A DNA stretch of 64,000 nt from a virus. Every line of letters begins with the position of its first letter. The first letter of the stretch is position 1. Below are positions 1 to 64,000 of the stretch, piece after piece. Where the stretch lies: the IMG/VR virus record IMGVR_UViG_3300032287_003731, positions 32,954 to 96,953 of that record, one strand, 5' to 3'. The notes under the pieces were generated by a model. It did no database searches. It had not been told where the DNA came from and was given only the letters and a program-made list of their open reading frames with translations. Position numbers and translations under genes: made by a program.

Positions 1-1546
1 CTTGTAATCCAACTTGTTTAGTTAATTTAACTTGTGTTTCAAGTTGATCAGCTGTAAATTCATATGCAAACCCTGTAGCTTCAGATAATTGTCCAAATGC
101 TTCTACTAAATTAGCTGTATTAACATTTATATTTTTAGAATTACGTTCTATCTTTACTAATGATTCTCTAAAAGCATCTGCTCTATTAGTTCCGTATCCT
201 AAAGACTTACCTAATTCAACTACTTGTTTATTAGCATCAAGTGCTTTATCTATAAAAAATGTAATTATAGTTAAAGGATCAGTAAGCGCTTTTTTAAATC
301 CAGTTCCTAGTCCTTTTACAAGTACTCCTAATGATTTAAATTTATTACCTAGATTATCAACAGAAGTAATAGCATCTTGTTTAACTTTATCTTCTTCTTT
401 ATCTAAATCTGCTAATTGTTGTTTGGTATTTAGTTCATCAGCTAGTAAATCATTTTTCTTTCGGTCTTTTTCAATTTGAAGATCAGCTATTCTAGTTGCT
501 CTATCATTATCAATATCAGATATGTTTTGACTAATTAAAGCCTGTCTTCTAGCTAAATCAATAGCATCTTGTCCGGTTGCTGTTTGGAGTTGATTTTGAA
601 TATCTAATAATTCATTTCGAAGAGCAACTTCTTGATTAGTTTGAACTTGAGCTGCTGCTATTTCTCTTTCTTTAGCTTGAATTTCTTCTTGAATTCTTAA
701 AGAATTTTGTAGTAGAGCAATTCTTTGATCTTCAATATTTTTAATTTTTTTAATTACTTCTTTACTTTTTAAAGCACCATCAATTAATTCTTGATTATAT
801 TTTTTTACAGAATCAATAGCATCGTCTATATTTAAGAATTGAGCTAAAGAACCTCCATATTTTGAAACTACACCAGCAGCTGCTGTTGCTATACCTCCTA
901 GATCTTCTCTTACATTATATATTTGTTTAGAAATATTAAGTTCTTTTTGCAAAAGAGGTATTCCTTCACTTAAAGCATTATTTGCTGCTTCAAATAAATC
1001 TTTTTCTTCTTTTAATTGATTAAGTAATTTTTTCTGAGCTGTGGTTAAATTTTCATTATCTATAGCATATAAGTCATTAAGGAGTTTTTCTTGTCTAAAA
1101 GTAAATTGTCTTACATTATTAATTTCTTTTTCTTCTCCTAATCTATCTCGTACATTTTTTAATTCTATTTTACTTTTAGCTAAGATTTCTCCTTTTTTCT
1201 TAAACTGTTTTTCAGTTAAATCAGTAACACCTTGCTGGAAGTAGTTTAAATCAGAAGATAAATTAGTAAGTCCTTTAAATATAGATTTTCCTGCTTGTAA
1301 TAATATATTTTGTTTTTTTAATTCAGCAGTTGTTTCTCTAAAACTTTGATATAAATAATCAGATTTAAAAACAGTATCATTTAATTCTTTATTAAGTCTA
1401 GATACAGAAGCAGTTAAATTACCCGCAGCTTTAGCTTGATCTGCAAAACCTTGAGCTTGCTGGCGAGTTAATCCATCGGCTTGCTGTAGTAATTCTATAT
1501 ACTTTTCGTATAGTTTATTTAATTCTTGTTGATCTTGTGGATCCAT
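1..1546 (-). CDS. Tail tape measure protein, N-terminal part (cut by window edge)
   Basis: An open frame of about 515 codons starts at an ATG at 1546 and runs off the left edge. The product begins MDPQDQQELNKLYEKYIELL and is almost wholly charged, Gln-rich coiled coil for its first ~400 residues. A glycine-rich hydrophobic stretch follows (GLGTGFKKALTDPLTIITFF), then a segment around GKSLGYGTNRADAFRESL of the kind found in phage tape-measure proteins. Its place, directly after the gp26-like gene and downstream of sheath and tube, is where long-tailed phages keep the tape measure. That protein sets tail length inside the tube and is ejected ahead of DNA. The promoter-like octamer sits 19 bases before the start. 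The C-terminal end is not visible, so any lytic domain is unknown. Confidence 0.8.
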   Translation of the reverse strand, partial: MDPQDQQELNKLYEKYIELLQQADGLTRQQAQGFADQAKAAGNLTASVSRLNKELNDTVFKSDYLYQSFRETTAELKKQNILLQAGKSIFKGLTNLSSDLNYFQQGVTDLTEKQFKKKGEILAKSKIELKNVRDRLGEEKEINNVRQFTFRQEKLLNDLYAIDNENLTTAQKKLLNQLKEEKDLFEAANNALSEGIPLLQKELNISKQIYNVREDLGGIATAAAGVVSKYGGSLAQFLNIDDAIDSVKKYNQELIDGALKSKEVIKKIKNIEDQRIALLQNSLRIQEEIQAKEREIAAAQVQTNQEVALRNELLDIQNQLQTATGQDAIDLARRQALISQNISDIDNDRATRIADLQIEKDRKKNDLLADELNTKQQLADLDKEEDKVKQDAITSVDNLGNKFKSLGVLVKGLGTGFKKALTDPLTIITFFIDKALDANKQVVELGKSLGYGTNRADAFRESLVKIERNSKNINVNTANLVEAFGQLSEATGFAYEFTADQLETQVKLTKQVGLQ

Positions 1547-1565
1547 ACCTTTAATATTACATCAT

Positions 1566-1573
1566 ATAAATAT
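1566..1573 (-). promoter_or_regulatory. Late-promoter-like octamer, tape measure gene
   Basis: ATATTTAT followed by A on the coding strand, 19 bases before the ATG at 1546. It directly abuts a hairpin that closes the preceding gene. Confidence 0.65.
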
Positions 1574-1601
1574 TAAAGCGCCCTACTTTTTGGGCGCTTT
1601 A
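1574..1601 (-). terminator. Hairpin at end of hub/chaperone unit
   Basis: A 10-bp inverted repeat, TAAAGCGCCC / GGGCGCTTTA, with an 8-base loop. It contains the stop codon of the 84-aa gene. The T-run after it is weak, so it may be a partial terminator or an RNA-processing/stability hairpin. Confidence 0.6.
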
Positions 1602-1837
1602 GCTACATATGTTGGTTGTTTTGGAGAAGTAACGTTTGGTCTTGATATTTCTTTACTTGGTTTATTTTTTAGTAGATTTTGTTGTTTTTCAGCTTCTTCT
1701 TTTTGTTTTTCAAAATATTCTTTTAATGTTTCAAAAGTAAATTTACGCAACCAAATAGGCATATTATATACAGTATCCCAATCATATCCACCATTTCCAT
1801 GAAATACTATTTCATGTATTTGTCTAAATAAATACAA
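1583..1837 (-). CDS. Small protein between gp26-like gene and tape measure; possible frameshift extension
   Basis: 84 codons whose only plausible independent start is TTG at 1837; there is no in-frame ATG near the N-terminus. The N-terminal half contains a conserved-looking block, GGYDWDTVYNMPIWLRKFTF. The C-terminal half is a charged, Lys/Pro-rich tail. The frame stays open upstream to about 1867, overlapping the last ~9 codons of the gp26-like gene in a different frame. Two overlapping frames immediately before a tape-measure gene are the classical layout of tail-assembly chaperones made by programmed frameshifting (lambda G/GT). I cannot name the shift site with certainty. It could instead be an ordinary TTG-initiated protein. 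Confidence 0.6.
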   Translation of the reverse strand: MYLFRQIHEIVFHGNGGYDWDTVYNMPIWLRKFTFETLKEYFEKQKEEAEKQQNLLKNKPSKEISRPNVTSPKQPTYVAKAPKK

Positions 1838-1838
1838 C

Positions 1839-2582
1839 CTATAGTCCAGAGTCAGGCCAAAGAAAGTTAATACCTAAAGAAATTTCTATACCCTCCCCAG
1901 TATAGTTTTCATCATTTGGTTTATATTTCATATTAATATCTGGTGATATTTGATTATAATATTGACGAAGAGCTCTAGAATCTTTAGCGATTAAATAATT
2001 ATCAACAAATTCACGAATATCTTTTGGTTCACGTTTACCTTCAACTGAAGTGATAATATGTTTTAAGCGTGTAGTAACATCAGTTGTAATGTTTGGATTT
2101 ATTTTTTTTAATCCTTTAATTTCAGCTTCGATTTTTTGTTCATCACCGTGTGTTAAAAGTTTAAAAGTAATATTATTAGTAGAATGAGGAAGAGTAAATT
2201 CAAATTCATTCATACCATGTTTAAATAAAGAAAAATCTACTATTTTATCTTCTAATGTAGATAAATCAACATTAATTTCTGTTTCGCCAAAAGTAACAGG
2301 ATAGTCTTTACCATAACCTAAAATGCGAGCAGCAATTAAAATAGCATTTTTATCACCGACTAATAATTCATTGTAATCAATTGGTGTTACAATAAGCGCT
2401 TGTAATAATTTATCTACTACTGTTCCATTTTTAATGTAATTAGTATTAGTAAGAATATCTTCTTCCTTAGCAGTCATATACTTCATTTCAATTTCACCTT
2501 TTGCTAGTGGTGATGTAACTGGATAAAGTAAACCTTTAGAAGGTAATGCAACTGTTTCTGTTGGAATTTTTAATTCAGCCAT
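1839..2582 (-). CDS. 26: gp26-like baseplate hub / tail assembly protein
   Basis: I place the start at the ATG at 2582 (MAELKIPTETVALPSKG). The longer frame from 2639 would begin inside a terminator hairpin and include the promoter octamer. The 247-aa product has the pattern of the T4 gp26 baseplate-hub family: LPSKGLLYP near the N-terminus, then MKYMTAKEEDILTN, a segment on loss or gain of subunits (DKLLQALIV) and ILIAARILGYGKDYPV. T4 gp26 is about 208 aa, so the length is comparable. The gene lies between tail tube and tape measure, as expected for a hub or tail chaperone. Its last codons overlap the frame of the following 84-aa gene. Confidence 0.8.
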   Translation of the reverse strand: MAELKIPTETVALPSKGLLYPVTSPLAKGEIEMKYMTAKEEDILTNTNYIKNGTVVDKLLQALIVTPIDYNELLVGDKNAILIAARILGYGKDYPVTFGETEINVDLSTLEDKIVDFSLFKHGMNEFEFTLPHSTNNITFKLLTHGDEQKIEAEIKGLKKINPNITTDVTTRLKHIITSVEGKREPKDIREFVDNYLIAKDSRALRQYYNQISPDINMKYKPNDENYTGEGIEISLGINFLWPDSGL

Positions 2583-2608
2583 ATAACGTTTTTTATTGTT
2601 TGATATAT

Positions 2609-2616
2609 ATAAATAT
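2609..2616 (-). promoter_or_regulatory. Late-promoter-like octamer, gp26-like gene
   Basis: ATATTTAT on the coding strand, 26 bases before the chosen start at 2582 and just after the terminator of the tail-tube gene. Confidence 0.65.
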
Positions 2617-2625
2617 ATGAAAAGT

Positions 2626-2653
2626 AAAAGCGTCTGCAAAAGCAGACGCCTTT
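2626..2653 (-). terminator. Rho-independent terminator after tail tube
   Basis: GC-rich 8-bp stem GCGTCTGC / GCAGACGC with a TTTT loop on the coding strand, followed by TTTTACTTTT. It lies 25 bases beyond the tail-tube stop codon. Confidence 0.85.
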
Positions 2654-2677
2654 ATAAAAGAAAGAAATATAGAGAAA

Positions 2678-3163
2678 TCAGAAGTTCAATACGCAGTAAT
2701 CCATAGCGATTGTAACGGATAAGTTAATTGCGGCATCGTTAGCCCAATCATACTCACCAAAGGTAGCTGTTTTAACATAAGCACCTTTAACAATCCACTC
2801 ACCTACTACATCACCTACAGGACCTAAAATGTCTAATGTTAAGTCTTTCTTGTAGAAGTCAGAATAGCCATCACGACCAGTTACTGATTCGTGTGCTAAA
2901 CGAGCCCATTCCATTACAGCTTGAGCACCAGAGGGAGTTACAGGATCATATAAACTTAAAGTCATATCATTCCAACGTACTTTACCTTTTACTTTACGGT
3001 AAACGTTGATGTGATCTAATATAATTTCACCAGCTTCAAATCCAGGAGCAGAAGCAGCTTTAATCAAGTATGCGGGAATACCGTCAATATACATGATAAA
3101 GCGATTCTGAACTTTAGGTTCAAATGCTGTAAACATAATTTCATTTGCGTCTAATACAGGCAT
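2678..3163 (-). CDS. 19: Tail tube protein (gp19)
   Basis: 161 aa, the same length class as T4 gp19. The product starts MPVLDANEIMFTAFEPKVQN and has the features of the tube family: FIMYIDGIPAYLIKAASAPGF, then a beta strand on the gp19-type VYRKVKGKVRWNDMTLSLYD, and WARLAHESVTGRDGYSD. It forms the inner tube of the contractile tail, stacked on the baseplate and wrapped by the sheath. It sits downstream of the sheath gene, separated from it by a homing endonuclease. It has its own octamer 28 bases upstream and its own terminator, fitting very high late expression. Confidence 0.93.
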   Translation of the reverse strand: MPVLDANEIMFTAFEPKVQNRFIMYIDGIPAYLIKAASAPGFEAGEIILDHINVYRKVKGKVRWNDMTLSLYDPVTPSGAQAVMEWARLAHESVTGRDGYSDFYKKDLTLDILGPVGDVVGEWIVKGAYVKTATFGEYDWANDAAINLSVTIAMDYCVLNF

Positions 3164-3191
3164 GTTATTTAATTTTTAAATTATTCTGGGT

Positions 3192-3199
3192 ATAAATAT
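3192..3199 (-). promoter_or_regulatory. Late-promoter-like octamer, tail tube
   Basis: ATATTTAT followed by A on the coding strand, 28 bases before the ATG at 3163. Confidence 0.65.
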
Positions 3200-3224
3200 G
3201 TTAAATTATAAAAAACATATTATT

Positions 3225-3932
3225 TTAGATGTATTTCCATTGAAATCCATAGGCTGTTTTAGATACACCAATTAAACAACAACTAATGTTAGAATGTTTT
3301 TTTCCAATATATTTTGCAGCTTCTCCTATACTATTATGTTGTTTTATTATATTACCTTCTTTATCTAGTTGTAATATAGGTTTATATTTTTTATTTAAAT
3401 AAGATTGAGATTGTTTTTTACCTTTTTTAGCTTTACTTATCTTTTGTTTATGTTCATCTGTATATTTACGACCTGTTATTTTTTGTCGTATTATTTCACC
3501 AAATCCTTCTGGTTTTGGTTTACCTATATTAGCTTGTTTTAATTTTTCTTTACGTTTTTGATTATTACTTATTTTATTTTTAGTTTCTTGTGTTACTATT
3601 TTATTTTTATTTCCTTTTCTTATTTTATTAATAACATAATTATATTTATCCTCATTTAAATCTTTATTATACCATCCAGATGTTTTACTTCTTATATTAT
3701 AAAAACTTTTTGATTTAACAGCATTGAAATAATATATCCAGTATTCTTCACGTTCACCTAAATTTTCTTTAGTACAATATTCTAATATTTCTTTTTTGAA
3801 GTTTTCTTTACCATATTTTTTAATATCTTCTAAAAGTAAAGTACCACTACCTAAATAATCAGGATCATTATGTGAATCTTTTCCTATATATTTTTTACCG
3901 TTTATTAAATTTTTTGTAATATACACTACCAT
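3225..3932 (-). CDS. GIY-YIG homing endonuclease
   Basis: 235 aa. The N-terminal ~90 residues are a GIY-YIG nuclease domain: VVYITKNLINGKKYIGKD supplies the two-strand motif, followed by YLGSGTLLLEDIKKYGKENF and EREEYWIYYFNAV with the metal-binding Glu. The middle is a Lys-rich linker with repeated KxSxxQKRK / GRKYTDEHKQKISKAKKG elements (NUMOD3-like). The C-terminus (ILQLDKEGNIIKQHNSIGEA) is a NUMOD1-type DNA-binding element. It is freestanding between the sheath and tube genes, a classic site for T4-family homing genes. A perfect inverted repeat lies directly in front of its start. Confidence 0.92.
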   Translation of the reverse strand: MVVYITKNLINGKKYIGKDSHNDPDYLGSGTLLLEDIKKYGKENFKKEILEYCTKENLGEREEYWIYYFNAVKSKSFYNIRSKTSGWYNKDLNEDKYNYVINKIRKGNKNKIVTQETKNKISNNQKRKEKLKQANIGKPKPEGFGEIIRQKITGRKYTDEHKQKISKAKKGKKQSQSYLNKKYKPILQLDKEGNIIKQHNSIGEAAKYIGKKHSNISCCLIGVSKTAYGFQWKYI

Positions 3933-3937
3933 AAAAA

Positions 3938-3972
3938 TATCCTCTTACAATAATAAATATTGTAAGAGGATA
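3938..3972 (-). promoter_or_regulatory. 15-bp hairpin containing the late-promoter-like octamer, before a homing endonuclease
   Basis: A perfect 15-bp inverted repeat (arms 3938-3952 and 3958-3972) with a 5-base loop. The coding-strand octamer ATATTTAT (3953-3960) covers the loop and the first bases of the 5' arm. The 3' arm ends 5 bases before the ATG at 3932. Read-through RNA from the sheath gene would fold over the start. RNA begun at the octamer would lack the 5' arm and leave the start open. The stem followed by TTTTT may also terminate sheath transcripts. Confidence 0.75.
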
Positions 3973-4009
3973 AATTTTAATATTTTACTTAAGGAAGCTT
4001 AAAAGTAAA

Positions 4010-5728
4010 TTAAGCCCCAAAAGTTGCACCAGTTGGTTGAATGTTGAAATTCAATATAATGAATTCAGCAGTCTTAGTTGGTTGAATATAGATCTGACCT
4101 ACTAATTGATTGCGATCTATTACATCAGGTGTGTTATTGGAATCATCCATTACTACCTTGTAAGCATATAAACCTTGACGTTGTACTACTGATTCGAGAT
4201 ATGGATTAACTTGAGCAAGGAATCTATTGCGAGTAACATTAGTATTTTGTTCGAATACTAAACTGTTTGATACTTGACCAATATAATCTTTTAAGGCAAT
4301 TAATAAACGACGAACGTTTACACGATCAAGAGCGGTTTGTTTTTTCTGTAATGTTTTCTGACCATATACTACAACACCTTCACCAGGGAATGTAGCGAGT
4401 GGGTTAACATTACCTGAGTATAATGAATCACGATCCGCTTGAGATAATCTCTTTTCGGCACGTAATACTGAAGGAACACCACCACGATTTAAACCAGCAG
4501 GAGCAAACCAGCTAGCAGCGACTTGATCATTGAAAGCATAAACACCACCTATTACTGTTGATGGAGGCGCCCATACAGATTTACCTAAAGTGGAACTATA
4601 TAATTGAACCCAAGGATAGTAAGTAGCAGCATAGTTACTTGATTGAACAGCAGCAGCATTTACTGCTGAACTAATTGCAATTCCATAAATACCAGCATCT
4701 ACAACAGCAATAGCATCACCTCTGTTTTCAACAGTTGAAATCATAGTTGAAACAGCACTGTTACTTAAGCCAACACCAGGAGCTAATAATACATTGAATT
4801 GATAAGCATCTGAGTTATTTAAGATACGGAATGCTGTGATATAGTCGTTAGCTGAAAATCCTTGAATATTACTTGTTGTAATAGTTTCATTCATTAATTG
4901 AGCAGTAGTAGTTGCCGCTACACCCCCAGCAAATGAACCACCAAATGAACCACTCCCTAATGCAGGTAGTGAGCCACTGTATTGAGTAGCTTTATAGCTA
5001 CCGTTATTATCAATTGAATCTACCTGAGGTGTAGTTACTGATTTAACACGTATATATCTTGAAGCATTAGTGTATGAACCTGTAATATCAACTATATAAT
5101 TACCATCACTATCAATTGCAAATACAGGTTTAATATCACCTATAACACGAGAAATATAGTTAGGTAATACTGGGTCTAATGATAAGTTAGCCCATGTTTC
5201 TAAATAATTAGGTTGAGCAGTATTGTCATTACCTGCACGAACGGCTAAAGTAAATATACCACTACCTGTACTTACATTTGTTACTTCCCAGCGAACGTTG
5301 AGATTACTACCGCTTGCTAAAGCACCACTTACCATGCTAGAAGTATTATTCATAATATCACCCCAAGCTAATGTTTCAATCACAAATGAAGAAACATCAA
5401 CTACTCCAGGAACTGTAGCTTGTGAATAAGTACTAACACCAGCAGAGCCACTAATAATTCTAGTTACGAGTAATGTTTGACCACCATTCTGAAAGAAATC
5501 TTTAGCAGCTAATGATGTAAAGTATTCATAGTAGTAGCTACTACTTTTAAATGATTCACCAAATTTAGCTACATATTCACTGTATGAAGTAACATAAGTA
5601 GGAACAAAAGGTTGACCTAATACTGTAGGACCAACAAGTGCAGTAGCTGTTCCTTGAATGCCCTGCTGCACTAAAGACTGGTCAGTTTCATTTTGAAACA
5701 CACCAGGCGAAATAATTTTTTCTGCCAT
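4010..5728 (-). CDS. 18: Tail sheath protein (gp18)
   Basis: 572 aa; T4 gp18 is 659 aa. The N-terminus (AEKIISPGVFQNETDQSLVQ) and C-terminus (IQPTKTAEFIILNFNIQPTG) are both typical of contractile-tail sheaths. The C-terminal domain contains GVPSVLRAEKRLSQADRDSL, VVYGQKTLQKKQTALDRVNV and RRLLIALKDYIGQVSNSLVF, the conserved core that interlocks neighbouring subunits. The middle is a Ser/Gly/Thr-rich surface domain. The sheath contracts to drive the tube through the envelope. The product begins directly after a long 5' gap with an octamer 43 bases upstream. Confidence 0.95.
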   Translation of the reverse strand: MAEKIISPGVFQNETDQSLVQQGIQGTATALVGPTVLGQPFVPTYVTSYSEYVAKFGESFKSSSYYYEYFTSLAAKDFFQNGGQTLLVTRIISGSAGVSTYSQATVPGVVDVSSFVIETLAWGDIMNNTSSMVSGALASGSNLNVRWEVTNVSTGSGIFTLAVRAGNDNTAQPNYLETWANLSLDPVLPNYISRVIGDIKPVFAIDSDGNYIVDITGSYTNASRYIRVKSVTTPQVDSIDNNGSYKATQYSGSLPALGSGSFGGSFAGGVAATTTAQLMNETITTSNIQGFSANDYITAFRILNNSDAYQFNVLLAPGVGLSNSAVSTMISTVENRGDAIAVVDAGIYGIAISSAVNAAAVQSSNYAATYYPWVQLYSSTLGKSVWAPPSTVIGGVYAFNDQVAASWFAPAGLNRGGVPSVLRAEKRLSQADRDSLYSGNVNPLATFPGEGVVVYGQKTLQKKQTALDRVNVRRLLIALKDYIGQVSNSLVFEQNTNVTRNRFLAQVNPYLESVVQRQGLYAYKVVMDDSNNTPDVIDRNQLVGQIYIQPTKTAEFIILNFNIQPTGATFGA

Positions 5729-5771
5729 TTTATAATTGTTTTTTAATAAATTTAATAGGATTGACCTACCG

Positions 5772-5779
5772 ATAAATAT
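5772..5779 (-). promoter_or_regulatory. Late-promoter-like octamer, tail sheath
   Basis: ATATTTAT on the coding strand, 43 bases before the ATG at 5728. Confidence 0.6.
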
Positions 5780-5810
5780 CTAAAACTAATTATAAAACGC
5801 AGAGTTATTA

Positions 5811-6074
5811 CTAAGCAGGTGTAATTTCACCAGTTTCAGGATTTATATTACCATTTCCGTATTTACTTACTAATTGATTTGTTAATTCTTTTTCTTTTTC
5901 TTCAATAGACGTTATGTCTTTAAGAAGATTTGCTTTTTCTTCTTCTAAAGAAACAACATATTTTTTATATGTTGATAATTGAATTTCAAGACTGCCTACC
6001 TCAAATGTAGTTTGATTATAACGTGCTTGAAGATCTTTAATTGATTGTAATTCTTCTTGTGTAAGTTGTGCCAT
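5811..6074 (-). CDS. Small coiled-coil protein upstream of sheath
   Basis: 87 aa, family not recognised. Heptad-like hydrophobic spacing runs over residues 5-70 (TQEELQSIKDLQARYNQ, then SLEEEKANLLKDITSIEEKE), so it is very probably an extended alpha-helical coiled coil, ending in a short NPETGEITPA tail. It follows the Cys-rich 77-aa gene after 15 bases and has no octamer of its own, so it is probably co-transcribed. A structural or assembly role is suggested only by its position beside the sheath gene. Confidence 0.7.
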   Translation of the reverse strand: MAQLTQEELQSIKDLQARYNQTTFEVGSLEIQLSTYKKYVVSLEEEKANLLKDITSIEEKEKELTNQLVSKYGNGNINPETGEITPA

Positions 6075-6089
6075 GTACTTTATTTTATT

Positions 6090-6323
6090 TTATTTTTCCC
6101 ATTTAGCTAATGGGCAAGCTTCATTTCCTGGTTTGGGGCTAAATATTTTTTTAGAGAGTGGACATCCACATTCACCACAATAATATAAGTCTATAGTTGA
6201 ATTGTGAGATTTTTTATCACACCCATCACACACACTTGCTCTATACTCAGCTATTACTTTTTGTTCAGGTGTTGGGTCAGCAGCAGCAATCCATGCTTTT
6301 GCTATTTCAACTATTTTAAGCAT
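6090..6323 (-). CDS. Small zinc-ribbon-like protein
   Basis: 77 aa. The N-terminal half is helical (MLKIVEIAKAWIAAADPTPE). The C-terminal half has Cys pairs CDGCDKK and YYCGECGCPLSKK plus a distal Cys in GNEACPLAKW. This spacing would fit one zinc ribbon or knuckle. The start overlaps the stop of the preceding gene by 8 bases, so translation is probably coupled. The function is not recognised; small zinc ribbons of this kind are frequent in phage late regions. Confidence 0.75.
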   Translation of the reverse strand: MLKIVEIAKAWIAAADPTPEQKVIAEYRASVCDGCDKKSHNSTIDLYYCGECGCPLSKKIFSPKPGNEACPLAKWEK

Positions 6324-6783
6324 TAGGTGCTTGAATTAATTTAAACAAAACAATATAATTAGTTTCTGTTGATATCTTTTCAAAGTCTTCTAATTGAAAA
6401 GCATGATGTTCTAATTCGCGATCTTCATTTAATAATGAATTAAAATCATTTTGAAAACTAACATACGTTGGATTTACTTCACGAGAAACAACTTCTTTAG
6501 TGTCATCATCAACTACTTCGTTAATGTAAATAGGAATACTAATATTACCTTGCTCATCAGTAGTACCGTATTTTTTAATAAGTTCTTCTCTTAATAAATT
6601 TACTGCTTCTTTTTCAGCAGTTACTTTTTTAGCTAAATCGTATAACCAGTATTTAGTTGGTACTGATATTTTTTCAGCGAGTAATCCTTTAACTAATACT
6701 TCACCGGTTTCGGAATTAGTAAATCCGTTTATTTCAACGTCAAGTTGAAAAAATTCTTGTAATTTTAAAACTGTTTTTATCAT
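6316..6783 (-). CDS. Conserved-looking phage protein, unknown function
   Basis: 155 aa, family not recognised. An N-terminal beta-rich segment (LKLQEFFQLDVEINGFTNSE) is followed by a helix-rich middle (YDLAKKVTAEKEAVNLLREE). The C-terminus contains SLLNEDRELEHHAFQLEDFE and ETNYIVLFKLI. It opens a three-gene group (with the zinc-ribbon and coiled-coil genes) controlled by an octamer 20 bases upstream. That group lies between the fibre cluster and the sheath. Confidence 0.7.
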   Translation of the reverse strand: MIKTVLKLQEFFQLDVEINGFTNSETGEVLVKGLLAEKISVPTKYWLYDLAKKVTAEKEAVNLLREELIKKYGTTDEQGNISIPIYINEVVDDDTKEVVSREVNPTYVSFQNDFNSLLNEDRELEHHAFQLEDFEKISTETNYIVLFKLIQAPNA

Positions 6784-6803
6784 AAAATTTATTATTTGTG
6801 TAT

Positions 6804-6811
6804 ATAAATAT
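6804..6811 (-). promoter_or_regulatory. Late-promoter-like octamer, 155-aa gene
   Basis: ATATTTAT followed by A on the coding strand, 20 bases before the ATG at 6783. Confidence 0.65.
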
Positions 6812-6874
6812 ATAAAAAATATAGAAAAATATAAATTTAATATTTTGTTTAAATTAAATCTTTAGTATTTGTTT

Positions 6875-7123
6875 TTATAAATTAAATTTTTTTATCCATT
6901 CTTCCGTTTCTAATATTTCACAAATAGTATAGTAGTCTACTATTTGTTTAGGTTCTGGTATGGATAGCACACTGCTTGGGATTTGCGGTGTGTCCCATTT
7001 CACAAAAGTTTTTGTTCTGTCTAAAGATTTTCTAGTTGTTTCTATAGAAGTTTCCAACACCTCCTCAAAATTAATTAAATTTAAATATTGAGATTGAAAT
7101 ATTAAAAATAACTCATTTTCCAT
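6875..7123 (-). CDS. Small protein downstream of fibre cluster
   Basis: 82 aa, family not recognised. The N-terminal part is helical (MENELFLIFQSQYLNLINFE). The C-terminal part is acidic and aromatic (YTICEILETEEWIKKFNL). It is the last gene of the fibre cluster. A variant octamer (GTATTTAT on the coding strand) lies 14 bases upstream and overlaps the end of the LamG-like gene. About 90 non-coding AT-rich bases follow it, with nothing else recognised. Confidence 0.65.
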   Translation of the reverse strand: MENELFLIFQSQYLNLINFEEVLETSIETTRKSLDRTKTFVKWDTPQIPSSVLSIPEPKQIVDYYTICEILETEEWIKKFNL

Positions 7124-7135
7124 TCTGCATTTTAT

Positions 7136-7846
7136 TTATAAATACCTAACTTTTGTAGCATTATAGTTTTGTAATACTTCTGTACTAGAAAGCACTCTAC
7201 TATATATCATTACTTCAGATACATAGTTATTTCCGTAAGAAACGAAAGGCGGAGCGCTCTGACCTACTCCTAGTGCCGCTGTCGATCCTAAGCCAGTAGC
7301 TCCGGAAAGGTTTATTGGATTTAAAGCACTTCCATTTAAATAAATTTGACATCTATTAGAGGCTGCAAATCTATCATAAGTAGCTACCACATTTGTCCAG
7401 GCTCCTGTTATTAAAGAATTATTTGTGCTAGGACCAAAGCTATTGATACTATTTATCCACACAAAATACGTAGATGTGCTTCCCGCCCCTGTTCCGTAAT
7501 AAAAAGCGCATGTGGCATTACCTATAGACAAAAAAGAGTTTAATCCACCTCCCCAACTTCTTATGTACACCCACGTAGACCAAGTAAACACATCGCTTGC
7601 ACTAGAACCTAAAGGTACACTTGAAAACGCAATGTAATCGTCTGTTCCGTCTAAAGCAAATGTACCTCCTTTTATAGTACTGTCGAAAGAAGCTCCGTTG
7701 GTTAAAGATCCTGTCTGTGAGCCAAACAAGTTTGTAACCGTGTTACCTACTCTAGGATAGGATAGTAGTTGAGCAGAATCCATCCAGAACGTTAATCCGT
7801 TTACTACTATTTTAGTTCCGCTATCTCTAATTCCTAATATACTCAT
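7136..7846 (-). CDS. LamG / concanavalin-like jelly-roll protein (probable adhesin)
   Basis: 236 aa. The sequence has the LamG-like hallmarks: FALDGTDDYIAFSSVPLGSS, FTWSTWVYIRSWGGG, TNVVATYDRFA, CQIYLNGSALNPINL and YVSEVMIYSRVLSSTEVLQN. This fold binds carbohydrate or other ligands and often forms the tip of phage or surface adhesins. It starts 4 bases after the stop of the 1753-aa fibre and shares its less AT-rich composition, so I infer a receptor-binding or fibre-tip partner. It has no promoter octamer of its own. Confidence 0.8.
   Translation of the reverse strand: MSILGIRDSGTKIVVNGLTFWMDSAQLLSYPRVGNTVTNLFGSQTGSLTNGASFDSTIKGGTFALDGTDDYIAFSSVPLGSSASDVFTWSTWVYIRSWGGGLNSFLSIGNATCAFYYGTGAGSTSTYFVWINSINSFGPSTNNSLITGAWTNVVATYDRFAASNRCQIYLNGSALNPINLSGATGLGSTAALGVGQSAPPFVSYGNNYVSEVMIYSRVLSSTEVLQNYNATKVRYL
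7138..7145 (-). promoter_or_regulatory. Variant late-promoter-like octamer (GTATTTAT)
   Basis: One mismatch to the consensus, 14 bases before the ATG at 7123, inside the final codons of the LamG-like gene. Confidence 0.35.
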
Positions 7847-7850
7847 AACA

Positions 7851-10800
7851 TTATGCGTTTATATTTCCAATTAAATACCATTCATTACCAGATATATTGA
7901 TTAAAGTTGCTGCTCCATATCTCGTACCTATTCTATTCCAGCTATTAGCACTTCTAATAGTTACGCCTGATCCTGTTGCAAATAATATAGAGCCAGTACC
8001 GTATAATATAACATCAATATATGTACCATCTGCAAAATCAACAGATGACGATGCAGGTATTGTTAAACTATGCGATACATTTGTACTTCCACTCACTTCT
8101 ACAGTTTTACCAGCATCGGTTAATGCAAAAGTATAACTTCCTGTTACTCTATTAAAGGTAACTGCGGTAGGTGCACTACCACCACCGCCACCTGGTGCCC
8201 AAGATGCAGATAGAGCTTGAGTAGCATAAGAGGCAGTCCCAAATAAAGACCCAGTAACACTTCCACTAATATTTAAACTACCAGTTATTGTATGTATATC
8301 AGAAATTATATTACCAATTCGTACACCAGTATTTGTTACTTGAAATTCTATTGAACTTCCTGTAATTACTGTTAAAGATCCTGTTACTGTTAGTGTAGAA
8401 CCGTCAAACTGTAAATTAGCCTCTCCATTTAAAGTATTAGCTGTACCTGTTGCTGTTATAAGATAATTATCTGTGTTATTGTTTATAGTTACGCTACCTC
8501 CACCTCCTCCGGTTGCTACGGTAATTACATTACCGCTACTATCTACAGCTAAGTTTGCCACAGCTGTTCCGGGAAATGCTCCTGATCCCGTGTATTTGCT
8601 AAAACCAAGCTGACCGGAATGTAAACTAAGGTTAAAATATTCTGCGTCACTACTGGCATTAGTACCTCTCAGTATTCTAAATCTATTTTGATAATTATCA
8701 ATCATAGATGCGGAGGTATAGGATCCTCCGGGAGCTTGAAGCAGTATTTGTCCGCCTTCTCCAGTCCCTCCTGCAGGAGGAGGTCCTACAACTATAGTAT
8801 TTTCAGTCGAGCCTAGGGATGAGGTTCCTATTGCTAAAGACCCTATTACTACCGCACTGCCACTAATACCCAAACTACCTGTAATAGTATGAGCATCTGT
8901 TATTATATTTCCTATCTTAGTGCCTGTACTCGTTACTTGTAATTCTACAGCGTTACTAGGACTTACGGTAAACGATCCTGATACTATAGCGCTACCGCTT
9001 ACGTCTAGTTTTGCGTTAGGAGAGGTAGTTCCGATGCCTACATTTCCCGCTCCGCTAATCCTAAGTACCTCTGTACTTCCTCGTGTAATTGCAAATTCCC
9101 CTGCCGTTCGTACGCCATCTAAATACCAATTTCCTCCTTGGGTTTCTAGTGCAAGTCTAGTTCTAGCGCTACTCCCTGTATTTTGGTTTGATATGTTTAT
9201 ACCGGCAGCAGCATTTATATCTACTACAACACCTAATTTATCAGAAGGAGTAGTAGTTCCTATACCAACGTCGCCTGCGGATGTAATTCTCATCCGCTCA
9301 ATATTATTCGTTCCTTCTGCCGTGAAAAAAGTTAGTGCAGCAGTTGGTATTGTTGAACGACCACCTACACCTATACGCCCCTCATTGCTGAACGAACCAG
9401 CATACACCGCAGTATTTGCATCTCCTCCGAAATATGCATAGTTGCTGCGGACGTTTAAGGTGCCGTTTACATCAAGGGTGTTGGTTGGGGTGGTGGTGTT
9501 TATACCTACATTGCCATCCCAAGTGATATTTAATCTTCTGCTTCCATTTGTGTATAAGAACAAATCTCCTTGCCCAGAGGCAAAGTTTGTTCCGGTGAAA
9601 CCCATACCATAACGAGAAGCTCTATCATTTGAGGACTCCCAAGAGAATCCTATGGTTGCAAATTCGCCAATGGTACTAGTGTTGTAGTTAAGGTTTACAC
9701 CGCCTCCGGTAGAAGTTAATGTAGTTCTGTTTGCATTATTAATGTCAAGCTTGTTGGCTGGGCTCACAGTTCCCACTCCCACATTACCACTAGCACTAAC
9801 ATATAAAGCATTAGCACCTGCGGTGCCTGCTCCATCCACTTCTAGCACGCCTCCTGTTGAGGCGGATACGTGTAATTTTGTAGTCGGATTTGTAAGTCCC
9901 ACCCCCACGTTACCTGTACTAGAAAAGATGTAGTTAGCATCATTACTATTACCTGCTAGGAAATACAAAGGTATGGTAGTACCTATCGAACTTATATAGT
10001 TACTGGTTGGACCGCCACCTCCTGATAATAAAAGGCCGTAGCCAGAATCTGTTATTTTAATTGTTCTATTTCCTGATGTACTAATGCTTCCTACCTGCAA
10101 ATTACTGTCGGGTGCTGTGGTGCCTATACCTACATTTCCAGAAGCTTTAAATATAACTTGTTCTACGGCGTTGGGAAAGAATCTAATATCTCCGGAGGCT
10201 CCTGACGTTACTACTTTTATGTACGCGTTGTTGTTTTGAGCAATAAGCATATTATTTGTAGCACCGTCTGAAGTAATAGTTATTCCATCGGCATCTGCTG
10301 TATCTCCAATAATATACTTGTAGTTATTGGATATCTTGATATCTCCGGCTGTTACTCGTAGTTTTTTATCGGGACTTGTAGTACCTATACCGACATTACC
10401 ATTCGTTCGTAAGATAGTCATTCTATCGGTCAAAGTCCCATCTCCTGTAGAAAAAACTAACCCCGAAATAGCAAAAGACTCAGCAGTAATTGCTGCTTGT
10501 TTTACCGTGCCCCCAGTGCTTAATATAATATGAGGAGTTGCTGTTGTTGGATTTGTTGTATATGCAATCTCTAACTTTGCTCCAGGACTATTAATACCTA
10601 AACCTACATTACCACTAGCACTAACATATAAAGCATTAGCACCTGCAGTGCCTGCTCCATCCACTTCTAGCACGCCTCCTGTTGAGGCTGTTACGTGCAA
10701 TCTTGCAGTTGGACTTGTAAGTCCTATACCAACGTTTCCTAATTCATTTATTGTCATCCTTGTTATAGGACTGTACAAACCTAATCCACTTGAATTATTC

Positions 10801-13112
10801 CATGGATTTGTTTTTATATATAATATACCTCCGGAAGTTCCTGAGCTTTGGTCAGATTGAATACTTGCTAATGCTTGGTTATTGTTACCTCCGTAATTGG
10901 TAGTTCCTACAGATATTTCGGAAGTTGTTGATCCGCCAGCATGTAGTATTGTTTGAGGGGCTGTAGTCCCAATACCTACGTTTCCTGCTGAAGATATAAC
11001 AGCTCTAACATTTTGATTACTTCCATCAACATCTGCAGTAACAAAAGATATCCCGTTATTTGTTACCCCCGCTACTCCAGATCTAATAATAGCATGACCA
11101 CCTTCGCTGTTTACTATACTAATCTGTGAAGTAGATGTTGATGCTGCACCTAATACTGTAAATTTAGAATATGGTGAAGTAGTTCCTATACCTACATTAG
11201 TACCTCCTACCGACAATACACTGTTATTGACAGTTAAACTACCTGTTACTCCTACCGATCCGGTAAATTGATGAGTATTACTTAACGTACTTCCAAATCG
11301 GGTAGAACCAGTTATGAAACTAACAGAAGATGTTACGGTCTGTACTACTAAGGTTTGAGCTGTGATGGTGCCGGTAACAGTAAGTGAACCGGTAATGATT
11401 GCGTTGCCATTTACGTCGAGTTTGGCGTTGGGAGTGGTTGTGCCGATACCTACATTACCGTTATAATCAATGTATAATCTAGAAGCTAAAGTATTTCCAG
11501 TAGATCCAGTAGCAAGTTGTATATTTAAAGAACTACCTCTCGTTGTATTAACCGAATCATCTCTAATCTGGTGTATAATTTTTCCTAAAGCTCTTTGAGT
11601 ACTATCGTTATACGTGGATCCTCTAAATACAATAGATTGTCCAAACCCATCAAATTCTGTTTGAGCTGTATTTTCAGACTCTATAACTAATACGTCTAAT
11701 GGAGTAGTTCTATCTGCCGTAGTAGTTCCAGCTAATCCTTTATATACATGCAATGAGGCAGTTGGAGAAGTAGTTCCTATACCTAGATTACCGCTACTCT
11801 GATACATAACACTACTGCTTAAGCTTGTAGCAGTATTCCAAAGAGGAATGTAACTAGCACCTCCTCCTAATACATTAGAAGCAGTACTAGCAAATGAAGC
11901 AGTTCCGAGCAATGATCCTGTTATACTACCTGCTGCTATTGATCCAGATAGTACTACTTCACCTGTAAATCTTGCAGAGCCGGATACGTCTAGGTTATAT
12001 AGAGGCAGTGGTTGATTAATGCCTACTCTTCCGTTTCCTACAGACCCTGAAAAGGGATTTCCTACTATACTTGAGTAAGAGCCTGTACCAAATATAAACC
12101 CTCCTATGTTAATACTGTTTTGTCTACCATCTTCAAGAGTAATGTTCGTACCTATGATGATGTTATTAGATTTTACTCCAAAAGATCCTCCCTGTACGTT
12201 ATATCCTGCTCTATATCCTAAAAACGTAGAGTAAGAAGCACTAGCTGCATACCACCCTGCGTAGCTTCCTATAAAATTAGAATTGTCTGCGTAAAAAGCT
12301 GCTTGTCCGGCTTCATACCCTATAAAATTAGAAGCACTGGCTTGGTTAGCCTGGTTTCCAGCTCTCAGACCTAAAAAGTTAGAGTTTTGAGCGTTTGATG
12401 CGGAATACCCGGCACTTCTTCCTAGAAAATTTGAACCGCTGGCATTTATTGCTTGGTAGCCTGCACTTTCGCCTAAAAAATTCGAATGTAGAGCGTTAGT
12501 GGAGTTACGTCCAGACTCTGCTCCTAAAAAATTCGAGTACGAAGCATTTGCAGCATCTCTACCTGCATTTTGTCCGAGGAAATTGGAGTAAGAGGCTCCA
12601 GGAGAAGTGTCCCCTGCGCTTCTCCCAAAAAAATTAGAGTAACTTGCGTTTGTAGAAAGGTATCCTGCAAATCTACCTAGGAAATTAGAGTATGTAGCGT
12701 TGGGGGCATTAAATCCGCTGTTCTGCCCTATGAACGTAGAAAAGGCTGCATTTGAGGAAGAGTATCCCGCGTTTGCTCCTAGAAAGTTGGAGTTGTTCGC
12801 AGAAGTGGCTTGAAATCCGGCTTGAAATCCTACGAAGTTTGAGTATGCTGCTGCTGTTGATCCGCTTCCAGCACTGCTACCTACTAACACTGAGAAGGTA
12901 GTTGAAAAATCTCCTACGTTTGTAGGAGTGTATACGGTAGATCCTGAAAGTGCTACAGGATACGAAGAGCTGATAGCATTCACCGTGTTGCTAGACCAAG
13001 AAGCGGTTCCGAACAGCGATGCTGTTACACCTTGGGTGACATTAAGTGAACCTGTAATTATTGAATTATTAAGGGCAATTATGCCGTTCCTTGCGACAAA
13101 TTCGTTTGGCAT
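7851..13112 (-). CDS. Giant tail fibre / adhesin, 1753 aa
   Basis: Residues 1-90 are a fibre-type linker (ITGSLNVTQG, SLFGTASW). Residues ~90-310 are thirteen 17-residue repeats of the form YSNFLGxxAGxxAxxAS. After a module ending NIIIGTN...GRVGINQPLPLYNL come many GNVGIGTTSPxxKLDV repeats, alternating with beta-rich LHVxxSTGGVLEVDGAG segments. The C-terminal ~110 residues form a separate beta domain (FNRVTGSYTFALTDAGKTVE ... ISGNEWYLIGNINA) and not a Peptidase S74 chaperone. The GIGTTSP pattern is common in Bacteroidota cell-surface and phage fibre proteins. DNA here is visibly less AT-rich than flanking genes, which may reflect transfer. I infer a trimeric or fibrous host-recognition protein. 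Confidence 0.85.
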   Translation of the reverse strand: MPNEFVARNGIIALNNSIITGSLNVTQGVTASLFGTASWSSNTVNAISSSYPVALSGSTVYTPTNVGDFSTTFSVLVGSSAGSGSTAAAYSNFVGFQAGFQATSANNSNFLGANAGYSSSNAAFSTFIGQNSGFNAPNATYSNFLGRFAGYLSTNASYSNFFGRSAGDTSPGASYSNFLGQNAGRDAANASYSNFLGAESGRNSTNALHSNFLGESAGYQAINASGSNFLGRSAGYSASNAQNSNFLGLRAGNQANQASASNFIGYEAGQAAFYADNSNFIGSYAGWYAASASYSTFLGYRAGYNVQGGSFGVKSNNIIIGTNITLEDGRQNSINIGGFIFGTGSYSSIVGNPFSGSVGNGRVGINQPLPLYNLDVSGSARFTGEVVLSGSIAAGSITGSLLGTASFASTASNVLGGGASYIPLWNTATSLSSSVMYQSSGNLGIGTTSPTASLHVYKGLAGTTTADRTTPLDVLVIESENTAQTEFDGFGQSIVFRGSTYNDSTQRALGKIIHQIRDDSVNTTRGSSLNIQLATGSTGNTLASRLYIDYNGNVGIGTTTPNAKLDVNGNAIITGSLTVTGTITAQTLVVQTVTSSVSFITGSTRFGSTLSNTHQFTGSVGVTGSLTVNNSVLSVGGTNVGIGTTSPYSKFTVLGAASTSTSQISIVNSEGGHAIIRSGVAGVTNNGISFVTADVDGSNQNVRAVISSAGNVGIGTTAPQTILHAGGSTTSEISVGTTNYGGNNNQALASIQSDQSSGTSGGILYIKTNPWNNSSGLGLYSPITRMTINELGNVGIGLTSPTARLHVTASTGGVLEVDGAGTAGANALYVSASGNVGLGINSPGAKLEIAYTTNPTTATPHIILSTGGTVKQAAITAESFAISGLVFSTGDGTLTDRMTILRTNGNVGIGTTSPDKKLRVTAGDIKISNNYKYIIGDTADADGITITSDGATNNMLIAQNNNAYIKVVTSGASGDIRFFPNAVEQVIFKASGNVGIGTTAPDSNLQVGSISTSGNRTIKITDSGYGLLLSGGGGPTSNYISSIGTTIPLYFLAGNSNDANYIFSSTGNVGVGLTNPTTKLHVSASTGGVLEVDGAGTAGANALYVSASGNVGVGTVSPANKLDINNANRTTLTSTGGGVNLNYNTSTIGEFATIGFSWESSNDRASRYGMGFTGTNFASGQGDLFLYTNGSRRLNITWDGNVGINTTTPTNTLDVNGTLNVRSNYAYFGGDANTAVYAGSFSNEGRIGVGGRSTIPTAALTFFTAEGTNNIERMRITSAGDVGIGTTTPSDKLGVVVDINAAAGINISNQNTGSSARTRLALETQGGNWYLDGVRTAGEFAITRGSTEVLRISGAGNVGIGTTSPNAKLDVSGSAIVSGSFTVSPSNAVELQVTSTGTKIGNIITDAHTITGSLGISGSAVVIGSLAIGTSSLGSTENTIVVGPPPAGGTGEGGQILLQAPGGSYTSASMIDNYQNRFRILRGTNASSDAEYFNLSLHSGQLGFSKYTGSGAFPGTAVANLAVDSSGNVITVATGGGGGSVTINNNTDNYLITATGTANTLNGEANLQFDGSTLTVTGSLTVITGSSIEFQVTNTGVRIGNIISDIHTITGSLNISGSVTGSLFGTASYATQALSASWAPGGGGGSAPTAVTFNRVTGSYTFALTDAGKTVEVSGSTNVSHSLTIPASSSVDFADGTYIDVILYGTGSILFATGSGVTIRSANSWNRIGTRYGAATLINISGNEWYLIGNINA
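12183..12845 (-). repeat. Thirteen tandem 17-residue (51-bp) head-type repeats
   Basis: Each unit has the form YSNFLGxxAGxxAxxAS. The aromatic/Ser start, Phe-(Leu/Ile)-Gly and Ala-Gly positions are nearly invariant, while the other positions vary freely. The pattern recalls beta-roll heads of trimeric adhesins, but the 17-residue period is longer than the usual 14-15. Confidence 0.8.
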
Positions 13113-13155
13113 TATACTGGTTTCCTAGTTCACTTTCCCTAGGAGGGGGTTTATA

Positions 13156-13163
13156 ATAAATAT
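13156..13163 (-). promoter_or_regulatory. Late-promoter-like octamer, 1753-aa fibre
   Basis: ATATTTAT on the coding strand, 43 bases before the ATG at 13112, touching the stop codon of the 60-aa gene. Confidence 0.6.
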
Positions 13164-13345
13164 TATACAAATAAAGCAGCTGAGACACGGTAGAGTCTAC
13201 CTGTTGGGTCTGCTGCTTGAAGTTCATCTGCTTTAGCTTGTGCTTCTGCTTCGTTATCGTATTCGTAAATGGGATCGTCTGGGTTTAGTTTGAGGACCCA
13301 TATTTGTGGATTGCCTGGAATAAATTCCATTTCTACTTTAAACAT
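13163..13345 (-). CDS. Small acidic protein between two giant fibres
   Basis: 60 aa, not recognised. Reads MFKVEMEFIPGNPQIWVLKL, then an acidic helix (YEYDNEAEAQAKADELQAAD), then PTGRLYRVSAALFV. It looks like a compact alpha/beta domain and not a random frame. It lies 12 bases after the stop of the 2729-aa fibre, with no octamer of its own. Position suggests a fibre-associated factor such as an assembly helper, but nothing in the sequence proves that. Confidence 0.65.
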   Translation of the reverse strand: MFKVEMEFIPGNPQIWVLKLNPDDPIYEYDNEAEAQAKADELQAADPTGRLYRVSAALFV

Positions 13346-13357
13346 ATTATTTTATTT

Positions 13358-16300
13358 TTACATGAATATTGCTAGTGATTTAATTTTCCATCCTGAAGTA
13401 TTGGTTTGTACATTAAACTGTACATCACTTCCTGCAATAGAAACTGAAGAAGTTACAACTGCAGTATTACCTATATCTACAGTGGAATTATCGTAATACT
13501 GTACTGATGTACCATTCCAAGCTCCTACTACTTCACCTGCTCTTATATTACTACCACTTGATACTGTGTATTTGAAGAAAGCAGATGTATATGAACCTGT
13601 TGCTTGAGTAAATAGATTATTTGATCCTACTACTGATGATGCTACTGTAGCATAATCAGTGAGTGTAGAATCTATTGTGAGTTGATTTGCAACTGTGAAG
13701 TTGTTTGAGTATGATGATGTAGCTGCGAATGATGCGCTTGTTGCAAATGAAGCAGACACTGCATTTTGTGCTTGAGACGCTGATGTAGCAAACGAAGCAC
13801 TAACAGCATTTAATATATAACTTGCAGTAGTAGCAAATGAGGATGATACAGCATTTAAAACATATGAAGCACTAACTGCATTTAACACATAAGATGCTGT
13901 ATTAGCAAATGAAGCACTAATTGCGTTTAGTACATACGAAGCAGTTACAGCTTGAGACGCTGATATAGCAAACGAAGCACTAACTGCATTTTGTACAAAC
14001 GATGCTGTTAATGCATTAGATGCAGTTATTGCATTACTTGCCCATGATGCCGTCCCAAACAATGACCCTGTTATTCCAGCTCCAGTTACATTTAATGATC
14101 CAGTTATGCTTACACTACCAGTGAACTGGTGCGTGTTACTGAGTAATGTTCCAAAGCGAGTTGATCCTGTTACAAAGTCAATTGACGATGTTATGGTTTG
14201 TACTACTAAGGTTTGCGCTGTAAGTGTACCTGCTACGGTGAAATTATCAGCATATGATGCTGTAATTGCTCTTGTAGCGAACGAAGCACTGACTGCGTTT
14301 AGTATGTAGGATGCTGTTTGAGCGTTGGATGCTGATAGAGTATATGAAGCGCTCACTGCGTTAAGTATGTACGATGCTGTTACTGCATTTTGTGCTTGAG
14401 ATGCGCTTAACGCATAGCTAGCACTAACAGCATTTAAAATATATGATGCTGTACTAGCGAATGAAGCAGATACTGCATTCAATACATAACTTGCTGTTAC
14501 TGCATTTTGAGCTTGAGAAGCAGATAGACTATAAGAAGAAGATACTGCATTTAGTACGTAACTTGCTGTAACTGCATTCGCAGCTTGAGAAGCAGATAGA
14601 GCGTAGGACGCAGTAGTAGCAAAAGAAGAACTTACTGCATTTAATATATAGCTGGCTGTAGTAGCGTTTGAAGCAGACAAAGCATAAGAAGAAGAAACCG
14701 CATTTAATATGTAACTAGCTGTAACAGCATTACTTGCCCAGCTAGCAGTGCCTAAAAGAGATCCTGTAATATTAGGAGATACTAAAGACCCTGTTACAGT
14801 TAATCCGCTCTCGTACCTTCCGGAGCCAGACACATCTAAACTAAATAAAGGAAATGGCTGATTAATACCTATTCTACCATTTGCAGACCCAGAAAAGGCT
14901 ATATTAGATACAGTAGAGTAAGACCCTGTTCCAAAAAGTATTCCTCCTATATTAATCGCATCTTTTCTACCAGTATTAACAGTTATGTTTGTACCAATAA
15001 TAATATTATTGCTACCTATAAGATTTCCAATAGTATTAGCTCCTACGTTTTCTCCAATTAAAATAGAGTTATTTGCATTGGTTATTTGAAATCCCGATTG
15101 CCTTCCTATGCATACGCTTCCATTAGAAAAATTAGCAGCAGAACCAGCAGCTTGCCCTAAAAATACAGAACCGCTTGAAGCAAAAGAATCTCCTCCTGCA
15201 CCACTTCCTATGAATACGGCACTACTTGCAGATATTGCTCCTGTAGAAACTCCTATAAATACAGAATTTCCTACATTTGATTTATTACTAGCAGCAAAGG
15301 ATCCTATGGCAATTAAGTAAGAAGAGTTCGTTGTTCTCCATCCTGAGCGATACCCTAAAAGAATGCTGTTATCTGAATCAGATGAGCCACTTCCTGCCTC
15401 TCTTCCTAATATTACAGAATCTGTAGTACTAAAATTCCCTACATTTGTAACTGAGTATATAGTAGTCCCATTGACAGCAATAGGATAAGAAGAACTTATA
15501 GCATTTATTGCTGCAGAAGCAGATACTGCTCTTGAAGAGCTTACAGCAAAAGAAGAGGATAATGCATAGGAAGCGCTAACCGCATTCAGTATGTAACTAG
15601 CCGTTACTGCATTTTGTGCTTGAGAAGAAGATAGACTATAAGAAGAAGATACTGCATTTAATACATAACTAGCTGTAGTAGCAAACGAAGCACTTACTGC
15701 ATTTATTATGTAGCTTGCTGTTACAGCATTTTGTGCTTGAGATGCTGAAGTAGCTAATGAAGCACTAACTGCGTTTAGCACATACGAAGCAGTTGTTGCA
15801 TTTTGCGCTTGTGATGCACTAAGGGCATATGATGAACTAATAGCATTCAATATGTAAGATGCTGTAACGGCATTCTGCGCTTGAGAAGCAGATACAGCAT
15901 ATGAAGCACTTAAAATACTATTTTTACCATAAGGTCCATCAACGTTAGACGAACTAACATATGATGCTGTTTCTGCTGTAGCAGTAGCTACAGTGATATT
16001 GAATGTGCTACTATCACCTTTGGTAAATGTTATTGTTGAACCGGCAATAGATGCGGTAATTATACCTCGAAATGGTAGTGATGAAGTAGAAGCAAATGAA
16101 GCGCTTACTGCATTAAGTACATAGCTTGCTGTTTGTGCTTGGGAGGCACTTAAAGCATTAAGTACGTACGATGCCGTAGAAGCGAATGATGCAGAAGTAG
16201 CTGTTGTTGCTGTTGCTGCATTTCCACTAATAGAAGCACTAATAAATGATTTATTTTCCCATTTAGCAGCAGTTGTATCATAAACTAATGCTTGACCACT

Positions 16301-19300
16301 TAGAGGACCTGATATTAATACATCAGATAAACCGGATAGAGTTTGAGTTATTGTTGATCCTCCACCACCAGATCCTCCTACTGATCTAAATAAACCTCCT
16401 AGTTGAATAGCATATGAGTCAGTAACTGTAAAGTCAGCGTTATTTCTTACAACAATAGCTCCTAAATAGATTGCGTTTGCTGCAGTGTTTGGTGCTTCAA
16501 CAAACGATTCAAAAGCAATATTTGCTGTTGCATCTGTTAGACTTGCATATGTAGCATTACCATAATAAACGACTATAGCTTTAGCTACACTATTAGGGAA
16601 ATAGAATACTCTTTGAATAGAAAATTCTCTATTTGATCCTCCTCCTGGTACTGCTGTTAGTATGCCATTATCTGAATATCGTGTTGGATCTATGGCACCA
16701 TATCCTAAACCAGCATTTGTATCATATACCCAAGTAGAGCCTGATTGTCTGTATCTGAATATTTTAGATACATTAGTACCACTATCAGTGGCGTAGGATG
16801 GATTATTTGGATCTACAGGATAATTAGAACCAGGTGAGTAGGCAGTACCGCCTGCTACTATTAAACTACCTGTTGATGATCCACTAGGTGCTAAAGTATA
16901 TCCTGATAATTTTAAAGGTCCAAATGCTCTATTAAATATATTTTGTTGTTGTTCAAAACCATATGCTGTAGATGGTTGTGTTTTAACACCGTTAATTGTA
17001 GATCCATTTTGAAACAATACAATACCTATGTTAATTTCTGTATCAAACTGACCAGCAGCATATGGTGTACCTTGTTGGTAAATATTACCAGTTGAATCAA
17101 TAGATACAAACGCTTGTTGATATGATGCGGTAAGTGGTGCAATACTAGCCGATAAATTACCCCAATTTAAATACTGTATTGTTGGATATGGATTATCATT
17201 TAAACTAGCATTTAAGTTTACTATAATACCACTACCACTACCAATTTGATAAACAGTAGATGATTGAGTTGTAATTAAACCACCGTTTAATAAACCAGTA
17301 TATAAGTTACCTTCTAACCAACGTAAACGAGTTGTATTAGAATATCCTTTACTGTTTTGAGAGAAATATAAGTCTTGTGTAGAACCAGAAACATAAATGT
17401 AAGAGGCAGATATAGATGTATCTATATTTGTAGTTACAGGATCAAATCTGTGGTATCCAGTTTGTCTAATGTCACCATATATTTGTACTGATGCTGTTAA
17501 ATTACCAGGTCCTTGAGATCCTGAAATTATAATACTACCAGATAATATAGTATTGCCAATTAAGGTATTATTGCCTGTTTGAGTTGTAGATCCTGTTATA
17601 CTTAAACTACCAGTTAAAGTAGTAGAACCAATAAGTGTATTTGATCCAGTAGTAAATAAACTGCCCGTTACGGTTTGATTTCCTATAAACTTATTTGAAC
17701 CTGTAGTAGCAAAAATACCAGATGAAGTTCCATTTAATAAACCAGCATTTGAAGCATATGATGCGCTAACAGCATTTAATACATAAGATGCTGTTTGAGC
17801 ATTTTGAGCTTGAGATGCACTTAATGCATACGATGAGCTAATAGCATTTAATACATAGCTTGCAGTTACAGCATTTTGAGCTTGTGATGCAGATACAGCG
17901 TAAGAAGCACTAATAACATAAGATGCACTTATTGCATTTAGCACATATGATGCTGTTATAGCATTTTGTGCTTGAGATGCACTTAATGCGTATGATGAAC
18001 TTAGTATACTGTTTTTCCCATAAGGACCATCAACATTAGATGAAGTAACATATGATGCTGTTTCAGCAGTGGCTGTTGCTATAGTAACATTAAAAGTACT
18101 GCTATTACCTTTTGTAAATGTTATTGTTGAACCTACAACTGAAGCTGTTACTACACCTTCTAAAGGTAAAGATGAAGTTGAAGCATATGATGCACTAACA
18201 GCATTTAATATATATGATGCTGTAACTGCATTGTCTGCTTGTGACGCGCTTAATGCGTAAGATGCACTAATTGCATTTAACACATATGATGCTGTTACTG
18301 CATTTTGAGCTTGTGAAGCACTTAAAGAATAGGATGATGTAGTAGCAAATGATGAACTAACTGCATTTAACACATATGATGCTGTTACTGCATTTTGAGC
18401 TTGTGAAGCACTTATTGCGTATGATGCACTAACAGCATTCAATACATAACTAGCTGTTACAGCATCTTGTGCTTGAGATGCACTTATAGCGTATGATGAA
18501 CTTATAGCATTGTTAGCCCAACTAGCAGTTCCAAATAATGAACTTGTTATTCCAGCTCCAACTATATTTAAACTGCCTGTTATACTTACTGATCCAGTAA
18601 ATTGATGTGTATTTGATAATAAAGTACCAAAACGAGTAGAACCAGTAACAAAATCAACAGATGAAGTAATAGTTTGTACTACTATAGTTTGGGCAGTTAA
18701 TATATTTCTAACTGTAAAGTTATCGGCTGATGATGCTGTAGCAGCGAATGAAGCACTAACAGCATTGAGTACATAAGAGGCAGTTACTGCATTTTGTGCT
18801 TGTGAAGCGGATAAAGCGTATGATGCTGATGTAGCATTATTTGCCCATGATGCTGTTCCAAATAACGAACTAGTTATGTTAGTTATACTTAAACTACCTG
18901 TTGATATAATAGAACCGCTTGTGAATATAGAGCCAGTAAATGTTAAAGTACCAGCGTTTGAAACAAGTAGTGTTGCACCTGAACTTCCAGTTACTGTTAA
19001 TGATCCTGATATTACTACGGCTTGATTAAGCTGATTAACAGATGAAGCAGTAGAAGCGAATGATGCACTAATAGCATTTAGTACATATGAAGATGTAGTA
19101 GCGAACGATGCACTAACAGCGTTAAGTACATAGCTAGCAGTGGTAGCAAACGATGCACTAACAGCGTTAAGTACATATGATGCTGTTGTAGCGAGTGATG
19201 CTGTTACTGCTCTAGAAGCAGATGTAGCAAACGAAGCAGATACTGCATTTAATATATAACTAGCAGTTAATGCTTGTGATGCACTAACAGCCCATGATGC

Positions 19301-21547
19301 AGTCCCAAACAATGATCCTGTAAAGCCTAAACTTGCATTTACAGAACCAGTTACTATTAAACTCCCAGTTATTATTGCAGATCCAGTATATGGAAATCCT
19401 GATCCTTGAGCATTTAAAGCATAAGAAGCAGTTAATGCATAAGACGCGCTTAGCGCTTGTAAAGCATATGATGCTGTGGCGGGTACATTAGCAGCAAAAG
19501 ATGCTGTTAAAGCATTTATAGCCCAACTCGCAGTTCCAAATAAAGATCCAGTAATACCATTATTAACAGTTAAACTACCACTTATATCTAATGAACCAGA
19601 CATTTTATGCTGATTGTTAGGATTCAGTTGTAATTTATTATATGCTTCTACATCACTTCCCCCAACAAAGAAACCAACATGAGTATTATTATCATTAGCA
19701 TTACCAATATGTAAATTATTTGCTATTGAATATAGATAAGCATCATTAGCTTCACCAATAAAACCAGCACTATAGTTTTCACTATTAATACCCATATCAA
19801 CATAGTTACTAGACTCATTGCCGTTATTTGCAGTAGCAACTACATCGGAGGAAGCACTAACTCCTTGATTGGTATTTTGTATATTATTTTGTAGGTAGTT
19901 ATTTAAATTACCTTTACCTGTTAATACGTTTATTGATGTTGGATGCGTTTGAAACACATAAAGTGCTTCAGGATTAGCTGAGGTAATATTAGTTTCATTA
20001 ATAGCAATACTAGTTGTACTAAAACTATTGCTAACTTGAAACATGGTACTATTACCTAGTGTAGTATTTGTTTTAAAGAAAGGTATGTATGTGGCACTGC
20101 CGCCTAATATGTTAGAGGCAGTAGCAGCATTTATTGCATTTGAAGCAGATAAAGCCCAACTTGCTGTACCTTGTAATGAACCTGTACCTCTAAAATCAGT
20201 AGTTTTTAAAAATCCATTTACTGTTAAATCATTAATAGTCGTACCATTATAATTTACTAATATATAGTGACTTTCATCTTGACTAAGTAATACAACAGCT
20301 CCACTAACATTTGGTTTAAGAAATAAATCGTAGTTATTAACCGTATAAAGAGAACTACTATTTGCAAAATATATACTACCAGATATTCTTTGATTTCCTG
20401 ATATTTGTACTTCATTTCCTGCGGCGTATATAAGATTACTCCTATTATTATCATCAGTACCATTACCTATTATGAATGCGCTTTGTACTGAAGACGATAT
20501 ATTGTATTGGCCTTGTACGTGTTGATAGTTTCCTTTTGCTATTGTTCCTAATCCTTCTGCGTGTGAAGCGTTTCCAAAAGCTTTAGTACTTTCTCCCTCT
20601 GCGTGTGAAGCAATTCCTATTGCCTGTGTATTATCTCCTTCGGCATGCGAGTAGGATCCTGATGCTAAGGTAGAACTACCTTCTGCGTGTGAGCTCTGAC
20701 CCCTAGCTATTGATCCATAGCCTTCGGCATGTGAATAAGATCCTGATGTTATTGTTTCTTGACCTTCAGTATGTGAATAATTTCCTACTGCTTGTGTGTT
20801 ATCCCCTTCAGCATGTGAGTAGTCTCCTGTTGCTCTAGTAACACTTCCTTCAGCGTGTGAGTATTCTCCTGTTGCTATATTCCCCTCTAATCCTTGAATA
20901 AGAGAGCCTGTTATGGTTTGATTACCATTGAATTGATTTGAACCCGTAGTAGCAAAGGTAGAGCTATCTTTACCATCTAATAAATCTGAATTGAGAGAAT
21001 AAGATGAACTAATACTAAAACTAGCAGTCCCAAATAATGAACCAGTTATACCGCCTGTAGCTATTAAAGGACCATTGACAGTAAGAGAACCTGTTACTAC
21101 TTCTTGTGATGAAGTAATAACTTGTACTACTATTGTTTGTGCAGTAAGTGTGCCTCTAACAGTAAAATTATCAGCTGATGATGCGGTTACTGCATATGAA
21201 GCGGATATAGCATTTAAAACATAGGATGCTGTAGTGGCGTTTTGAGCTTGTGATGCACTTAACGCATATGACGCACTAATTGCATTTAAGACATAAGATG
21301 CTGTAGCAGCATAAGATGATGAGATTGCATTATTGGCCCAACTTGAAGTACCAAAAAACGAACCAGTAAAGCTACCTGATGTTCCAACACCTATAGCGAT
21401 TATTTCATCTCCATTAGAGCCAGATCGCTTCATGTATGCGATACCGTCATACGTGTTAAGCGCTATTTCTCCATAATCTAAAGAGGAAGTACTAGGAACT
21501 TTTCCGGGTATGCTACTGCGACGTAGCTTAAGTATTTGTTGAGCCAT
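13358..21547 (-). CDS. Giant tail fibre, 2729 aa, built of TASYVLNAVSASFA-type repeats
   Basis: The N-terminus (LRRSSIPGKVPSTSSLDYGE IALN) is a GEIALN-type virion-attachment segment seen at the base of many phage fibres. Residues ~225-350 hold nine 14-residue SHAEG repeats. About thirty copies of a (T/S)ASYVLNA(V/I)SASxA unit alternate with SLFGTASWA linkers and a ~60-residue module (LTAQTIVVQTITSS ... NTHQFTGSV). A NIIIGTN/INQPFPLFSLDVSGS module near residues 2050-2260 is homologous to one in the 1753-aa fibre. A glycine-rich receptor-like domain lies near residues 1450-1750. The C-terminus ends STVDIGNTAVV ... KIKSLAIFM with no S74 protease. Octamer 33 bases upstream. Confidence 0.85.
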   Translation of the reverse strand: MAQQILKLRRSSIPGKVPSTSSLDYGEIALNTYDGIAYMKRSGSNGDEIIAIGVGTSGSFTGSFFGTSSWANNAISSSYAATASYVLNAISASYALSASQAQNATTASYVLNAISASYAVTASSADNFTVRGTLTAQTIVVQVITSSQEVVTGSLTVNGPLIATGGITGSLFGTASFSISSSYSLNSDLLDGKDSSTFATTGSNQFNGNQTITGSLIQGLEGNIATGEYSHAEGSVTRATGDYSHAEGDNTQAVGNYSHTEGQETITSGSYSHAEGYGSIARGQSSHAEGSSTLASGSYSHAEGDNTQAIGIASHAEGESTKAFGNASHAEGLGTIAKGNYQHVQGQYNISSSVQSAFIIGNGTDDNNRSNLIYAAGNEVQISGNQRISGSIYFANSSSLYTVNNYDLFLKPNVSGAVVLLSQDESHYILVNYNGTTINDLTVNGFLKTTDFRGTGSLQGTASWALSASNAINAATASNILGGSATYIPFFKTNTTLGNSTMFQVSNSFSTTSIAINETNITSANPEALYVFQTHPTSINVLTGKGNLNNYLQNNIQNTNQGVSASSDVVATANNGNESSNYVDMGINSENYSAGFIGEANDAYLYSIANNLHIGNANDNNTHVGFFVGGSDVEAYNKLQLNPNNQHKMSGSLDISGSLTVNNGITGSLFGTASWAINALTASFAANVPATASYALQALSASYALTASYALNAQGSGFPYTGSAIITGSLIVTGSVNASLGFTGSLFGTASWAVSASQALTASYILNAVSASFATSASRAVTASLATTASYVLNAVSASFATTASYVLNAVSASFATTSSYVLNAISASFASTASSVNQLNQAVVISGSLTVTGSSGATLLVSNAGTLTFTGSIFTSGSIISTGSLSITNITSSLFGTASWANNATSASYALSASQAQNAVTASYVLNAVSASFAATASSADNFTVRNILTAQTIVVQTITSSVDFVTGSTRFGTLLSNTHQFTGSVSITGSLNIVGAGITSSLFGTASWANNAISSSYAISASQAQDAVTASYVLNAVSASYAISASQAQNAVTASYVLNAVSSSFATTSSYSLSASQAQNAVTASYVLNAISASYALSASQADNAVTASYILNAVSASYASTSSLPLEGVVTASVVGSTITFTKGNSSTFNVTIATATAETASYVTSSNVDGPYGKNSILSSSYALSASQAQNAITASYVLNAISASYVISASYAVSASQAQNAVTASYVLNAISSSYALSASQAQNAQTASYVLNAVSASYASNAGLLNGTSSGIFATTGSNKFIGNQTVTGSLFTTGSNTLIGSTTLTGSLSITGSTTQTGNNTLIGNTILSGSIIISGSQGPGNLTASVQIYGDIRQTGYHRFDPVTTNIDTSISASYIYVSGSTQDLYFSQNSKGYSNTTRLRWLEGNLYTGLLNGGLITTQSSTVYQIGSGSGIIVNLNASLNDNPYPTIQYLNWGNLSASIAPLTASYQQAFVSIDSTGNIYQQGTPYAAGQFDTEINIGIVLFQNGSTINGVKTQPSTAYGFEQQQNIFNRAFGPLKLSGYTLAPSGSSTGSLIVAGGTAYSPGSNYPVDPNNPSYATDSGTNVSKIFRYRQSGSTWVYDTNAGLGYGAIDPTRYSDNGILTAVPGGGSNREFSIQRVFYFPNSVAKAIVVYYGNATYASLTDATANIAFESFVEAPNTAANAIYLGAIVVRNNADFTVTDSYAIQLGGLFRSVGGSGGGGSTITQTLSGLSDVLISGPLSGQALVYDTTAAKWENKSFISASISGNAATATTATSASFASTASYVLNALSASQAQTASYVLNAVSASFASTSSLPFRGIITASIAGSTITFTKGDSSTFNITVATATAETASYVSSSNVDGPYGKNSILSASYAVSASQAQNAVTASYILNAISSSYALSASQAQNATTASYVLNAVSASLATSASQAQNAVTASYIINAVSASFATTASYVLNAVSSSYSLSSSQAQNAVTASYILNAVSASYALSSSFAVSSSRAVSASAAINAISSSYPIAVNGTTIYSVTNVGNFSTTDSVILGREAGSGSSDSDNSILLGYRSGWRTTNSSYLIAIGSFAASNKSNVGNSVFIGVSTGAISASSAVFIGSGAGGDSFASSGSVFLGQAAGSAANFSNGSVCIGRQSGFQITNANNSILIGENVGANTIGNLIGSNNIIIGTNITVNTGRKDAINIGGILFGTGSYSTVSNIAFSGSANGRIGINQPFPLFSLDVSGSGRYESGLTVTGSLVSPNITGSLLGTASWASNAVTASYILNAVSSSYALSASNATTASYILNAVSSSFATTASYALSASQAANAVTASYVLNAVSSSYSLSASQAQNAVTASYVLNAVSASFASTASYILNAVSASYALSASQAQNAVTASYILNAVSASYTLSASNAQTASYILNAVSASFATRAITASYADNFTVAGTLTAQTLVVQTITSSIDFVTGSTRFGTLLSNTHQFTGSVSITGSLNVTGAGITGSLFGTASWASNAITASNALTASFVQNAVSASFAISASQAVTASYVLNAISASFANTASYVLNAVSASYVLNAVSSSFATTASYILNAVSASFATSASQAQNAVSASFATSASFAATSSYSNNFTVANQLTIDSTLTDYATVASSVVGSNNLFTQATGSYTSAFFKYTVSSGSNIRAGEVVGAWNGTSVQYYDNSTVDIGNTAVVTSSVSIAGSDVQFNVQTNTSGWKIKSLAIFM
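13735..19520 (-). repeat. Dispersed ~42-bp coding repeats in the 2729-aa fibre
   Basis: The unit encodes roughly TASYVLNAVSASFA, often with an inserted LSASQAQNAV. Copies occur in blocks throughout this interval, broken by the glycine-rich domain near 16210-17740. Synonymous changes between copies show long divergence, not recent slippage. Confidence 0.75.
20498..20875 (-). repeat. Nine tandem 14-residue SHAEG repeats
   Basis: Residues ~225-350 of the 2729-aa fibre repeat exactly every 14 residues: YSHAEG followed by eight variable residues, with one YSHTEG and a final YQHVQG. This resembles YadA-type head repeats and is known from other phage fibres. Confidence 0.85.
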
Positions 21548-21580
21548 ATCTATGGTATTCTAAAGCCTATGTAGGCAACA

Positions 21581-21588
21581 ATAAATAT
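21581..21588 (-). promoter_or_regulatory. Late-promoter-like octamer, 2729-aa fibre
   Basis: ATATTTAT on the coding strand, 33 bases before the ATG at 21547. Confidence 0.6.
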
Positions 21589-21589
21589 G

Positions 21590-22153
21590 TTAACATACAT
21601 AGGGATCACAAAATTGTGGAAATGATAGAGTAACATAGGTTGATCCTATATAGAATTGTTCTCCATGATACCTACTAGTTCCATTTATTACTAGATTACC
21701 AGAAAAAACATATCTAATTGTATTACAAGTCATTCCACTATTGCCCTGTTGACTAACATTTAATGAACCGCCGTTTATTATTAAAGCATTTGGACTTGTG
21801 TCTGATTCTCCAGAAGGTGATAGGCAAGAAACATCATCATAACCAATTACACTTAACGAAGCTGCAGATATTGTTATTGCTGTTGAATTTATATAATCAT
21901 ATATATTAGCATAAAAATAGTTTGTTTCGTACTTAACTTCTAAAGTAGTACTAACAGCATCATAATACACTCCTCTAAACTCAGATAATGAGTGGGGTGC
22001 ATTTTGATCAACAGTAGCTTCATATGTTTTTACTAATGAAGATGGTTGAGGAGTACTTCCACCTGCTAATTTAGTATTAGCTGTATTTCTTGTTAGATGA
22101 GCTTCTTCATTTATATCTCCAAACGATATTGGTCCACTACTTGGTAAAGGCAT
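21590..22153 (-). CDS. Small virion protein with PSSGPISFGDIN start
   Basis: 187 aa. The N-terminus (MPLPSSGPISFGDINEEAHL) is a motif common to small phage baseplate or fibre-associated proteins. It is followed by a linker with SLSEFRGVYYDAVSTTLEVK. The C-terminal ~110 residues are a beta-rich domain with four Cys (DVSCLSPSG, GMTCNTIRY, PQFCDPYVC) that could bind ligand or form disulfides after release. The start overlaps the end of the 1789-aa fibre gene by 17 bases, so translation is probably coupled. Likely a fibre-tip or attachment subunit; exact role not shown. Confidence 0.75.
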   Translation of the reverse strand: MPLPSSGPISFGDINEEAHLTRNTANTKLAGGSTPQPSSLVKTYEATVDQNAPHSLSEFRGVYYDAVSTTLEVKYETNYFYANIYDYINSTAITISAASLSVIGYDDVSCLSPSGESDTSPNALIINGGSLNVSQQGNSGMTCNTIRYVFSGNLVINGTSRYHGEQFYIGSTYVTLSFPQFCDPYVC

Positions 22154-25100
22154 CTAGTCTAGATTTTAATTCGTCGATTTGCTTTTGTTGTTCTTTAATT
22201 GCTTCAATTAATAAAGCAGTTAAGTGATTGTAGTCAACTGTTTTAAATGTACCTTGACCTAAACGTTCTTGTTCACGTACAAGTTGAGGTATTACTTTTT
22301 CTACGTCTTGTGCTATTAAACCTATTTCTTCTCTATTTGCTCTGCTGCCTTGATTTCCTATCCATTTATAATATACACCTTGCAATTGTTGCACCTGATC
22401 AAGAGCTACACTACCACATACTTGTCTTATATCGTATTTTAGATTACGATCTGAGAATGAATAGAAACCAACTACATCATCGGCTGCTCTAAACATACCA
22501 CTTGAAGAGAACTCAAATTTATCTGTATCTAAAAAGGATAATTTAACACTATCTAAATCTAATGATCCACTACCATAAAATCCAGAACCTGTATAACTTG
22601 CAAATCCATAATTTACAAAAGAAGAAATACCTAATGATGTATGGTTAATTTGAGTATTACCACCAACAACATAGTCTGTTCCTCTAAATACAATAGCTGC
22701 AGATCCATCAGCACTAGAAGCTATATAATGAGAAATATCATAATTTCCTGCTGTATTAGTAAAAGCACTTTGAGTTTGATATATTTGAGATATTCCTAAA
22801 GTAGTATTACTAGTCCATATAGGAATATAATCAGTAGTTCCTCCACTTAAATTTGCATTTGAAGCATAAGATGCAGTTATTGCCCTTGATGCACTTACAG
22901 CATGTGAAGCACTAATAACACTATTTGAACCAAATGGACCGAATACACCGGATGCTGTTATGTACGATGCTGTTAACGCAAACGAAGCAGATACTGCTCT
23001 TGATGAACTAAGAGCAAATGAAGCACTTACTGCATTTAACACATATGAAGCAGTACTTGCAAATGATGCTGAAACTGCATTTAACACATACGATGCTGTG
23101 CTTGCAAACGATGAACTAACAGCATTAAGTATATAACTAGCTGTTACTGCTTGTGATGCACTAACAGCCCACGACGATGTACCAAACAATGAACCAGTTA
23201 TTCCAGCCCCCACAACAATTAAACTACCAGTCATACCTACTGAACCAGTAAATTGATGTGTATTACTAAGTAGTGTTCCAAAGCGACTAGAACCTGTTAC
23301 AAAATCAATTGATGATGTTATAGTTTGTACTACTATTGTTTGAGCAGTTAATGTATTTCTTACAGTAAAATTGTCTGCAGATGATGCTGTAGCAGCGAAC
23401 GAAGCACTAACTGCGTTTTGAACAAATGAAGCAGTAGACGCAAACGAAGCGCTAACTGCATTAAGTACATAACTGGATGTTAATGCTTGTGATGCACTTA
23501 CTGCCCACGATGCTGTTCCGAATAAAGAACCAGTAAAATTAGTTGCAGTCACACTGCCACTTACATTTACACTGCCTGTTATTGTATGAGTATCAGTAAT
23601 TACATTACCTATTTTAACACCTGTAGTTTGAACTTGAAGTTCTATATTGTTACTTGGTGCTACTGTTAATGAACCGGTAATGATTGTATTACCATTAACG
23701 TCAAGTTTAGCATTAGGTGTTATAGTACCAATACCAATATTACCAGTACTTTGATACATTACACTACTGCTTAATGCTGTAGCACTAGTCCACATTGTGA
23801 TATAGTTTGCAGCACCGCCGCTCACGCCACTAGAATTAGCAGCAAACGCTGATGTTACAGCATGTGAGGCGCTTATTACGCTGTTTGATCCGAATGGACC
23901 GAATACACCGGATGCTGTTATATACGATGCTGTAGCAGCAAATGATGCACTAACTGCATTTTGAACGAATGAAGCAGTAGATGCGAATGAAGCACTAACT
24001 GCATTCTGAACGAACGATGCAGTACTAGCGAATGATGCTGAGACTGCGTTTTGGACGAACGATGCTGTGCTAGCAAATGAAGATGAAACGGCATTAAGCA
24101 CATAACTAGCTGTTAATGCTTGCGATGCACTAACAGCCCATGATGATGTACCAAATAATGATCCTGTAATTCCAGCTCCTGTAACATTTAGCGAACCTGT
24201 AATTGTAACACTACCCGTGAATTGGTGTGTATTACTAAGTAATGTCCCAAAACGTGATGAGCCTGTTACAAAATCCGTTGAGGATGTTATTACTTGTGTT
24301 ACAATAGTTTGTGCAGTAAGAGTACCACGTACTGTAAAATTATCAGCTGAGGAGGCTGTTGCTGCAAACGATGCTGAAACGGCATTTTGGACGAATGAAG
24401 CAGTTGAAGCAAATGATGCACTAATAACACTATTTGAACCAAAGGGACCAAACACATTAGAAGCAGTAACAAAAGATGCTGTTAGAGCATTTCTGGCTAA
24501 GGAAGCTGTAGAAGCAAATGATGCTGAAACTGCGTTTTGAACGAAGGATGCTGTACTAGCAAATGAAGATGAAACAGCATTGAGTACATAAGATGCTGTT
24601 ACTGCGTTTTGAGCTTGAGATGCACTTAATGCGTATGATGCTGTTGTAGCGAATGAAGCACTAACTGCGTTTAGTACATAACTTGCCGTTTGAGCATTGG
24701 ATGCTGATAAAGCATATGAAGCACTTACAGCGTTTAATACATAAGATGCACTAACAGCATTTTGTGCTTGTGACGCCGATAATGCATATGATGAACTTAT
24801 TGTATTATTAGCCCATGATGCTGTTCCGAATAAAGAGCCTGTTATTCCAGCTCCTACAACAGTTAAACTACCAGTTATACTTACACTACCTGTAAATTGA
24901 TGTGTATTACTAAGTAATGTACCGAATCGAGATGAGCCAGTTACAAAATCAGTACTTGAAGTTATAACTTGAGTTACTATTGTTTGAGCAGTAAGTGTAC
25001 CACGTACTGTGAAATTATCTGCAGATGATGCTGTTGCAGCGAACGATGCACTAACTGCGTTTTGAACGAATGATGCTGTGCTAGCAAACGATGAACTAAT

Positions 25101-27506
25101 AATACTGTTTGATCCAAATGGACCCCAAACATTAGATGCTGTTACAAAGGATGCTGTTAATGCATTTTGAGCTAATGATGCCGTTGAAGCAAAGGATGCA
25201 CTAACTGCATTTTGAGCGAATGATGCTGTACTAGCAAACGATGCTGAAACTGCGTTTTGAACGAATGAAGCAGTAGATGCGAATGAAGCACTAACTGCAT
25301 TTAACACATATGAAGCTGTGGAAGCAAACGAAGCAGATACAGCATTCTGAACAAACGATGCTGTACTGGCAAACGATGCTGAAACTGCGTTTAGCACGTA
25401 TGATGCTGTTACTGCGTTTTGAGCTTGTGATGCGCTTAATGCATAAGATGATGATATAGCGTTTAAAACGTACGAAGCTGTTAGTGCTTGGGATGCACTT
25501 ACTGCCCAACTTGCAGTTCCAAACAACGACCCTGTAATTCCAGCTCCTACAACAGTCAAACTACCAGTTATACTTACTGAGCCTGTAAATTGATGTGTAT
25601 TAGTGAGCTGAGTACCGAAACGAGTTGATCCAGTAACAAAGTCAGTTGATGAAGTAATTACCTGTGCTATAATAGTTTGAGCAGTTAATGTACCTCTTAC
25701 CAAGAAATTATCTGCTGATGAAGCAGTTGCTGCATAAGATGCACTTATTGCATTTAGTACATAAGATGCACTTACTGCATTTTGTGCTTGAGATGCACTT
25801 AATGCGTATGATGCGCTTAATATACTATTACTTCCATAAGGACCATACACATTAGATGAAGTAACATATGATGCTGTTGCTGCTGTAAATGAACCGGTTC
25901 CTAAATAATATAATTGTCCTGAACTTGAATTATAAGCTACAAAATGAGGTTGACTAACATTAGTTAATCCTGGTAAAAATACTGAGCTGGTTATACGAGC
26001 ACTGCCTGATACATCTAAAGTATATGCTGGTGAAGTAATACCTATTCCAAAATTACCTGTATTTAATAAAGTAGCTTTTACTGTATTGTTTGTAATAAAT
26101 TGTAATGGAAAATTATTTATAGTTCCAACTATACCAGCATAAGCAGTAGTACCTGTTAATATGCCTCCTCCAGAGTTAGTTTCAACTCCTAATCTTAAAA
26201 CACTAGTTGTATTTGATACATCAACTATAGTATAGTTTGTAAGATCATTTCCTTGATTAAATACAGTCCATTGTTTTTTTACAAACATATTTTCTGTACT
26301 AGCAGCAGATGCTGTTCCTATACCTACAAAACCATCATTTCTTAAGTATAATAATTCAGTTGATGAAGCATTTATAACATTTAAAGCAACAGTAGCCGAT
26401 GTAGAGCCTGCTCCTTTTACTTCTAGTCTAGCTGAAGGTAAAACAGTTCCACCACCTATAGTAATATTACTACCACTTTGATACATTACACTGCTTGTTA
26501 AAGCAGTATTTGTTCTCCATAGTGTAATATAGTTTGTAGTACCTCCTTCCACATTAGAAGCAGTACTAGCGTATGATGCTGATAACGATGATGGAGAATA
26601 ACTTGCTGTTGAAGCAAACGATGCACTTAAAGCATACGATGAACTAAATGCTTGTGATGCACTAAGCGCGTATGATGAACTAAATGCTTGTGATGCACTA
26701 AGAGCATACGAGGCACTTATTGCATTTAAAACATAAGATGCTGTTACAGCGTATGATGCACTTAGTATACTGTTTTTTCCGTAGGGACCATCAACGTTAG
26801 AAGAACTAACATATGATGCTGTTTCTGCTGTTGCTGTTGTTACGGTGACATTAAAAGTACTGCTATTACCTTTAGTGAATGTAATTGTAGAGCCAACAGC
26901 AGACGCTGTTATTAATCCTTGAAGTGGTAATGATGCTGTTAAAGCGTATGATGCTGTTAATATACTATTTTTACCATAAGGACCATCAACATTAGAAGAA
27001 GACACATATGATGCCGTTTCAGATGTTGCTGTTGTTACACTAACGTTAAAAGTACTGCTATCGCCTTTAGTAAATGTAATTGTAGAGCCGGCTGCTGATG
27101 CTGTAATTATGCCTCGTATAGGTAAAGATGCAGTTGAAGCATTAGTTGCTGTTAAAGAATTTAATGCAAATTCAGAATAATCTGCTTTATAAGCAAACGA
27201 TGCTGTTCTTGCTAGTTGAGAATAATACGAATGAAGTGAAAATATACCAAATAAAGTATTAAGAGAATTAGTAGCATTTAATGCTACAGCAGCATAATTA
27301 GCATATGATGATGTTAAAGCATATGATGAACTAACAACACTACTTCCCGATCCTGCTAATATAACAACGCTTGGTACTCCTGCTGTTTCTTTTTTAAGAT
27401 ATAAAGTACCATCATTAACGTTAAGCGCTATTTCTCCTAAATCTAAATCTAAAATAGTAAATCCCTGACCAGGGATTGTTGTATAATTTGGAATAATCTT
27501 TGGCAT
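22137..27506 (-). CDS. Giant tail fibre, 1789 aa, with C-terminal Peptidase S74 chaperone
   Basis: The N-terminus has the attachment segment LDLDLGEIALNVNDGTLYLK. The shaft uses the same ASYVLNAVSASFA / ASFVQNAVSASFAST units and LTAQTIVTQVITSS modules as the 2729-aa fibre, with inserted GNIGIGTITPNAKLDVNGN segments. The last ~110 residues are an intramolecular chaperone of the endosialidase type (Peptidase S74). The catalytic Ser is near residue 1685 in FSDRNLKYDI, followed by EEIGLIAQDVEKVIPQLV, TVDYNHLTALLIEAI and a terminal coiled coil. The chaperone trimerises the fibre and then cuts itself off. It is the only S74 domain in the cluster. Octamer 31 bases upstream. Confidence 0.9.
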   Translation of the reverse strand: MPKIIPNYTTIPGQGFTILDLDLGEIALNVNDGTLYLKKETAGVPSVVILAGSGSSVVSSSYALTSSYANYAAVALNATNSLNTLFGIFSLHSYYSQLARTASFAYKADYSEFALNSLTATNASTASLPIRGIITASAAGSTITFTKGDSSTFNVSVTTATSETASYVSSSNVDGPYGKNSILTASYALTASLPLQGLITASAVGSTITFTKGNSSTFNVTVTTATAETASYVSSSNVDGPYGKNSILSASYAVTASYVLNAISASYALSASQAFSSSYALSASQAFSSSYALSASFASTASYSPSSLSASYASTASNVEGGTTNYITLWRTNTALTSSVMYQSGSNITIGGGTVLPSARLEVKGAGSTSATVALNVINASSTELLYLRNDGFVGIGTASAASTENMFVKKQWTVFNQGNDLTNYTIVDVSNTTSVLRLGVETNSGGGILTGTTAYAGIVGTINNFPLQFITNNTVKATLLNTGNFGIGITSPAYTLDVSGSARITSSVFLPGLTNVSQPHFVAYNSSSGQLYYLGTGSFTAATASYVTSSNVYGPYGSNSILSASYALSASQAQNAVSASYVLNAISASYAATASSADNFLVRGTLTAQTIIAQVITSSTDFVTGSTRFGTQLTNTHQFTGSVSITGSLTVVGAGITGSLFGTASWAVSASQALTASYVLNAISSSYALSASQAQNAVTASYVLNAVSASFASTASFVQNAVSASFASTASYVLNAVSASFASTASFVQNAVSASFASTASFAQNAVSASFASTASLAQNALTASFVTASNVWGPFGSNSIISSSFASTASFVQNAVSASFAATASSADNFTVRGTLTAQTIVTQVITSSTDFVTGSSRFGTLLSNTHQFTGSVSITGSLTVVGAGITGSLFGTASWANNTISSSYALSASQAQNAVSASYVLNAVSASYALSASNAQTASYVLNAVSASFATTASYALSASQAQNAVTASYVLNAVSSSFASTASFVQNAVSASFASTASLARNALTASFVTASNVFGPFGSNSVISASFASTASFVQNAVSASFAATASSADNFTVRGTLTAQTIVTQVITSSTDFVTGSSRFGTLLSNTHQFTGSVTITGSLNVTGAGITGSLFGTSSWAVSASQALTASYVLNAVSSSFASTASFVQNAVSASFASTASFVQNAVSASFASTASFVQNAVSASFAATASYITASGVFGPFGSNSVISASHAVTSAFAANSSGVSGGAANYITMWTSATALSSSVMYQSTGNIGIGTITPNAKLDVNGNTIITGSLTVAPSNNIELQVQTTGVKIGNVITDTHTITGSVNVSGSVTATNFTGSLFGTASWAVSASQALTSSYVLNAVSASFASTASFVQNAVSASFAATASSADNFTVRNTLTAQTIVVQTITSSIDFVTGSSRFGTLLSNTHQFTGSVGMTGSLIVVGAGITGSLFGTSSWAVSASQAVTASYILNAVSSSFASTASYVLNAVSASFASTASYVLNAVSASFALSSSRAVSASFALTASYITASGVFGPFGSNSVISASHAVSASRAITASYASNANLSGGTTDYIPIWTSNTTLGISQIYQTQSAFTNTAGNYDISHYIASSADGSAAIVFRGTDYVVGGNTQINHTSLGISSFVNYGFASYTGSGFYGSGSLDLDSVKLSFLDTDKFEFSSSGMFRAADDVVGFYSFSDRNLKYDIRQVCGSVALDQVQQLQGVYYKWIGNQGSRANREEIGLIAQDVEKVIPQLVREQERLGQGTFKTVDYNHLTALLIEAIKEQQKQIDELKSRLDAFTK

Positions 27507-27537
27507 ATTTTATATTACAACGTCAACAGTGTTGAAT

Positions 27538-27545
27538 ATAAATAT
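27538..27545 (-). promoter_or_regulatory. Late-promoter-like octamer, 1789-aa fibre
   Basis: ATATTTAT followed by A on the coding strand, 31 bases before the ATG at 27506, touching the stop of the 74-aa gene. Confidence 0.65.
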
Positions 27546-27769
27546 TAAAATGAATTATTTCCTAAGTCTAACGTGTAGAAACTGCCACTATCGCCGAATG
27601 TATCTACGTTTTGAATTGTAATAGAACCAGTTATTGTTGGTGTTGATGCTACATAAACTGAGCCTGAGACTATAAATGATGGGTCTGAGCTGCCACTAAG
27701 AATTAATTGGTTAGTAGTGGCATTATATGATAAATTAGATAATACTTGTTTTAATTTTAATCGTGCCAT
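27545..27769 (-). CDS. Small fibre-cluster protein, 74 aa
   Basis: Starts MARLKLKQVLSNLSYNATTN and continues with a beta-rich, Ser/Thr-rich stretch (TITGSITIQNVDTFGDSGSF). Such short MARLKLKQ proteins occur beside fibre or baseplate genes in related phages, but I know of no assigned function. It starts 1 base after the stop of the 414-aa structural gene, so it is part of that transcript. The composition resembles fibre linkers (SGSVYVAS), suggesting a fibre-attachment adaptor. Confidence 0.65.
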   Translation of the reverse strand: MARLKLKQVLSNLSYNATTNQLILSGSSDPSFIVSGSVYVASTPTITGSITIQNVDTFGDSGSFYTLDLGNNSF

Positions 27770-27770
27770 T

Positions 27771-29015
27771 TTAAATGAATTTACCTACAGCTATTATTTG
27801 GTCTGTTGATTCAAACGAGTACTCTAAATTAGTAGTGTTTACTGTTAAAGTACAAGTTCCATTTCCATTATCAGTAAATGATGTAATAGCATTTGCATCT
27901 ACGTATTGACCATTAACAAAGAAATTAAAGTTAGTAGCGGATGTTGCTGGTAATGGTGATGGAGCTGCTAAGAAAGATCCATTAAATATAGCTGTATTTG
28001 ATGTAATAGTAGCAGCATACCTTGTTATACTTGTTCCTAAGTATGAAGCTAATTCAGTATTTAAAGCTACAGTTGTACTTGTTATGTTCACATTATAAGA
28101 ATCAACAGCCGATGTAGCTCCCATTGCTGTTTTAGGTGCTGGAGTAGCTTTACCAGTGGGTGAAAATGTTTCAGCAGTTTCTGACGTTTCGAGCGTAAAT
28201 GTTATTCTAGATGGAGAATAATGCATATTAGTATCTGATAGATGTTGGTTAATACTATTAGCAATTAAGTATCCATTTACTTTTAAAGTAATATTAGTAG
28301 TTGCTACTCTATCTTCACCAGTATTAATAATATTTGTTGTAGCAAAACTATCAATCATAGTTCTAAATTGCCATCTATTTTTATCACCCCAATATGAATC
28401 AGCAGCATATTCAATTGCTTCAATTAATTTGTTATTTTGTTCTACATAATTAGTTAAAATAACAACCTCATATGTTAGAGTAACATAATCAGGTACTACA
28501 GAAACATAATATTGTTTTGATGGTATTCTATTTGTTAATATAGAAAATTTATCATATTGATTTCTTTGATTATATCTACTTTCAAATACTTGAAATAAAG
28601 ATGCTAAGTTACCATCTATTTTATTACCTAAATTTCTATTTTTTTCAATTCCATTTCTTTTAAACATTATAAGAGGAATTACTAATTTACCATTAGTATC
28701 TCTATAATAACCATCTTGTTGTACTGATTTCCAGCGCTCAGGAGAACCATACATTACTGGAACATTAATTACATTACCATCTTGTACTACAGTAGGTAAA
28801 ATAGCAGTTTCAAAATAGTATTTAATAGCATAATCAATATCTTCTAAACCAATAGTAATATCCTTTATATTATCAGTTTTACGAGTAGTGTTTAATGCTC
28901 TATTATCACGATGAGTGAATACATTTTGACTAACTGGTTTGTCCTGATAGTAAGGATTAATAGTATCTTGTACTATTTCTGCTTGATTTTTTGGTATAGG
29001 TTTGCGATTTTGCAT
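27771..29015 (-). CDS. Conserved virion structural protein, 414 aa (baseplate or neck)
   Basis: The N-terminal region contains DIDYAIKYYFETAILPTVVQ, INVPVMYGSPERWKSVQQDG and GKLVIPLIMFKRNGI, a block I associate with conserved structural proteins of T4-like marine phages. I cannot assign a T4 gene number. The middle is alpha/beta (SKQYYVSVVPDYVTLTYEVV, AADSYWGDKNRWQF). The last ~130 residues are Ser/Thr-rich with a fibronectin- or Ig-like feel. The start overlaps the stop of the 116-aa gene by one base. The operon position between neck and fibres favours a baseplate or fibre-anchoring role. Confidence 0.7.
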   Translation of the reverse strand: MQNRKPIPKNQAEIVQDTINPYYQDKPVSQNVFTHRDNRALNTTRKTDNIKDITIGLEDIDYAIKYYFETAILPTVVQDGNVINVPVMYGSPERWKSVQQDGYYRDTNGKLVIPLIMFKRNGIEKNRNLGNKIDGNLASLFQVFESRYNQRNQYDKFSILTNRIPSKQYYVSVVPDYVTLTYEVVILTNYVEQNNKLIEAIEYAADSYWGDKNRWQFRTMIDSFATTNIINTGEDRVATTNITLKVNGYLIANSINQHLSDTNMHYSPSRITFTLETSETAETFSPTGKATPAPKTAMGATSAVDSYNVNITSTTVALNTELASYLGTSITRYAATITSNTAIFNGSFLAAPSPLPATSATNFNFFVNGQYVDANAITSFTDNGNGTCTLTVNTTNLEYSFESTDQIIAVGKFI

Positions 29016-29365
29016 TATTTGCCTGATTTTCTTAATTCTAACATCTTATCTAGAGCTTTTGTATACTTGTATAATTGATTATGAAGTTTATTTATTTCTT
29101 TAGCAACTTCTTTAATGTCTTTATCAGGATAATATAAAAAGGCTTCAAATTCTTTTTTACTATTAAATATATTTTTTCTCATTTTATCCATCTTAGGAAG
29201 ATAAATTACTTGACTTCCTATGATTATACTTCCTTTATCAAATAATTCTTTTTGCTGTTGTGGGGTTAATTTAGTAATATCATTAGTAATTTCTTCTGGT
29301 TCTTGACCCGGAGAATATATTTGACCTGGCTTTTCTAGTTCCTTTATAATATTTAATAATTTCAT
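29015..29365 (-). CDS. Small protein in neck/structural operon, (I/L)xE leader
   Basis: 116 aa, not recognised. It opens MKLLNIIKELEKPGQIYS, a short amphipathic helix with an I-x-E site resembling the leaders of other small virion proteins here. A short segment on ITKLTPQQQKELFDKGSIII follows, then a C-terminal helical hairpin (VAKEINKLHNQLYKYTKALD). It lies between the 113-aa and 414-aa genes with 10- and 1-base junctions. It may be a minor internal or connector protein; this is inferred only from the leader and context. Confidence 0.65.
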   Translation of the reverse strand: MKLLNIIKELEKPGQIYSPGQEPEEITNDITKLTPQQQKELFDKGSIIIGSQVIYLPKMDKMRKNIFNSKKEFEAFLYYPDKDIKEVAKEINKLHNQLYKYTKALDKMLELRKSGK

Positions 29366-29375
29366 TATATATATT

Positions 29376-29717
29376 TTAGTATGATCCTACTTTAGTAATT
29401 GTATCGTATCTTGGAATAAACTGTAATAATCCAGGTACTCTATTTTTAGTTACAGCATTTATACCAATTTGTTTAATTGATGTTTTAGCATCACCTCTTC
29501 CAATATACTTTATTTTAATCAAAGAATATTCATATTGAGGTGTTTTTTTTCTATTTAAAAAATCACTTTGTACTACAGTCACAACAACTACATCTTCTAA
29601 TGCTCTAATTTCATTATATATTTCTACCTTATTTTGTTCAGCTTCTGTTTTAATTAGAATATCACATCTAAAAATAGTAATACCTTCATTTAATAATATT
29701 TTTTCTAAAATTCCCAT
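29376..29717 (-). CDS. Small alpha/beta virion-operon protein, 113 aa
   Basis: Not assignable to a named family. After MGILEKILLNEGITIFRCDI it shows a clear beta-alpha-beta pattern (KVEIYNEIRALEDVVVVTVV, then EYSLIKIKYIGRGDAKTSI) suggestive of a ferredoxin-like fold, ending in RVPGLLQFIPRYDTITKVG. Its start overlaps the stop of the 197-aa gene by one base (TAATG-type junction), so translation is probably coupled. Position in the neck operon suggests a head-tail joining role. Confidence 0.65.
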   Translation of the reverse strand: MGILEKILLNEGITIFRCDILIKTEAEQNKVEIYNEIRALEDVVVVTVVQSDFLNRKKTPQYEYSLIKIKYIGRGDAKTSIKQIGINAVTKNRVPGLLQFIPRYDTITKVGSY

Positions 29718-30310
29718 TAGCTATACTGTATTAAGTTAAGTTTTGTTGTTCTTGTTAAATGAGCTACTACTTTATATACTACTATTTGACCAGGAGTACC
29801 AACAGTTGATTCAGATCTACCAGTACCAGGTATAGTTATAAATGATCTATTTGAATCATGCACTTCATAATATCTTTCTTGATCAGTAACTATATCTCCT
29901 ACTTCAGGTAAAAAATCAAGCTCAGCTAAAGTTATTTTTGGTATTGTTAATGTTAGTGTTTGATTAACATCAGGTCCGTATTCAGTGTCAGTATAAACAA
30001 AATCACCTCTTTCAATTAAACATCTTACCTCTACTGGGGGATAATACCATTTTTCTATTGATTCACCATACATATTTGATTTAGTATTAATTAGGTCTAT
30101 TTTAAAATAGCCTACAGTCATATTACTAAAACGAATAGATGATTTAGCAGCTTGATCTATAAATGTATTTATAAAATCAGCACCAGTTGGAGGTAATTCA
30201 GGAGCAGTAGGAACTCCTTCTTTAGTTACCGGAGCAGAAGGAACTACAGTTGGATAATTCGGATCGGGGCAGTTATCTACAGGTATATATTTTGTTATTC
30301 CTCTTGGCAT
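29717..30310 (-). CDS. Putative neck / head-completion protein (gp14-like)
   Basis: 197 aa. An N-terminal Pro-rich linker (VPSAPVTKEGVPTAPELPPT) leads to a beta-rich core. That core contains YYPPVEVRCLIERGDFVYTD and LTIPKITLAELDFLPEVGDI, then a VTDQERYYEVHDSN segment and YKVVAHLTRTTKLNLIQYS. The phrase pattern 'PEVGDIV ... YYEVHD ... VAHLTR' fits neck/connector proteins of T4-like marine phages, so gp14-like is my best guess, not a firm call. It sits directly after the gp13-like gene with a one-base overlap and is followed by more small connector-type genes. Confidence 0.5.
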   Translation of the reverse strand: MPRGITKYIPVDNCPDPNYPTVVPSAPVTKEGVPTAPELPPTGADFINTFIDQAAKSSIRFSNMTVGYFKIDLINTKSNMYGESIEKWYYPPVEVRCLIERGDFVYTDTEYGPDVNQTLTLTIPKITLAELDFLPEVGDIVTDQERYYEVHDSNRSFITIPGTGRSESTVGTPGQIVVYKVVAHLTRTTKLNLIQYS

Positions 30311-31881
30311 TAGAATATATAAATTGGTAATGGTATTTGAGTTAAAGTGTCACGAGCAAATTGAGCTTCTTGTTGTTGACGCTCTAATTGTGATTTACGC
30401 GATACTTCATTTAACATTTCTTTTAATTCAGTTAACAGTTGTTCTTTTTCTGTTCTAGCGTCTTGAATTAAATCGGAGCCTTGTAATGCACCTACACCTT
30501 GAACGTTAACTGTAGAATATTCTAAACGAATATGAGCTTCAATTTCACGGCATAGTGCTAATGTATATTTAAATATCCAAGTTCTACCCACAGTGTTTAT
30601 TCTAGAGTATATTGGGTTTCTATAAGGAACATTCATTACATCAGTAACAACATTATTTCTATTATCCTTTATAGGATTAAATTTATCACTAAATTTAACA
30701 TACTCAAAAAATAATTTTTTATTTTCAGTAGGTATAGGAAATATTTTTAATTTATTATTTACTAAATTAAATGAATAAGCTGCTTTTCTGATTTGATCAT
30801 TAAACTCAATCGCTTGTATTTTTTGTATATCAAAATAAATAGGCATTAATAAGAAGTTAATACCTGGTGAGAATTGACCAAACCCAAAAGTTTCAAGTAA
30901 TGATTGAATACCTGTACCTGTGCCAGCATATGGATCAAAATAACGAACAATTGCTGGTGGTTCTTCATAGAATACTCTTCTAATTTCTATTTTATCGCCT
31001 GGATCTAATGATGCTGAGTCTGCAGCCCATACATTTAAATCATAATCTTGAACTCCTCTTTTCATGTGGAGAGTTCCAGAAATTACATTGTAATTTCCCC
31101 CTACTCCAGCTTCACCTGCATAGTTTTCAGCTATAGTAGTAGTTAAAGTAGCTAAATTAGTACTTATTAATTTATTATTAAATTCAGGATCTAATACGTC
31201 TTGAATATAAACTGTAGGTATAGATCCGGTTCTAAATAAAGCAGATCCGCTTGATATTTGAGGACTAGTAGTGAAGAAATAAAGATAACTGCCACTTACT
31301 TTATTTAATTTATTGTAAACATACTGACTTAAATCATAAGTAACAGATCCACTTACATATTCTGTAGCTAAAGTAAATGATTTAACATAATCTAAATTAG
31401 GTAATATAAAATCAGATAATGAAGCAGATATAACATATACACTTCCAGCATTTATTGCTTGAGTATATGTTGGGTTATTATCTATATCAGTTAAAGTAGC
31501 TAATCTAGCACCAGACCAAGTAACAGGTGAACTTACATCTATACTATTTACATAAGTAACAGTAGCATTATTGAAAGGAGATGATTCTGCTCCTTCCATA
31601 CTTAAATATTGGTCTCTAATCTTATATTGATAAACTAAATTACCATATGTAGTAACTGCTTCTTCAAAAGCAGCATATACGGTTAAATCACTAATGTTAA
31701 GTTGAGTAAGACCTAAACCAGTACCTAAGCGTTGAGCTACAAATCGTGCAACACTTTTAGCATCTCTTACAAATTCAGGATCGTTATCATAATATTCAAA
31801 TGGAGTATTACATTTAACGGGTGTTAAGTATGATGTGTCTCCATAGTATTTATCGTAAAGATCTTTAAGATTTATAGCCAT
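30310..31881 (-). CDS. Putative neck protein (gp13-like), 523 aa
   Basis: The N-terminal part carries SVARFVAQRLGTGLGLTQLN and DLTVYAAFEEAVTTYGNLVY, a helical region like the head-completion domain of gp13-type neck proteins. A Ser/Thr-rich middle insert follows (residues ~100-270). The C-terminal part has INTVGRTWIFKYTLALCREI, GSDLIQDARTEKEQLLTELK and ends TLTQIPLPIYIF, a combination I associate with T4-like marine phage neck proteins. It is longer than T4 gp13 (309 aa), the extra length being the middle insert. It heads the neck operon, with an octamer 22 bases upstream, just after the PhoH gene. Confidence 0.6.
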   Translation of the reverse strand: MAINLKDLYDKYYGDTSYLTPVKCNTPFEYYDNDPEFVRDAKSVARFVAQRLGTGLGLTQLNISDLTVYAAFEEAVTTYGNLVYQYKIRDQYLSMEGAESSPFNNATVTYVNSIDVSSPVTWSGARLATLTDIDNNPTYTQAINAGSVYVISASLSDFILPNLDYVKSFTLATEYVSGSVTYDLSQYVYNKLNKVSGSYLYFFTTSPQISSGSALFRTGSIPTVYIQDVLDPEFNNKLISTNLATLTTTIAENYAGEAGVGGNYNVISGTLHMKRGVQDYDLNVWAADSASLDPGDKIEIRRVFYEEPPAIVRYFDPYAGTGTGIQSLLETFGFGQFSPGINFLLMPIYFDIQKIQAIEFNDQIRKAAYSFNLVNNKLKIFPIPTENKKLFFEYVKFSDKFNPIKDNRNNVVTDVMNVPYRNPIYSRINTVGRTWIFKYTLALCREIEAHIRLEYSTVNVQGVGALQGSDLIQDARTEKEQLLTELKEMLNEVSRKSQLERQQQEAQFARDTLTQIPLPIYIF

Positions 31882-31903
31882 TTATAAGTAGTATTTAACA
31901 CGT

Positions 31904-31911
31904 ATAAATAT
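31904..31911 (-). promoter_or_regulatory. Late-promoter-like octamer, neck operon
   Basis: ATATTTAT followed by A on the coding strand, 22 bases before the ATG at 31881. Confidence 0.65.
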
Positions 31912-31913
31912 GG

Positions 31914-32582
31914 TTACTTCCCATATTCGTATTCAAGTATTTTTCCTACTAGATCAGAACGATGATTTTCTTTCAATTTAATCCACTTAATTTCTTCTAT
32001 TTTTTTAGATAGTTCGATTACGTAACTTAATCCGTTTATTTCGCCTGTATGCGTTTTTATATCGGTTTGTTCATTGTCACCGTTAATTACTATTTTACCT
32101 GTTTTACCTAAACGTGTTAATATAGCTAGCATTTCACCTTTAGTTAAGTTTTGTGCCTCTTCTACAATCAGTATATCATCGATTGTTTTACCACGTATAA
32201 ATTGTACTGGTAATGCTTTTATTTTTTCTTCAGATACAAGATTAGGTACTTCGTTTTTATTGGAACAGCATTTATTAAGATTTTCAACAAGTGCTTCCAT
32301 ATAAGGATCAAACTTACCATTAATATCTCCAGGTAAAAATCCTAAACTTTTTCCTACTTCAATTGCAGCACGTGTGTTGTAAATACAATTGATTTGTTTT
32401 TTCTTAAGAAAATCTAATGCTGCTTGAGCACATACTAATGATTTACCTGAGCCAGCTCTGCCTGTTATAACTACTATTTGGTTTTCTACTATTAATCGTT
32501 TTGCTTCTTTTTGTTCTTCATTTAACTGTACTGCACTAATGGATTTAATATCACTTTTTCTTTCACGATTAGGTTCACGCAT
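31914..32582 (-). CDS. phoH: PhoH-like P-loop ATPase
   Basis: 222 aa. Walker A is GRAGSGKS (residues 41-48), Walker B is DDILIVEEAQN, and the C-terminal sensor region has KTGKIVINGDNEQTD and KLKENHRSDLVGKILEYEYG. This is the PhoH/RNase-helicase-like ATPase domain widely carried by marine phages; its role in infection is unsettled. It is wedged between the major capsid and neck genes, with its own octamer 15 bases upstream and the capsid terminator just before it, so it is a separate transcript. Confidence 0.92.
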   Translation of the reverse strand: MREPNRERKSDIKSISAVQLNEEQKEAKRLIVENQIVVITGRAGSGKSLVCAQAALDFLKKKQINCIYNTRAAIEVGKSLGFLPGDINGKFDPYMEALVENLNKCCSNKNEVPNLVSEEKIKALPVQFIRGKTIDDILIVEEAQNLTKGEMLAILTRLGKTGKIVINGDNEQTDIKTHTGEINGLSYVIELSKKIEEIKWIKLKENHRSDLVGKILEYEYGK

Positions 32583-32597
32583 ATAACATTATTTGAT

Positions 32598-32605
32598 ATA
32601 AATAT
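32598..32605 (-). promoter_or_regulatory. Late-promoter-like octamer, PhoH gene
   Basis: ATATTTAT followed by A on the coding strand, 15 bases before the ATG at 32582, immediately after the capsid terminator. Confidence 0.65.
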
Positions 32606-32607
32606 AT

Positions 32608-32638
32608 AAAAAAAGCTCGACCTTACAGGGTCGAGCTT
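32608..32638 (-). terminator. Rho-independent terminator of the capsid operon
   Basis: Stem AAGCTCGACC / GGTCGAGCTT (10 bp) with a short loop, followed on the coding strand by a run of T. It lies about 40 bases past the major capsid stop codon. It is one of the strongest hairpins in the window, as expected for the most abundant transcript. Confidence 0.9.
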
Positions 32639-32676
32639 AGAACTATAATACTGAGACTATAGCGGGGCGTGTTGGA

Positions 32677-34317
32677 TTAAAGAGTATTTAAACCAGCAAC
32701 ATACACCTTACCATAATAATCAGGTCTAATCATCTTCTTAGCGTAACGAGTCATCAAACCTTTACGTGGAGTGAAGGTATTAGGATCGTAAAGAAGTGGA
32801 GTCATGATTAAAGGCACATATGGAGCGAATACAGCACCGCACTCAAGGAACTGAGCACCTTTGTAACCCATGAGGATTACATTCTCAGTCATGTATGGGT
32901 TCTTGTAAACCTTGTAACGGCTATTAAGTGAACCAACTTTCTGAATACCGAAGTTGAATTCCATCTTTTCGCCATCACCGTCAGAAGCAAATCCAGGAAT
33001 AGATTCGAGGATTGTAGCTACGGTTGGTGAAGTTACGAGGAAGTTAGCGCCACCGCGGAGAGTTAACTGATGGATTGTGTTAGAAACTTTCTGGAGTTTA
33101 GTACCGAGGGTTTGGAACCAACCACCTTGGGTATTGTAGAAACCTAAGTTGCTATTAGTAACACCAGATGTACCTACAGCTTGGTTGTTAACTGCTGACC
33201 AATATTCAGTTGTGAAAGCGTTTTGAATTAACATATCAAGGATTTCGAGGTCGATTTCCATTGAAATGTACTGTGATAAAATGCCAGTTAATTCAGCTTC
33301 AGCATCTACGCTATGGTAAGCGTTAAGATCCTGAGCGAATTCTGGAGTCCATTGTGCTTTTAACTTACGAGTTTTAGCAACAATAGCTTCAGATTTCAAC
33401 TGAACGTTAATCTCTGGGATAGAAATTGTAGTATTGCTTAAAGCATTGGGATAACCACCATTACCATTAGCAGTACCCGCACCACCACCAACTGATTGGT
33501 CTTCAAAATCACCGCGATCAGCAGGATCTGGAGCTACAGAGAAGAATAATGTAGTACTAGGCATAGCACCACCGGTCACAGCAGGAACAACAGAACCAGT
33601 CACAATGAAGGAAGCTGTGTTGTTAGATACAGTAGTAAATTGCTGTAAAATATCAGTAGCAGTAATAGAACCAGAAGTAAATACAAATGATCTAACAGCA
33701 TTCTGATCAGCAGGAGTTGGAAGGGGAACTAATACTTTTTTCCAACCAGTAGCAGCAGAAGCTGAATAGTTAGAATCCAAGTTAAAGTCAGCCCATGTGG
33801 TTGAACCGGTTAAAGCAGCAACAGAAGCTGAGAACTGGTTGATTGAGTAACCAAACTTACCAGCACCATAGAGTGACTGAGAAGCAATATCGGTTACATT
33901 TGTGGTTGCGTTAGCACCATAAAGTGAACCACCGTTAGTGAATGGCTTAACACCAGTGCCGTATTTGAAATCAAGATAGAATACGAGACCTGAAGGTAAG
34001 TTCATTGGCTGTACGCTAACGAATTCTTTAGCAGCGATTTCACCGAATACGCGGCGAACTAATGGTAAAGCTACACCAGCCCAGTTTTCTGAGTTGTAAC
34101 CACCACCAGACATTGAGGTAGTACCGCCAGTAGCTGAAGCTTCGGTGATTAATTGCTTGGCTTGGTTCTCGAGGAGAATAGCCATTGTGTTTTTGTCTTG
34201 AGTGTTACCGATACCTTCTAAAAGACCGGATTTAGCCCACTTACCAGACAAACGTTGTGCATCTTCCATTATAACTTTATATTGGTTAGATGACTCGAGT
34301 AATTGTTGTACGTTCAT
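32677..34317 (-). CDS. 23: Major capsid protein (gp23)
   Basis: 546 aa; T4 gp23 is 521 aa. Family features include NSENWAGVALPLVRRVFGEI, AKEFVSVQPMNLPSGLVFYL, an insertion-domain region, TRKLKAQWTPEFAQDLNAYH with AELTGILSQYISMEIDLEIL, and the C-terminal FTPRKGLMTRYAKKMIRPDY. The N-terminal 59 residues are helical and end in QLITE, an (I/L)-x-E site. Cleavage by the gp21-type protease would leave ASATGG as the new N-terminus. There is no promoter octamer or Shine-Dalgarno in the 31-base gap before it, so it is probably translated from the scaffold transcript. Confidence 0.96.
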   Translation of the reverse strand: MNVQQLLESSNQYKVIMEDAQRLSGKWAKSGLLEGIGNTQDKNTMAILLENQAKQLITEASATGGTTSMSGGGYNSENWAGVALPLVRRVFGEIAAKEFVSVQPMNLPSGLVFYLDFKYGTGVKPFTNGGSLYGANATTNVTDIASQSLYGAGKFGYSINQFSASVAALTGSTTWADFNLDSNYSASAATGWKKVLVPLPTPADQNAVRSFVFTSGSITATDILQQFTTVSNNTASFIVTGSVVPAVTGGAMPSTTLFFSVAPDPADRGDFEDQSVGGGAGTANGNGGYPNALSNTTISIPEINVQLKSEAIVAKTRKLKAQWTPEFAQDLNAYHSVDAEAELTGILSQYISMEIDLEILDMLIQNAFTTEYWSAVNNQAVGTSGVTNSNLGFYNTQGGWFQTLGTKLQKVSNTIHQLTLRGGANFLVTSPTVATILESIPGFASDGDGEKMEFNFGIQKVGSLNSRYKVYKNPYMTENVILMGYKGAQFLECGAVFAPYVPLIMTPLLYDPNTFTPRKGLMTRYAKKMIRPDYYGKVYVAGLNTL

Positions 34318-34348
34318 TTTTTAAAGGGTTTTTTTGTTAATTAATTTT

Positions 34349-35425
34349 TTAGTGTTTTTTAATACCAGCAAGCATTTGCCATCTTGACATTGTTTCGTCT
34401 ACTTCGACGATTGGTTTTTTAGCAATACCTGCTGCTTTAGAAGCAAAGCCCATAGATTCTTTAATTGAAGACTTAGCGGATTTTACAATAGCAACGTCCA
34501 TAGTTTCATAAATCATCTTAGCTTCTTTAATAGTAGCTGCTTTGTCGAATTGAGCAATTACTTTAAGTTTTTGTGATTCGGTTAAGTTTTTGGCTTTGAA
34601 AATCTTATTTACATAGAGTAATTTAGCGTTAAGAAGATTAACTTCGTTAAGTTCTGAGCGAAGAGTGTGGATAGTAGCAATAGCTTCATCTAACTCTTTT
34701 TTCATTTTATCATCTTCTTCTTTAGCTTTTTTCATTTTTTTCTTAGCTTCGTACATTCCGCCTTCTTCGTATTCTGTTTCTTCAGAATAGTCTTCGCCTA
34801 AAGCGTCAAGTTCAGCTAATAATTCTTCTAAATCAAGATCTTCTTCCATTTCTTCTCCTTCATCAGATACATCAACAGACATTTCATCACCAGCTTCCAT
34901 TTCACCGCCGCCCATGTCTTCCATGCCGCCGTCTTCCATTTCGCTAGAAATAATGTCTTTGATAATCATTTTTAATTCTTCTACTGAAAGATCAGCTACA
35001 GTTTCAGATTCGGTAGATTCAGATTCTTCTTCTTTACCTTCTTCTTCTTCTTCTTTAGCTTCTTCCATTTTTTCTTTTTCTTCTTCTTTTTTAGCTTCTT
35101 CAAGTTCAGCTAAAATTTCAGATAAATCGAAGTCTTCTTCTAACTCATCACCACCTTCTTCAAGAGCAGCACCAGTTGCACGATATCTGTCTTGAATTTT
35201 ATCACTAGTTTCAGAAGGATAGAAGCCTTCTTTCATTTTTTCGTCGTCCTTGTCTTTTGCTTCTTCTAAATCTTCACCTTCCATTTCTTGCAATTTAGCA
35301 GCAAGCATAGATTGAAGTCTAGGGGCAAGAGCTTCTTCAAGAGCGACTTTTGCGTTGGCTAAAGCAGTTTCACGAATAGCTTTAGCGTCAGCAATTGCTT
35401 CTTTGAACAAATCTTGGTTTGTCAT
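34349..35425 (-). CDS. 22: Prohead core scaffold protein (gp22-like)
   Basis: 358 aa, extremely acidic (long Glu runs at residues ~100-145 and 190-225). Helical N- and C-terminal regions flank the acidic part; the C-terminal core is LLNAKLLYVNKIFKAKN LTESQK. It has many (I/L)-x-E sites (AIRE, ALEE, KLQE, DLEE), as expected of a scaffold digested by the gp21 protease after assembly. The last residues, SRWQMLAGIKKH, resemble the leader core of small internal proteins in this window. The start is preceded by a clear Shine-Dalgarno (AAGGAG, 9 bases before ATG), nearly unique here. A 112-base structured leader separates it from its octamer. Confidence 0.9.
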   Translation of the reverse strand: MTNQDLFKEAIADAKAIRETALANAKVALEEALAPRLQSMLAAKLQEMEGEDLEEAKDKDDEKMKEGFYPSETSDKIQDRYRATGAALEEGGDELEEDFDLSEILAELEEAKKEEEKEKMEEAKEEEEEGKEEESESTESETVADLSVEELKMIIKDIISSEMEDGGMEDMGGGEMEAGDEMSVDVSDEGEEMEEDLDLEELLAELDALGEDYSEETEYEEGGMYEAKKKMKKAKEEDDKMKKELDEAIATIHTLRSELNEVNLLNAKLLYVNKIFKAKNLTESQKLKVIAQFDKAATIKEAKMIYETMDVAIVKSAKSSIKESMGFASKAAGIAKKPIVEVDETMSRWQMLAGIKKH

Positions 35426-35457
35426 AAAATTTTTCTCCTTAAATTTTTTTCGGAAAT

Positions 35458-35476
35458 AAGATTATTAGAAAATCTT
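35458..35476 (-). promoter_or_regulatory. Small hairpin in scaffold mRNA leader
   Basis: AAGATT / AATCTT, 6-bp stem with a 7-base loop, 33 bases before the scaffold start codon. Confidence 0.4.
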
Positions 35477-35512
35477 AATAGGGGTTTGTAATATACCCGA
35501 GGCTGCATAAGA

Positions 35513-35545
35513 ATGGGCAACCTATTGTAGGATGCCCATAAATAT
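35513..35545 (-). promoter_or_regulatory. Late-promoter-like octamer with 5'-terminal hairpin, scaffold-capsid operon
   Basis: The octamer ATATTTAT (35538-35545) runs straight into a near-perfect hairpin, ATGGGCA-TCCTA / TAGGT-TGCCCAT (35513-35539). A transcript from this promoter would begin in or at the base of the hairpin, an arrangement that can protect an mRNA 5' end. It could also close gp21 transcripts, but there is no T-run. Confidence 0.6.
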
Positions 35546-35572
35546 ATGTAGATATGAAAAACCGCAAATACT

Positions 35573-36178
35573 TTAACATAAAGGACAAACTCCAGTATGT
35601 TGACAAATAATTTCTGTTATTAAACTATTTACTTTACTATAATCTTTAATAGAAGCATATTGCTTTGATTCAGCTAATTTCATATAAGCCTGCGGAGTAC
35701 TAGGTACTGATACTAAATCCCAACATAATAATTCAAAATCATCTTGTACTTCAACTGTTTCACCAAGTTGTTTAACACTACCCATACCACGTGATGAAAT
35801 TCCAAGTGGAATACCTGATAGTACAAGTGCTTTAGCAATATTGCCAGCAGGTGTAGGTAATAATTGTAATTTACCCATTAAGTCATTTCCTTTCCACCAT
35901 ACTTCTGTAATAAGATGAGAAGTATTGGCTAAGTTTACAACAGAGGCTTCAGGATGATCGAGTTCTCCTAAAGCAGTGCGTGTTTTTATTGGTCCTTCAG
36001 CGTATTTTTTTACTTCTCTTTCAAGTATTTCGCGAGGATATACACGACCATTGCCATTTTTTTGCTCAGCTTCTTGTAATTTACCAACTAAAGTGACAGT
36101 ACCATTATTTGCTTTACCTTCAACTAAAGTAAGTTTAGCGTGTTGGAAAGGAGTATGGTCTATAAGTAATGATTTCAT
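35573..36178 (-). CDS. 21: Prohead maturation protease (gp21)
   Basis: 201 aa, serine protease of the T4 gp21 / herpesvirus-protease-like fold. Catalytic candidates are His75 in GELDHPEAS and Ser128/129 in GISSRGMG; Asp154 lies in CWDLVSVPSTPQAY, the conserved C-terminal motif. The N-terminus has the usual KNGNGRVYPREILEREV. A C-terminal LITE (186-189) could be an autocleavage site. It cuts scaffold, capsid protein and, I infer, leader-bearing internal proteins at (I/L)-x-E. No octamer lies directly upstream, so it is probably transcribed with the preceding genes. Confidence 0.93.
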   Translation of the reverse strand: MKSLLIDHTPFQHAKLTLVEGKANNGTVTLVGKLQEAEQKNGNGRVYPREILEREVKKYAEGPIKTRTALGELDHPEASVVNLANTSHLITEVWWKGNDLMGKLQLLPTPAGNIAKALVLSGIPLGISSRGMGSVKQLGETVEVQDDFELLCWDLVSVPSTPQAYMKLAESKQYASIKDYSKVNSLITEIICQHTGVCPLC

Positions 36179-36209
36179 TTATAATATTCTTATTAATTAA
36201 AAAGATATA

Positions 36210-37103
36210 TTATCCTCTACCTATCATGTTAAATAGAGAAGTTATATAATCTGCGGCCCAATCGTCATCATTCATTAAATTTCTAGCTACAATTTTAGCA
36301 TTTGGTATTCCTGATTTAATCATATGCGTGTAGGCATATCGAAAAGCTTGGTTTTCCTTTTCTTTTCCTGTTAATTGTTTTAATTCTTTTCCATATGTTT
36401 GAGCTATAAAATTAGCCATTGAATCAGAATCATATGGATCAAATTCTCTATCTTCATCTAAATTATCACGACCATCAAACGTTTCAGCTAACATTTCACG
36501 CACAAGTTTTTCTAATTGTTCTCTAATAGTTTTCATTTTACCACCAGTAGGAGACATTACTTGTTTAATGCCTTTAGCTTTTTTAGCGGCGTGGGTAAGT
36601 TCTTCTACTCCTTTAACGCCTTTATTTGTTTCTTTATATGCTTTATTAGCTGATGCTTTTGCTTTTTCAACACCTTTTGGTGTTTTCATTTGATTTTCTT
36701 TATCAACTAATTCAACTGATTCTTTTTTAACTTTAGCTTTAGCAGGTGCTTTAGCTTTAGGAGCTGAAGGTGATTCAACACCTGATAGTTTTAATGCTGT
36801 ATAGTAAAATGGATTTTCTGCTAGATGATCTAAAGCAATTTTTTCTGCTTTTTTAGGATCATCTGTGTGTTCCATTTCTACTCTGATACCCATTCTTAAT
36901 TCTTGTGGGTGAATTTGATTTGGGTGTAGTTTAGTTTTAGCTTCGCTTAATATTTGTTTATTTTTGAGTATTCTAACAGTATCATCAAACGATGTTACAT
37001 TAGTAACTAAATGGGGAAAAGTCATACGCACATTACGCATAAAGTTAGCTTGTGACATTTTTCCTTCTTTAAGGTCGCGATATTGATTTTGTATACTTTT
37101 CAT
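36210..37103 (-). CDS. Lys/Ala-rich head-region protein with HPxQ..EHT domain (DUF5661-like)
   Basis: I start at the ATG at 37103 (MKSIQNQYRDLKEGKMSQAN), since the longer frame from 37184 would lie within the preceding gene. The 297-aa product has, at residues ~65-110, QIHPQELRMGIRVEMEHTDD followed by KAEKIALDHLAENPFYYTAL. This is the EHT...DHL...YYT pattern of a small phage domain I know as DUF5661. A Lys/Ala/Pro-rich linker follows, then (I/L)-x-E-rich helices (IREQLEKLVREMLAETFDGR) and an acidic C-terminal domain. Placed just before gp21, it may be a prohead core component like T4 gp67/gp68, but this is inference. Confidence 0.7.
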   Translation of the reverse strand: MKSIQNQYRDLKEGKMSQANFMRNVRMTFPHLVTNVTSFDDTVRILKNKQILSEAKTKLHPNQIHPQELRMGIRVEMEHTDDPKKAEKIALDHLAENPFYYTALKLSGVESPSAPKAKAPAKAKVKKESVELVDKENQMKTPKGVEKAKASANKAYKETNKGVKGVEELTHAAKKAKGIKQVMSPTGGKMKTIREQLEKLVREMLAETFDGRDNLDEDREFDPYDSDSMANFIAQTYGKELKQLTGKEKENQAFRYAYTHMIKSGIPNAKIVARNLMNDDDWAADYITSLFNMIGRG

Positions 37104-37116
37104 TATTATGTTATTT

Positions 37117-37392
37117 TTAGCTGCCTTTTTCTTTTTTATCTTTTTTATCTTTGGCATATGCTGCTCTAGCTTTATCAAAATCAATACCTGCTCTTAAAGC
37201 TCCATTCTTTCTAATATCATTTTTTACAGCTTCTTTACTAGCATATTTAAAATCAGGATACTTTTTTTCAAAATCTGCTATTTGTTGCAATAAATCTTCC
37301 TCAGCTTTGATTTGCTCAGGAGTTCTTTTTTTAATTGTTATTTCTTGAAGTATTACTTCTTTTATTAATTCACGCAATTCACTTTTTTTCAT
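37117..37392 (-). CDS. Small leader-bearing internal protein, 91 aa
   Basis: Begins MKKSELRELIKEVILQE, an amphipathic helix with an L-Q-E site, the same leader type as the 316-aa gene at 44467. The remainder is a helical, Lys-rich domain (IKAEEDLLQQIADFEKKYPD, then KYASKEAVKNDIRKNGALRA) ending in KDKKDKKEKGS. It looks like a small DNA- or core-binding protein packaged in the prohead. It has its own octamer 27 bases upstream and is followed after 13 bases by the DUF5661-like gene. Confidence 0.7.
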   Translation of the reverse strand: MKKSELRELIKEVILQEITIKKRTPEQIKAEEDLLQQIADFEKKYPDFKYASKEAVKNDIRKNGALRAGIDFDKARAAYAKDKKDKKEKGS

Positions 37393-37419
37393 TGTTTTAT
37401 AATTTATAATTTGTTATGT

Positions 37420-37427
37420 ATAAATAT
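37420..37427 (-). promoter_or_regulatory. Late-promoter-like octamer, 91-aa gene
   Basis: ATATTTAT followed by A on the coding strand, 27 bases before the ATG at 37392. It overlaps the last base of the 42-aa gene's stop codon. Confidence 0.65.
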
Positions 37428-37555
37428 TATCTTCCTTGTCTACGGTAGTTTTTTTCTGTTCTATCGTGTCTATTGTAGGATTTTTTTGCTTTTTTTAATT
37501 TGCGTTTACCGAATGTTATTTTGCGACTTTCACCACCGCGTAAATTTTTAGCCAT
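37427..37555 (-). CDS. Tiny, highly basic protein (42 aa)
   Basis: ATG at 37555, TAA at 37427-37429. The product MAKNLRGGESRKITFGKRKL continues KKAKKSYNRHDRTEKNYRRQ GR. About 17 of 42 residues are Lys or Arg, spread over the whole length and hardly any are acidic. It fills the gap between two head-region genes, and its start lies 15 bases after the stop of the 177-aa gene. The composition suggests a DNA-condensing or core-binding peptide like small basic virion proteins. The function is unproven. Confidence 0.65.
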   Translation of the reverse strand: MAKNLRGGESRKITFGKRKLKKAKKSYNRHDRTEKNYRRQGR

Positions 37556-37570
37556 CTATTTATATTTTTA

Positions 37571-38104
37571 TCACGAAAAAGGTAATTCAGAAGCCGGAAT
37601 AGAAGTTGATTTTATTTTCATTTCTTTTTTAATCATATTTAAAATATAATCAACAGATCCTAATCCTAATTCTTGTAAATTTTCAATAGCTTTTATGGTT
37701 GTATTAATTTCTTTATTTATATATTCTTCTCTTTCAATATCCATAGAAGTATCAGCTTCGTTAATTGGTTTATCAACGAGTATTTCAAATATAGCTTGAG
37801 CTAATTTACCGTAATTACCTTTATCTAAGCTATCTTTCATATAACTGCTGATTCTAGTAGTTGTTCCATTACTAAGTTTCACATTATTATCTTTTCTAAA
37901 AGAAAACCTGTATGTAGCCTCTATTATTTTCATTATATCATCTTCTTGACTAGTACTTATTTCTTGCCCGATTTCTTTTAAATATAATTTTTTTACTTGA
38001 TCTACAATACTATTATATATACTTTCATTTTCATTCATATTATTCTCCTTCAAAATACCAGCTAATTGCTGCATTCTATAAATTTCATTAAGTTGTTTTT
38101 TCAT
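37571..38104 (-). CDS. Leader-bearing internal protein candidate, 177 aa
   Basis: Begins MKKQLNEIYRMQQLAGILKE, the class-A leader shared with genes at 51543, 55193, 55604 and 56308. It ends in the (I/L)-x-E site ILKE|N. The mature part is not recognised. It is mostly helical (YNSIVDQVKKLYLKEIGQEI, IMKIIEATYRFSFRKDNNVK, AIENLQELGLGSVDYILNMI). The gene sits in the head module and overlaps the preceding gene's stop by 4 bases. I infer a protein packaged inside the head. It has no octamer of its own. Confidence 0.75.
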   Translation of the reverse strand: MKKQLNEIYRMQQLAGILKENNMNENESIYNSIVDQVKKLYLKEIGQEISTSQEDDIMKIIEATYRFSFRKDNNVKLSNGTTTRISSYMKDSLDKGNYGKLAQAIFEILVDKPINEADTSMDIEREEYINKEINTTIKAIENLQELGLGSVDYILNMIKKEMKIKSTSIPASELPFS

Positions 38105-38646
38105 TGATGTAAATTTTTAATTTTATTGTTTAATTGATTAACCATTTCAGATATAGTACCTATATTTTTTTGAGTGGCTTTCCAATAATTAATGCCACCA
38201 TCTTCACTTAATTCTTGTTTCATGCGTGATGTATATTCAACAATACGATCAATTTCTTGCAGTTTGCGTTTTACTTCACGAATCGCTTTATGAAGTTGTT
38301 CTGATTTAGTTCTAAATTTAACTTCGTTTTTGAATTTAGAATAGGTTACTTCGTTGAGTAATTCTTGTTTTATAATTTGATGTAAAGATTCTTTATACAT
38401 TTTATATTTAGGTTTTTCAGCTGATTTCCAAATTGCTTTATAATCTCTTACTTTAGAGTCACTAGGTATTCCTGTAGGAGCTAATTTCATTCCTTGAGAT
38501 TTAGCTGTTTGGGTAGCGGCGTTTGTTTTTTGTCCTTTTTTAGCAAAAGCAAAAGGAGTAGAATATGCTTCTCCTCCACTAGTACCAGACATTTCTTCTA
38601 GTTCTTTACGTATTAATTGCTTTAATTTTTCTCTTAATTGATCCAT
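38101..38646 (-). CDS. Head-module core protein candidate, 181 aa
   Basis: Begins MDQLREKLKQLIRKELEEMS, an amphipathic helix with an L-E-E site. Then comes GTSGGEAYSTPFAFAKKG, a motif I associate with marine T4-like phages. The middle is basic. The C-terminal ~100 residues are long charged helices (LHKAIREVKRKLQEIDRIVE, VNQLNNKIKNL). It lies between the conserved 285-aa gene and the 177-aa gene with 1- to 4-base junctions. I infer a prohead core or internal protein; no family assignment. Confidence 0.65.
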   Translation of the reverse strand: MDQLREKLKQLIRKELEEMSGTSGGEAYSTPFAFAKKGQKTNAATQTAKSQGMKLAPTGIPSDSKVRDYKAIWKSAEKPKYKMYKESLHQIIKQELLNEVTYSKFKNEVKFRTKSEQLHKAIREVKRKLQEIDRIVEYTSRMKQELSEDGGINYWKATQKNIGTISEMVNQLNNKIKNLHQ

Positions 38647-39503
38647 TATTTAATGGTTTTTAACTCATTTAATAGCTGATAAAACTGTAAAAGTGAAATT
38701 ATATTTTCATCTTTTATATTTTGATTTTTATCTAATGGTTGAAGAAAATTAGTTATTTCTGTTAATTTAATTTGAGTTGTTTTATCTTCTATTGTTGGAA
38801 TAATTGATTTTAATTCACTAACAATAACATTAAAATTATTATTAACAAATTCTCTTAATTTAACTGTATTAGTTACATTATTAATATATTCTTTCAATAC
38901 ATTTTTTTGCTTATCATTTAACTCAGCGTATTTTGTGTTAAATTTTTCTAACAACATACGATAAGCAAGTATACGAGAACCTTTATCTAGTTTTATATAT
39001 TCTTCTATTACACGATCTTTAACGTCTTCTTTATTAACTTCTTTACGTGTAATATGCTCTAATAAAGTAATTTTATTATCAATAATAAGTTTAGGGTCAA
39101 TAAATTCTGTTGAGCTATGAGATTCAATTAAGTTAAATAAAGCAGCGTATTGCGTATAGTGATTAATTTTTGCTTTAAAGAATTCTTCTAAGTCGTAGTT
39201 TTCTTTAATTTCTTTAATTAAATTATATTTTTCTTTACGTAAAATTGTTTTATTTAAACGCAAAGAAGCATCTAATGCTGTATTTATGAATGTCTCAGCT
39301 TTAGCTTCACTTAAAAGTTTTGAATTGATTAAAGTCTGGTATATTTTATATTCTTTAGTTAATTCTGTTTTGTTAAAATATTTTTTAACTAAATTAACAG
39401 CTGCAGAATCTTTATTAGATAAAGTATCAGATGCTATCTGGCGCACTAATAATTCAAATAATATACCAGTATTGCGAAATTTACTGTGTTTAATTTTTGA
39501 CAT
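38646..39503 (-). CDS. Conserved head-module protein next to portal, 285 aa
   Basis: The N-terminus, MSKIKHSKFRNTGILFELLV followed by RQIASDTLSNKDSAAVNLVK, is a block I recognise from the same position (beside the portal) in T4-like marine phages. It is without an established function as far as I know. The rest is entirely helical with many Lys, Asn and Glu. Given its place between portal and core genes, a prohead core or portal-cofactor role is plausible. It has its own octamer 17 bases upstream. Confidence 0.7.
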   Translation of the reverse strand: MSKIKHSKFRNTGILFELLVRQIASDTLSNKDSAAVNLVKKYFNKTELTKEYKIYQTLINSKLLSEAKAETFINTALDASLRLNKTILRKEKYNLIKEIKENYDLEEFFKAKINHYTQYAALFNLIESHSSTEFIDPKLIIDNKITLLEHITRKEVNKEDVKDRVIEEYIKLDKGSRILAYRMLLEKFNTKYAELNDKQKNVLKEYINNVTNTVKLREFVNNNFNVIVSELKSIIPTIEDKTTQIKLTEITNFLQPLDKNQNIKDENIISLLQFYQLLNELKTIK

Positions 39504-39520
39504 AATAGAAATTACTGCTT

Positions 39521-39528
39521 ATAAATAT
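39521..39528 (-). promoter_or_regulatory. Late-promoter-like octamer, 285-aa gene
   Basis: ATATTTAT on the coding strand, 17 bases before the ATG at 39503. Confidence 0.65.
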
Positions 39529-39535
39529 GTATTTA

Positions 39536-41425
39536 TTAAATATCCTTAATATTTTTTTCATTTAGCATATCATTTTCTTCATCGTATACTAGCTTTTTGC
39601 GTTCTATGTTGATACTCTCTAATAGACTTTTATTTTTCTTTAATTCGGATAAAGCAACAGGTGAACCTCCTTTTGGAGTACCATCTTCAGAAGGAATATT
39701 AGCAGTATAAAGAGTACTATTTGCTTTTCTACCAAGTCTATCTTTACCTAATGGGTCTTGTTGAGTACCAATGATAGAGGCTCTTTCTTTAGGGCGACCA
39801 ACAGGACGTTTTTCATCATATCCTGGAGGTATAGGTCCATCAGTATCCATTCCTGTTCTACCTTTACCATACAATGAAGCTAAATCATGTGGTGTACCAT
39901 ATGATTTACCTGATTTAGCTGGGTCGTTACCTTCATTTTCGATTTGAGCTAATCTAAACACACGTTTCTTATCTTCAAGCATTAGATCACGATATTCATC
40001 ATATTGATCTTCACTGAATTGGAATACATTATCATATATCCAATCTGATGGTAATAGATTAGTGTCTTGAATTGATTTAGCTAAGTCAACTTTTTCTTTC
40101 CATAATGCTACTTTCTCTTGTTCATAAATAATAGATGGAGTAGTTAATGATAATTCAAAATTAGTTAATGATTCACCATCATATCCTTGAACGTATAAAT
40201 GCACTAAAGCCATTTTATATAATTCAGAAAGAATAATGCGTTGTACTCGTTCTACTGTACGAGCAAATCTAATATCTTCAGCAGCTAATGTAGCTTTACC
40301 TTCAAGATCTTTCTCAAATCCAAAAAATGCTTTAGGTATCTTAAGTGCAGCTAACATTTCATCACGTAAGAAAGCTACGTCGTCAATAGCATTATATTCA
40401 AGACCTTTTACTGTATCTATTTTAGTTGCTGTATCATTACCACGAACTGGAAGATAAAAGTCTTCCATCAAATTCATTAAGTTATATCTTAAATTATATT
40501 CACCTGTCTGTTGATCAATATAAGGTGTTTTTTTCATCTTTTGCATTACCTTCTGCATGTAAGCGTCTACTTCATGAGGAGGAATATTACCAACATTAAT
40601 AGTAAATACACGTTTTTCTGGAGCACGAGTGATACGATGTAATAACATCGCATCTTTCATTAACACATACTGCTTATATGTTTTGCGAGCAGGTTCAATA
40701 TATGATCTTCCATATGGAAGATAGTTTGCATCAGTTAATAGCCTAAAGTGAGCTATTTCGTAGTTTTCAAATTTAATCTTACCATCTCTATCTTTAACAC
40801 GATTACTTATACCACCAGCCGCAATAACCATTGGATCTATTCTAAAGCAAACATAAGATGGATTTTCAGGATCTTGTCCTTCTTCACGAATCATATCGTA
40901 TACTGAAAGTGGAGTAACATTATATACACCAAATTTTTCAGCGACTTCCATGTGTAAATAAAAGTCACCATACTTACACATATTTCTAATCCATAACCAT
41001 AAGTTAAATTCAATATTTAAAATATCGTAGAATAAATTATATAATATACGTTGAATATTTTCATCAGCGCTTCTAATCTGTAATACTTCACCCGCTTCAT
41101 TTTTTAATGTAGCTTCATCAGCTACAATATCAAGAGCGGATGCTATAATAGATTCAGTATCCATAGCTTCATAGTCAGTATATAACTGAATACGAAGTGT
41201 TTGGTAGTTCATTGTTGGGTTATAGGGCATATTAGCTCCATAACGATGAAGTTTTGTATATCTATCTATTAAAGCGTTTGTTTTTACGTTGCCGTAAGCT
41301 TGGATCTTATCAACATCTACTACTTTAAGTTGATTTCCACCAACATTTCTAATAATAACGTCTGTGCTAAATAGTCTTGTAAGTCTATTAAATAAACCAG
41401 GCTGTTGTTGGTTTTTTTCGGCCAT
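39536..41425 (-). CDS. 20: Portal protein (gp20)
   Basis: 629 aa; T4 gp20 is 524 aa. The N-terminal and central regions show the gp20 pattern: YNPTMNYQTLRIQLYTDYEA, SIIASALDIVADEATLKNE, FNLWLWIRNMCKYGDFYLHM, LLTDANYLPYGRSYIEPARK, and the MLLHRITRAPEKRVFTINVG followed by EVDAYMQKVMQKMKKTPYID block. The C-terminus has KTYGTPHDLASLYG-like linkers and a helical tail. It forms the dodecameric ring at one capsid vertex, the site for packaging and tail joining. It lies downstream of the terminase, separated by an HNH homing endonuclease. Octamer 20 bases upstream. Confidence 0.95.
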   Translation of the reverse strand: MAEKNQQQPGLFNRLTRLFSTDVIIRNVGGNQLKVVDVDKIQAYGNVKTNALIDRYTKLHRYGANMPYNPTMNYQTLRIQLYTDYEAMDTESIIASALDIVADEATLKNEAGEVLQIRSADENIQRILYNLFYDILNIEFNLWLWIRNMCKYGDFYLHMEVAEKFGVYNVTPLSVYDMIREEGQDPENPSYVCFRIDPMVIAAGGISNRVKDRDGKIKFENYEIAHFRLLTDANYLPYGRSYIEPARKTYKQYVLMKDAMLLHRITRAPEKRVFTINVGNIPPHEVDAYMQKVMQKMKKTPYIDQQTGEYNLRYNLMNLMEDFYLPVRGNDTATKIDTVKGLEYNAIDDVAFLRDEMLAALKIPKAFFGFEKDLEGKATLAAEDIRFARTVERVQRIILSELYKMALVHLYVQGYDGESLTNFELSLTTPSIIYEQEKVALWKEKVDLAKSIQDTNLLPSDWIYDNVFQFSEDQYDEYRDLMLEDKKRVFRLAQIENEGNDPAKSGKSYGTPHDLASLYGKGRTGMDTDGPIPPGYDEKRPVGRPKERASIIGTQQDPLGKDRLGRKANSTLYTANIPSEDGTPKGGSPVALSELKKNKSLLESINIERKKLVYDEENDMLNEKNIKDI

Positions 41426-41443
41426 TGTATTGTTTTATTATGT

Positions 41444-42121
41444 CTATAAATATTTATTAGTCTTATTTCTATTGCCTAATTCATTATATCCAAACGACTC
41501 AGCAATTTTTGTTGTTTTAAATAATGGCTGCGTATTAGTATAATGAAAGCATTGTTTTTGTTGTTCTATATCTGTTAGATTAAAGGAATCACATGGCTTG
41601 ATATGATCAATTTCCCAAATATCACCATGATTATTCCAATTCATTTCTGGTTTAAATTTAGATTCAAGATATTGTTTAAAAGTATCTATTGTACAACCTA
41701 TTAATTTTATAGCACTTTTAGTTTTTAAATTTAGTTTTAAAGCATTATATAACCTAAGTCTTAACAAACAAGATAGTTTAAAATTAATATCAGTATCATA
41801 TTTAATTTTCCAATATTTTACTAATTTATCTTTATTATTACTTCTCCATTCTTTACTATATAATTTTCTATTTTCACTTAACCAGTATTCTTTATTATTA
41901 TTATATTTTTCTTTATTATATTGTGATATTTTATTTTTATTTTTATTTGACCATTTTTTAGAAGTTAATTGAAAGTATTTATTTCCTAATTTTTTATTAT
42001 TTAAAATAGTATATTCATTTTTACAAGATTTACAAATACCTTCATATCCTGATTTATTTCTATTATTTTTATAAAAATTATTTAATTCTTTTTCTTGGTT
42101 ACATTTAATACAAATTTTCAT
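41444..42121 (-). CDS. HNH homing endonuclease between terminase and portal
   Basis: 225 aa. The N-terminal zinc finger is MKICIKCNQEKELNNFYKNN followed by CKSCKNEY. A Lys/Asn/Tyr-rich linker follows. The C-terminal HNH-type core is WEIDHIKPCDSFNLTDIEQQ with CFHYTNTQPLFKTTKIAES: Asp-His of the motif, then His and Asn residues before the TQPL box. It sits between two of the most conserved late genes, which are typical homing sites. The octamer is 14 bases upstream. Composition is even more AT-rich than its neighbours. Confidence 0.88.
   Translation of the reverse strand: MKICIKCNQEKELNNFYKNNRNKSGYEGICKSCKNEYTILNNKKLGNKYFQLTSKKWSNKNKNKISQYNKEKYNNNKEYWLSENRKLYSKEWRSNNKDKLVKYWKIKYDTDINFKLSCLLRLRLYNALKLNLKTKSAIKLIGCTIDTFKQYLESKFKPEMNWNNHGDIWEIDHIKPCDSFNLTDIEQQKQCFHYTNTQPLFKTTKIAESFGYNELGNRNKTNKYL
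41446..41453 (-). promoter_or_regulatory. Late-promoter-like octamer, portal
   Basis: ATATTTAT followed by A on the coding strand, 20 bases before the ATG at 41425, within the last codons of the HNH gene. Confidence 0.6.
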
Positions 42122-42135
42122 ACTAGTTATTTATA

Positions 42136-42143
42136 ATAAATAT
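42136..42143 (-). promoter_or_regulatory. Late-promoter-like octamer, HNH endonuclease
   Basis: ATATTTAT on the coding strand, 14 bases before the ATG at 42121, within an AT-rich imperfect palindrome. Confidence 0.6.
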
Positions 42144-42150
42144 AACAGAA

Positions 42151-43731
42151 TTAAAAAATCCATGTTATATCTTCAAATCCACCTCTTCCATCATTCATCA
42201 TAAATGGGTTTGGTTGGTTAATATTAGGTAACATGGGTTGGTTGTTATAACTTGTTCGTCCTATACTTGAAATCATTGCTTTATTTAAATCTAATCCTTG
42301 CTCATAGAATTTCATCGCGGTGTCTCTAGTAAATAAACCAATTCCTAATGACATAACCAAATCATCATTATAACCATTTTGTGCTTGTGCTTTACCATGT
42401 TGCCAAATAAACACACGTAATTCTTCTAATAAGCGTTTTGATCTAAAAATAAATGCTTTCTCTCTAATATACGACTCCATTTTGGAGATAACAAGTGGTC
42501 TTGTTTTAACTGATGTAGTGAATCCAGGAACGGTCTGCTCAGATTCCATTTTAGATAACCATTTATCAATATGCATTTCACCATAAGCACGAGGTGAATA
42601 ATATAGTTTTTGATATCCTTTTTCAATTACAGTATTAACTACATCCCAACCAATATTTGCGTTTTCTACTACTAATAACGCATTATTATATTCAGTAGCA
42701 ACAGATACTAGCATATTACCATATGTTCTAGTATCTATTTGTGATTTATATTCAGCAACTTGTTCACATGTTGTAGCATCGATGACGTGGAACGCAGAAT
42801 AATCACTACCGTCACCCCTAGCCACATCAGCACATACAATATACTGCTTATTATAATCAGGATAGTTCCAAACCCAAAAGTCGCCACCCATAAAGCGACG
42901 TTCAACAGGGTCTTGTATATAAGTTTCTTCATAGAATGTTAATAAATCAGGTTCAATTACTGAGTTGCCAGAGCCTAAGAAATCACAGTCATATTCTTGA
43001 GCAAATTCACGAATAGACATATTAGTTCGTTCCGTAGATTCCCATTTTTCATCTCGATCAGGATGTAAATTCCAAGGTAATTTAATTGCTTTAAAGTCAT
43101 TTTTACCTATTTCAGCTTCAGTGTACATTTTATGAAACCAGTTACCAACACCGTTTGGTGAAGATAAAGCAATAATACCACCACCAGTTGCAATTGTTGG
43201 TTTAATTGATGTGTAAATACGATCAATACCTTCAATAAACGCAGCCTCATCTACTAATAATAACGATACAGCGTATGATCGACCAGCATCAGATGCTGCT
43301 GAGGTAGCTATTATTTGGGAGTTATTTGCTAGTTTAAGTGATAATTTATTATCGGATATTGGTTTTTGATTACCTTTTAACCAGTTAGGTAAGTTATTGT
43401 ACATAAATTGTACTTTATCTACCATACCTTTTGCTGTTTCTTGTTTAGTTGCTATACATAATACAGTTTTATCTTTATTAAATAGCATTGTCCATAATGA
43501 AAAACCAGCAACTAATGTAGATATACCTAACTGTCTTGACTTATTAATAATACAGAAACGATTATTTCTAAAGTCGTTTAATACCTCTTCTTGGAATGGA
43601 TATAGATGAAATAATACTCGTCCTTTAACAGGGTGAGTAATATAACAGTACTTACGAAAGAAATGTACAGGATCTAAAGCACATTTAATATACTCCTGTT
43701 TAATTATTTCTTTAATTTGTGCTTGACTCAT
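42151..43731 (-). CDS. 17: Terminase large subunit (gp17)
   Basis: 526 aa; T4 gp17 is 610 aa. The ATPase domain has the adenine/Q-type YPFQEEVL, a non-classical Walker A SRQLGIST (65-72) and Walker B LLLVDEAAF (157-165) with the catalytic Glu. The coupling motif is ALSSPNGVG. The nuclease domain has ADVARGDGSDYSAF (Asp302, Asp310), VVENANIGW, and the late Asp in YNDDLVMSLG. It powers DNA packaging through the portal and cuts headful ends. No small subunit is visible nearby. The octamer ends only 4 bases before the ATG. Confidence 0.96.
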   Translation of the reverse strand: MSQAQIKEIIKQEYIKCALDPVHFFRKYCYITHPVKGRVLFHLYPFQEEVLNDFRNNRFCIINKSRQLGISTLVAGFSLWTMLFNKDKTVLCIATKQETAKGMVDKVQFMYNNLPNWLKGNQKPISDNKLSLKLANNSQIIATSAASDAGRSYAVSLLLVDEAAFIEGIDRIYTSIKPTIATGGGIIALSSPNGVGNWFHKMYTEAEIGKNDFKAIKLPWNLHPDRDEKWESTERTNMSIREFAQEYDCDFLGSGNSVIEPDLLTFYEETYIQDPVERRFMGGDFWVWNYPDYNKQYIVCADVARGDGSDYSAFHVIDATTCEQVAEYKSQIDTRTYGNMLVSVATEYNNALLVVENANIGWDVVNTVIEKGYQKLYYSPRAYGEMHIDKWLSKMESEQTVPGFTTSVKTRPLVISKMESYIREKAFIFRSKRLLEELRVFIWQHGKAQAQNGYNDDLVMSLGIGLFTRDTAMKFYEQGLDLNKAMISSIGRTSYNNQPMLPNINQPNPFMMNDGRGGFEDITWIF

Positions 43732-43735
43732 ATAT

Positions 43736-43743
43736 ATAAATAT
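43736..43743 (-). promoter_or_regulatory. Late-promoter-like octamer, terminase (very close to start)
   Basis: ATATTTAT followed by A on the coding strand, only 4 bases before the ATG at 43731, immediately after a terminator. If it is a -10 element, the message would be nearly leaderless. Confidence 0.55.
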
Positions 43744-43747
43744 ACAA

Positions 43748-43772
43748 AAAGCTCCGCTTTTGGCGGAGCTTT
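43748..43772 (-). terminator. Rho-independent terminator before terminase
   Basis: AAAGCTCCGC / GCGGAGCTTT stem with a 5-base loop, followed by TTTTT on the coding strand. It lies 23 bases past the stop of the 223-aa membrane protein. Confidence 0.88.
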
Positions 43773-43794
43773 GTATTTGACAGAGTAGGAAGAA

Positions 43795-44466
43795 TTATAA
43801 AATTAAAATAGCAGCTATTATAACACCACTAGCTGTTTTTATTATTTTATTTGCTATTTTTGCTTTTTGGTATTTTTTATCTAATTCTTTGTATCTATTA
43901 TCCCAATTTTTTATAAGTGAATCTTGATTAACTATAATAGTTTTATAATCACCTTCTTTACTTACATATACATTAATTATACTATCTTTTACTTCTAATT
44001 GTTCACCTATAGTGGCTAATATACTATCTTTTAACATTAACATTTTTTTAGTACCATCTAATTCAGCTAATTCTTTAGCAGCATTTGTGAGTACAGGTTG
44101 CGCTACTGGTAATTTATTACTTGTAGTATCTTTTGGATAGCGTTCATTATAGAATGCAATTAATTCTCTTTCGGTGAAATTATCAATAGCTAATTTAGAT
44201 GAATCAACATATTTAACTACAACTTTAACATTACTTTTTAATGTATCTATCTTATGTTGTAGTGAATCGTTTATTTCAAATAAAACAAGTACTACTGAGT
44301 CTTTTTTGGGTATTTCTCCTTTTAAAGAATCAATGATACGAGTAAATTGGATTTGTTTTTGAAGGAATAATTCATCTTTTTCTTTATCTCTTATTCGATC
44401 AAGAATAATCCAAACAGCTAAACCAATAACTGTTAAAAACAATAATGTATTAAAAAACTTATTCAT
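43795..44466 (-). CDS. Membrane-anchored coiled-coil protein, 223 aa
   Basis: A strong N-terminal transmembrane segment (FFNTLLFLTVIGLAVWIILD) is followed by a long charged coiled-coil region (residues ~30-195, with SLKGEIPKKDSVV, HKIDTLKSNVKVVV and DKKYQKAKIANKI). A second hydrophobic stretch ends the protein (TASGVIIAAILIL). TM-coil-TM topology could fit a spanin-like lysis protein or an inner-membrane structural factor. No lipobox is visible. It precedes the terminase, not the amidase, so a lysis role is uncertain. It follows the winged-helix gene without a gap. Confidence 0.6.
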   Translation of the reverse strand: MNKFFNTLLFLTVIGLAVWIILDRIRDKEKDELFLQKQIQFTRIIDSLKGEIPKKDSVVLVLFEINDSLQHKIDTLKSNVKVVVKYVDSSKLAIDNFTERELIAFYNERYPKDTTSNKLPVAQPVLTNAAKELAELDGTKKMLMLKDSILATIGEQLEVKDSIINVYVSKEGDYKTIIVNQDSLIKNWDNRYKELDKKYQKAKIANKIIKTASGVIIAAILIL

Positions 44467-45417
44467 TTATTTTATAATGCCTGCGTAGTATTGCATTTTA
44501 TTTTTATTCCATTCGTCTAATTCATCCTTTTTAGATTGACGCTTCTGTAAATATTCAGAACTAGCTACTAAATTATTTACACGTTGTTCCAAACTTGCTT
44601 TTAAATCCATTAAACGTTTTTCCTCTGTAGATGATTTGTCTTTAATATCACCAGTACCAGCCATAAATTTAGCACGCTTCATTCTATTTAGATCACTTTT
44701 TACTTTATTTAAACGATCTGCAAGATCAGTATATTTCATAAAAGTGTTATAATCTTCATCTGATAGTCCAGAAGCGGATGAAGGGGTAGGTACTTTTCCT
44801 AATTCAGGAGTAGATTCTTCTTCGTCGCCTGCTGCTTTAGCTTGAGCAAATGATGCTTCAATTTCTTCATCACTTAAATCACCAGAAACAATACCTGTTT
44901 CTTCTTCTGGTTCTACTTCTTCACCAGGTTCTGCTTTAGGTTTCATAAATTGAGGGACAACACCAGCGGTTGTTGGTGCTAGAATACCAAGTCTAATCAT
45001 ATCACGAGCATAGTCAGATATGCGTGGTTGAGGAACATTAAATTTTTCTCTAGCTATTTTAGTAATATCGGCAGGACCATTATCTTTTATATAATCTATG
45101 ATACCATTAACCCACACCATTCGTTTAGATGAGCCAACATAAGGTAATTCAGAAAGTTTATCAGCATAGTCGTCACTTACTTTATAGATAATAGGTTGAC
45201 GAGCCATTTCTTTTAGTTTTTTAGTTCCCATTGTAACACTAGCTACATTAGGATCTATTTTCAATTTATTAATTGTAGGAGCATCTGAGGGGTCAATATC
45301 TAGAATTTTATCTCCTCTATTTTTATCTTTAAAATCGATAGTAGTTGATTGAGTAGCTTCATTCATTACTTCATCAATAACTTCACGTATGAGTTCTTGT
45401 AATTCTGATTTTTTCAT
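44467..45417 (-). CDS. Leader-bearing protein with winged-helix segment, 316 aa
   Basis: Begins MKKSELQELIREVIDEVMNE, with I-R-E and I-D-E sites, matching the leader of the 91-aa gene at 37117. Residues ~95-145 (VWVNGIIDYIKDNGPADITK, then REKFNVPQPRISDYARDMIR) read as a winged helix-turn-helix, with a turn before the recognition helix. A Pro/Glu-rich acidic linker follows, then a C-terminal coiled coil (LADRLNKVKSDLNRMKRAKF). I infer a DNA-binding protein carried in the head. It lies just upstream of the membrane protein and terminase genes; its start region overlaps the 79-aa gene by 4 bases. Confidence 0.7.
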   Translation of the reverse strand: MKKSELQELIREVIDEVMNEATQSTTIDFKDKNRGDKILDIDPSDAPTINKLKIDPNVASVTMGTKKLKEMARQPIIYKVSDDYADKLSELPYVGSSKRMVWVNGIIDYIKDNGPADITKIAREKFNVPQPRISDYARDMIRLGILAPTTAGVVPQFMKPKAEPGEEVEPEEETGIVSGDLSDEEIEASFAQAKAAGDEEESTPELGKVPTPSSASGLSDEDYNTFMKYTDLADRLNKVKSDLNRMKRAKFMAGTGDIKDKSSTEEKRLMDLKASLEQRVNNLVASSEYLQKRQSKKDELDEWNKNKMQYYAGIIK

Positions 45418-45653
45418 TTATTATGGTATTTAGAATATTCAATAAAATCTTCTATAACATCTTTGCGCTCACCTTCAAGTGAATTTTTATATTCTTTTAT
45501 AGTACGAGCATAACTTTCATTATCATTTTCTTTTAAGTTTGATAATAATTCTTTCAATTTATCTAGAGTTTCAGCAATAATATTATCATCAAAATCATCA
45601 AAATGATAAGCATCACCCTTATACATTTCTATTAACGTGAAAATCTTTTTCAT
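45414..45653 (-). CDS. Small acidic helical protein, 79 aa
   Basis: Not recognised. Begins MKKIFTLIEMYKGDAYHFDD, acidic, then a helical stretch (IIAETLDKLKELLSNLKEND) and a C-terminal segment with DFIEYSKYHNK. There is an early L-I-E that might serve as a leader site, but it could be chance. It overlaps the following gene by 4 bases and the preceding DUF6884-like gene by 4 bases, so all three are translationally coupled. Confidence 0.6.
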   Translation of the reverse strand: MKKIFTLIEMYKGDAYHFDDFDDNIIAETLDKLKELLSNLKENDNESYARTIKEYKNSLEGERKDVIEDFIEYSKYHNK

Positions 45654-46117
45654 CTTAATAAATTTAATAACTTAATAAAGCTCTCTTTAACTTTTTTAGC
45701 TAATTTTTTAATATACCATGCTAATTGTTGTCCTATTCTTAATCCTTTTAGCGGCGCATTCCAATGTTTTATTTGAGGCACCAAATATTTTCTATACTTT
45801 TCACCAGCTAATATAATAAATTTATCATTATCTAAATCATATTTATCAGCTAATATTTTTAATACTCGTACTGCCCATTCTCTAACCTCCTTATCAGGCA
45901 TATTCAATAATGTCTTATCATAAGGAGCAATTACTTTATCTAAAGGTAAAACATAATGTTCAGCTGATAAAATTACTATATCATTTGGATCTAATGATAA
46001 AGCATATTCTAAAGAACGTTTAAATAAAGGTGAGTTATATAGCTTTTGAGCAGGAGCCGGTTTAGGTAATTTAGTTGCTACACAGCTTAGTAAGACTATA
46101 GTTTTTGATTTACTCAT
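45650..46117 (-). CDS. DUF6884-like protein
   Basis: 155 aa. Starts MSKSKTIVLLSCVATKLPKP and continues APAQKLYNSPLFKRSLEYAL, NDIVILSAEHYVLPLDKVIA and PYDKTLLNMPDKEVREWAV. The order 'hydrophobic strand-C-x-x-x-K, LYxSPLF, ILSAxH, PYDxTL' is the DUF6884 pattern (found in bacteria and phages, biochemical role not established as far as I know). The C-terminal 30 residues are a basic, probably helical tail. The octamer is only 4 bases upstream. Confidence 0.75.
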   Translation of the reverse strand: MSKSKTIVLLSCVATKLPKPAPAQKLYNSPLFKRSLEYALSLDPNDIVILSAEHYVLPLDKVIAPYDKTLLNMPDKEVREWAVRVLKILADKYDLDNDKFIILAGEKYRKYLVPQIKHWNAPLKGLRIGQQLAWYIKKLAKKVKESFIKLLNLLR

Positions 46118-46121
46118 ATTA

Positions 46122-46129
46122 ATAAATAT
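46122..46129 (-). promoter_or_regulatory. Late-promoter-like octamer, DUF6884-like gene
   Basis: ATATTTAT on the coding strand, 4 bases before the ATG at 46117 and touching the stop of the preceding gene. Confidence 0.5.
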
Positions 46130-47121
46130 TAAACAATATTAATTTCTTGTATAATATTATTTTTATTTATTATATTTAAATATATTTTAAAACAATTAAA
46201 TATATCTTGTTTAAATTCTGGGTTAGCTTTAATTATACCTGATATAAAATGCTCAATTTTTCCTGAATAGTATATATTTTTATACTTATCTAGAAGTTTT
46301 AGACAGAATTTATAATTTAAATTATTATTGATTTTTTTCAAATAGTTAAATCTCCATACTAAAAATAATATATATGGTTTTGAAATCTCTACATCACAAT
46401 TAGCTATCATTTCTTGAGCTAAAGACCAATTTTCTTTATTAGTACTATCCAACATATTATATAATGTTTGAAAAGTATCATCATCTAAAACTAAACCTTG
46501 ATTAATATCACTATTAATAGATTCATCAAAAACTATATTATAAGAAGCGGAATCATACTTATTAACCATTTCATTAAAAAAAGTAAGATTATTTATAGCT
46601 GATGTTTGACCCCATATTCCTCGTATAAAATATCCTTCAAAATTATCACAAGCAATAAGATCAGCATATAATGATGGTGAAACAGGTTTTACTTCTTCTA
46701 TTAGCTCTTCTCTGACAAGAAATGCTGTAATTTCTTGAGTAGTTGGATTAGAAAGTTTAAGCATTGATGTTGGAACTATATAATATTTACTTATATTATT
46801 AGTTTTTATATAATATTCATTAATCAATGAGTTACTAATTATTAATGAATTTATTTCATCTTTACTTCTTACTTTTTTAATATTTAATTTATTCTCAGTA
46901 ATGTAATTATTATATTTGTATCTAGGTAAAGAAGATAATGAACTAAAATGGACTGTAGAATTATTTTGTAGTTTATTATTTTTATTTTCTTCATATATTT
47001 TTTGATACTTTTGCATTGTACTTTTACTAACATAATTTAAAGTATCTGATTCTGCTCCCCACATGATAAATGGTGATATTCTTTTAGTATTATCAACTAT
47101 TCTTCCTATTTCCTTATACAT
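46129..47121 (-). CDS. Unrecognised third gene of the ATPase-VWA cassette, 330 aa
   Basis: Not assigned. An N-terminal region resembles a nucleic-acid or peptide-binding segment (RISPFIMWGAESDTLNYVSK). Residues ~80-140 look alpha/beta (KKVRSKDEINSLIISNSLIN, KYYIVPTSMLKLSNPTTQEI). The C-terminal ~150 residues are helical, Asn/Ile-rich (WSLAQEMIANCDVEISKPYI, LLDKYKNIYYSGKIEHFISG), suggestive of an alpha-solenoid or lid. It follows the AAA+ gene after 9 bases with no promoter of its own. A partner or substrate adaptor is an inference. Confidence 0.7.
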   Translation of the reverse strand: MYKEIGRIVDNTKRISPFIMWGAESDTLNYVSKSTMQKYQKIYEENKNNKLQNNSTVHFSSLSSLPRYKYNNYITENKLNIKKVRSKDEINSLIISNSLINEYYIKTNNISKYYIVPTSMLKLSNPTTQEITAFLVREELIEEVKPVSPSLYADLIACDNFEGYFIRGIWGQTSAINNLTFFNEMVNKYDSASYNIVFDESINSDINQGLVLDDDTFQTLYNMLDSTNKENWSLAQEMIANCDVEISKPYILFLVWRFNYLKKINNNLNYKFCLKLLDKYKNIYYSGKIEHFISGIIKANPEFKQDIFNCFKIYLNIINKNNIIQEINIV

Positions 47122-47130
47122 AACTTTTTA

Positions 47131-48315
47131 TTATTTGATTATAAAATTAAGAAGTGTTTTATTCAAAGTCAAACTTTTGAATGAAGATTGATTACCGTTA
47201 TAAATCGATTTAACAATATTATATTTCAAATCAACCGCAAATAATTCTTCGTTTATAAGTGATGCTAATCTATCTATAAAACTTTTTTCAACTTTATTAT
47301 TTTTAGCGAAAAACAAGCTAAAGTTAATAATACGAGTTGAAATAATAGATGCTAAATCTGCACGATAATCTTTATCTTTCCCTATAATTCCTTTTAAAGT
47401 ATTAAGCACATAATCAAAGCTTTCATGCGTCATAATAGTTTCTGGAGATATAATTTTATCAAGTTTATTATTAATAAACATTGTAAACATAGTGGTAAAT
47501 TCAGGACCAACACTACCTTCTCCAATCATTTGGATAAGACCTAGTTCAGCATCAAATGAAGATAATGAAGATATTGAATTAAAAAACGTTGTAATACTTC
47601 TAGAGTTAATATTTGTATTAACTAATTCAGAATGCCTAAGAAGAAAATTAATACATCTATTATCTATTTGATTATTTTCAGCCCATTCACCCCAACAATT
47701 GATATCAAATTTAAGATTAATAGATATAAATCGTGTTTTTTGAGCGTTATCTATACTATTAACTAGATATTCACCATTATCAGGATTACTTGTGAGAATA
47801 ATATGCCAATCTTTAGGTAAAGACCAACTAATATACTGCTGTCTATCTATTAGCTCCATTACAGCTTGAATAAATCTAACATCAGCGCGATTCCAGTCAT
47901 CCAATAATAATATACCGCCATTTGTTTTACCACTAATCCATTCAGGTGGGCAATAACTCATTCTATTTTGACCTGTAAATTTATATCCTTGTTTTGTATA
48001 TTCATCTACAGCATGTTCATCAATCCAAGTACAATTATTTGTATCTTTACATACTTCAAATTGGCGAATTGGAAAACCAACTAAATCACCTAGTTCTTCA
48101 ATTTGAGCAAGATTTAATTTAACAAAATTAAGATCTAATTCGTTTGCTAATTGAATAATAGTTGATGTTTTACCGATACCTGAATCTCCTACTACTTCAA
48201 CCGCTACTGGTGGTTTGTTATTAGATTGAAGAAAGCGATTGTTGTTAATGATGTGTTTAAGAAATGTTTTTGCTTCATTAACATTAAGCGAAACCTGTTT
48301 AGTTTTACTTGACAT
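47131..48315 (-). CDS. MoxR/CbbQ-type AAA+ ATPase
   Basis: 394 aa. Walker A is GDSGIGKTS (43-51), Walker B GILLLDDWNRAD (134-145), with sensor 1 in WHIILTSNPDNGEYLV and an Arg-rich continuation (KTRFISINLKFD). The central motif WNRADVRFIQAVMELIDRQQ and the insertion between Walker A and B fit the MoxR/CbbQ group. These ATPases remodel proteins together with a VWA-domain partner. The partner here is the VWA gene just upstream (48364). The C-terminal ~130 residues are helical and act probably as a lid. Confidence 0.88.
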   Translation of the reverse strand: MSSKTKQVSLNVNEAKTFLKHIINNNRFLQSNNKPPVAVEVVGDSGIGKTSTIIQLANELDLNFVKLNLAQIEELGDLVGFPIRQFEVCKDTNNCTWIDEHAVDEYTKQGYKFTGQNRMSYCPPEWISGKTNGGILLLDDWNRADVRFIQAVMELIDRQQYISWSLPKDWHIILTSNPDNGEYLVNSIDNAQKTRFISINLKFDINCWGEWAENNQIDNRCINFLLRHSELVNTNINSRSITTFFNSISSLSSFDAELGLIQMIGEGSVGPEFTTMFTMFINNKLDKIISPETIMTHESFDYVLNTLKGIIGKDKDYRADLASIISTRIINFSLFFAKNNKVEKSFIDRLASLINEELFAVDLKYNIVKSIYNGNQSSFKSLTLNKTLLNFIIK

Positions 48316-48363
48316 ATTTTAATTTTTTTACAAAATAAATTTATAATAAGAGTCTCGACCATC

Positions 48364-49533
48364 TTATCTTTTATTCATTTTTATAACATTTCCCCATTTA
48401 TTTTCTATAACTGTTTCTAATTTTTCACCATTTGAAGTTAAAACAGTTAATATAGGTTTAAAAGAACTTAATATTCGTTCACCTATATAACCATCAGTGA
48501 AAATAATTAAACTATTATATTGAGGATTTTTATTAAAATAATCTATAAAAACATTCATTTCAGTACCACCTCTACCAGTAATAGTTTCAGGTGGTTTACC
48601 TTTGTATTCATATACTTTATGCACTTTAGCGTCACCTTCAGCTATAGTAATTGATATTCCTGTTTTATGCATATGGTGTAATTCATTAAAAAATTCTATT
48701 GTATCTTCTTTTCCAACAGAACCTGAAGTATCAATTCCAACTAATATATTCTTTTTAGGTTTAATTTTTAATGCTGGGTTTTCTATAAAACGTTTATTTA
48801 GTTTGCGGCGTGTTTTTTTAGTGTATATTTTGGATGATGAACTAAAGAATCTTCTAAAATATGATTTCCAATCATATGATGGAGGAGTAATTGCAAATAA
48901 ACTATCAATATAATCTTTTAATTCGTTTGGTACAAAACCTCTACCTTTATCTGCTTGAGATTCTATTATACTTTTTATTTGATGATCGATTTGAGCTTTA
49001 ATTAATTTTTTGTCAGTTTCAGATAATGATTCAAATTCTCCCCAAGTTAAATGAAAATCATTATCTAACATACTATTTAGTGTAGGACTAGTATTATTTT
49101 GTTTAGCTTTAAGTAAAGCATCATAATAATATTTTGTACCTGCTTTTGCCGGTAATGTTAGTTCTGGGAAAGATGATGGAAGAAGAAGTTGGTCTGATGG
49201 ATAATATTGTGGATCTATATATTGATTTATTTCAATATCAGCTGCTATATTATGTAGAATATGATCAAAATAATTTTCTCGATCAATTAAGTGATTAAAA
49301 CATATATGAAGTAATTCATGCTTAAGTAATCCTATTTTTTTATTGTCATTATCTAATGAATTCCAAAATTCTTCATTAATAATTAACTCATAATTAATAT
49401 TATTTAAACAAACACCAGCAGTTGGAGTATCTGTACCTATTCTTTTATTTAATGTTGAAAGAAAAACTCCATAAAACGGTTCCTTTAGCATAAGTTGTTT
49501 TGCAACTTTGCTTACATCATTTAGTACATTCAT
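48364..49533 (-). CDS. VWA protein with HExxH metallopeptidase-like domain
   Basis: 389 aa. The N-terminal part has KHELLHICFNHLIDRE (HExxH at 72-76), a zinc-metallopeptidase signature, followed by HNIAADIEINQYI. The C-terminal part is a von Willebrand A fold: ILVGIDTSGSVGKEDTIEFF, with MIDAS DTSGS at 268-272, ITGRGGTEMNVFIDYF supplying the MIDAS Thr, and NSLIIFTDGYIGE. This is the DUF2201-type 'VWA plus putative metallopeptidase' layout. It forms the partner of the AAA+ ATPase. It starts the cassette after the kinase gene (6-base gap). Confidence 0.88.
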   Translation of the reverse strand: MNVLNDVSKVAKQLMLKEPFYGVFLSTLNKRIGTDTPTAGVCLNNINYELIINEEFWNSLDNDNKKIGLLKHELLHICFNHLIDRENYFDHILHNIAADIEINQYIDPQYYPSDQLLLPSSFPELTLPAKAGTKYYYDALLKAKQNNTSPTLNSMLDNDFHLTWGEFESLSETDKKLIKAQIDHQIKSIIESQADKGRGFVPNELKDYIDSLFAITPPSYDWKSYFRRFFSSSSKIYTKKTRRKLNKRFIENPALKIKPKKNILVGIDTSGSVGKEDTIEFFNELHHMHKTGISITIAEGDAKVHKVYEYKGKPPETITGRGGTEMNVFIDYFNKNPQYNSLIIFTDGYIGERILSSFKPILTVLTSNGEKLETVIENKWGNVIKMNKR

Positions 49534-49539
49534 AACTTT

Positions 49540-50058
49540 TTAAATATTTGATAAAATTGTAGAAATACGTTCTTTAGTTGTACCTTCAACTTCAATTAAA
49601 CGTTTAGGTTTATATTCTAGTAACGCCATTTTAATAGCAGCATCTATTTTAACACGATATGCTAAATCTGTTTCACGTATTCCATTATTTTCCATTTCTA
49701 CTCCACGCGGTGAAACATAAATTACTATATCATAATAATCTTTGAGACACATTGCTGCGTCAACAAATGTACGTTTTTCCCAATCACTTATTGATTTAGC
49801 AGATAATGTAAAAGCACATACATCCCATATTGTTCTATCAGTAATAATATTTGGATGTAATAATTCACTAGCTCGTTCTGCTAAAAATACAAATTGACCT
49901 GGTAATGTAGAATCTGTATTAAGTGGAATACCTAGGCTACTAAGATATTTACTACGTTCTGTTTGAATAGAATGATCTTTTAAATAATCAATTTCTCCTA
50001 ATGCTCTTGCTAATGTTGTTTTGCCAACTGATTGTGCTCCTGTTAGTCCAATCCTCAT
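49540..50058 (-). CDS. P-loop nucleotide kinase-like ATPase (AAA_28-like)
   Basis: 172 aa. Walker A GAQSVGKTT (7-15) follows an N-terminal beta strand. The rest has TERSKYLSSLGIPLNTDSTL, FVFLAERASELLHPNIITDR and VIYVSPRGVEMENNGIRETD, a layout like NadR-type or AAA_28 kinases. The substrate is not determinable from sequence. It overlaps the stop of the upstream endonuclease by 4 bases (ATGA-type). It precedes the VWA gene and may be part of the cassette transcript by position only. Confidence 0.85.
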   Translation of the reverse strand: MRIGLTGAQSVGKTTLARALGEIDYLKDHSIQTERSKYLSSLGIPLNTDSTLPGQFVFLAERASELLHPNIITDRTIWDVCAFTLSAKSISDWEKRTFVDAAMCLKDYYDIVIYVSPRGVEMENNGIRETDLAYRVKIDAAIKMALLEYKPKRLIEVEGTTKERISTILSNI

Positions 50059-50792
50059 AATATTTCTTTTAAAATTTTTTTAATATTGTTAAAATCTTTA
50101 TAAGATATTTCTATAAATTTAATACTGTTTTTTTGACAATACTCTTTTTTAATATTATCTCTATATTGTAATCCTTCTAACCCCCCACATTTTTTTTCAA
50201 AATATCCTGTTTTTTTATAATGTTGTTCTCCTTGATATTCTATTAATATGTTATGTTTGGGTAGATAAAAATCAAATGGTAACTTTTTAGAGGTTTTTGG
50301 ATTAATACAATCTACAAATGTATATTGATTTTTATATTCAATATTGTTCTTAATAAGATATTTTTCAATTTCATCTTCACCCTTAGACACATTACAATAA
50401 GGACATCCTTGTTTCATTGAAGGACTGCTATGAGCAAATGGTGTTTGTAAAAACTCACCATGAAAAGGACAAATAATAATAACTTTATCTTTTCCTGTTT
50501 TATATTTTACTAAAGAATAATCATATTTGTTTCCATGTATTTTTTTAGATTTTTCTATAAAATCTTCTGTATTGCTAATTCTAGCTTTTCTAACACTATC
50601 ACCCATACACTTTATACAACGCTGACCAAATAGGTGGTTATTTGGTTGTTGTTCAAATACACCGTGTTTAGGGCATATTATTTGAACTTTAGTGGTAGCA
50701 TTAATATATTTTACTAAAGAATAATCATAATAATTATTATGTTTATCTTTAGCTTTATTTATAAATTGTTCTTGTATTAATTTAGCAGGCAT
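50055..50792 (-). CDS. Vsr-like homing endonuclease with zinc-ribbon repeats
   Basis: 245 aa. Two tandem repeats (residues ~5-60 and ~65-125) each contain HNNYYDYSLVKY / HGNKYDYSLVKY and a CPKHG or CPFHGEF zinc-binding half. CIKCMGDS and CPYCNVSKGEDEIEK complete the Cys pairs. The C-terminal nuclease part (LPFDFYLPKHNILIEYQGEQ, then HYKKTGYFEKKCGGLEGLQY) has the Asp and Glu-x-Gln arrangement of Vsr-type (very short patch repair-like, EDxHD) homing enzymes. An 11-bp inverted repeat enclosing the octamer lies just upstream of the start. Not a conventional repair Vsr enzyme, since the repeats are a mobile-element feature. Confidence 0.8.
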   Translation of the reverse strand: MPAKLIQEQFINKAKDKHNNYYDYSLVKYINATTKVQIICPKHGVFEQQPNNHLFGQRCIKCMGDSVRKARISNTEDFIEKSKKIHGNKYDYSLVKYKTGKDKVIIICPFHGEFLQTPFAHSSPSMKQGCPYCNVSKGEDEIEKYLIKNNIEYKNQYTFVDCINPKTSKKLPFDFYLPKHNILIEYQGEQHYKKTGYFEKKCGGLEGLQYRDNIKKEYCQKNSIKFIEISYKDFNNIKKILKEIL

Positions 50793-50800
50793 TATTTGTT

Positions 50801-50839
50801 GTTTTATCTACGTATAAATATATGAAAGGTAGATAAAAC
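50801..50839 (-). promoter_or_regulatory. 11-bp inverted repeat enclosing the late-promoter-like octamer, before Vsr-like homing endonuclease
   Basis: GTTTTATCTAC / GTAGATAAAAC, perfect over 11 bp, with a 17-base loop that contains ATATTTAT (50814-50821). The downstream arm ends 8 bases before the ATG at 50792, so longer transcripts could mask the start. The upstream arm touches the stop codon of the 46-aa gene. Confidence 0.75.
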
Positions 50840-50979
50840 TAATAGTAATAATCTAATTTTTTAATATGAATAATAGATTCTCCATTATAAAATTTATGGA
50901 ATATTTTTCTTGCTTCCCCTTCAGAATTACTATAAATAATCGAGCCATGAAAAGTTCCTGTTACTGCGTATATTTTCAT
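50839..50979 (-). CDS. Tiny protein, 46 aa
   Basis: ATG at 50979, TAG at 50839-50841. The product begins MKIYAVTGTFHGSIIYSNSE and ends YNGESIIHIKKLDYYY, an alpha/beta pattern with alternating hydrophobics and a central helix (GEARKIFHKF). The start overlaps the stop of the 67-aa gene in an ATGA junction, evidence of a real coupled gene. It fills an otherwise empty gap. Function unknown. Confidence 0.6.
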   Translation of the reverse strand: MKIYAVTGTFHGSIIYSNSEGEARKIFHKFYNGESIIHIKKLDYYY

Positions 50980-51179
50980 TTACCTTTATTATTTATTTTT
51001 TTCATTTGTCGTGCTGTTTTTTTAATTTGTTTTTCTTCTTTAGCACGACTTTTTATTTGTTTTTCAGCTCCTGCTTTATATTTAATGTCTACAGAAATAG
51101 GACCTTTATCAAATTTATCTAAATCAAAAGTCCAAGTTTCTATAGTTTCATCATCCTCATAAACTCTAGTAAATATCAT
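50976..51179 (-). CDS. Small protein with basic tail, 67 aa
   Basis: Not recognised. The N-terminal ~35 residues look beta-rich (MIFTRVYEDDETIETWTFDL, ISVDIKYK). The C-terminal ~30 are strongly basic helix (RAKEEKQIKKTARQMKKINN). Overlaps the preceding 80-aa gene and the following 46-aa gene by 4 bases each, so this is a translationally coupled trio of small genes. Confidence 0.65.
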   Translation of the reverse strand: MIFTRVYEDDETIETWTFDLDKFDKGPISVDIKYKAGAEKQIKSRAKEEKQIKKTARQMKKINNKGK

Positions 51180-51418
51180 GATCTATTTCCCATTTTTTTA
51201 GAAGCAGCTGTTTTATGAAAAGGAACTCCATTTTCTTCTTTTTTAGCCATTTCCCACGCTTCTTTAGTGTATTTAGTACCAAATAAATAATACTCTGCTA
51301 AGCGTTTGTTACCTTGTGGGATAAGAGCAGGTCCATCAAAATTATGAAGTTTATATACTCCATTAGCTTCATTAACATATGCTATAGTTCCATCTGCTTT
51401 TACTAGTTTTTTTACCAT
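51176..51418 (-). CDS. Small protein, DGPALIPQGNK family-like, 80 aa
   Basis: Starts MVKKLVKADGTIAYVNEANG, followed by YKLHNFDGPALIPQGNKRLA and EYYLFGTKYTKEAWEMAKKE. The 'HN-DGPA...YYLFGxxYTKEAWE' pattern resembles a small phage family with MORN-like hydrophobic spacing that I cannot name with certainty. The C-terminus (PFHKTAASKKMGNRS) is basic. It leads a coupled group of three small genes. No octamer in the gap upstream. Instead a terminator for the previous gene lies there. Confidence 0.65.
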   Translation of the reverse strand: MVKKLVKADGTIAYVNEANGVYKLHNFDGPALIPQGNKRLAEYYLFGTKYTKEAWEMAKKEENGVPFHKTAASKKMGNRS

Positions 51419-51452
51419 ATTTTTATTTTAAAATTAATAAAATTATTTTGCC

Positions 51453-51490
51453 TAAAAAAATGATGTACTTTATTCAAGTACGTCATCATC
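51453..51490 (-). terminator. Terminator after leader-bearing gene 51543
   Basis: Coding strand: ATGATGACGTACTT, a 5-base loop, AAGTACATCAT, then seven T. The stem has one C/A mismatch. It lies about 50 bases past the stop of the 160-aa gene. Confidence 0.8.
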
Positions 51491-51542
51491 ATGACTATAA
51501 ATCTAGTATGTATGTTTTTACTAATTTTTATTCAATTAAATT

Positions 51543-52025
51543 TTAAGCTCCTAATGAATCATAAAAAGCATCCCATAATTCCTCTTCTTCATATTCTATT
51601 TCAATATCTTTTCCACTTTTAGAATATACATATCCTATTACTTCAAATTCAGCATCACTGCATCCTTCTGGATCAAGAATTAAACCTGGAATATTTTTTT
51701 CTAATTCTAATTTAGGGTCAGGCATACTTAAAATCCATTTTTTATCATCTGGAAGATCAATAAAATTGGAATACCCTATAATTTCTTTTACTTTTTTTCC
51801 ATTTATTAATATAAAATCATCTGCTAGTCCTTTTTCACAATAAAAGAATTTATAATCTTTTTCATTTTGATAATAATTAGGAGTATATTTAACTACTAAA
51901 TCATCTTCAAAATTAAAATCTTCAATTTCTCCTTTATCATTAATAGAAACTTCATCTAATTGTGATTCTTTTAAAATACCAGCTAACTGCTGCATTCTAT
52001 GAATTTCGTTAAGTTGCTTTTTCAT
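51543..52025 (-). CDS. Leader-bearing internal protein candidate, 160 aa
   Basis: Begins MKKQLNEIHRMQQLAGILKE, nearly identical to the leader of the 177-aa head-module gene and ending at ILKE|S. The mature domain is acidic and beta-rich (VSINDKGEIEDFNFEDDLVV, YFCEKGLADDFILINGKKVK, LELEKNIPGLILDPEGCSD) ending in an acidic helix (EYEEEELWDAFYDSLGA). Not recognised. Own octamer 17 bases upstream and own terminator, so a single-gene late transcript. Confidence 0.75.
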   Translation of the reverse strand: MKKQLNEIHRMQQLAGILKESQLDEVSINDKGEIEDFNFEDDLVVKYTPNYYQNEKDYKFFYCEKGLADDFILINGKKVKEIIGYSNFIDLPDDKKWILSMPDPKLELEKNIPGLILDPEGCSDAEFEVIGYVYSKSGKDIEIEYEEEELWDAFYDSLGA

Positions 52026-52042
52026 TTTTTTTTATTATAATA

Positions 52043-52050
52043 ATAAATAT
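52043..52050 (-). promoter_or_regulatory. Late-promoter-like octamer, 160-aa gene
   Basis: ATATTTAT on the coding strand, 17 bases before the ATG at 52025. Confidence 0.65.
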
Positions 52051-52072
52051 TTTTATTTTAAAAGTAATAAAA

Positions 52073-52846
52073 TTATTTTGCCAAAATGCTTTCAGCAACA
52101 TAAATACCATGCGCACCGCTAACGGTAATACCACGAGCTGAAAGTGCATCACCTACAAAGTGTACATATGGATATTCAGTTAATGATAAATCATCATAAT
52201 TAACTAACGGTTCCGGTGATAAGTATTTTACTTCAGGAATGTACATACCCCAATCATCACCAAATTCAAATACTTTATTCATTGATAATATAAAATCATG
52301 AATATAAGTAGCATATTCACCTAATACTTCATAAAACCTAACCAAATTATCTACAGGATAAGCAGATACAGTTGTTCCCTCGGATGTTAATCCAGGTTGA
52401 CGAGTTTTGTTTGGTGAATAATAAGTACCAGTTCCATTAATTTGTAGTTTTTGAACAATATCTCTACTCCAAGCAAATGGATCTTCAATACCTTTGATTT
52501 CCATTAATATACCAAAATTAGTCATTTGGTTTTCGAATTCTTTACCTTTTTTGGCGTGTCCGTTGTAGCTAACGTCTCCATAAGTTTCTTCCACTGCAAC
52601 GTAAGCTGCATTGTTGTTAGTACAAAAGCTACGGAGAGATACCTTATCGAATTTTTGATATAGTTTAAAATCATATGATATATCAATTAGTTTTTGAAAA
52701 TACTTTTGTGGGCTTTCAAATCTCACTCCAATCTGCACAGCGCGAGCTTCAGTTGGTAATTGTTTTTCTCTCACTATTTTTTGAGTTAAATCCATACCAG
52801 CTTTACCAGTACCATAAATTAAAGTATCAAATTTTATTTTTTTCAT
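52073..52846 (-). CDS. FAD-dependent dehydrogenase, C-terminal fragment of a split gene
   Basis: 257 aa beginning MKKIKFDTLIYGTGKAGMDL. The start matches a strand and G-T-G-K-A-G loop that normally sit in mid-protein. It continues EARAVQIGVRFESPQKYFQ, a Y-G-D-V segment, an NKTRQPGLTSEGTTVSAYPV block and a C-terminal YVHFVGDALSARGITVSGAH that fits FAD contact. Together with the 173-aa gene at 53722 it would make a ~430-aa enzyme of the COG2509 (FAD-dependent dehydrogenase) type. An endonuclease gene lies exactly in between. Whether the two halves are spliced, or assemble from separate chains, cannot be told from sequence. Confidence 0.8.
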   Translation of the reverse strand: MKKIKFDTLIYGTGKAGMDLTQKIVREKQLPTEARAVQIGVRFESPQKYFQKLIDISYDFKLYQKFDKVSLRSFCTNNNAAYVAVEETYGDVSYNGHAKKGKEFENQMTNFGILMEIKGIEDPFAWSRDIVQKLQINGTGTYYSPNKTRQPGLTSEGTTVSAYPVDNLVRFYEVLGEYATYIHDFILSMNKVFEFGDDWGMYIPEVKYLSPEPLVNYDDLSLTEYPYVHFVGDALSARGITVSGAHGIYVAESILAK

Positions 52847-52847
52847 A

Positions 52848-53648
52848 TTAATTGTTTTTATATTTCCATTTATAACCTAATACAGATTTTCTTTTTCCTT
52901 GACAACATAAACATATTCCTCCATTGCTTTTTAATCCTGTTGTATCCTCAAATTCTTGAACAGAATCCCACTCTTTAATAAAATTATCTTCTAAATCATA
53001 TTGAAGGACAGGTTTTCTTCTTTTTTGAGAAACCATTTGATTTCTATATGTCCAATCTATATCTCGTTTTTTAAAAGTATCACTTTTCTTCTTTCTAGTC
53101 TCTTCAGAATCTTTTATACCTAATCTAACTTTTTTACCTATCATAGACTTACTTTTCTTCTCACTGCTTTCCTTACTCATCTTTTTGCCTTTATTAGGTG
53201 ATATATGACCTTTTAATCCTTCAGATATTTTTCTTTTAGATTCTTCAGAATGTTTCATTCCAGTAGTACCAGCTTTAACACCACATTCAGCTATATTAGC
53301 TAATATATAACCTTTATTTCGCAAATCTAATTCTATTTCTCTTTCTTTTAATAATGCTTCATTTTCACTTAATCCTTCAAATAATATTTTAGATTCAAAT
53401 ACACCATTATTTTTATTTACAATATTATGCCAGTATTGATTTCTACCATATTTTGATCTATCTCGTTTAGATATTCCTTTTCCAACATAAAACGGTTTAT
53501 TCATATCAGGTCGTATATGAATATAAACTATAAAGTTATTGTTTTGGTTTTTTTTCGTGATATTTTTGTTTGAGTTTTTCATCGATTTTTTCTTTATTAG
53601 ACCAATAATATTTCTTACTATATTCTCGTTGTTTGAGAATACGTTCAT
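52848..53648 (-). CDS. GIY-YIG homing endonuclease inserted in FAD dehydrogenase gene
   Basis: 266 aa from the first start; the likelier start is the ATG at 53582 (MKNSNKNITKKNQNNNF), since the first 22 residues overlap a small ORF. The nuclease domain runs from NNFIVYIHIRPDMNKPFYVG KGI through GRNQYWHNIVNKNNG to NEALLKEREIELDLRNKGY. NUMOD3-type repeats follow (MKHSEESKRKISEGLKGHIS, SKESSEKKSKSMIG). A C-terminal NUMOD1 element is VLQYDLEDNFIKEWDSVQEF. It separates the two halves of a FAD dehydrogenase, with only one base between its stop and the start of the downstream half. Confidence 0.85.
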   Translation of the reverse strand: MNVFSNNENIVRNIIGLIKKKSMKNSNKNITKKNQNNNFIVYIHIRPDMNKPFYVGKGISKRDRSKYGRNQYWHNIVNKNNGVFESKILFEGLSENEALLKEREIELDLRNKGYILANIAECGVKAGTTGMKHSEESKRKISEGLKGHISPNKGKKMSKESSEKKSKSMIGKKVRLGIKDSEETRKKKSDTFKKRDIDWTYRNQMVSQKRRKPVLQYDLEDNFIKEWDSVQEFEDTTGLKSNGGICLCCQGKRKSVLGYKWKYKNN

Positions 53649-53679
53649 CTTCTGTTTGATATTTTTTAATACGTCCCAT
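53536..53679 (-). CDS. Tiny ORF upstream of inserted endonuclease; possible homing-endonuclease remnant
   Basis: 47 aa, ATG at 53679. MGRIKKYQTEDERILKQREY continues SKKYYWSNKEKIDEKLKQKY. 'KKYYxxNKEKIxEKxKxKY' is a pattern typical of the N-terminal linker in HNH-type homing enzymes. It overlaps the endonuclease in another frame and has an octamer 5 bases upstream. It may be a leftover of an earlier mobile element or a short coding leader; function unknown. Confidence 0.45.
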   Translation of the reverse strand: MGRIKKYQTEDERILKQREYSKKYYWSNKEKIDEKLKQKYHEKKPKQ

Positions 53680-53684
53680 CTATT

Positions 53685-53692
53685 ATAAATAT
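53685..53692 (-). promoter_or_regulatory. Late-promoter-like octamer inside the split-gene insertion
   Basis: ATATTTAT followed by A on the coding strand, 5 bases before the ATG at 53679. A 12-base direct repeat (ATCTAAGAAAAA, twice, 53697-53721) lies just beyond it, against the stop of the N-terminal FAD fragment. Confidence 0.55.
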
Positions 53693-53721
53693 TATAGATC
53701 TAAGAAAAAATCTAAGAAAAA

Positions 53722-54243
53722 TCAATTATTCTTTAATATTATTTCTTTAGTTTCAAAATCAATATCTTCAACTTCAGTATTCCACATGAATCTAACACCT
53801 TTATCAACTAAATATTGATACCAACGTTTTCCTATTTCATGCAAGTAGTCTGTACCTATGTGGTATACGGGGAATAAGCGAAGTCCAAAATACGGCTTAA
53901 TAAAATCTGGTTCTGCTTGTGGGTTAGAGTACATTATTTTAGAAGGATCAGGATGGAAGCGTTTCCACATCTCAATTGATTGATTCATTAAATTATATGC
54001 TTTTTTTTCACCACAATACTTACTTAACTGACCTCCAATTGAAGTATGATAAGTAAGTTTACCATCTGAAAATCCTCCTGCTCCTGCAAAACCACACATT
54101 ACTTCTTCTGGTTTGCGAACATAAGGATCATTCCCTTTATCAATAATAGTAATTAATTCTCCAGGATAATTATTATCTATTAATTTTAATGCAGCACTAA
54201 TACCAGCTACACCACTTCCAACAATTACAATTTTATTCTTCAT
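53722..54243 (-). CDS. FAD-dependent dehydrogenase, N-terminal fragment of a split gene
   Basis: 173 aa. N-terminal Rossmann motif GSGVAG (9-14) after MKNKIVIV. It continues RKPEEVMCGFAGAGGFSDGK LTYHTSIGG, the Cys-Gly-rich block diagnostic of COG2509-type FAD dehydrogenases, and ends FETKEIILKNN-stop, in the middle of a sheet. The remaining two-thirds of the enzyme are at 52073-52846, beyond an inserted homing endonuclease. The start overlaps the end of the 88-aa gene by 11 bases. Redox role in the phage unknown. Confidence 0.85.
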   Translation of the reverse strand: MKNKIVIVGSGVAGISAALKLIDNNYPGELITIIDKGNDPYVRKPEEVMCGFAGAGGFSDGKLTYHTSIGGQLSKYCGEKKAYNLMNQSIEMWKRFHPDPSKIMYSNPQAEPDFIKPYFGLRLFPVYHIGTDYLHEIGKRWYQYLVDKGVRFMWNTEVEDIDFETKEIILKNN

Positions 54244-54499
54244 TTTGATTTTCTTTATTTTTTCTTTTATATTCTTTAATTGTTTCTTGAGGTTCTTCTG
54301 TTTTTACTTCTTTATCTGCTTTTACCATTTCAGTAATTTCTTCTAAATTTTCAATTATTGAATCTAGTTTTTCAATAACTGTAGGAGTTTCTGGTTCTGT
54401 GGGTGGAGGAGGTGTTGTTGGGGTTTTAACTTGATTTTCTGCAGAGATAGCATTGTTAACCATGTTAAACCATCCTCTAATTGATCTTTGATAACTCAT
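54233..54499 (-). CDS. Pro/Glu-rich small protein, 88 aa
   Basis: Not recognised. A short N-terminal helix (MSYQRSIRGWFNMVNNAIS) leads to a Pro/Thr-rich linker (KTPTTPPPPTEPETPTV). An acidic coiled-coil segment follows (IEKLDSIIENLEEITEMVKA), then a charged tail. It lies directly before the N-terminal FAD fragment with an 11-base overlap. An attachment or linker role is only a guess. Confidence 0.6.
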   Translation of the reverse strand: MSYQRSIRGWFNMVNNAISAENQVKTPTTPPPPTEPETPTVIEKLDSIIENLEEITEMVKADKEVKTEEPQETIKEYKRKNKENQNEE

Positions 54500-54519
54500 G
54501 TTTTATTATTTTTATAAAA

Positions 54520-55065
54520 TTAATAATTTATTTTTGCCATTTCAAATTTTGAAGGTCTAATATTCCAATTATCAATATATCTTATATTTTTTTCTTTTTT
54601 ACACCATATCGCTATAGTAGAAAGACTTATATTTAATTTATTAGCTGCTTCAGAACAAGATTCATATATCTCTCCGGTTTTTATATTTTGTATTCGTTTT
54701 CCTAGTTTTCTTTTAAATTTATTTTCCATCCAAAGTTTTTTCATTTTTTCACTTTTAATACGTTTAGCTTCTTCAGGATATATATAAGGTTTATGATAAC
54801 CTCCTCCTATGCAATTCATACCATTTAAAACACAGTTATACTGTTTTATCCAGTATTGTTCTTTTTTATTTAGTTCTTCTTCTTTACATTCTTCTATTAT
54901 TTCAAAAGAATGATAAAACCATCCATATTTTTTTAAAGATTCATATAATTTAGTTTGTTCTTTACAATAATGCTTTTTATATGTTTCAAATCTTTTTTCT
55001 ATATTAGTTGATTGACCAATATATATTTCTTTTTCAGGGTTAGTTATTTTATAAATACCTATCAT
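54520..55065 (-). CDS. GIY-YIG homing endonuclease
   Basis: 181 aa. GIYKITNPEKEIYIGQSTN gives the GIY and YIG strands, followed by KRFETYKKHYCKEQTKLYES LKKYG, FEIIEECKEEELNKKEQYWI with the metal-binding Glu, then CVLNGMNCIGGGYHKPYIYP. A C-terminal NUMOD1-like helix-turn-helix is SCSEAANKLNISLSTIAIWC. It is freestanding between the leader-bearing 113-aa gene and the Pro/Glu-rich gene. Its start is embedded in an AT-rich imperfect hairpin with the octamer 13 bases upstream. Confidence 0.9.
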   Translation of the reverse strand: MIGIYKITNPEKEIYIGQSTNIEKRFETYKKHYCKEQTKLYESLKKYGWFYHSFEIIEECKEEELNKKEQYWIKQYNCVLNGMNCIGGGYHKPYIYPEEAKRIKSEKMKKLWMENKFKRKLGKRIQNIKTGEIYESCSEAANKLNISLSTIAIWCKKEKNIRYIDNWNIRPSKFEMAKINY

Positions 55066-55078
55066 AATATTATTTATA

Positions 55079-55086
55079 ATAAATAT
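55079..55086 (-). promoter_or_regulatory. Late-promoter-like octamer, GIY-YIG gene at 54520
   Basis: ATATTTAT on the coding strand, 13 bases before the ATG at 55065. It lies in the 5' arm of a 7-bp hairpin (TAATATT / AATATTA) whose other arm abuts the ATG. Confidence 0.6.
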
Positions 55087-55090
55087 TACA

Positions 55091-55130
55091 AAAAAAAATG
55101 GAGTAGTGGCTGTTTTAGGGCCACTACTCC
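55091..55130 (-). terminator. Strong terminator before GIY-YIG gene
   Basis: GGAGTAGTGGC / GCCACTACTCC, 11-bp perfect stem with a 9-base loop, followed by nine T on the coding strand. It closes the cargo-type gene group. Confidence 0.92.
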
Positions 55131-55156
55131 GATTTATATAAATCCTCTAATGAGGC

Positions 55157-55182
55157 GAACAGGCAATGAATCTGTTTTATAT
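55157..55182 (-). repeat. Intergenic repeat, copy 1
   Basis: 26-base element GAACAGGCAATGAATCTGTT plus TTATAT, with a 5-bp AACAG/CTGTT stem. It lies 10 bases past the stop of the 113-aa gene. One base differs from copies 2 and 3. Confidence 0.75.
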
Positions 55183-55192
55183 ATTTATATTA

Positions 55193-55534
55193 TTATAAAT
55201 AATTATTATAATATATAACTTTACCTGCTATATTTGCTGATTTTACTTTATTATATGGATCATTTTCAGGAAAAAGTTCTAACATATGTTCTTTACTAAA
55301 AGAAACATCTATTCCTGAGTTATCATCAGTACCTGCTGTAGCTACTAATGGATCACCCATAATTTCAAATTCAGAACCAGGATCACCTATTTTTTGAATA
55401 AATTCATCCATATTAGCGTTCAAAAATGAAGCAATATTTTTATCTTCATTCATTAATGATTCTTGATATTCACTTTCAGTGATTAATCCAGCGATAAGCT
55501 GCATTCTTTTAATTTCGTTAATTTGTTTTTTCAT
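55193..55534 (-). CDS. Leader-bearing small protein, 113 aa (tandem cargo 1)
   Basis: The first 30 residues (MKKQINEIKRMQLIAGLITE and ten more, ending SLMNE) are identical to those of the next gene upstream, down to the DNA level. Then an unrelated body follows: DKNIASFLNANMDEFIQKIG, VATAGTDDNSGIDVSFSKEH. The leader has (I/L)-x-E sites (LITE|S). It is the third member of a tandem array of leader-bearing genes. Function not recognised. Octamer 22 bases upstream; strong terminator downstream. Confidence 0.7.
   Translation of the reverse strand: MKKQINEIKRMQLIAGLITESEYQESLMNEDKNIASFLNANMDEFIQKIGDPGSEFEIMGDPLVATAGTDDNSGIDVSFSKEHMLELFPENDPYNKVKSANIAGKVIYYNNYL
55445..55534 (-). repeat. 90-bp leader repeat, copy 1
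   Basis: Encodes the first 30 residues of the 113-aa protein. By eye it is base-for-base identical to 56156-56245. Confidence 0.85.
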
Positions 55535-55556
55535 TTTTTTTTTTTGTTATATGTTA

Positions 55557-55564
55557 ATAAATAT
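55557..55564 (-). promoter_or_regulatory. Late-promoter-like octamer, 113-aa gene
   Basis: ATATTTAT on the coding strand, 22 bases before the ATG at 55534, followed by a poly-T tract upstream of the start. Confidence 0.65.
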
Positions 55565-55566
55565 CA

Positions 55567-55592
55567 GAACAGGCAATAAATCTGTTTTATAT
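55567..55592 (-). repeat. Intergenic repeat, copy 2
   Basis: Same 26-base element as 56275-56300, between the stop of the 213-aa gene and the octamer of the 113-aa gene. May be a short terminator or processing signal. Confidence 0.75.
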
Positions 55593-55603
55593 GTATTATT
55601 ATT

Positions 55604-56245
55604 TTATACTAATTCAATTCCCATTTCTTTTAACTTTTTTATAAAACTCATAATTTTTTGATTATCTACATCATCAAAGTCAGCTTCAAAAGCATCTTTT
55701 CCAGTTAAATCAGTTAAAATACCCATCCACTCTTCAGTTCCTGATTCTATTTCTTTGCCTCCCATTGATTCAAAATAATCATCATCTACTCCATTTTGAT
55801 TTAAAATATTAAGAACTTCTTCTTCAGACATTTGCTTATTTACTGATGAAATATTGTTAGGGGTTACTCTATTGGATTTTCTCCATGTAATTTTCACATC
55901 ACGGCCATATTTTATTTTAGCTGCTTTTGTTACAGCTTGTTCAAAACGAACACCTAATGCAAGATATGCGTTTTTATTTTCCCAATAGTTTTTAGGATCT
56001 CTTGGTCCTGGTATATAAATACTCTTCATAAAATCAGCTTCATTATCAGTTTCTAATTCTATTTCAAAAGTATTAGAATCAGCATCGTAAATACCATAGT
56101 CGTCTACATTATTGGGATTTATAAGAGTTTTTCTTAAAGTTTTATCAATTTCCCATTCATTCATTAATGATTCTTGATATTCACTTTCAGTGATTAATCC
56201 AGCGATAAGCTGCATTCTTTTAATTTCGTTAATTTGTTTTTTCAT
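55604..56245 (-). CDS. Leader-bearing small protein, 213 aa (tandem cargo 2)
   Basis: Identical 30-residue leader to the 113-aa gene. The mature part is an acidic domain (WEIDKTLRKTLINPNNVDDY, DSNTFEIELETDNEADFMKS, ALGVRFEQAVTKAAKIKYGR) with EEVLNILNQNGVDDDYFESM and IMSFIKKLKEMGIELV at the C-terminus. No family recognised. The fact that the leader is duplicated while the bodies differ argues that the leader is a portable module. Octamer 19 bases upstream. Confidence 0.7.
   Translation of the reverse strand: MKKQINEIKRMQLIAGLITESEYQESLMNEWEIDKTLRKTLINPNNVDDYGIYDADSNTFEIELETDNEADFMKSIYIPGPRDPKNYWENKNAYLALGVRFEQAVTKAAKIKYGRDVKITWRKSNRVTPNNISSVNKQMSEEEVLNILNQNGVDDDYFESMGGKEIESGTEEWMGILTDLTGKDAFEADFDDVDNQKIMSFIKKLKEMGIELV
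56156..56245 (-). repeat. 90-bp leader repeat, copy 2
   Basis: Encodes the first 30 residues of the 213-aa protein; partner of 55445-55534. Sequence on both sides of the pair (octamer, poly-T, intergenic element) is also similar. Confidence 0.85.
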
Positions 56246-56264
56246 TTTTTTTGTTATATATTAA

Positions 56265-56272
56265 ATAAATAT
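56265..56272 (-). promoter_or_regulatory. Late-promoter-like octamer, 213-aa gene
   Basis: ATATTTAT on the coding strand, 19 bases before the ATG at 56245. Confidence 0.65.
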
Positions 56273-56274
56273 CT

Positions 56275-56300
56275 GAACAGGCAATAAATCTGTTTTATAT
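56275..56300 (-). repeat. Intergenic repeat, copy 3
   Basis: 26-base element identical to copy 2, 7 bases past the stop of the 110-aa gene and next to the octamer of the 213-aa gene. Confidence 0.75.
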
Positions 56301-56307
56301 GTTTATA

Positions 56308-56640
56308 TTATTTTTGAATACGATCTTGTATTTCTTTTAATACTGATTTATCATGTATTGATATTGCAGGAGCACCATATCCTGAATCTGGCGTTAGTAT
56401 ACAAACGTAATTACTTCCTTCAAATACCACAGCATTTATTGTATTAGTTTCTATATCTGTTAATGTTCCTAATACTGTGCAATCATCTTTAAGTCCGGCG
56501 CTAAGATCTCCATCTGCTGGTGAATAGGCTCCTAAATTTTGTCCTGGTTGAAAGATAGTTACTTCTTCGTTTAGTTGGTTTTCTTTTAAAATACCAGCTA
56601 ATTGCTGTATTCTTTTAATTTCGTTAATTTGCTCTTTCAT
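56308..56640 (-). CDS. Leader-bearing small protein, 110 aa (tandem cargo 3)
   Basis: Leader MKEQINEIKRIQQLAGILKE, a diverged relative of the other class-A leaders, ending at ILKE|N. The mature body is beta-rich: VTIFQPGQNLGAYSPADGDL, KDDCTVLGTLTDIETNTINA and SNYVCILTPDSGYGAPAISI. Not recognised. It starts a tandem run of three leader-bearing genes, each followed by the same short intergenic element. Octamer 19 bases upstream. Confidence 0.7.
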   Translation of the reverse strand: MKEQINEIKRIQQLAGILKENQLNEEVTIFQPGQNLGAYSPADGDLSAGLKDDCTVLGTLTDIETNTINAVVFEGSNYVCILTPDSGYGAPAISIHDKSVLKEIQDRIQK

Positions 56641-56649
56641 TTTTTTTTG

Positions 56650-57129
56650 TTATATATTAATAAATATCCAAGATGGCGTATTTCCTAATTTTTTCCAACT
56701 TAACCCTTTAACAGCTATTTTATCTTTAATATAAAACTGCTTATAAGCAATAATAGTATCACTATTCTTATACTCATCAGGCATACATTGTGGTGGGGGA
56801 GTAAACCCATTATCGGGTATATTAGGTTCATTATCACGGCACCATTCAAGTACATCTTGTGTTTTATGGTGTTTACCATAACGTTTTGTAAATTCACTAC
56901 AAATTTCAAGACCATGTTGTACAAGCCAACGATAGTGTTGAATTGATTGGCGAGTCCAAATTGTTGATGGATGATTAAAATGAGCACGCTTATATGGTGC
57001 TTGTGAACCTACTGCCCAATGTGTTGTACAGCACATTTGAGCTGATTCGATTTGCATTTTACGAATATGATCATCGGCTAATTGTTGTGCTGCGATGATT
57101 GGGTCTTGATTGATATAAAATATATTCAT
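56650..57129 (-). CDS. MNIFYxxxDP family phage protein, 159 aa
   Basis: Starts MNIFYINQDPIIAAQQLADD and continues HIRKMQIESAQMCCTTHW, NHPSTIWTRQSIQHYRWLVQ, EFTKRYGKHHKTQDVLEWC and FTPPPQCMPDEYKNSDTIIA. The scheme 'MNIFY...DP...H..KM..E.AQ...T.H...NHP...W.R' is a widespread phage family, sometimes annotated as pyrimidine-dimer DNA glycosylase. I regard that function as unproven here. The C-terminus (KGLSWKKLGNTPSWIFINI) has a Trp-rich end. It is followed by the tandem cargo genes. Confidence 0.75.
   Translation of the reverse strand: MNIFYINQDPIIAAQQLADDHIRKMQIESAQMCCTTHWAVGSQAPYKRAHFNHPSTIWTRQSIQHYRWLVQHGLEICSEFTKRYGKHHKTQDVLEWCRDNEPNIPDNGFTPPPQCMPDEYKNSDTIIAYKQFYIKDKIAVKGLSWKKLGNTPSWIFINI
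56660..56667 (-). promoter_or_regulatory. Late-promoter-like octamer, 110-aa gene
   Basis: ATATTTAT on the coding strand, 19 bases before the ATG at 56640, inside the end of the 159-aa gene. Confidence 0.6.
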
Positions 57130-57164
57130 ACTTTAAAAGTATAAATTTTATTTTGCCCTTTATA

Positions 57165-57518
57165 TTATTTTACGTTATATTCTTTGTTACCTACTTTTAG
57201 ATTAACTACAGTATCAAGATTTATCATTCTATAAGCTCGCTTTTGAATATCAAAAACAGGAATTAATCCTTTAGGTTCAGGATTATATGGTAGTTCACCT
57301 CCTTTAAGATAAGCTTTAACTCCTAAACGAGCATTCATAACTCGAGTAGTACCATCTGTTCTTTTAATAAAAGTTACTGTAAAAAATTTACCTTTAGTAT
57401 CTTTAATTACTTTTTTAGCTTGTTCATGGTTAATAGTTTCTACAGAAGAAGAATTTACATTCTGTTCTACAAGAATTCCTGCTAATTTTTGCCAACGTTT
57501 TGCTTCTTGTATTAACAT
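57165..57518 (-). CDS. Leader-bearing protein with SH3-like WTVxFxKRTxGxxRxM domain, 117 aa
   Basis: The leader MLIQEAKRWQKLAGILVEQN shares the R-W-Q-x-LAGI core with the class-A leaders and with the scaffold C-terminus, and ends in LVE|Q. The body, GKFFTVTFIKRTDGTTRVMN followed by ARLGVKAYLKGGELPYNPEP, KGLIPVFDIQKRAYRMINLD TVVNLK, is a small beta-barrel domain widespread in phages and of unknown function; nucleic-acid binding is plausible. Nothing upstream resembles the octamer, so it is probably transcribed with the exonuclease gene. Confidence 0.75.
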   Translation of the reverse strand: MLIQEAKRWQKLAGILVEQNVNSSSVETINHEQAKKVIKDTKGKFFTVTFIKRTDGTTRVMNARLGVKAYLKGGELPYNPEPKGLIPVFDIQKRAYRMINLDTVVNLKVGNKEYNVK

Positions 57519-57522
57519 TTAT

Positions 57523-58281
57523 TTATGTATTTTTTATAGTTTCAAGCATATTATTATATAACGTTTTTGATATAGTGTGATAAGTATAACATTGATTACA
57601 TTGTAATTGGATTCTTGGGTTTCCTAAAGCTGTATAACGTGTTTTGGTGTATTTCATGCTGTTTGAAGTACAATTAGGGCAAGAATATTTTTCCTCTCCG
57701 GCTATTACACCATGATGAGTTTTAGCAGGAATATAAGTTACTATTCTATTGTATACTTTTTCTAAAATAACTACATCATTTTTGCAATATTCTATCATAT
57801 GATGTAATGCTTCTTTATCTTTATTTAGTATTACTTTTTCCCATAAATCATATCCTGTATGTATTTTTTGTCCTACATTTAAAAATTTAGCTATGTAATC
57901 TAATTTGTTACTATTAAATCTAAATTTAGACCTAGCAAAATTTAAAGTATCTAATGTAGTGTACACAGGAAATACTGGGATTTTATGATATAGGCAACGA
58001 GTTCTAATCCATGGTAGATCAAATTTATCACCGTTATGTCCTATTAATTCATCTGCTTCATTAGCTACTTCAATAAATTGTTCTAGTAATTTTTTATCAT
58101 CTTGATTTTCATCCCAATGTAACGAATATACTTTATTTTCATTTATCCATTTATAACAAATACAAATAATTGCTCTTTCTTTTATAATACTTTCAGGAGA
58201 AATATTTTTTTTATAACCAGATGACCAAAAAAAGCCCACATTGGGGCTAGTTTCTATGTCAAAAAATAACTTTTTTACCAT
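57523..58281 (-). CDS. DEDD-type 3'-5' exonuclease with C-terminal zinc ribbon
   Basis: 252 aa. Exonuclease motifs are FDIETSPN (Asp8, Glu10), ELIGHNGDKFDLPWIRTR for the second Asp, and YCKNDVVILEKVYN for the third. The Y-C-x-x-D form is DEDDy, related to B-family polymerase proofreading domains. The C-terminal ~70 residues carry a zinc ribbon, CPNCTSNSMKY with CNQCYTYHT. It is a stand-alone nuclease, not a polymerase. A role in DNA recycling or recombination is likely; the ribbon may bind nucleic acid. Confidence 0.85.
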   Translation of the reverse strand: MVKKLFFDIETSPNVGFFWSSGYKKNISPESIIKERAIICICYKWINENKVYSLHWDENQDDKKLLEQFIEVANEADELIGHNGDKFDLPWIRTRCLYHKIPVFPVYTTLDTLNFARSKFRFNSNKLDYIAKFLNVGQKIHTGYDLWEKVILNKDKEALHHMIEYCKNDVVILEKVYNRIVTYIPAKTHHGVIAGEEKYSCPNCTSNSMKYTKTRYTALGNPRIQLQCNQCYTYHTISKTLYNNMLETIKNT

Positions 58282-58317
58282 TTTTTATTTTTAATATATT
58301 AAAGAAGTTTTGCCAAA

Positions 58318-58746
58318 TCAACCTAAAGCTTCAAAATCATCATTTCTATCTAAGTAAAAAGTATCTTTTATTCCTTTTTCGTTTATTAAAGTCAATGTTA
58401 TATTATTTCCCCAAGGGCCTACATAAATTACTTCAACTTTTTCTCCTTTTTTAAATTCACCTATATCATCAGATAAAATATAAGTATTTCCTTTTTCTAT
58501 AGAAACTGCTGATACTTCTTTTAAATATTGTTTTAATTTCATGTGTTTTACATTTTTAAGTAAAGTTTCAATTGATAAAGTTTTTTCAGTTGATGTTGTT
58601 GTTGATAAAATTTCTTCTATAGTTTCTTGAAATCCTATTTCTTTTAGTATTTCATTCAATATGTTTATTTTAATAGGATCCTTTAAATCAACTATACCAT
58701 CTGGGCATCTATAAGACCATTCTGTAAGTATATCAGTAACTGTCAT
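58318..58746 (-). CDS. Leader-type small protein with SH3-like C-terminus, 142 aa
   Basis: Begins MTVTDILTEWSYRCPDGIVD, with an L-T-E site at residues 7-9 that resembles the T4 internal-protein leader pattern. A helical middle contains ILNEILKEIGFQETIEEI and TLLKNVKHMKLKQYLKEVS. The last ~55 residues are beta-rich (YILSDDIGEFKKGEKVEVIY) and end in a predicted SH3-like barrel. Not recognised. The gene is part of a tightly packed run with the next three genes. Confidence 0.65.
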   Translation of the reverse strand: MTVTDILTEWSYRCPDGIVDLKDPIKINILNEILKEIGFQETIEEILSTTTSTEKTLSIETLLKNVKHMKLKQYLKEVSAVSIEKGNTYILSDDIGEFKKGEKVEVIYVGPWGNNITLTLINEKGIKDTFYLDRNDDFEALG

Positions 58747-58749
58747 TGT

Positions 58750-59271
58750 TTAGGCTTCAGCGGGTGGTGTTTCTTCAGCTGGTGTTTCTGCTGGTGGAGT
58801 TTCTTCTACTGGTGTTGTTTCTGGAGCACTTGAAGTAGCAGTAAATGCTTCGGCTCCAGCATCAGGAGCAGGTACTTCTTTACCTTCTCCCTCAGCAATA
58901 GCATAATTTAATTCTAACACGTTTGCGATTGCTTGTTGTGCTCTTTCTAATTCGCCTAAGTTTTGCATATTATATTTTTTCCCTGCTACTTTAACAGTGA
59001 AATTCTTTTTACCATCATATATAATATTAAAATCTTGTTCGTTTATTAGTTTAGCAGTAAACGTAGTTGGTTTTGGTGCTATTATTTTAATATCACTAAT
59101 AAAACGACCAAAAGTAGGAGACATTAGATCTTCCATAACTTTCTTTAATCCGGGAAAGCGATATACAAGATACATAGCTTTAGTTGCCTTCTTTTCTCTT
59201 TCTTCTTGTTCAGCAAGAGCTTTACGAACAGCAACTTTAATGTACTTTTCTAATAATAGTTTTTTATTCAT
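58750..59271 (-). CDS. Head-type core protein with [17 protein letters not shown] leader, 173 aa
   Basis: Begins [28 protein letters not shown], an amphipathic helix with an L-A-E site, then a structured domain ([60 protein letters not shown]) and a Pro/Glu/Ala-rich acidic C-tail ([16 protein letters not shown]). I know of related proteins in marine phages but no defined function. The start overlaps the stop of the 150-aa gene by 8 bases. Confidence 0.7.
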
Positions 59272-59716
59272 CGTTTTTTAATTCATGAAATCCTTGAGCA
59301 GCTTGCTCAATGTAATTTTCAGCTTTAGCTATATGATCTTGAATCCAACCAGGTATATTACGTTCCTGGTTGCCTAATTTTTGTCTTAACTCAACAATCG
59401 CTTCCGCGATTGCTTCTAAGCTAGATACAGCCATTGATACTTCATGGTCCATACCTTCTTTTTGTACTACTTTAGATATTGCTTTACGACGAGTAGCTAA
59501 ATACTTATCTGTTTTATTAACTTTACCATCGTTATTTATATCTTCATCTTCTTGACCTATAGGATCTAAATCTTCATCCATAGCACGAGAAGTAGCAATA
59601 GCTCCTGCTTTAGCATCAGACATACCAGATGCTTTAAGTTTGTCAAATATTTCTCCACGTTTTTTCTTTTGAGTGGGAGTCATTTTTTTCTCTAATAAGT
59701 CAAGTAATTTTATCAT
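59264..59716 (-). CDS. Leader-type protein with Ca-binding-like DxNxDG loop, 150 aa
   Basis: Starts [20 protein letters not shown], with an L-L-E site near residue 9, then [41 protein letters not shown] segment resembles an EF-hand or dockerin loop. The C-terminal helices contain [20 protein letters not shown] and [20 protein letters not shown], a block I recognise from other phages, of unknown function. It overlaps the preceding gene by 4 bases. Head or core association is inferred from the leader. Confidence 0.7.
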
Positions 59717-60087
59717 TTTAAATACTTTAATTTGTAAAGTAAAGAATTAATTTCAGCTACTACTTCGTCAACTTGATTTTGAATGTATGAATCTTGAGCT
59801 ATCATTGATCTAGTTTTTTCAACAAACATACATAATGTAGTGAAATAAGCAATAATAGCATCACAGCTTTGATATTCTTGTAATGCTACATTACTATAAC
59901 CAGTAATGATACCATGTTTACCTTGATATGATTCAACTAATCCATCAATTATATCTACAATGTTATCGTAGTATTCATTTAATGCTTTATGAGCAGCAAA
60001 CGATGGTGTTTGAAGATGATAAACATGAGCTTGCGTACGAGACGCCATTAAAGCAGAAACAAATTGACCTATGATAGCGTTTTCCAT
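59713..60087 (-). CDS. Dps/ferritin-like small protein (DUF5856-like), 124 aa
   Basis: An all-helical protein: [59 protein letters not shown], and a final helix with [20 protein letters not shown]. The 'A-H-x-x-H ... FAxHKAL-x-x-YY' layout matches a Dps-like phage family (DUF5856), conserved beside other head-region genes. No metal site can be proven. Shares a 4-base overlap with the following gene and a one-base overlap with the one before it. Confidence 0.7.
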
Positions 60088-60533
60088 TATTTACCTTTTT
60101 TAGATTCCTTATCTTCTTTAGGTTCTTTTTCTTCTTTTTCTTCTTTAGGTTCTTCTTTTTTCTTAGTTGATTTTTTCTTTTTAGCTTCGACTTGTGGTTC
60201 AACTAAACCAATCATTTCTTTAATCTTTTGAGTTTCAGCTGTTACTTTACTTTCTACTTCGGTAATTTGATTATTAATCATTTCAGCTAATTTACCATGA
60301 GCAGCTTTAATTTTAGCCATTTCATTAACAAAACGCTGTAAATGAGCAAACTCAACTACTGGTTCAGCAGTACTTTCGTTAATAGCATATTGAGCTAAAG
60401 CTTCTTTCATTGCTTTTAAACTCGTTAATTCTTTTTTAAGTTCAACTAATTTACCACCGCTTTTTTTAGGACCTTCTTTTTTCACTTCAGCAATTACTTC
60501 TCTAACTGCTTGACGTATTTCATTAATTGTCAT
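60087..60533 (-). CDS. Leader-bearing coiled-coil protein with basic tail, 148 aa
   Basis: Begins MTINEIRQAVREVIAEVKKE, with an I-A-E site at 14-16. It then has two long helices (LVELKKELTSLKAMKEALAQ, HLQRFVNEMAKIKAAHGKLA) and a coiled coil (NNQITEVESKVTAETQKIKE), and a C-terminal Lys/Glu-rich tail (KKKKSTKKKEEPKEEKEEKE) of very low complexity. Not recognised; likely an internal head or core protein. Octamer 32 bases upstream. Confidence 0.7.
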   Translation of the reverse strand: MTINEIRQAVREVIAEVKKEGPKKSGGKLVELKKELTSLKAMKEALAQYAINESTAEPVVEFAHLQRFVNEMAKIKAAHGKLAEMINNQITEVESKVTAETQKIKEMIGLVEPQVEAKKKKSTKKKEEPKEEKEEKEPKEDKESKKGK

Positions 60534-60565
60534 TTTAATTTGTATTTTAATTGTGTTTTATGTGT

Positions 60566-60573
60566 ATAAATAT
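60566..60573 (-). promoter_or_regulatory. Late-promoter-like octamer, 148-aa gene
   Basis: ATATTTAT followed by A on the coding strand, 32 bases before the ATG at 60533. It appears to drive the 60533-57523 gene run. Confidence 0.6.
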
Positions 60574-60577
60574 TAAT

Positions 60578-60997
60578 TTATTTTGTTTTTCCCCATGATT
60601 TACCTTTACCTGGGTCGCCACATTGTGATGGTGTTGGGCGGCATGATGGGTATTTAGCTCGTTTTTCACCTTTTTGTCTACCACATGGTTTACATTTTTT
60701 CTTTCCATCTACTTCACGGCATGTGTTACAATCAACCCAACCGCCCGTTTTGCCTGGAGCGCCTTTACGTTTAAACCAAGTGCGGAGTGTTTCTTTTTGT
60801 TTTTCAGTTAGTTGATCAATATCATCTTCACCAATAAAAAACGCTTCAGATTTAATTCCTTTCCAAATATCACCTTTACGACATCTTACAATAGCACCTG
60901 ATTTGTATGCTGATGGTTTACTATAGCGACGATCAGCAATGCGTTTGCAGCGATCTTCTAATAGTATTTCTTTTAATATGTCGGTTAGTTTGATCAC
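60578..60997 (-). CDS. Cys-rich protein, DUF5872-like, 139 aa
   Basis: Starts MIKLTDILKEILLEDRCKRI, an (I/L)-x-E-bearing leader. The rest has TLRTWFKRKGAPGKTGGWVD CNTCREVDGKKKCKPCGRQ and GEKRAKYPSCRPTPSQCG, with paired Cys that may bind zinc. I recognise this pattern as a small, widespread phage protein domain (DUF5872-like), with no known biochemical role. It is strongly basic. The start overlaps the stop of the cupin-like gene by 4 bases. Confidence 0.75.
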   Translation of the reverse strand: MIKLTDILKEILLEDRCKRIADRRYSKPSAYKSGAIVRCRKGDIWKGIKSEAFFIGEDDIDQLTEKQKETLRTWFKRKGAPGKTGGWVDCNTCREVDGKKKCKPCGRQKGEKRAKYPSCRPTPSQCGDPGKGKSWGKTK

Positions 60998-61254
60998 GAT
61001 TTATAGATCTTTAATTGTAATTTACCACTACCTTTAATTACTCTATGCCAGCAGTGTCTTGGTATAAATATAGACTTATTTAATGATGTTGGCAATTCAT
61101 TGTCAAGTTGTACTTGCCAATTAGTTTTTCCTATAATTTCTATTGTGCGATTTTCATCATCACGATGCCAAAGCAATTCAACAGGATCTATATTTTCATC
61201 GAATTCACGTATAGTGTATTCGGATGTAGTTTCGATGTCTGTGTATGGTTTCAT
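60994..61254 (-). CDS. Small cupin-like protein, 86 aa
   Basis: Begins MKPYTDIETTSEYTIREFDE, then LLWHRDDENRTIEIIGKTNW, and SIFIPRHCWHRVIKGSGKLQ LKIYKS. The alternating strands and His-rich pair (WHRDDENR, PRHCWHRV) suit a minimal cupin with a single metal site. Many phages carry a short cupin of this type; its substrate is not known. The octamer is 7 bases upstream, overlapping the GIY-YIG gene's last codons. Confidence 0.65.
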   Translation of the reverse strand: MKPYTDIETTSEYTIREFDENIDPVELLWHRDDENRTIEIIGKTNWQVQLDNELPTSLNKSIFIPRHCWHRVIKGSGKLQLKIYKS

Positions 61255-61259
61255 ATATA

Positions 61260-61910
61260 TTATAAATATTCAACTTTATACTGTTTATTTTTAATAGTTT
61301 GTGCTTTTCCAATAAGTTGACATCTTACTGTTTCTGGATTTATTTGTAGATCAATTGCTAATTCATAGTAATTAGAGTAGGTTTTAATATATTTTCCTTC
61401 AACAGTATATAAAGCTACTTGTTTTCCTTTACCTTTATTAGGACTAATTCTACCTTTATGAGCAGCGGTTACTCCTGGTTTAGGACCGTCTAATTTACCT
61501 TTTTTAGAGTTAGGTTTACCTAGTTTTGCTACACGTATTTTTTCAATTTGCTCTTGTGGAAGTTTACGTCCTTTTAGTTTATTACTAGTTCTAAGTCTCC
61601 CTTCTAAAGGATGAATCGTTCCTTTATTAGATTTACTTATTTTTTGTTTAGTAGATTCTTTAACTACTTCTGGGCCCCCTCCTCCTGAATTTTTATTAAT
61701 TATGTTATAACCTAAATTTTTAAAAAGAGTTATATAATGTTTTTCCCAATATCTCCAATCATCTACATTATCTATAATTTCTAGTATAATAGAATCGTTA
61801 TTTAATTTTTTTCGATGTGCTCTTTCTCTTTGTTGGGGATTATTTTTTGTTTTTCCAACATAAAAGGGAATTTTATCCCCTTTATGTAAATAATATATTA
61901 TTGTTTCCAT
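61260..61910 (-). CDS. GIY-YIG homing endonuclease
   Basis: 216 aa. The nuclease domain is a diverged GIY-YIG: IIYYLHKGDKIPFYVGKTKN, RERAHRKKLNNDS, DDWRYWEKHYITLFKNLGYN with the catalytic Glu. NUMOD3-like Lys-rich repeats follow (STKQKISKSNKGTIHPLEGR, PQEQIEKIRVAKLGKPNSKK) and a C-terminal NUMOD1-like element (ALYTVEGKYIKTYSNYYELA). Freestanding between the cupin-like and 211-aa genes. The start ATG is in the 3' arm of a small hairpin containing the octamer. Confidence 0.87.
   Translation of the reverse strand: METIIYYLHKGDKIPFYVGKTKNNPQQRERAHRKKLNNDSIILEIIDNVDDWRYWEKHYITLFKNLGYNIINKNSGGGGPEVVKESTKQKISKSNKGTIHPLEGRLRTSNKLKGRKLPQEQIEKIRVAKLGKPNSKKGKLDGPKPGVTAAHKGRISPNKGKGKQVALYTVEGKYIKTYSNYYELAIDLQINPETVRCQLIGKAQTIKNKQYKVEYL
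61262..61269 (-). promoter_or_regulatory. Late-promoter-like octamer, cupin-like gene
   Basis: ATATTTAT followed by A on the coding strand, 7 bases before the ATG at 61254, in the last codons of the GIY-YIG gene. Confidence 0.5.
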
Positions 61911-61926
61911 ATATTAATAAATATAT
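61909..61926 (-). promoter_or_regulatory. Hairpin with late-promoter-like octamer over the start of a GIY-YIG gene
   Basis: ATATATT / AATATAT, 7-bp arms with a 4-base loop. The octamer ATATTTAT (61917-61924) covers the 5' arm and loop. The 3' arm includes the first bases of the ATG at 61910. The stem is purely A/T and weak alone. Confidence 0.55.
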
Positions 61927-61931
61927 TGGAT

Positions 61932-62567
61932 TTACCAATAACCGCTGAAAGTTGTTTTAAAGCCTAGCAGCTTTGCAAACCTTGGCAATCTACAACTCCA
62001 ATATGAAGCTTTAGTTCTATCTTTTTTCTGGGCACATTTATGGCGAGCGGCAAATGCGCGGCGTGCTTGTGGATTGTTTAGTTTAGCTCTTAATCCACCC
62101 GCGTCACCAAATGATACTTTTTTAATTCCACCACCTGGTTTACGAACATAAACGTAAAATTTCTTTGAACCGCCGCGTTTTGGTTTACCGATTGGAGGTG
62201 TTTTTTTCTTTTTATCTGCTTCTTTTAATTCTTTAGCTTCAGTTAATGATATTAACTCGTCTAAGCTAATAACATAATCTAAAGGTACTCTCATACCATT
62301 ATATACTCCAAATTCACCTATATTTGATTCTAATAATTCAGCATCATCTTCAGTTACTGAAAGTAATCCTTTATTGTATAATTCACGTGCTTCACGAAAT
62401 AAAGAGAAATAATTTTCAGATAAAGGACGATATATGTTATTAATTAACATTCTACCTTCTTTAAGATGATATATTAAACCTTCAGATAATATCATATCTT
62501 TAGATTCATTTATAAGTTGAGGACCATTACATCCACAATCTTCAGTTAATAATTCTGTATTTTCCAT
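61932..62567 (-). CDS. Head-type leader protein with conserved ARHxC...YWSCR domain, 211 aa
   Basis: The N-terminus has two candidate leader sites (MENTELLTEDCGCNG with L-T-E, PQLINESKD with I-N-E). A long middle includes YRPLSENYFSLFREARELYN and VYNGMRVPLDYVISLDELIS. The C-terminal ~75 residues are conserved: KKFYVYVRKPGGGIKKVSFG, LNNPQARRAFAARHKCAQKK and SYWSCRLPRFAKLLGF. The spacing of Cys and His could suit a metal site. Widespread in phages, function unknown to me. The start overlaps the amidase stop by one base. Confidence 0.7.
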   Translation of the reverse strand: MENTELLTEDCGCNGPQLINESKDMILSEGLIYHLKEGRMLINNIYRPLSENYFSLFREARELYNKGLLSVTEDDAELLESNIGEFGVYNGMRVPLDYVISLDELISLTEAKELKEADKKKKTPPIGKPKRGGSKKFYVYVRKPGGGIKKVSFGDAGGLRAKLNNPQARRAFAARHKCAQKKDRTKASYWSCRLPRFAKLLGFKTTFSGYW

Positions 62568-63229
62568 TATGATAATGATTTTAACATTTCAATTAATTTA
62601 GGTTGAGGGGATACGTCTACTTTATCTATTCTAACTGAATTGTGAGTATATAGTCCTGGTTCTCCTCTTAAAGCTCTAGAGGTAATATCCCATATATCAG
62701 GGTTATATGATATAGGAATATTATATTCTTTGTTCCAAGCTATTAATAGTTCTTTAGTAGAAGCTATTTGAGCATCAGTGTATGCATGATAAAATTTGAA
62801 ACCACGATGAGCAACGGGTAATTCTACAACTTCTTCTTTTGGAACTTCTCTATTAACATAATTATAAAATTTACCATTTTTATATGTTAATTGACCCCAA
62901 TTGCATATTTCAATACCTATTGATGTTTTATCTAAGGATCTGTAAGGTATTTGACATTTTTGAAATGTAGATTCTTTAAGACCTAAATGATAGGCCCAAT
63001 ATTTAACATTAAATCCCTGGGCTACTTCCCCATCTATCCAACTGTTACTAGTTCCTGGTTTGCCACCTATGGTAACACAAGTAGCAATTCGTTCCTTATT
63101 AGTTCCCCAATCTTTAAATACAGCAATGGGGTTTGAATTACCTGCGGTATGATGAAGATATATTTGAGTTTTTTTATACTCTTCTTTTATGTATTGATCT
63201 GAAGGAAAAGATACTTGGGTTATTTTCAT
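62567..63229 (-). CDS. N-acetylmuramoyl-L-alanine amidase (endolysin)
   Basis: I start at the ATG at 63229 (MKITQVSFPSDQYIKEEYKK); the longer frame overlaps the preceding gene. The ~220-aa product is an Amidase_2 / PGRP-type enzyme: TQIYLHHTAGNSNPIAVFK with the first zinc His, QGFNVKYWAYHLGLKESTFQ, SIGIEICNWGQLTYKNGKFY, FKFYHAYTDAQIASTKELLI and THNSVRIDKVDVSPQPKLIE with the later His and Asp of the metal site. It cuts the bond between muramic acid and stem peptide at lysis. No signal peptide is visible, so export needs a holin or spanin. Confidence 0.88.
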   Translation of the reverse strand: MKITQVSFPSDQYIKEEYKKTQIYLHHTAGNSNPIAVFKDWGTNKERIATCVTIGGKPGTSNSWIDGEVAQGFNVKYWAYHLGLKESTFQKCQIPYRSLDKTSIGIEICNWGQLTYKNGKFYNYVNREVPKEEVVELPVAHRGFKFYHAYTDAQIASTKELLIAWNKEYNIPISYNPDIWDITSRALRGEPGLYTHNSVRIDKVDVSPQPKLIEMLKSLS

Positions 63230-63236
63230 AAAAAAA

Positions 63237-63473
63237 TTATTTTGCGTGCCACCAGTTACAGCAATATTCATCTGCAGGAGCAGGTATTTTAGCATCACCA
63301 TTTCTCCATTTTAACCAATATTTGTTGTTACATAAATTACCTTCTTTAATCCAATATTCACAGTTAGTACACATTGAACCGCCTTTAGTTACACGCATGC
63401 CTGGTTTATGATTAGCAGGATATTCAACAGGTCTTTCTTTAGCTTCATTTATAAGATCTAATAATTTATGCAT
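63237..63473 (-). CDS. Leader-bearing Cys-rich (HiPIP-like) small protein, 78 aa
   Basis: Starts MHKLLDLINEAKERPVEYPA, with an I-N-E|A site that closely resembles the T4 internal-protein leader form. It continues GMRVTKGGSMCTNCEYWIKE, GNLCNNKYWLKWRNGDAKIP and DEYCCNWWHAK. The Cys spacing (CxxC ... C ... CC-W) resembles high-potential iron-sulfur proteins and could hold Fe-S or Zn. The gene precedes the amidase by 7 bases. Confidence 0.7.
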   Translation of the reverse strand: MHKLLDLINEAKERPVEYPANHKPGMRVTKGGSMCTNCEYWIKEGNLCNNKYWLKWRNGDAKIPAPADEYCCNWWHAK

Positions 63474-63474
63474 A

Positions 63475-63777
63475 TTATTTTGGTTTAAATGCTTTTTCTA
63501 ATTTAGCGTTTTCTTCAGATAAGTATTCTACTTTAACTCGCAGTTCAGCTACTTCTGATGTTAGTTTTATAATTAAATTACGTAATTCATTTTTTTCTTC
63601 AGATGATTCTTCTAAAAGTGCTTCTAACTTAGCAATTCTATCTTTACAATCATGTCTAATAAAATCTTCATCTCTTTCTCTTCTTTGTGCTCTTTGTTCA
63701 TAATATCGAAAAGCAGTTGTTCCTCCTAAAATAGTTATAGCAGTAACTAAAACAGTCCACATATTGTTTGTTTCCAT
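63475..63777 (-). CDS. Membrane-anchored coiled-coil protein (possible spanin-type lysis protein)
   Basis: 100 aa. N-terminal hydrophobic segment MWTVLVTAITILGGTTAFRY, then a charged region and a long coiled coil (KLEALLEESSEEKNELRNLI, VAELRVKVEYLSEENAKLEK). A type-II single-pass anchor with an external coiled coil is the layout of an Rz-type inner-membrane spanin, and it lies 1 base from the HiPIP-like gene and next to the amidase. No partner lipoprotein is seen. A holin or structural role is equally possible. Octamer 29 bases upstream. Confidence 0.55.
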   Translation of the reverse strand: METNNMWTVLVTAITILGGTTAFRYYEQRAQRRERDEDFIRHDCKDRIAKLEALLEESSEEKNELRNLIIKLTSEVAELRVKVEYLSEENAKLEKAFKPK

Positions 63778-63806
63778 ACTTTATTTAATAGTTAAATTAA
63801 TTACCT

Positions 63807-63814
63807 ATAAATAT
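63807..63814 (-). promoter_or_regulatory. Late-promoter-like octamer, lysis-type gene group
   Basis: ATATTTAT followed by A on the coding strand, 29 bases before the ATG at 63777, touching the stop codon of the upstream gene. Confidence 0.6.
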
Positions 63815-64000
63815 TATGGAGAAATATGGTCTTTAAGTTTAGTTACATATTCTTGTAATTCCTGTATTATTTTTTGTTTATCAATACCTTTACCAGCCCA
63901 TTTTTCAATATCACCTTGTTCAGTAACAAATTCTTCATTATTATCTTCTAATGCTATTTCTAAAATTAAGTCTTCAACATCTTTAATATGAGTTTTAACA
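63814..64000 (-). CDS. C-terminal end of an acidic protein (cut by window edge)
   Basis: An open frame enters from the right edge and stops at 63814-63816. The visible ~61 residues read VKTHIKDVEDLILEIALEDN, EEFVTEQGDIEKWAGKGIDK and IIQELQEYVTKLKDHISP: acidic and helical. The start and full length lie outside the window, so no function is assigned. Confidence 0.6.
   Translation of the reverse strand, partial: VKTHIKDVEDLILEIALEDNNEEFVTEQGDIEKWAGKGIDKQKIIQELQEYVTKLKDHISP

Follow-up and report, generated by a model that had tools for sequence, protein, structure and literature searches.

T4 provides a precedent for a capsid-targeting sequence (CTS), for cutting at L/I-X-E and for the loading of foreign cargo (PMC9026906, PMC3012670). 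T4 gp21 cleaves after (L/I)-X-E, and the first ten residues of IPIII are enough to load foreign proteins in T4 (PMC9026906). T4 needs IPIII on strain ECOR17, and its IPI inhibits a restriction enzyme (PMC9026906, PMC9391042). In P22 the C-terminus of the scaffold binds coat protein (PMC9965877).

The locus described here carries an N-terminal leader that can be compared with these systems. Like T4 IPI, IPII and IPIII, it is a short propeptide ending in (L/I)-x-E that stands on unrelated, variable bodies, and as in T4 the phage has gp20/21/22/23-type head genes. Unlike the T4 CTS, the tag here is about 20 residues long and its core matches the scaffold C-terminus, whereas the T4 gp22 tail differs; the leader profile is silent in T4, where no sequence likeness was detected. 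The internal proteins of T4 are basic but the leader bodies are acidic. The best reading of the sequences is that the leader matches the T4 CTS in function and is unrelated to it in sequence. The head proteins of phiKZ and SPN3US have propeptides that are cut at S/A-X-E. Removal of a propeptide by a gp21-related protease, here predicted, and redundant sites, here a second LNE or INE, are common to both, but the motif is different and here a single stereotyped short tag is found on many small proteins. The C-terminal helix-turn-helix of the P22 scaffold is the basis of engineered cargo loading. As in P22, the scaffold C-terminus would be a capsid-binding end that has been borrowed for cargo loading; unlike in P22, the arrangement is natural, the tag lies at the cargo N-terminus and is followed by a cutting site, and the binding is presumed. 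T4-type phages reportedly also possess mobile cassettes of a promoter and a stem-loop (PeSL), said to have been described by Arbiol in 2010 and Comeau in 2014. As with PeSL, where the promoter and stem-loop serve as short stretches of homology for gene shuffling, a promoter-like motif and a stem-loop lie between shuffled genes here, in the form of ATATTTATW and half of an element E at both junctions. Unlike PeSL, the unit also carries a coding leader, the promoter motif also stands ahead of structural genes and the stem-loop belongs to a pseudoknot RNA, of which it makes up half.

The duplicated leader and its portability

The window is the whole stretch of DNA that was analysed, 64,000 nucleotides, and corresponds to bases 32954-96953 of a 96,953-bp IMG/VR virus record (G000); almost every gene is on the minus strand. 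Judged by its genes, this uncultured phage is T4-like and Far-T4-like, with Flavobacterium phage immuto nearest. Its major capsid protein is gp23-type and is closest to that of immuto (58% identity), followed by Microcystis phage Mel-JY01 and Rhodothermus phage RM378. The genes for terminase, portal, tube, sheath, protease and capsid have matches in T4-type PHROG families and include a gp20/21/22/23-like head set (gp21-type protease, PHROG 207, E 3e-53; gp23-type shell, PHROG 138, E 1e-72). The Far-T4 neighbourhood has been described (PMC4360716), and the predicted hosts of the group are Bacteroidetes (PMC7198788). The leader array and the leader genes near it are as follows.

51543..52025, minus strand: 160-aa leader protein (leader profile)
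55193..55534, minus strand: 113-aa leader gene; leader residues 1-30 at 55445-55534; predicted cut after E20, between LITE and SEYQ
55445..55541, minus strand: exact 97-bp repeat, copy 1 (pairwise comparison)
55604..56245, minus strand: 213-aa leader gene; leader at 56156-56245, middle domain about residues 31-137, C-module about 138-213
56156..56252, minus strand: exact 97-bp repeat, copy 2 (pairwise comparison)
56308..56640, minus strand: 110-aa leader gene, the first of the array; diverged leader, with the predicted cut between MKEQINEIKRIQQLAGILKE and NQLNE
56650..57129, minus strand: 159-aa gene (PHROG 624), border of the leader array
57165..57518, minus strand: 117-aa protein with leader MLIQEAKRWQKLAGILVE (leader profile)

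The initial annotation had read 55445-55534 and 56156-56245 as identical, and pairwise alignment bears this out and places the limits of the exact repeat at 97 bp (55445-55541 and 56156-56252), that is, 90 bp of coding sequence plus the A-tract next to the ATG of each minus-strand gene. The low-coordinate edge falls precisely at the end of codon 30 in both genes. The 113- and 213-aa proteins had been said to share their first 30 residues and nothing obvious afterwards; in BLASTP residues 1-30 are identical (30/30) and the bodies, which are unrelated, have no significant similarity to each other (E 1.7). Upstream of the repeat about 45 bp of further homology continues at lower identity; there the A-run differs in length and a few bases are substituted. 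In the whole record the leader profile identifies six leader proteins, the 113/213-aa pair and those of 110, 117, 160 and 177 aa. A tblastn search of cultured phages with the 213-aa protein gave no match. The AlphaFold model of the 113-aa protein has a pLDDT of 56; that of the 213-aa protein is confident in the C-module only and has no fold match in PDB or BFVD.

The contig is metagenomic and an exact repeat could be an assembly artefact, but this is scarcely credible here: the flanks differ on both sides, with indel differences upstream, a usual read is longer than the repeat, similar arrays are found in independent contigs and the closely related contig L007 has two different leader copies of its own. 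The copies could also have been kept identical by gene conversion rather than by recent duplication, which is possible although somewhat doubtful. The two copies in G000 differ at 0/90 positions from each other and at 3/90 from either L007 copy, and the L007 copies differ at five positions in the first 33 nt and at one after, as partial conversion predicts. However, the extra bodies and the element E copies differ between G000 and L007, and units have therefore also been gained or lost.

The relatives carry the leader on other bodies. Between the same neighbours (the 159/160-aa gene and a GIY-YIG gene), L007 encodes two proteins with this leader: one of 116 aa whose body is unrelated, and one of 109 aa in which the leader is followed by nothing but the C-terminal module found in the 213-aa protein. 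The leader is preceded by the same 5' flank as in G000. This C-module is also found behind other leaders in L008, L009, L010 and L133, where the middles differ or are absent, and the 113-aa body stands behind a different leader in L170. In L210 the 159-aa orthologue abuts element E and the terminator with no leader gene in between. Because this leader stands on other bodies at the corresponding position in L007 and the L210 site is empty, comparison of these loci shows, beyond mere inference, the portability that had been proposed from the window's pair. The proposal that a promoter-plus-leader cassette was copied onto new cargo is supported by L007 and by the 79 groups of bodies described below; the direction and date of the copying we infer. 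The extra copies have a 5' flank (GATATTTATT.ATATA) that recurs at the 3' end of the 159/160-aa gene, and this suggests that copying ran outward from the first array position. The upstream 159-aa gene appears to have supplied, from its 3' end, the "promoter" part of the secondary copies, and the motif region at 56659..56667 is the apparent origin of the copied 5' flank.

Sequence reading also identified apparent GIY-YIG/HNH homing endonuclease genes at 3225-3932, 41444-42121, 52848-53648, 54520-55065 and 61260-61910. One of them adjoins the leader array, and such genes may drive recombination there. The GIY-YIG gene at 52848-53648 splits a FAD-dependent dehydrogenase gene (52073-54243) into two parts, 53722-54243 and 52073-52846; the gene is unsplit in L007:3170-4504 (444 aa).

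The promoter-like motif and element E

The intergenic features of the array are as follows.

55098..55182, minus strand: element E copy 3, complete, with stem-loop, 3' pseudoknot strand GTAGTG and terminator hairpin (55100-55130)
55556..55564, minus strand: promoter-like ATATTTATT, ahead of the 113-aa gene
55568..55592, minus strand: element E copy 2, 5' half only
56264..56272, minus strand: promoter-like ATATTTATT, ahead of the 213-aa gene
56276..56300, minus strand: element E copy 1, 5' half only
56659..56667, minus strand: promoter-like ATATTTATT, located in the 3'-terminal part of the 159-aa gene and ahead of the 110-aa leader gene

The octamer and poly-T tract of the initial annotation agree in position with the motif ATATTTATW and with the A-tract ahead of the ATG. 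ATATTTATW was found 30 times against 14 expected from dinucleotide shuffles. The label "promoter" gains support from the strand and position bias of ATATTTAT, which occurs 30 times on the coding strand and 4 times on the opposite strand, with 25 of the 30 situated 8-45 nt upstream of an ATG. The octamer ATATTTAT lies within 70 nt of 42% of leader genes versus 18% of other genes. The promoter-like motif precedes sheath, tube, portal and leader genes alike, and its place before the sheath, tube and portal genes suggests late expression.

The repeated 26-base intergenic element that had also been noted is present in three copies (AACAGGCAATRAATCTGTTTTATAT; 55158, 55568 and 56276) where shuffles predict none, and its 26-nt sequence is absent from the rest of the 96,953-bp record. 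Judged by pairing, a conserved RNA pseudoknot of Far-T4-like phages has this element as its 5' half. The RNA was found in 45 contigs (for example L183:3881, L210:2766 and L176:13129) and has a 6-bp stem, the loop ATTYATWGC and, further downstream, a strand with which this loop pairs. In 21 sequences the pairing holds in 97.8% of cells and five pairs are changed on both sides; none of 500 shuffles reaches this value and slid versions give 26-52%. Stem variants in leader loci also covary. The half by itself folds no better than shuffles, and Rfam gave nothing near element E at the gathering threshold. Element E is located shortly past a stop codon and ahead of a terminator at operon ends, where the 5' arm of the terminator overlaps the pseudoknot strand. 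In G000 and L183 the leader genes are inserted between the half copies and the complete element E. An integron-like cassette array was considered, since E flanks each gene, but was rejected, as integrase evidence is absent and the complete E is a terminator-linked RNA that is widespread without leader genes.

The leader peptide, the cutting site and the scaffold tail

The head genes that bear on the role of the leader are as follows.

32677..34317, minus strand: major capsid protein, gp23-type (PHROG match); N-terminal site between QLITE and AS (site reading)
34349..35425, minus strand: acidic scaffold protein in the gp22 position; its C-terminus MSRWQMLAGIKKH is the leader core (leader profile match)
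35573..36178, minus strand: head maturation protease, gp21-type (PHROG 207), with GELDHP and SSRG; tail site between SLITE and IICQ
37571..38104, minus strand: 177-aa leader protein within the head gene cluster (leader profile)

A scan of IMG/VR with the leader alignment yielded at least 103 distinct leader proteins with the core RMQxLAG(I/L), in which R, A and G are invariant by definition of the search pattern. A glutamate at +10, which lies outside the search pattern but was contained in the tblastn confirmation queries, is found in 99 of the 103 proteins collected and (L/I)-x-E in 94. Leaders from loci fetched by neither leader nor body have this glutamate in 17 of 20 cases. A second (L/I)xE-like site (LNE, INE, LMNE) is frequent five to ten residues past the first, and in the duplicated pair the repeat stops exactly at this second site. 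In the window's clade the protease, too, has the LITE of the leader in its C-terminal tail, and capsid N-termini carry LITE, LISE or LVTE; many relatives have V at P3 of the capsid site, and a clear tail site is absent from the immuto-group proteases.

The bodies behind the leader are small and acidic (median pI 4.57 versus 6.77 for neighbours), and 102 bodies from the 103 proteins form 79 unlinked clusters. Searches of the 103 proteins against Pfam, PHROGs and PADLOC gave almost no matches, with one weak match to DpdE. Counter-defence proteins and DNA mimics are often acidic, and the bodies would fit such roles, which is a guess. A secretion signal was considered for the leader and rejected since it has no hydrophobic core. 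No earlier account of this leader was found in the literature, which does not prove that none exists.

The scaffold protein adjoining the major capsid gene ends in the leader core, without the glutamate, in nearly all relatives. Of 71 genes called immediately ahead of the capsid gene, 61 have an AG(I/L) tail and most of the others LAN(I) or LAF; at least one of the 71 (L019) is another ORF for capsid protein rather than a scaffold. Among 2,438 called ORFs the motif is N-terminal in 108, C-terminal in 89 and mid-protein in 10, the last being mostly mis-called starts, apparently. Glutamate is present at +10 in 101 of the 108 N-terminal cases versus none of the 89 C-terminal cases, a zero that is partly built in because scaffold tails often stop before +10. 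Most of the C-terminal cases are scaffolds, and in 77 of the 89 the major capsid gene is at most two genes away. A leader profile constructed with no scaffold sequences matches the tails of the scaffolds in G000, immuto, Mel-JY01 and others; in the whole of the window's own record its seventh and last match is the scaffold C-terminal tail. Mel-JY01 has the scaffold tail and no leader detected by the profile. In the single contig of L016/L112 the scaffold tail is LANI and the leader LAG, which suggests that covariation of leader and tail may not be strict.

It could be argued that the leader docks at another virion or assembly site, such as the portal, the neck or a core protein, and that its likeness to the scaffold tail reflects shared short-helix composition. 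The motif is short, tail-like C-termini are also found on non-scaffold proteins (L102, L112, L182, L201) and the T4 CTS binds the core and not the shell (PMC9026906). However, the only further match of the scaffold-free profile in its own record is the scaffold tail, which it also matches in many other records, and the motif is almost absent from mid-protein positions, which makes docking elsewhere unlikely, though worth keeping in mind. That the repeat is purely regulatory, supplying a promoter, a translation start and first codons for expression while the peptide has no job, is highly improbable. The promoter-like motif, A-tract and leader do move as one, but variability is 0.46 at third codon positions versus 0.25 and 0.09 at the others, with R, Q, A, G and E conserved, and selection therefore acts on the peptide. 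The position of the glutamate is fixed, and the same peptide core is found at scaffold C-termini, where it would be useless for initiation.

Other proteins have related or comparable termini. L102:4402-5193, L112:1380-2324, L182:4138-4377 and L201:348-1076 end in a LAG or LAN tail without the cutting site; their N-termini are not scaffold-like, the capsid gene does not adjoin them and they are possible C-terminally tagged head proteins. A related RLQELAGV/I is part of an N-terminal leader with an altered cutting site in L060:5234-5548, L076:4880-5575 and L148:1499-1840, the first two of which lie upstream of the capsid gene and are possibly a core prohead protein. A short amphipathic helix followed by (L/I)xE, of the MKKSELRELIKEVILQE type, starts the window proteins at 37117-37392, 44467-45417, 60087-60533, 58750-59271, 38101-38646, 60578-60997 and 63237-63473, possibly a second class of head-targeting leader.

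Proposed role of the leader in Far-T4-like phages

It is quite probable that the leader is a capsid-targeting sequence, a copy of the scaffold tail that is removed by cutting within the prohead, and that the body is packaged and injected. The leader proteins would be made late in infection, together with virion proteins. The scaffold-tail-like core RMQxLAGI/L would take the binding place of the scaffold tail, and the protein would thereby enter the prohead. By analogy with T4, the gp21-type protease would cut after the fixed glutamate ((L/I)-x-E, residue 20), and the mature body would remain beside the DNA in the head, from which it would be injected to act at an early stage in the next host. 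The tag could be copied ahead of new bodies by short-homology recombination, because it is self-contained and travels with promoter-like sequence, and the 113/213-aa pair would be a recent case. The function of the leader, its copy at the scaffold C-terminus and the identity of the repeated element as half of a pseudoknot RNA go beyond the initial annotation.

On balance, a wider proposal is also favoured, if with less assurance: in Far-T4-like phages a natural tag of scaffold tail plus cutting site may be a general address label, by which tagged proteins are packed, freed and injected. Each phage would carry several such effectors, mostly small acidic proteins without known relatives, swapped as cassettes beside a pseudoknot RNA. 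The suggested origin of the tag is that the capsid-binding end of the scaffold was borrowed and a protease site added. The idea is open to direct test in Flavobacterium phage immuto, which is in culture and encodes two such proteins (111675-112139 and 25061-25456). If it is true, the tag would make sequence alone sufficient for listing what proteins an abundant group of uncultured phages carries into its hosts, a set that is rich in likely counter-defence genes.
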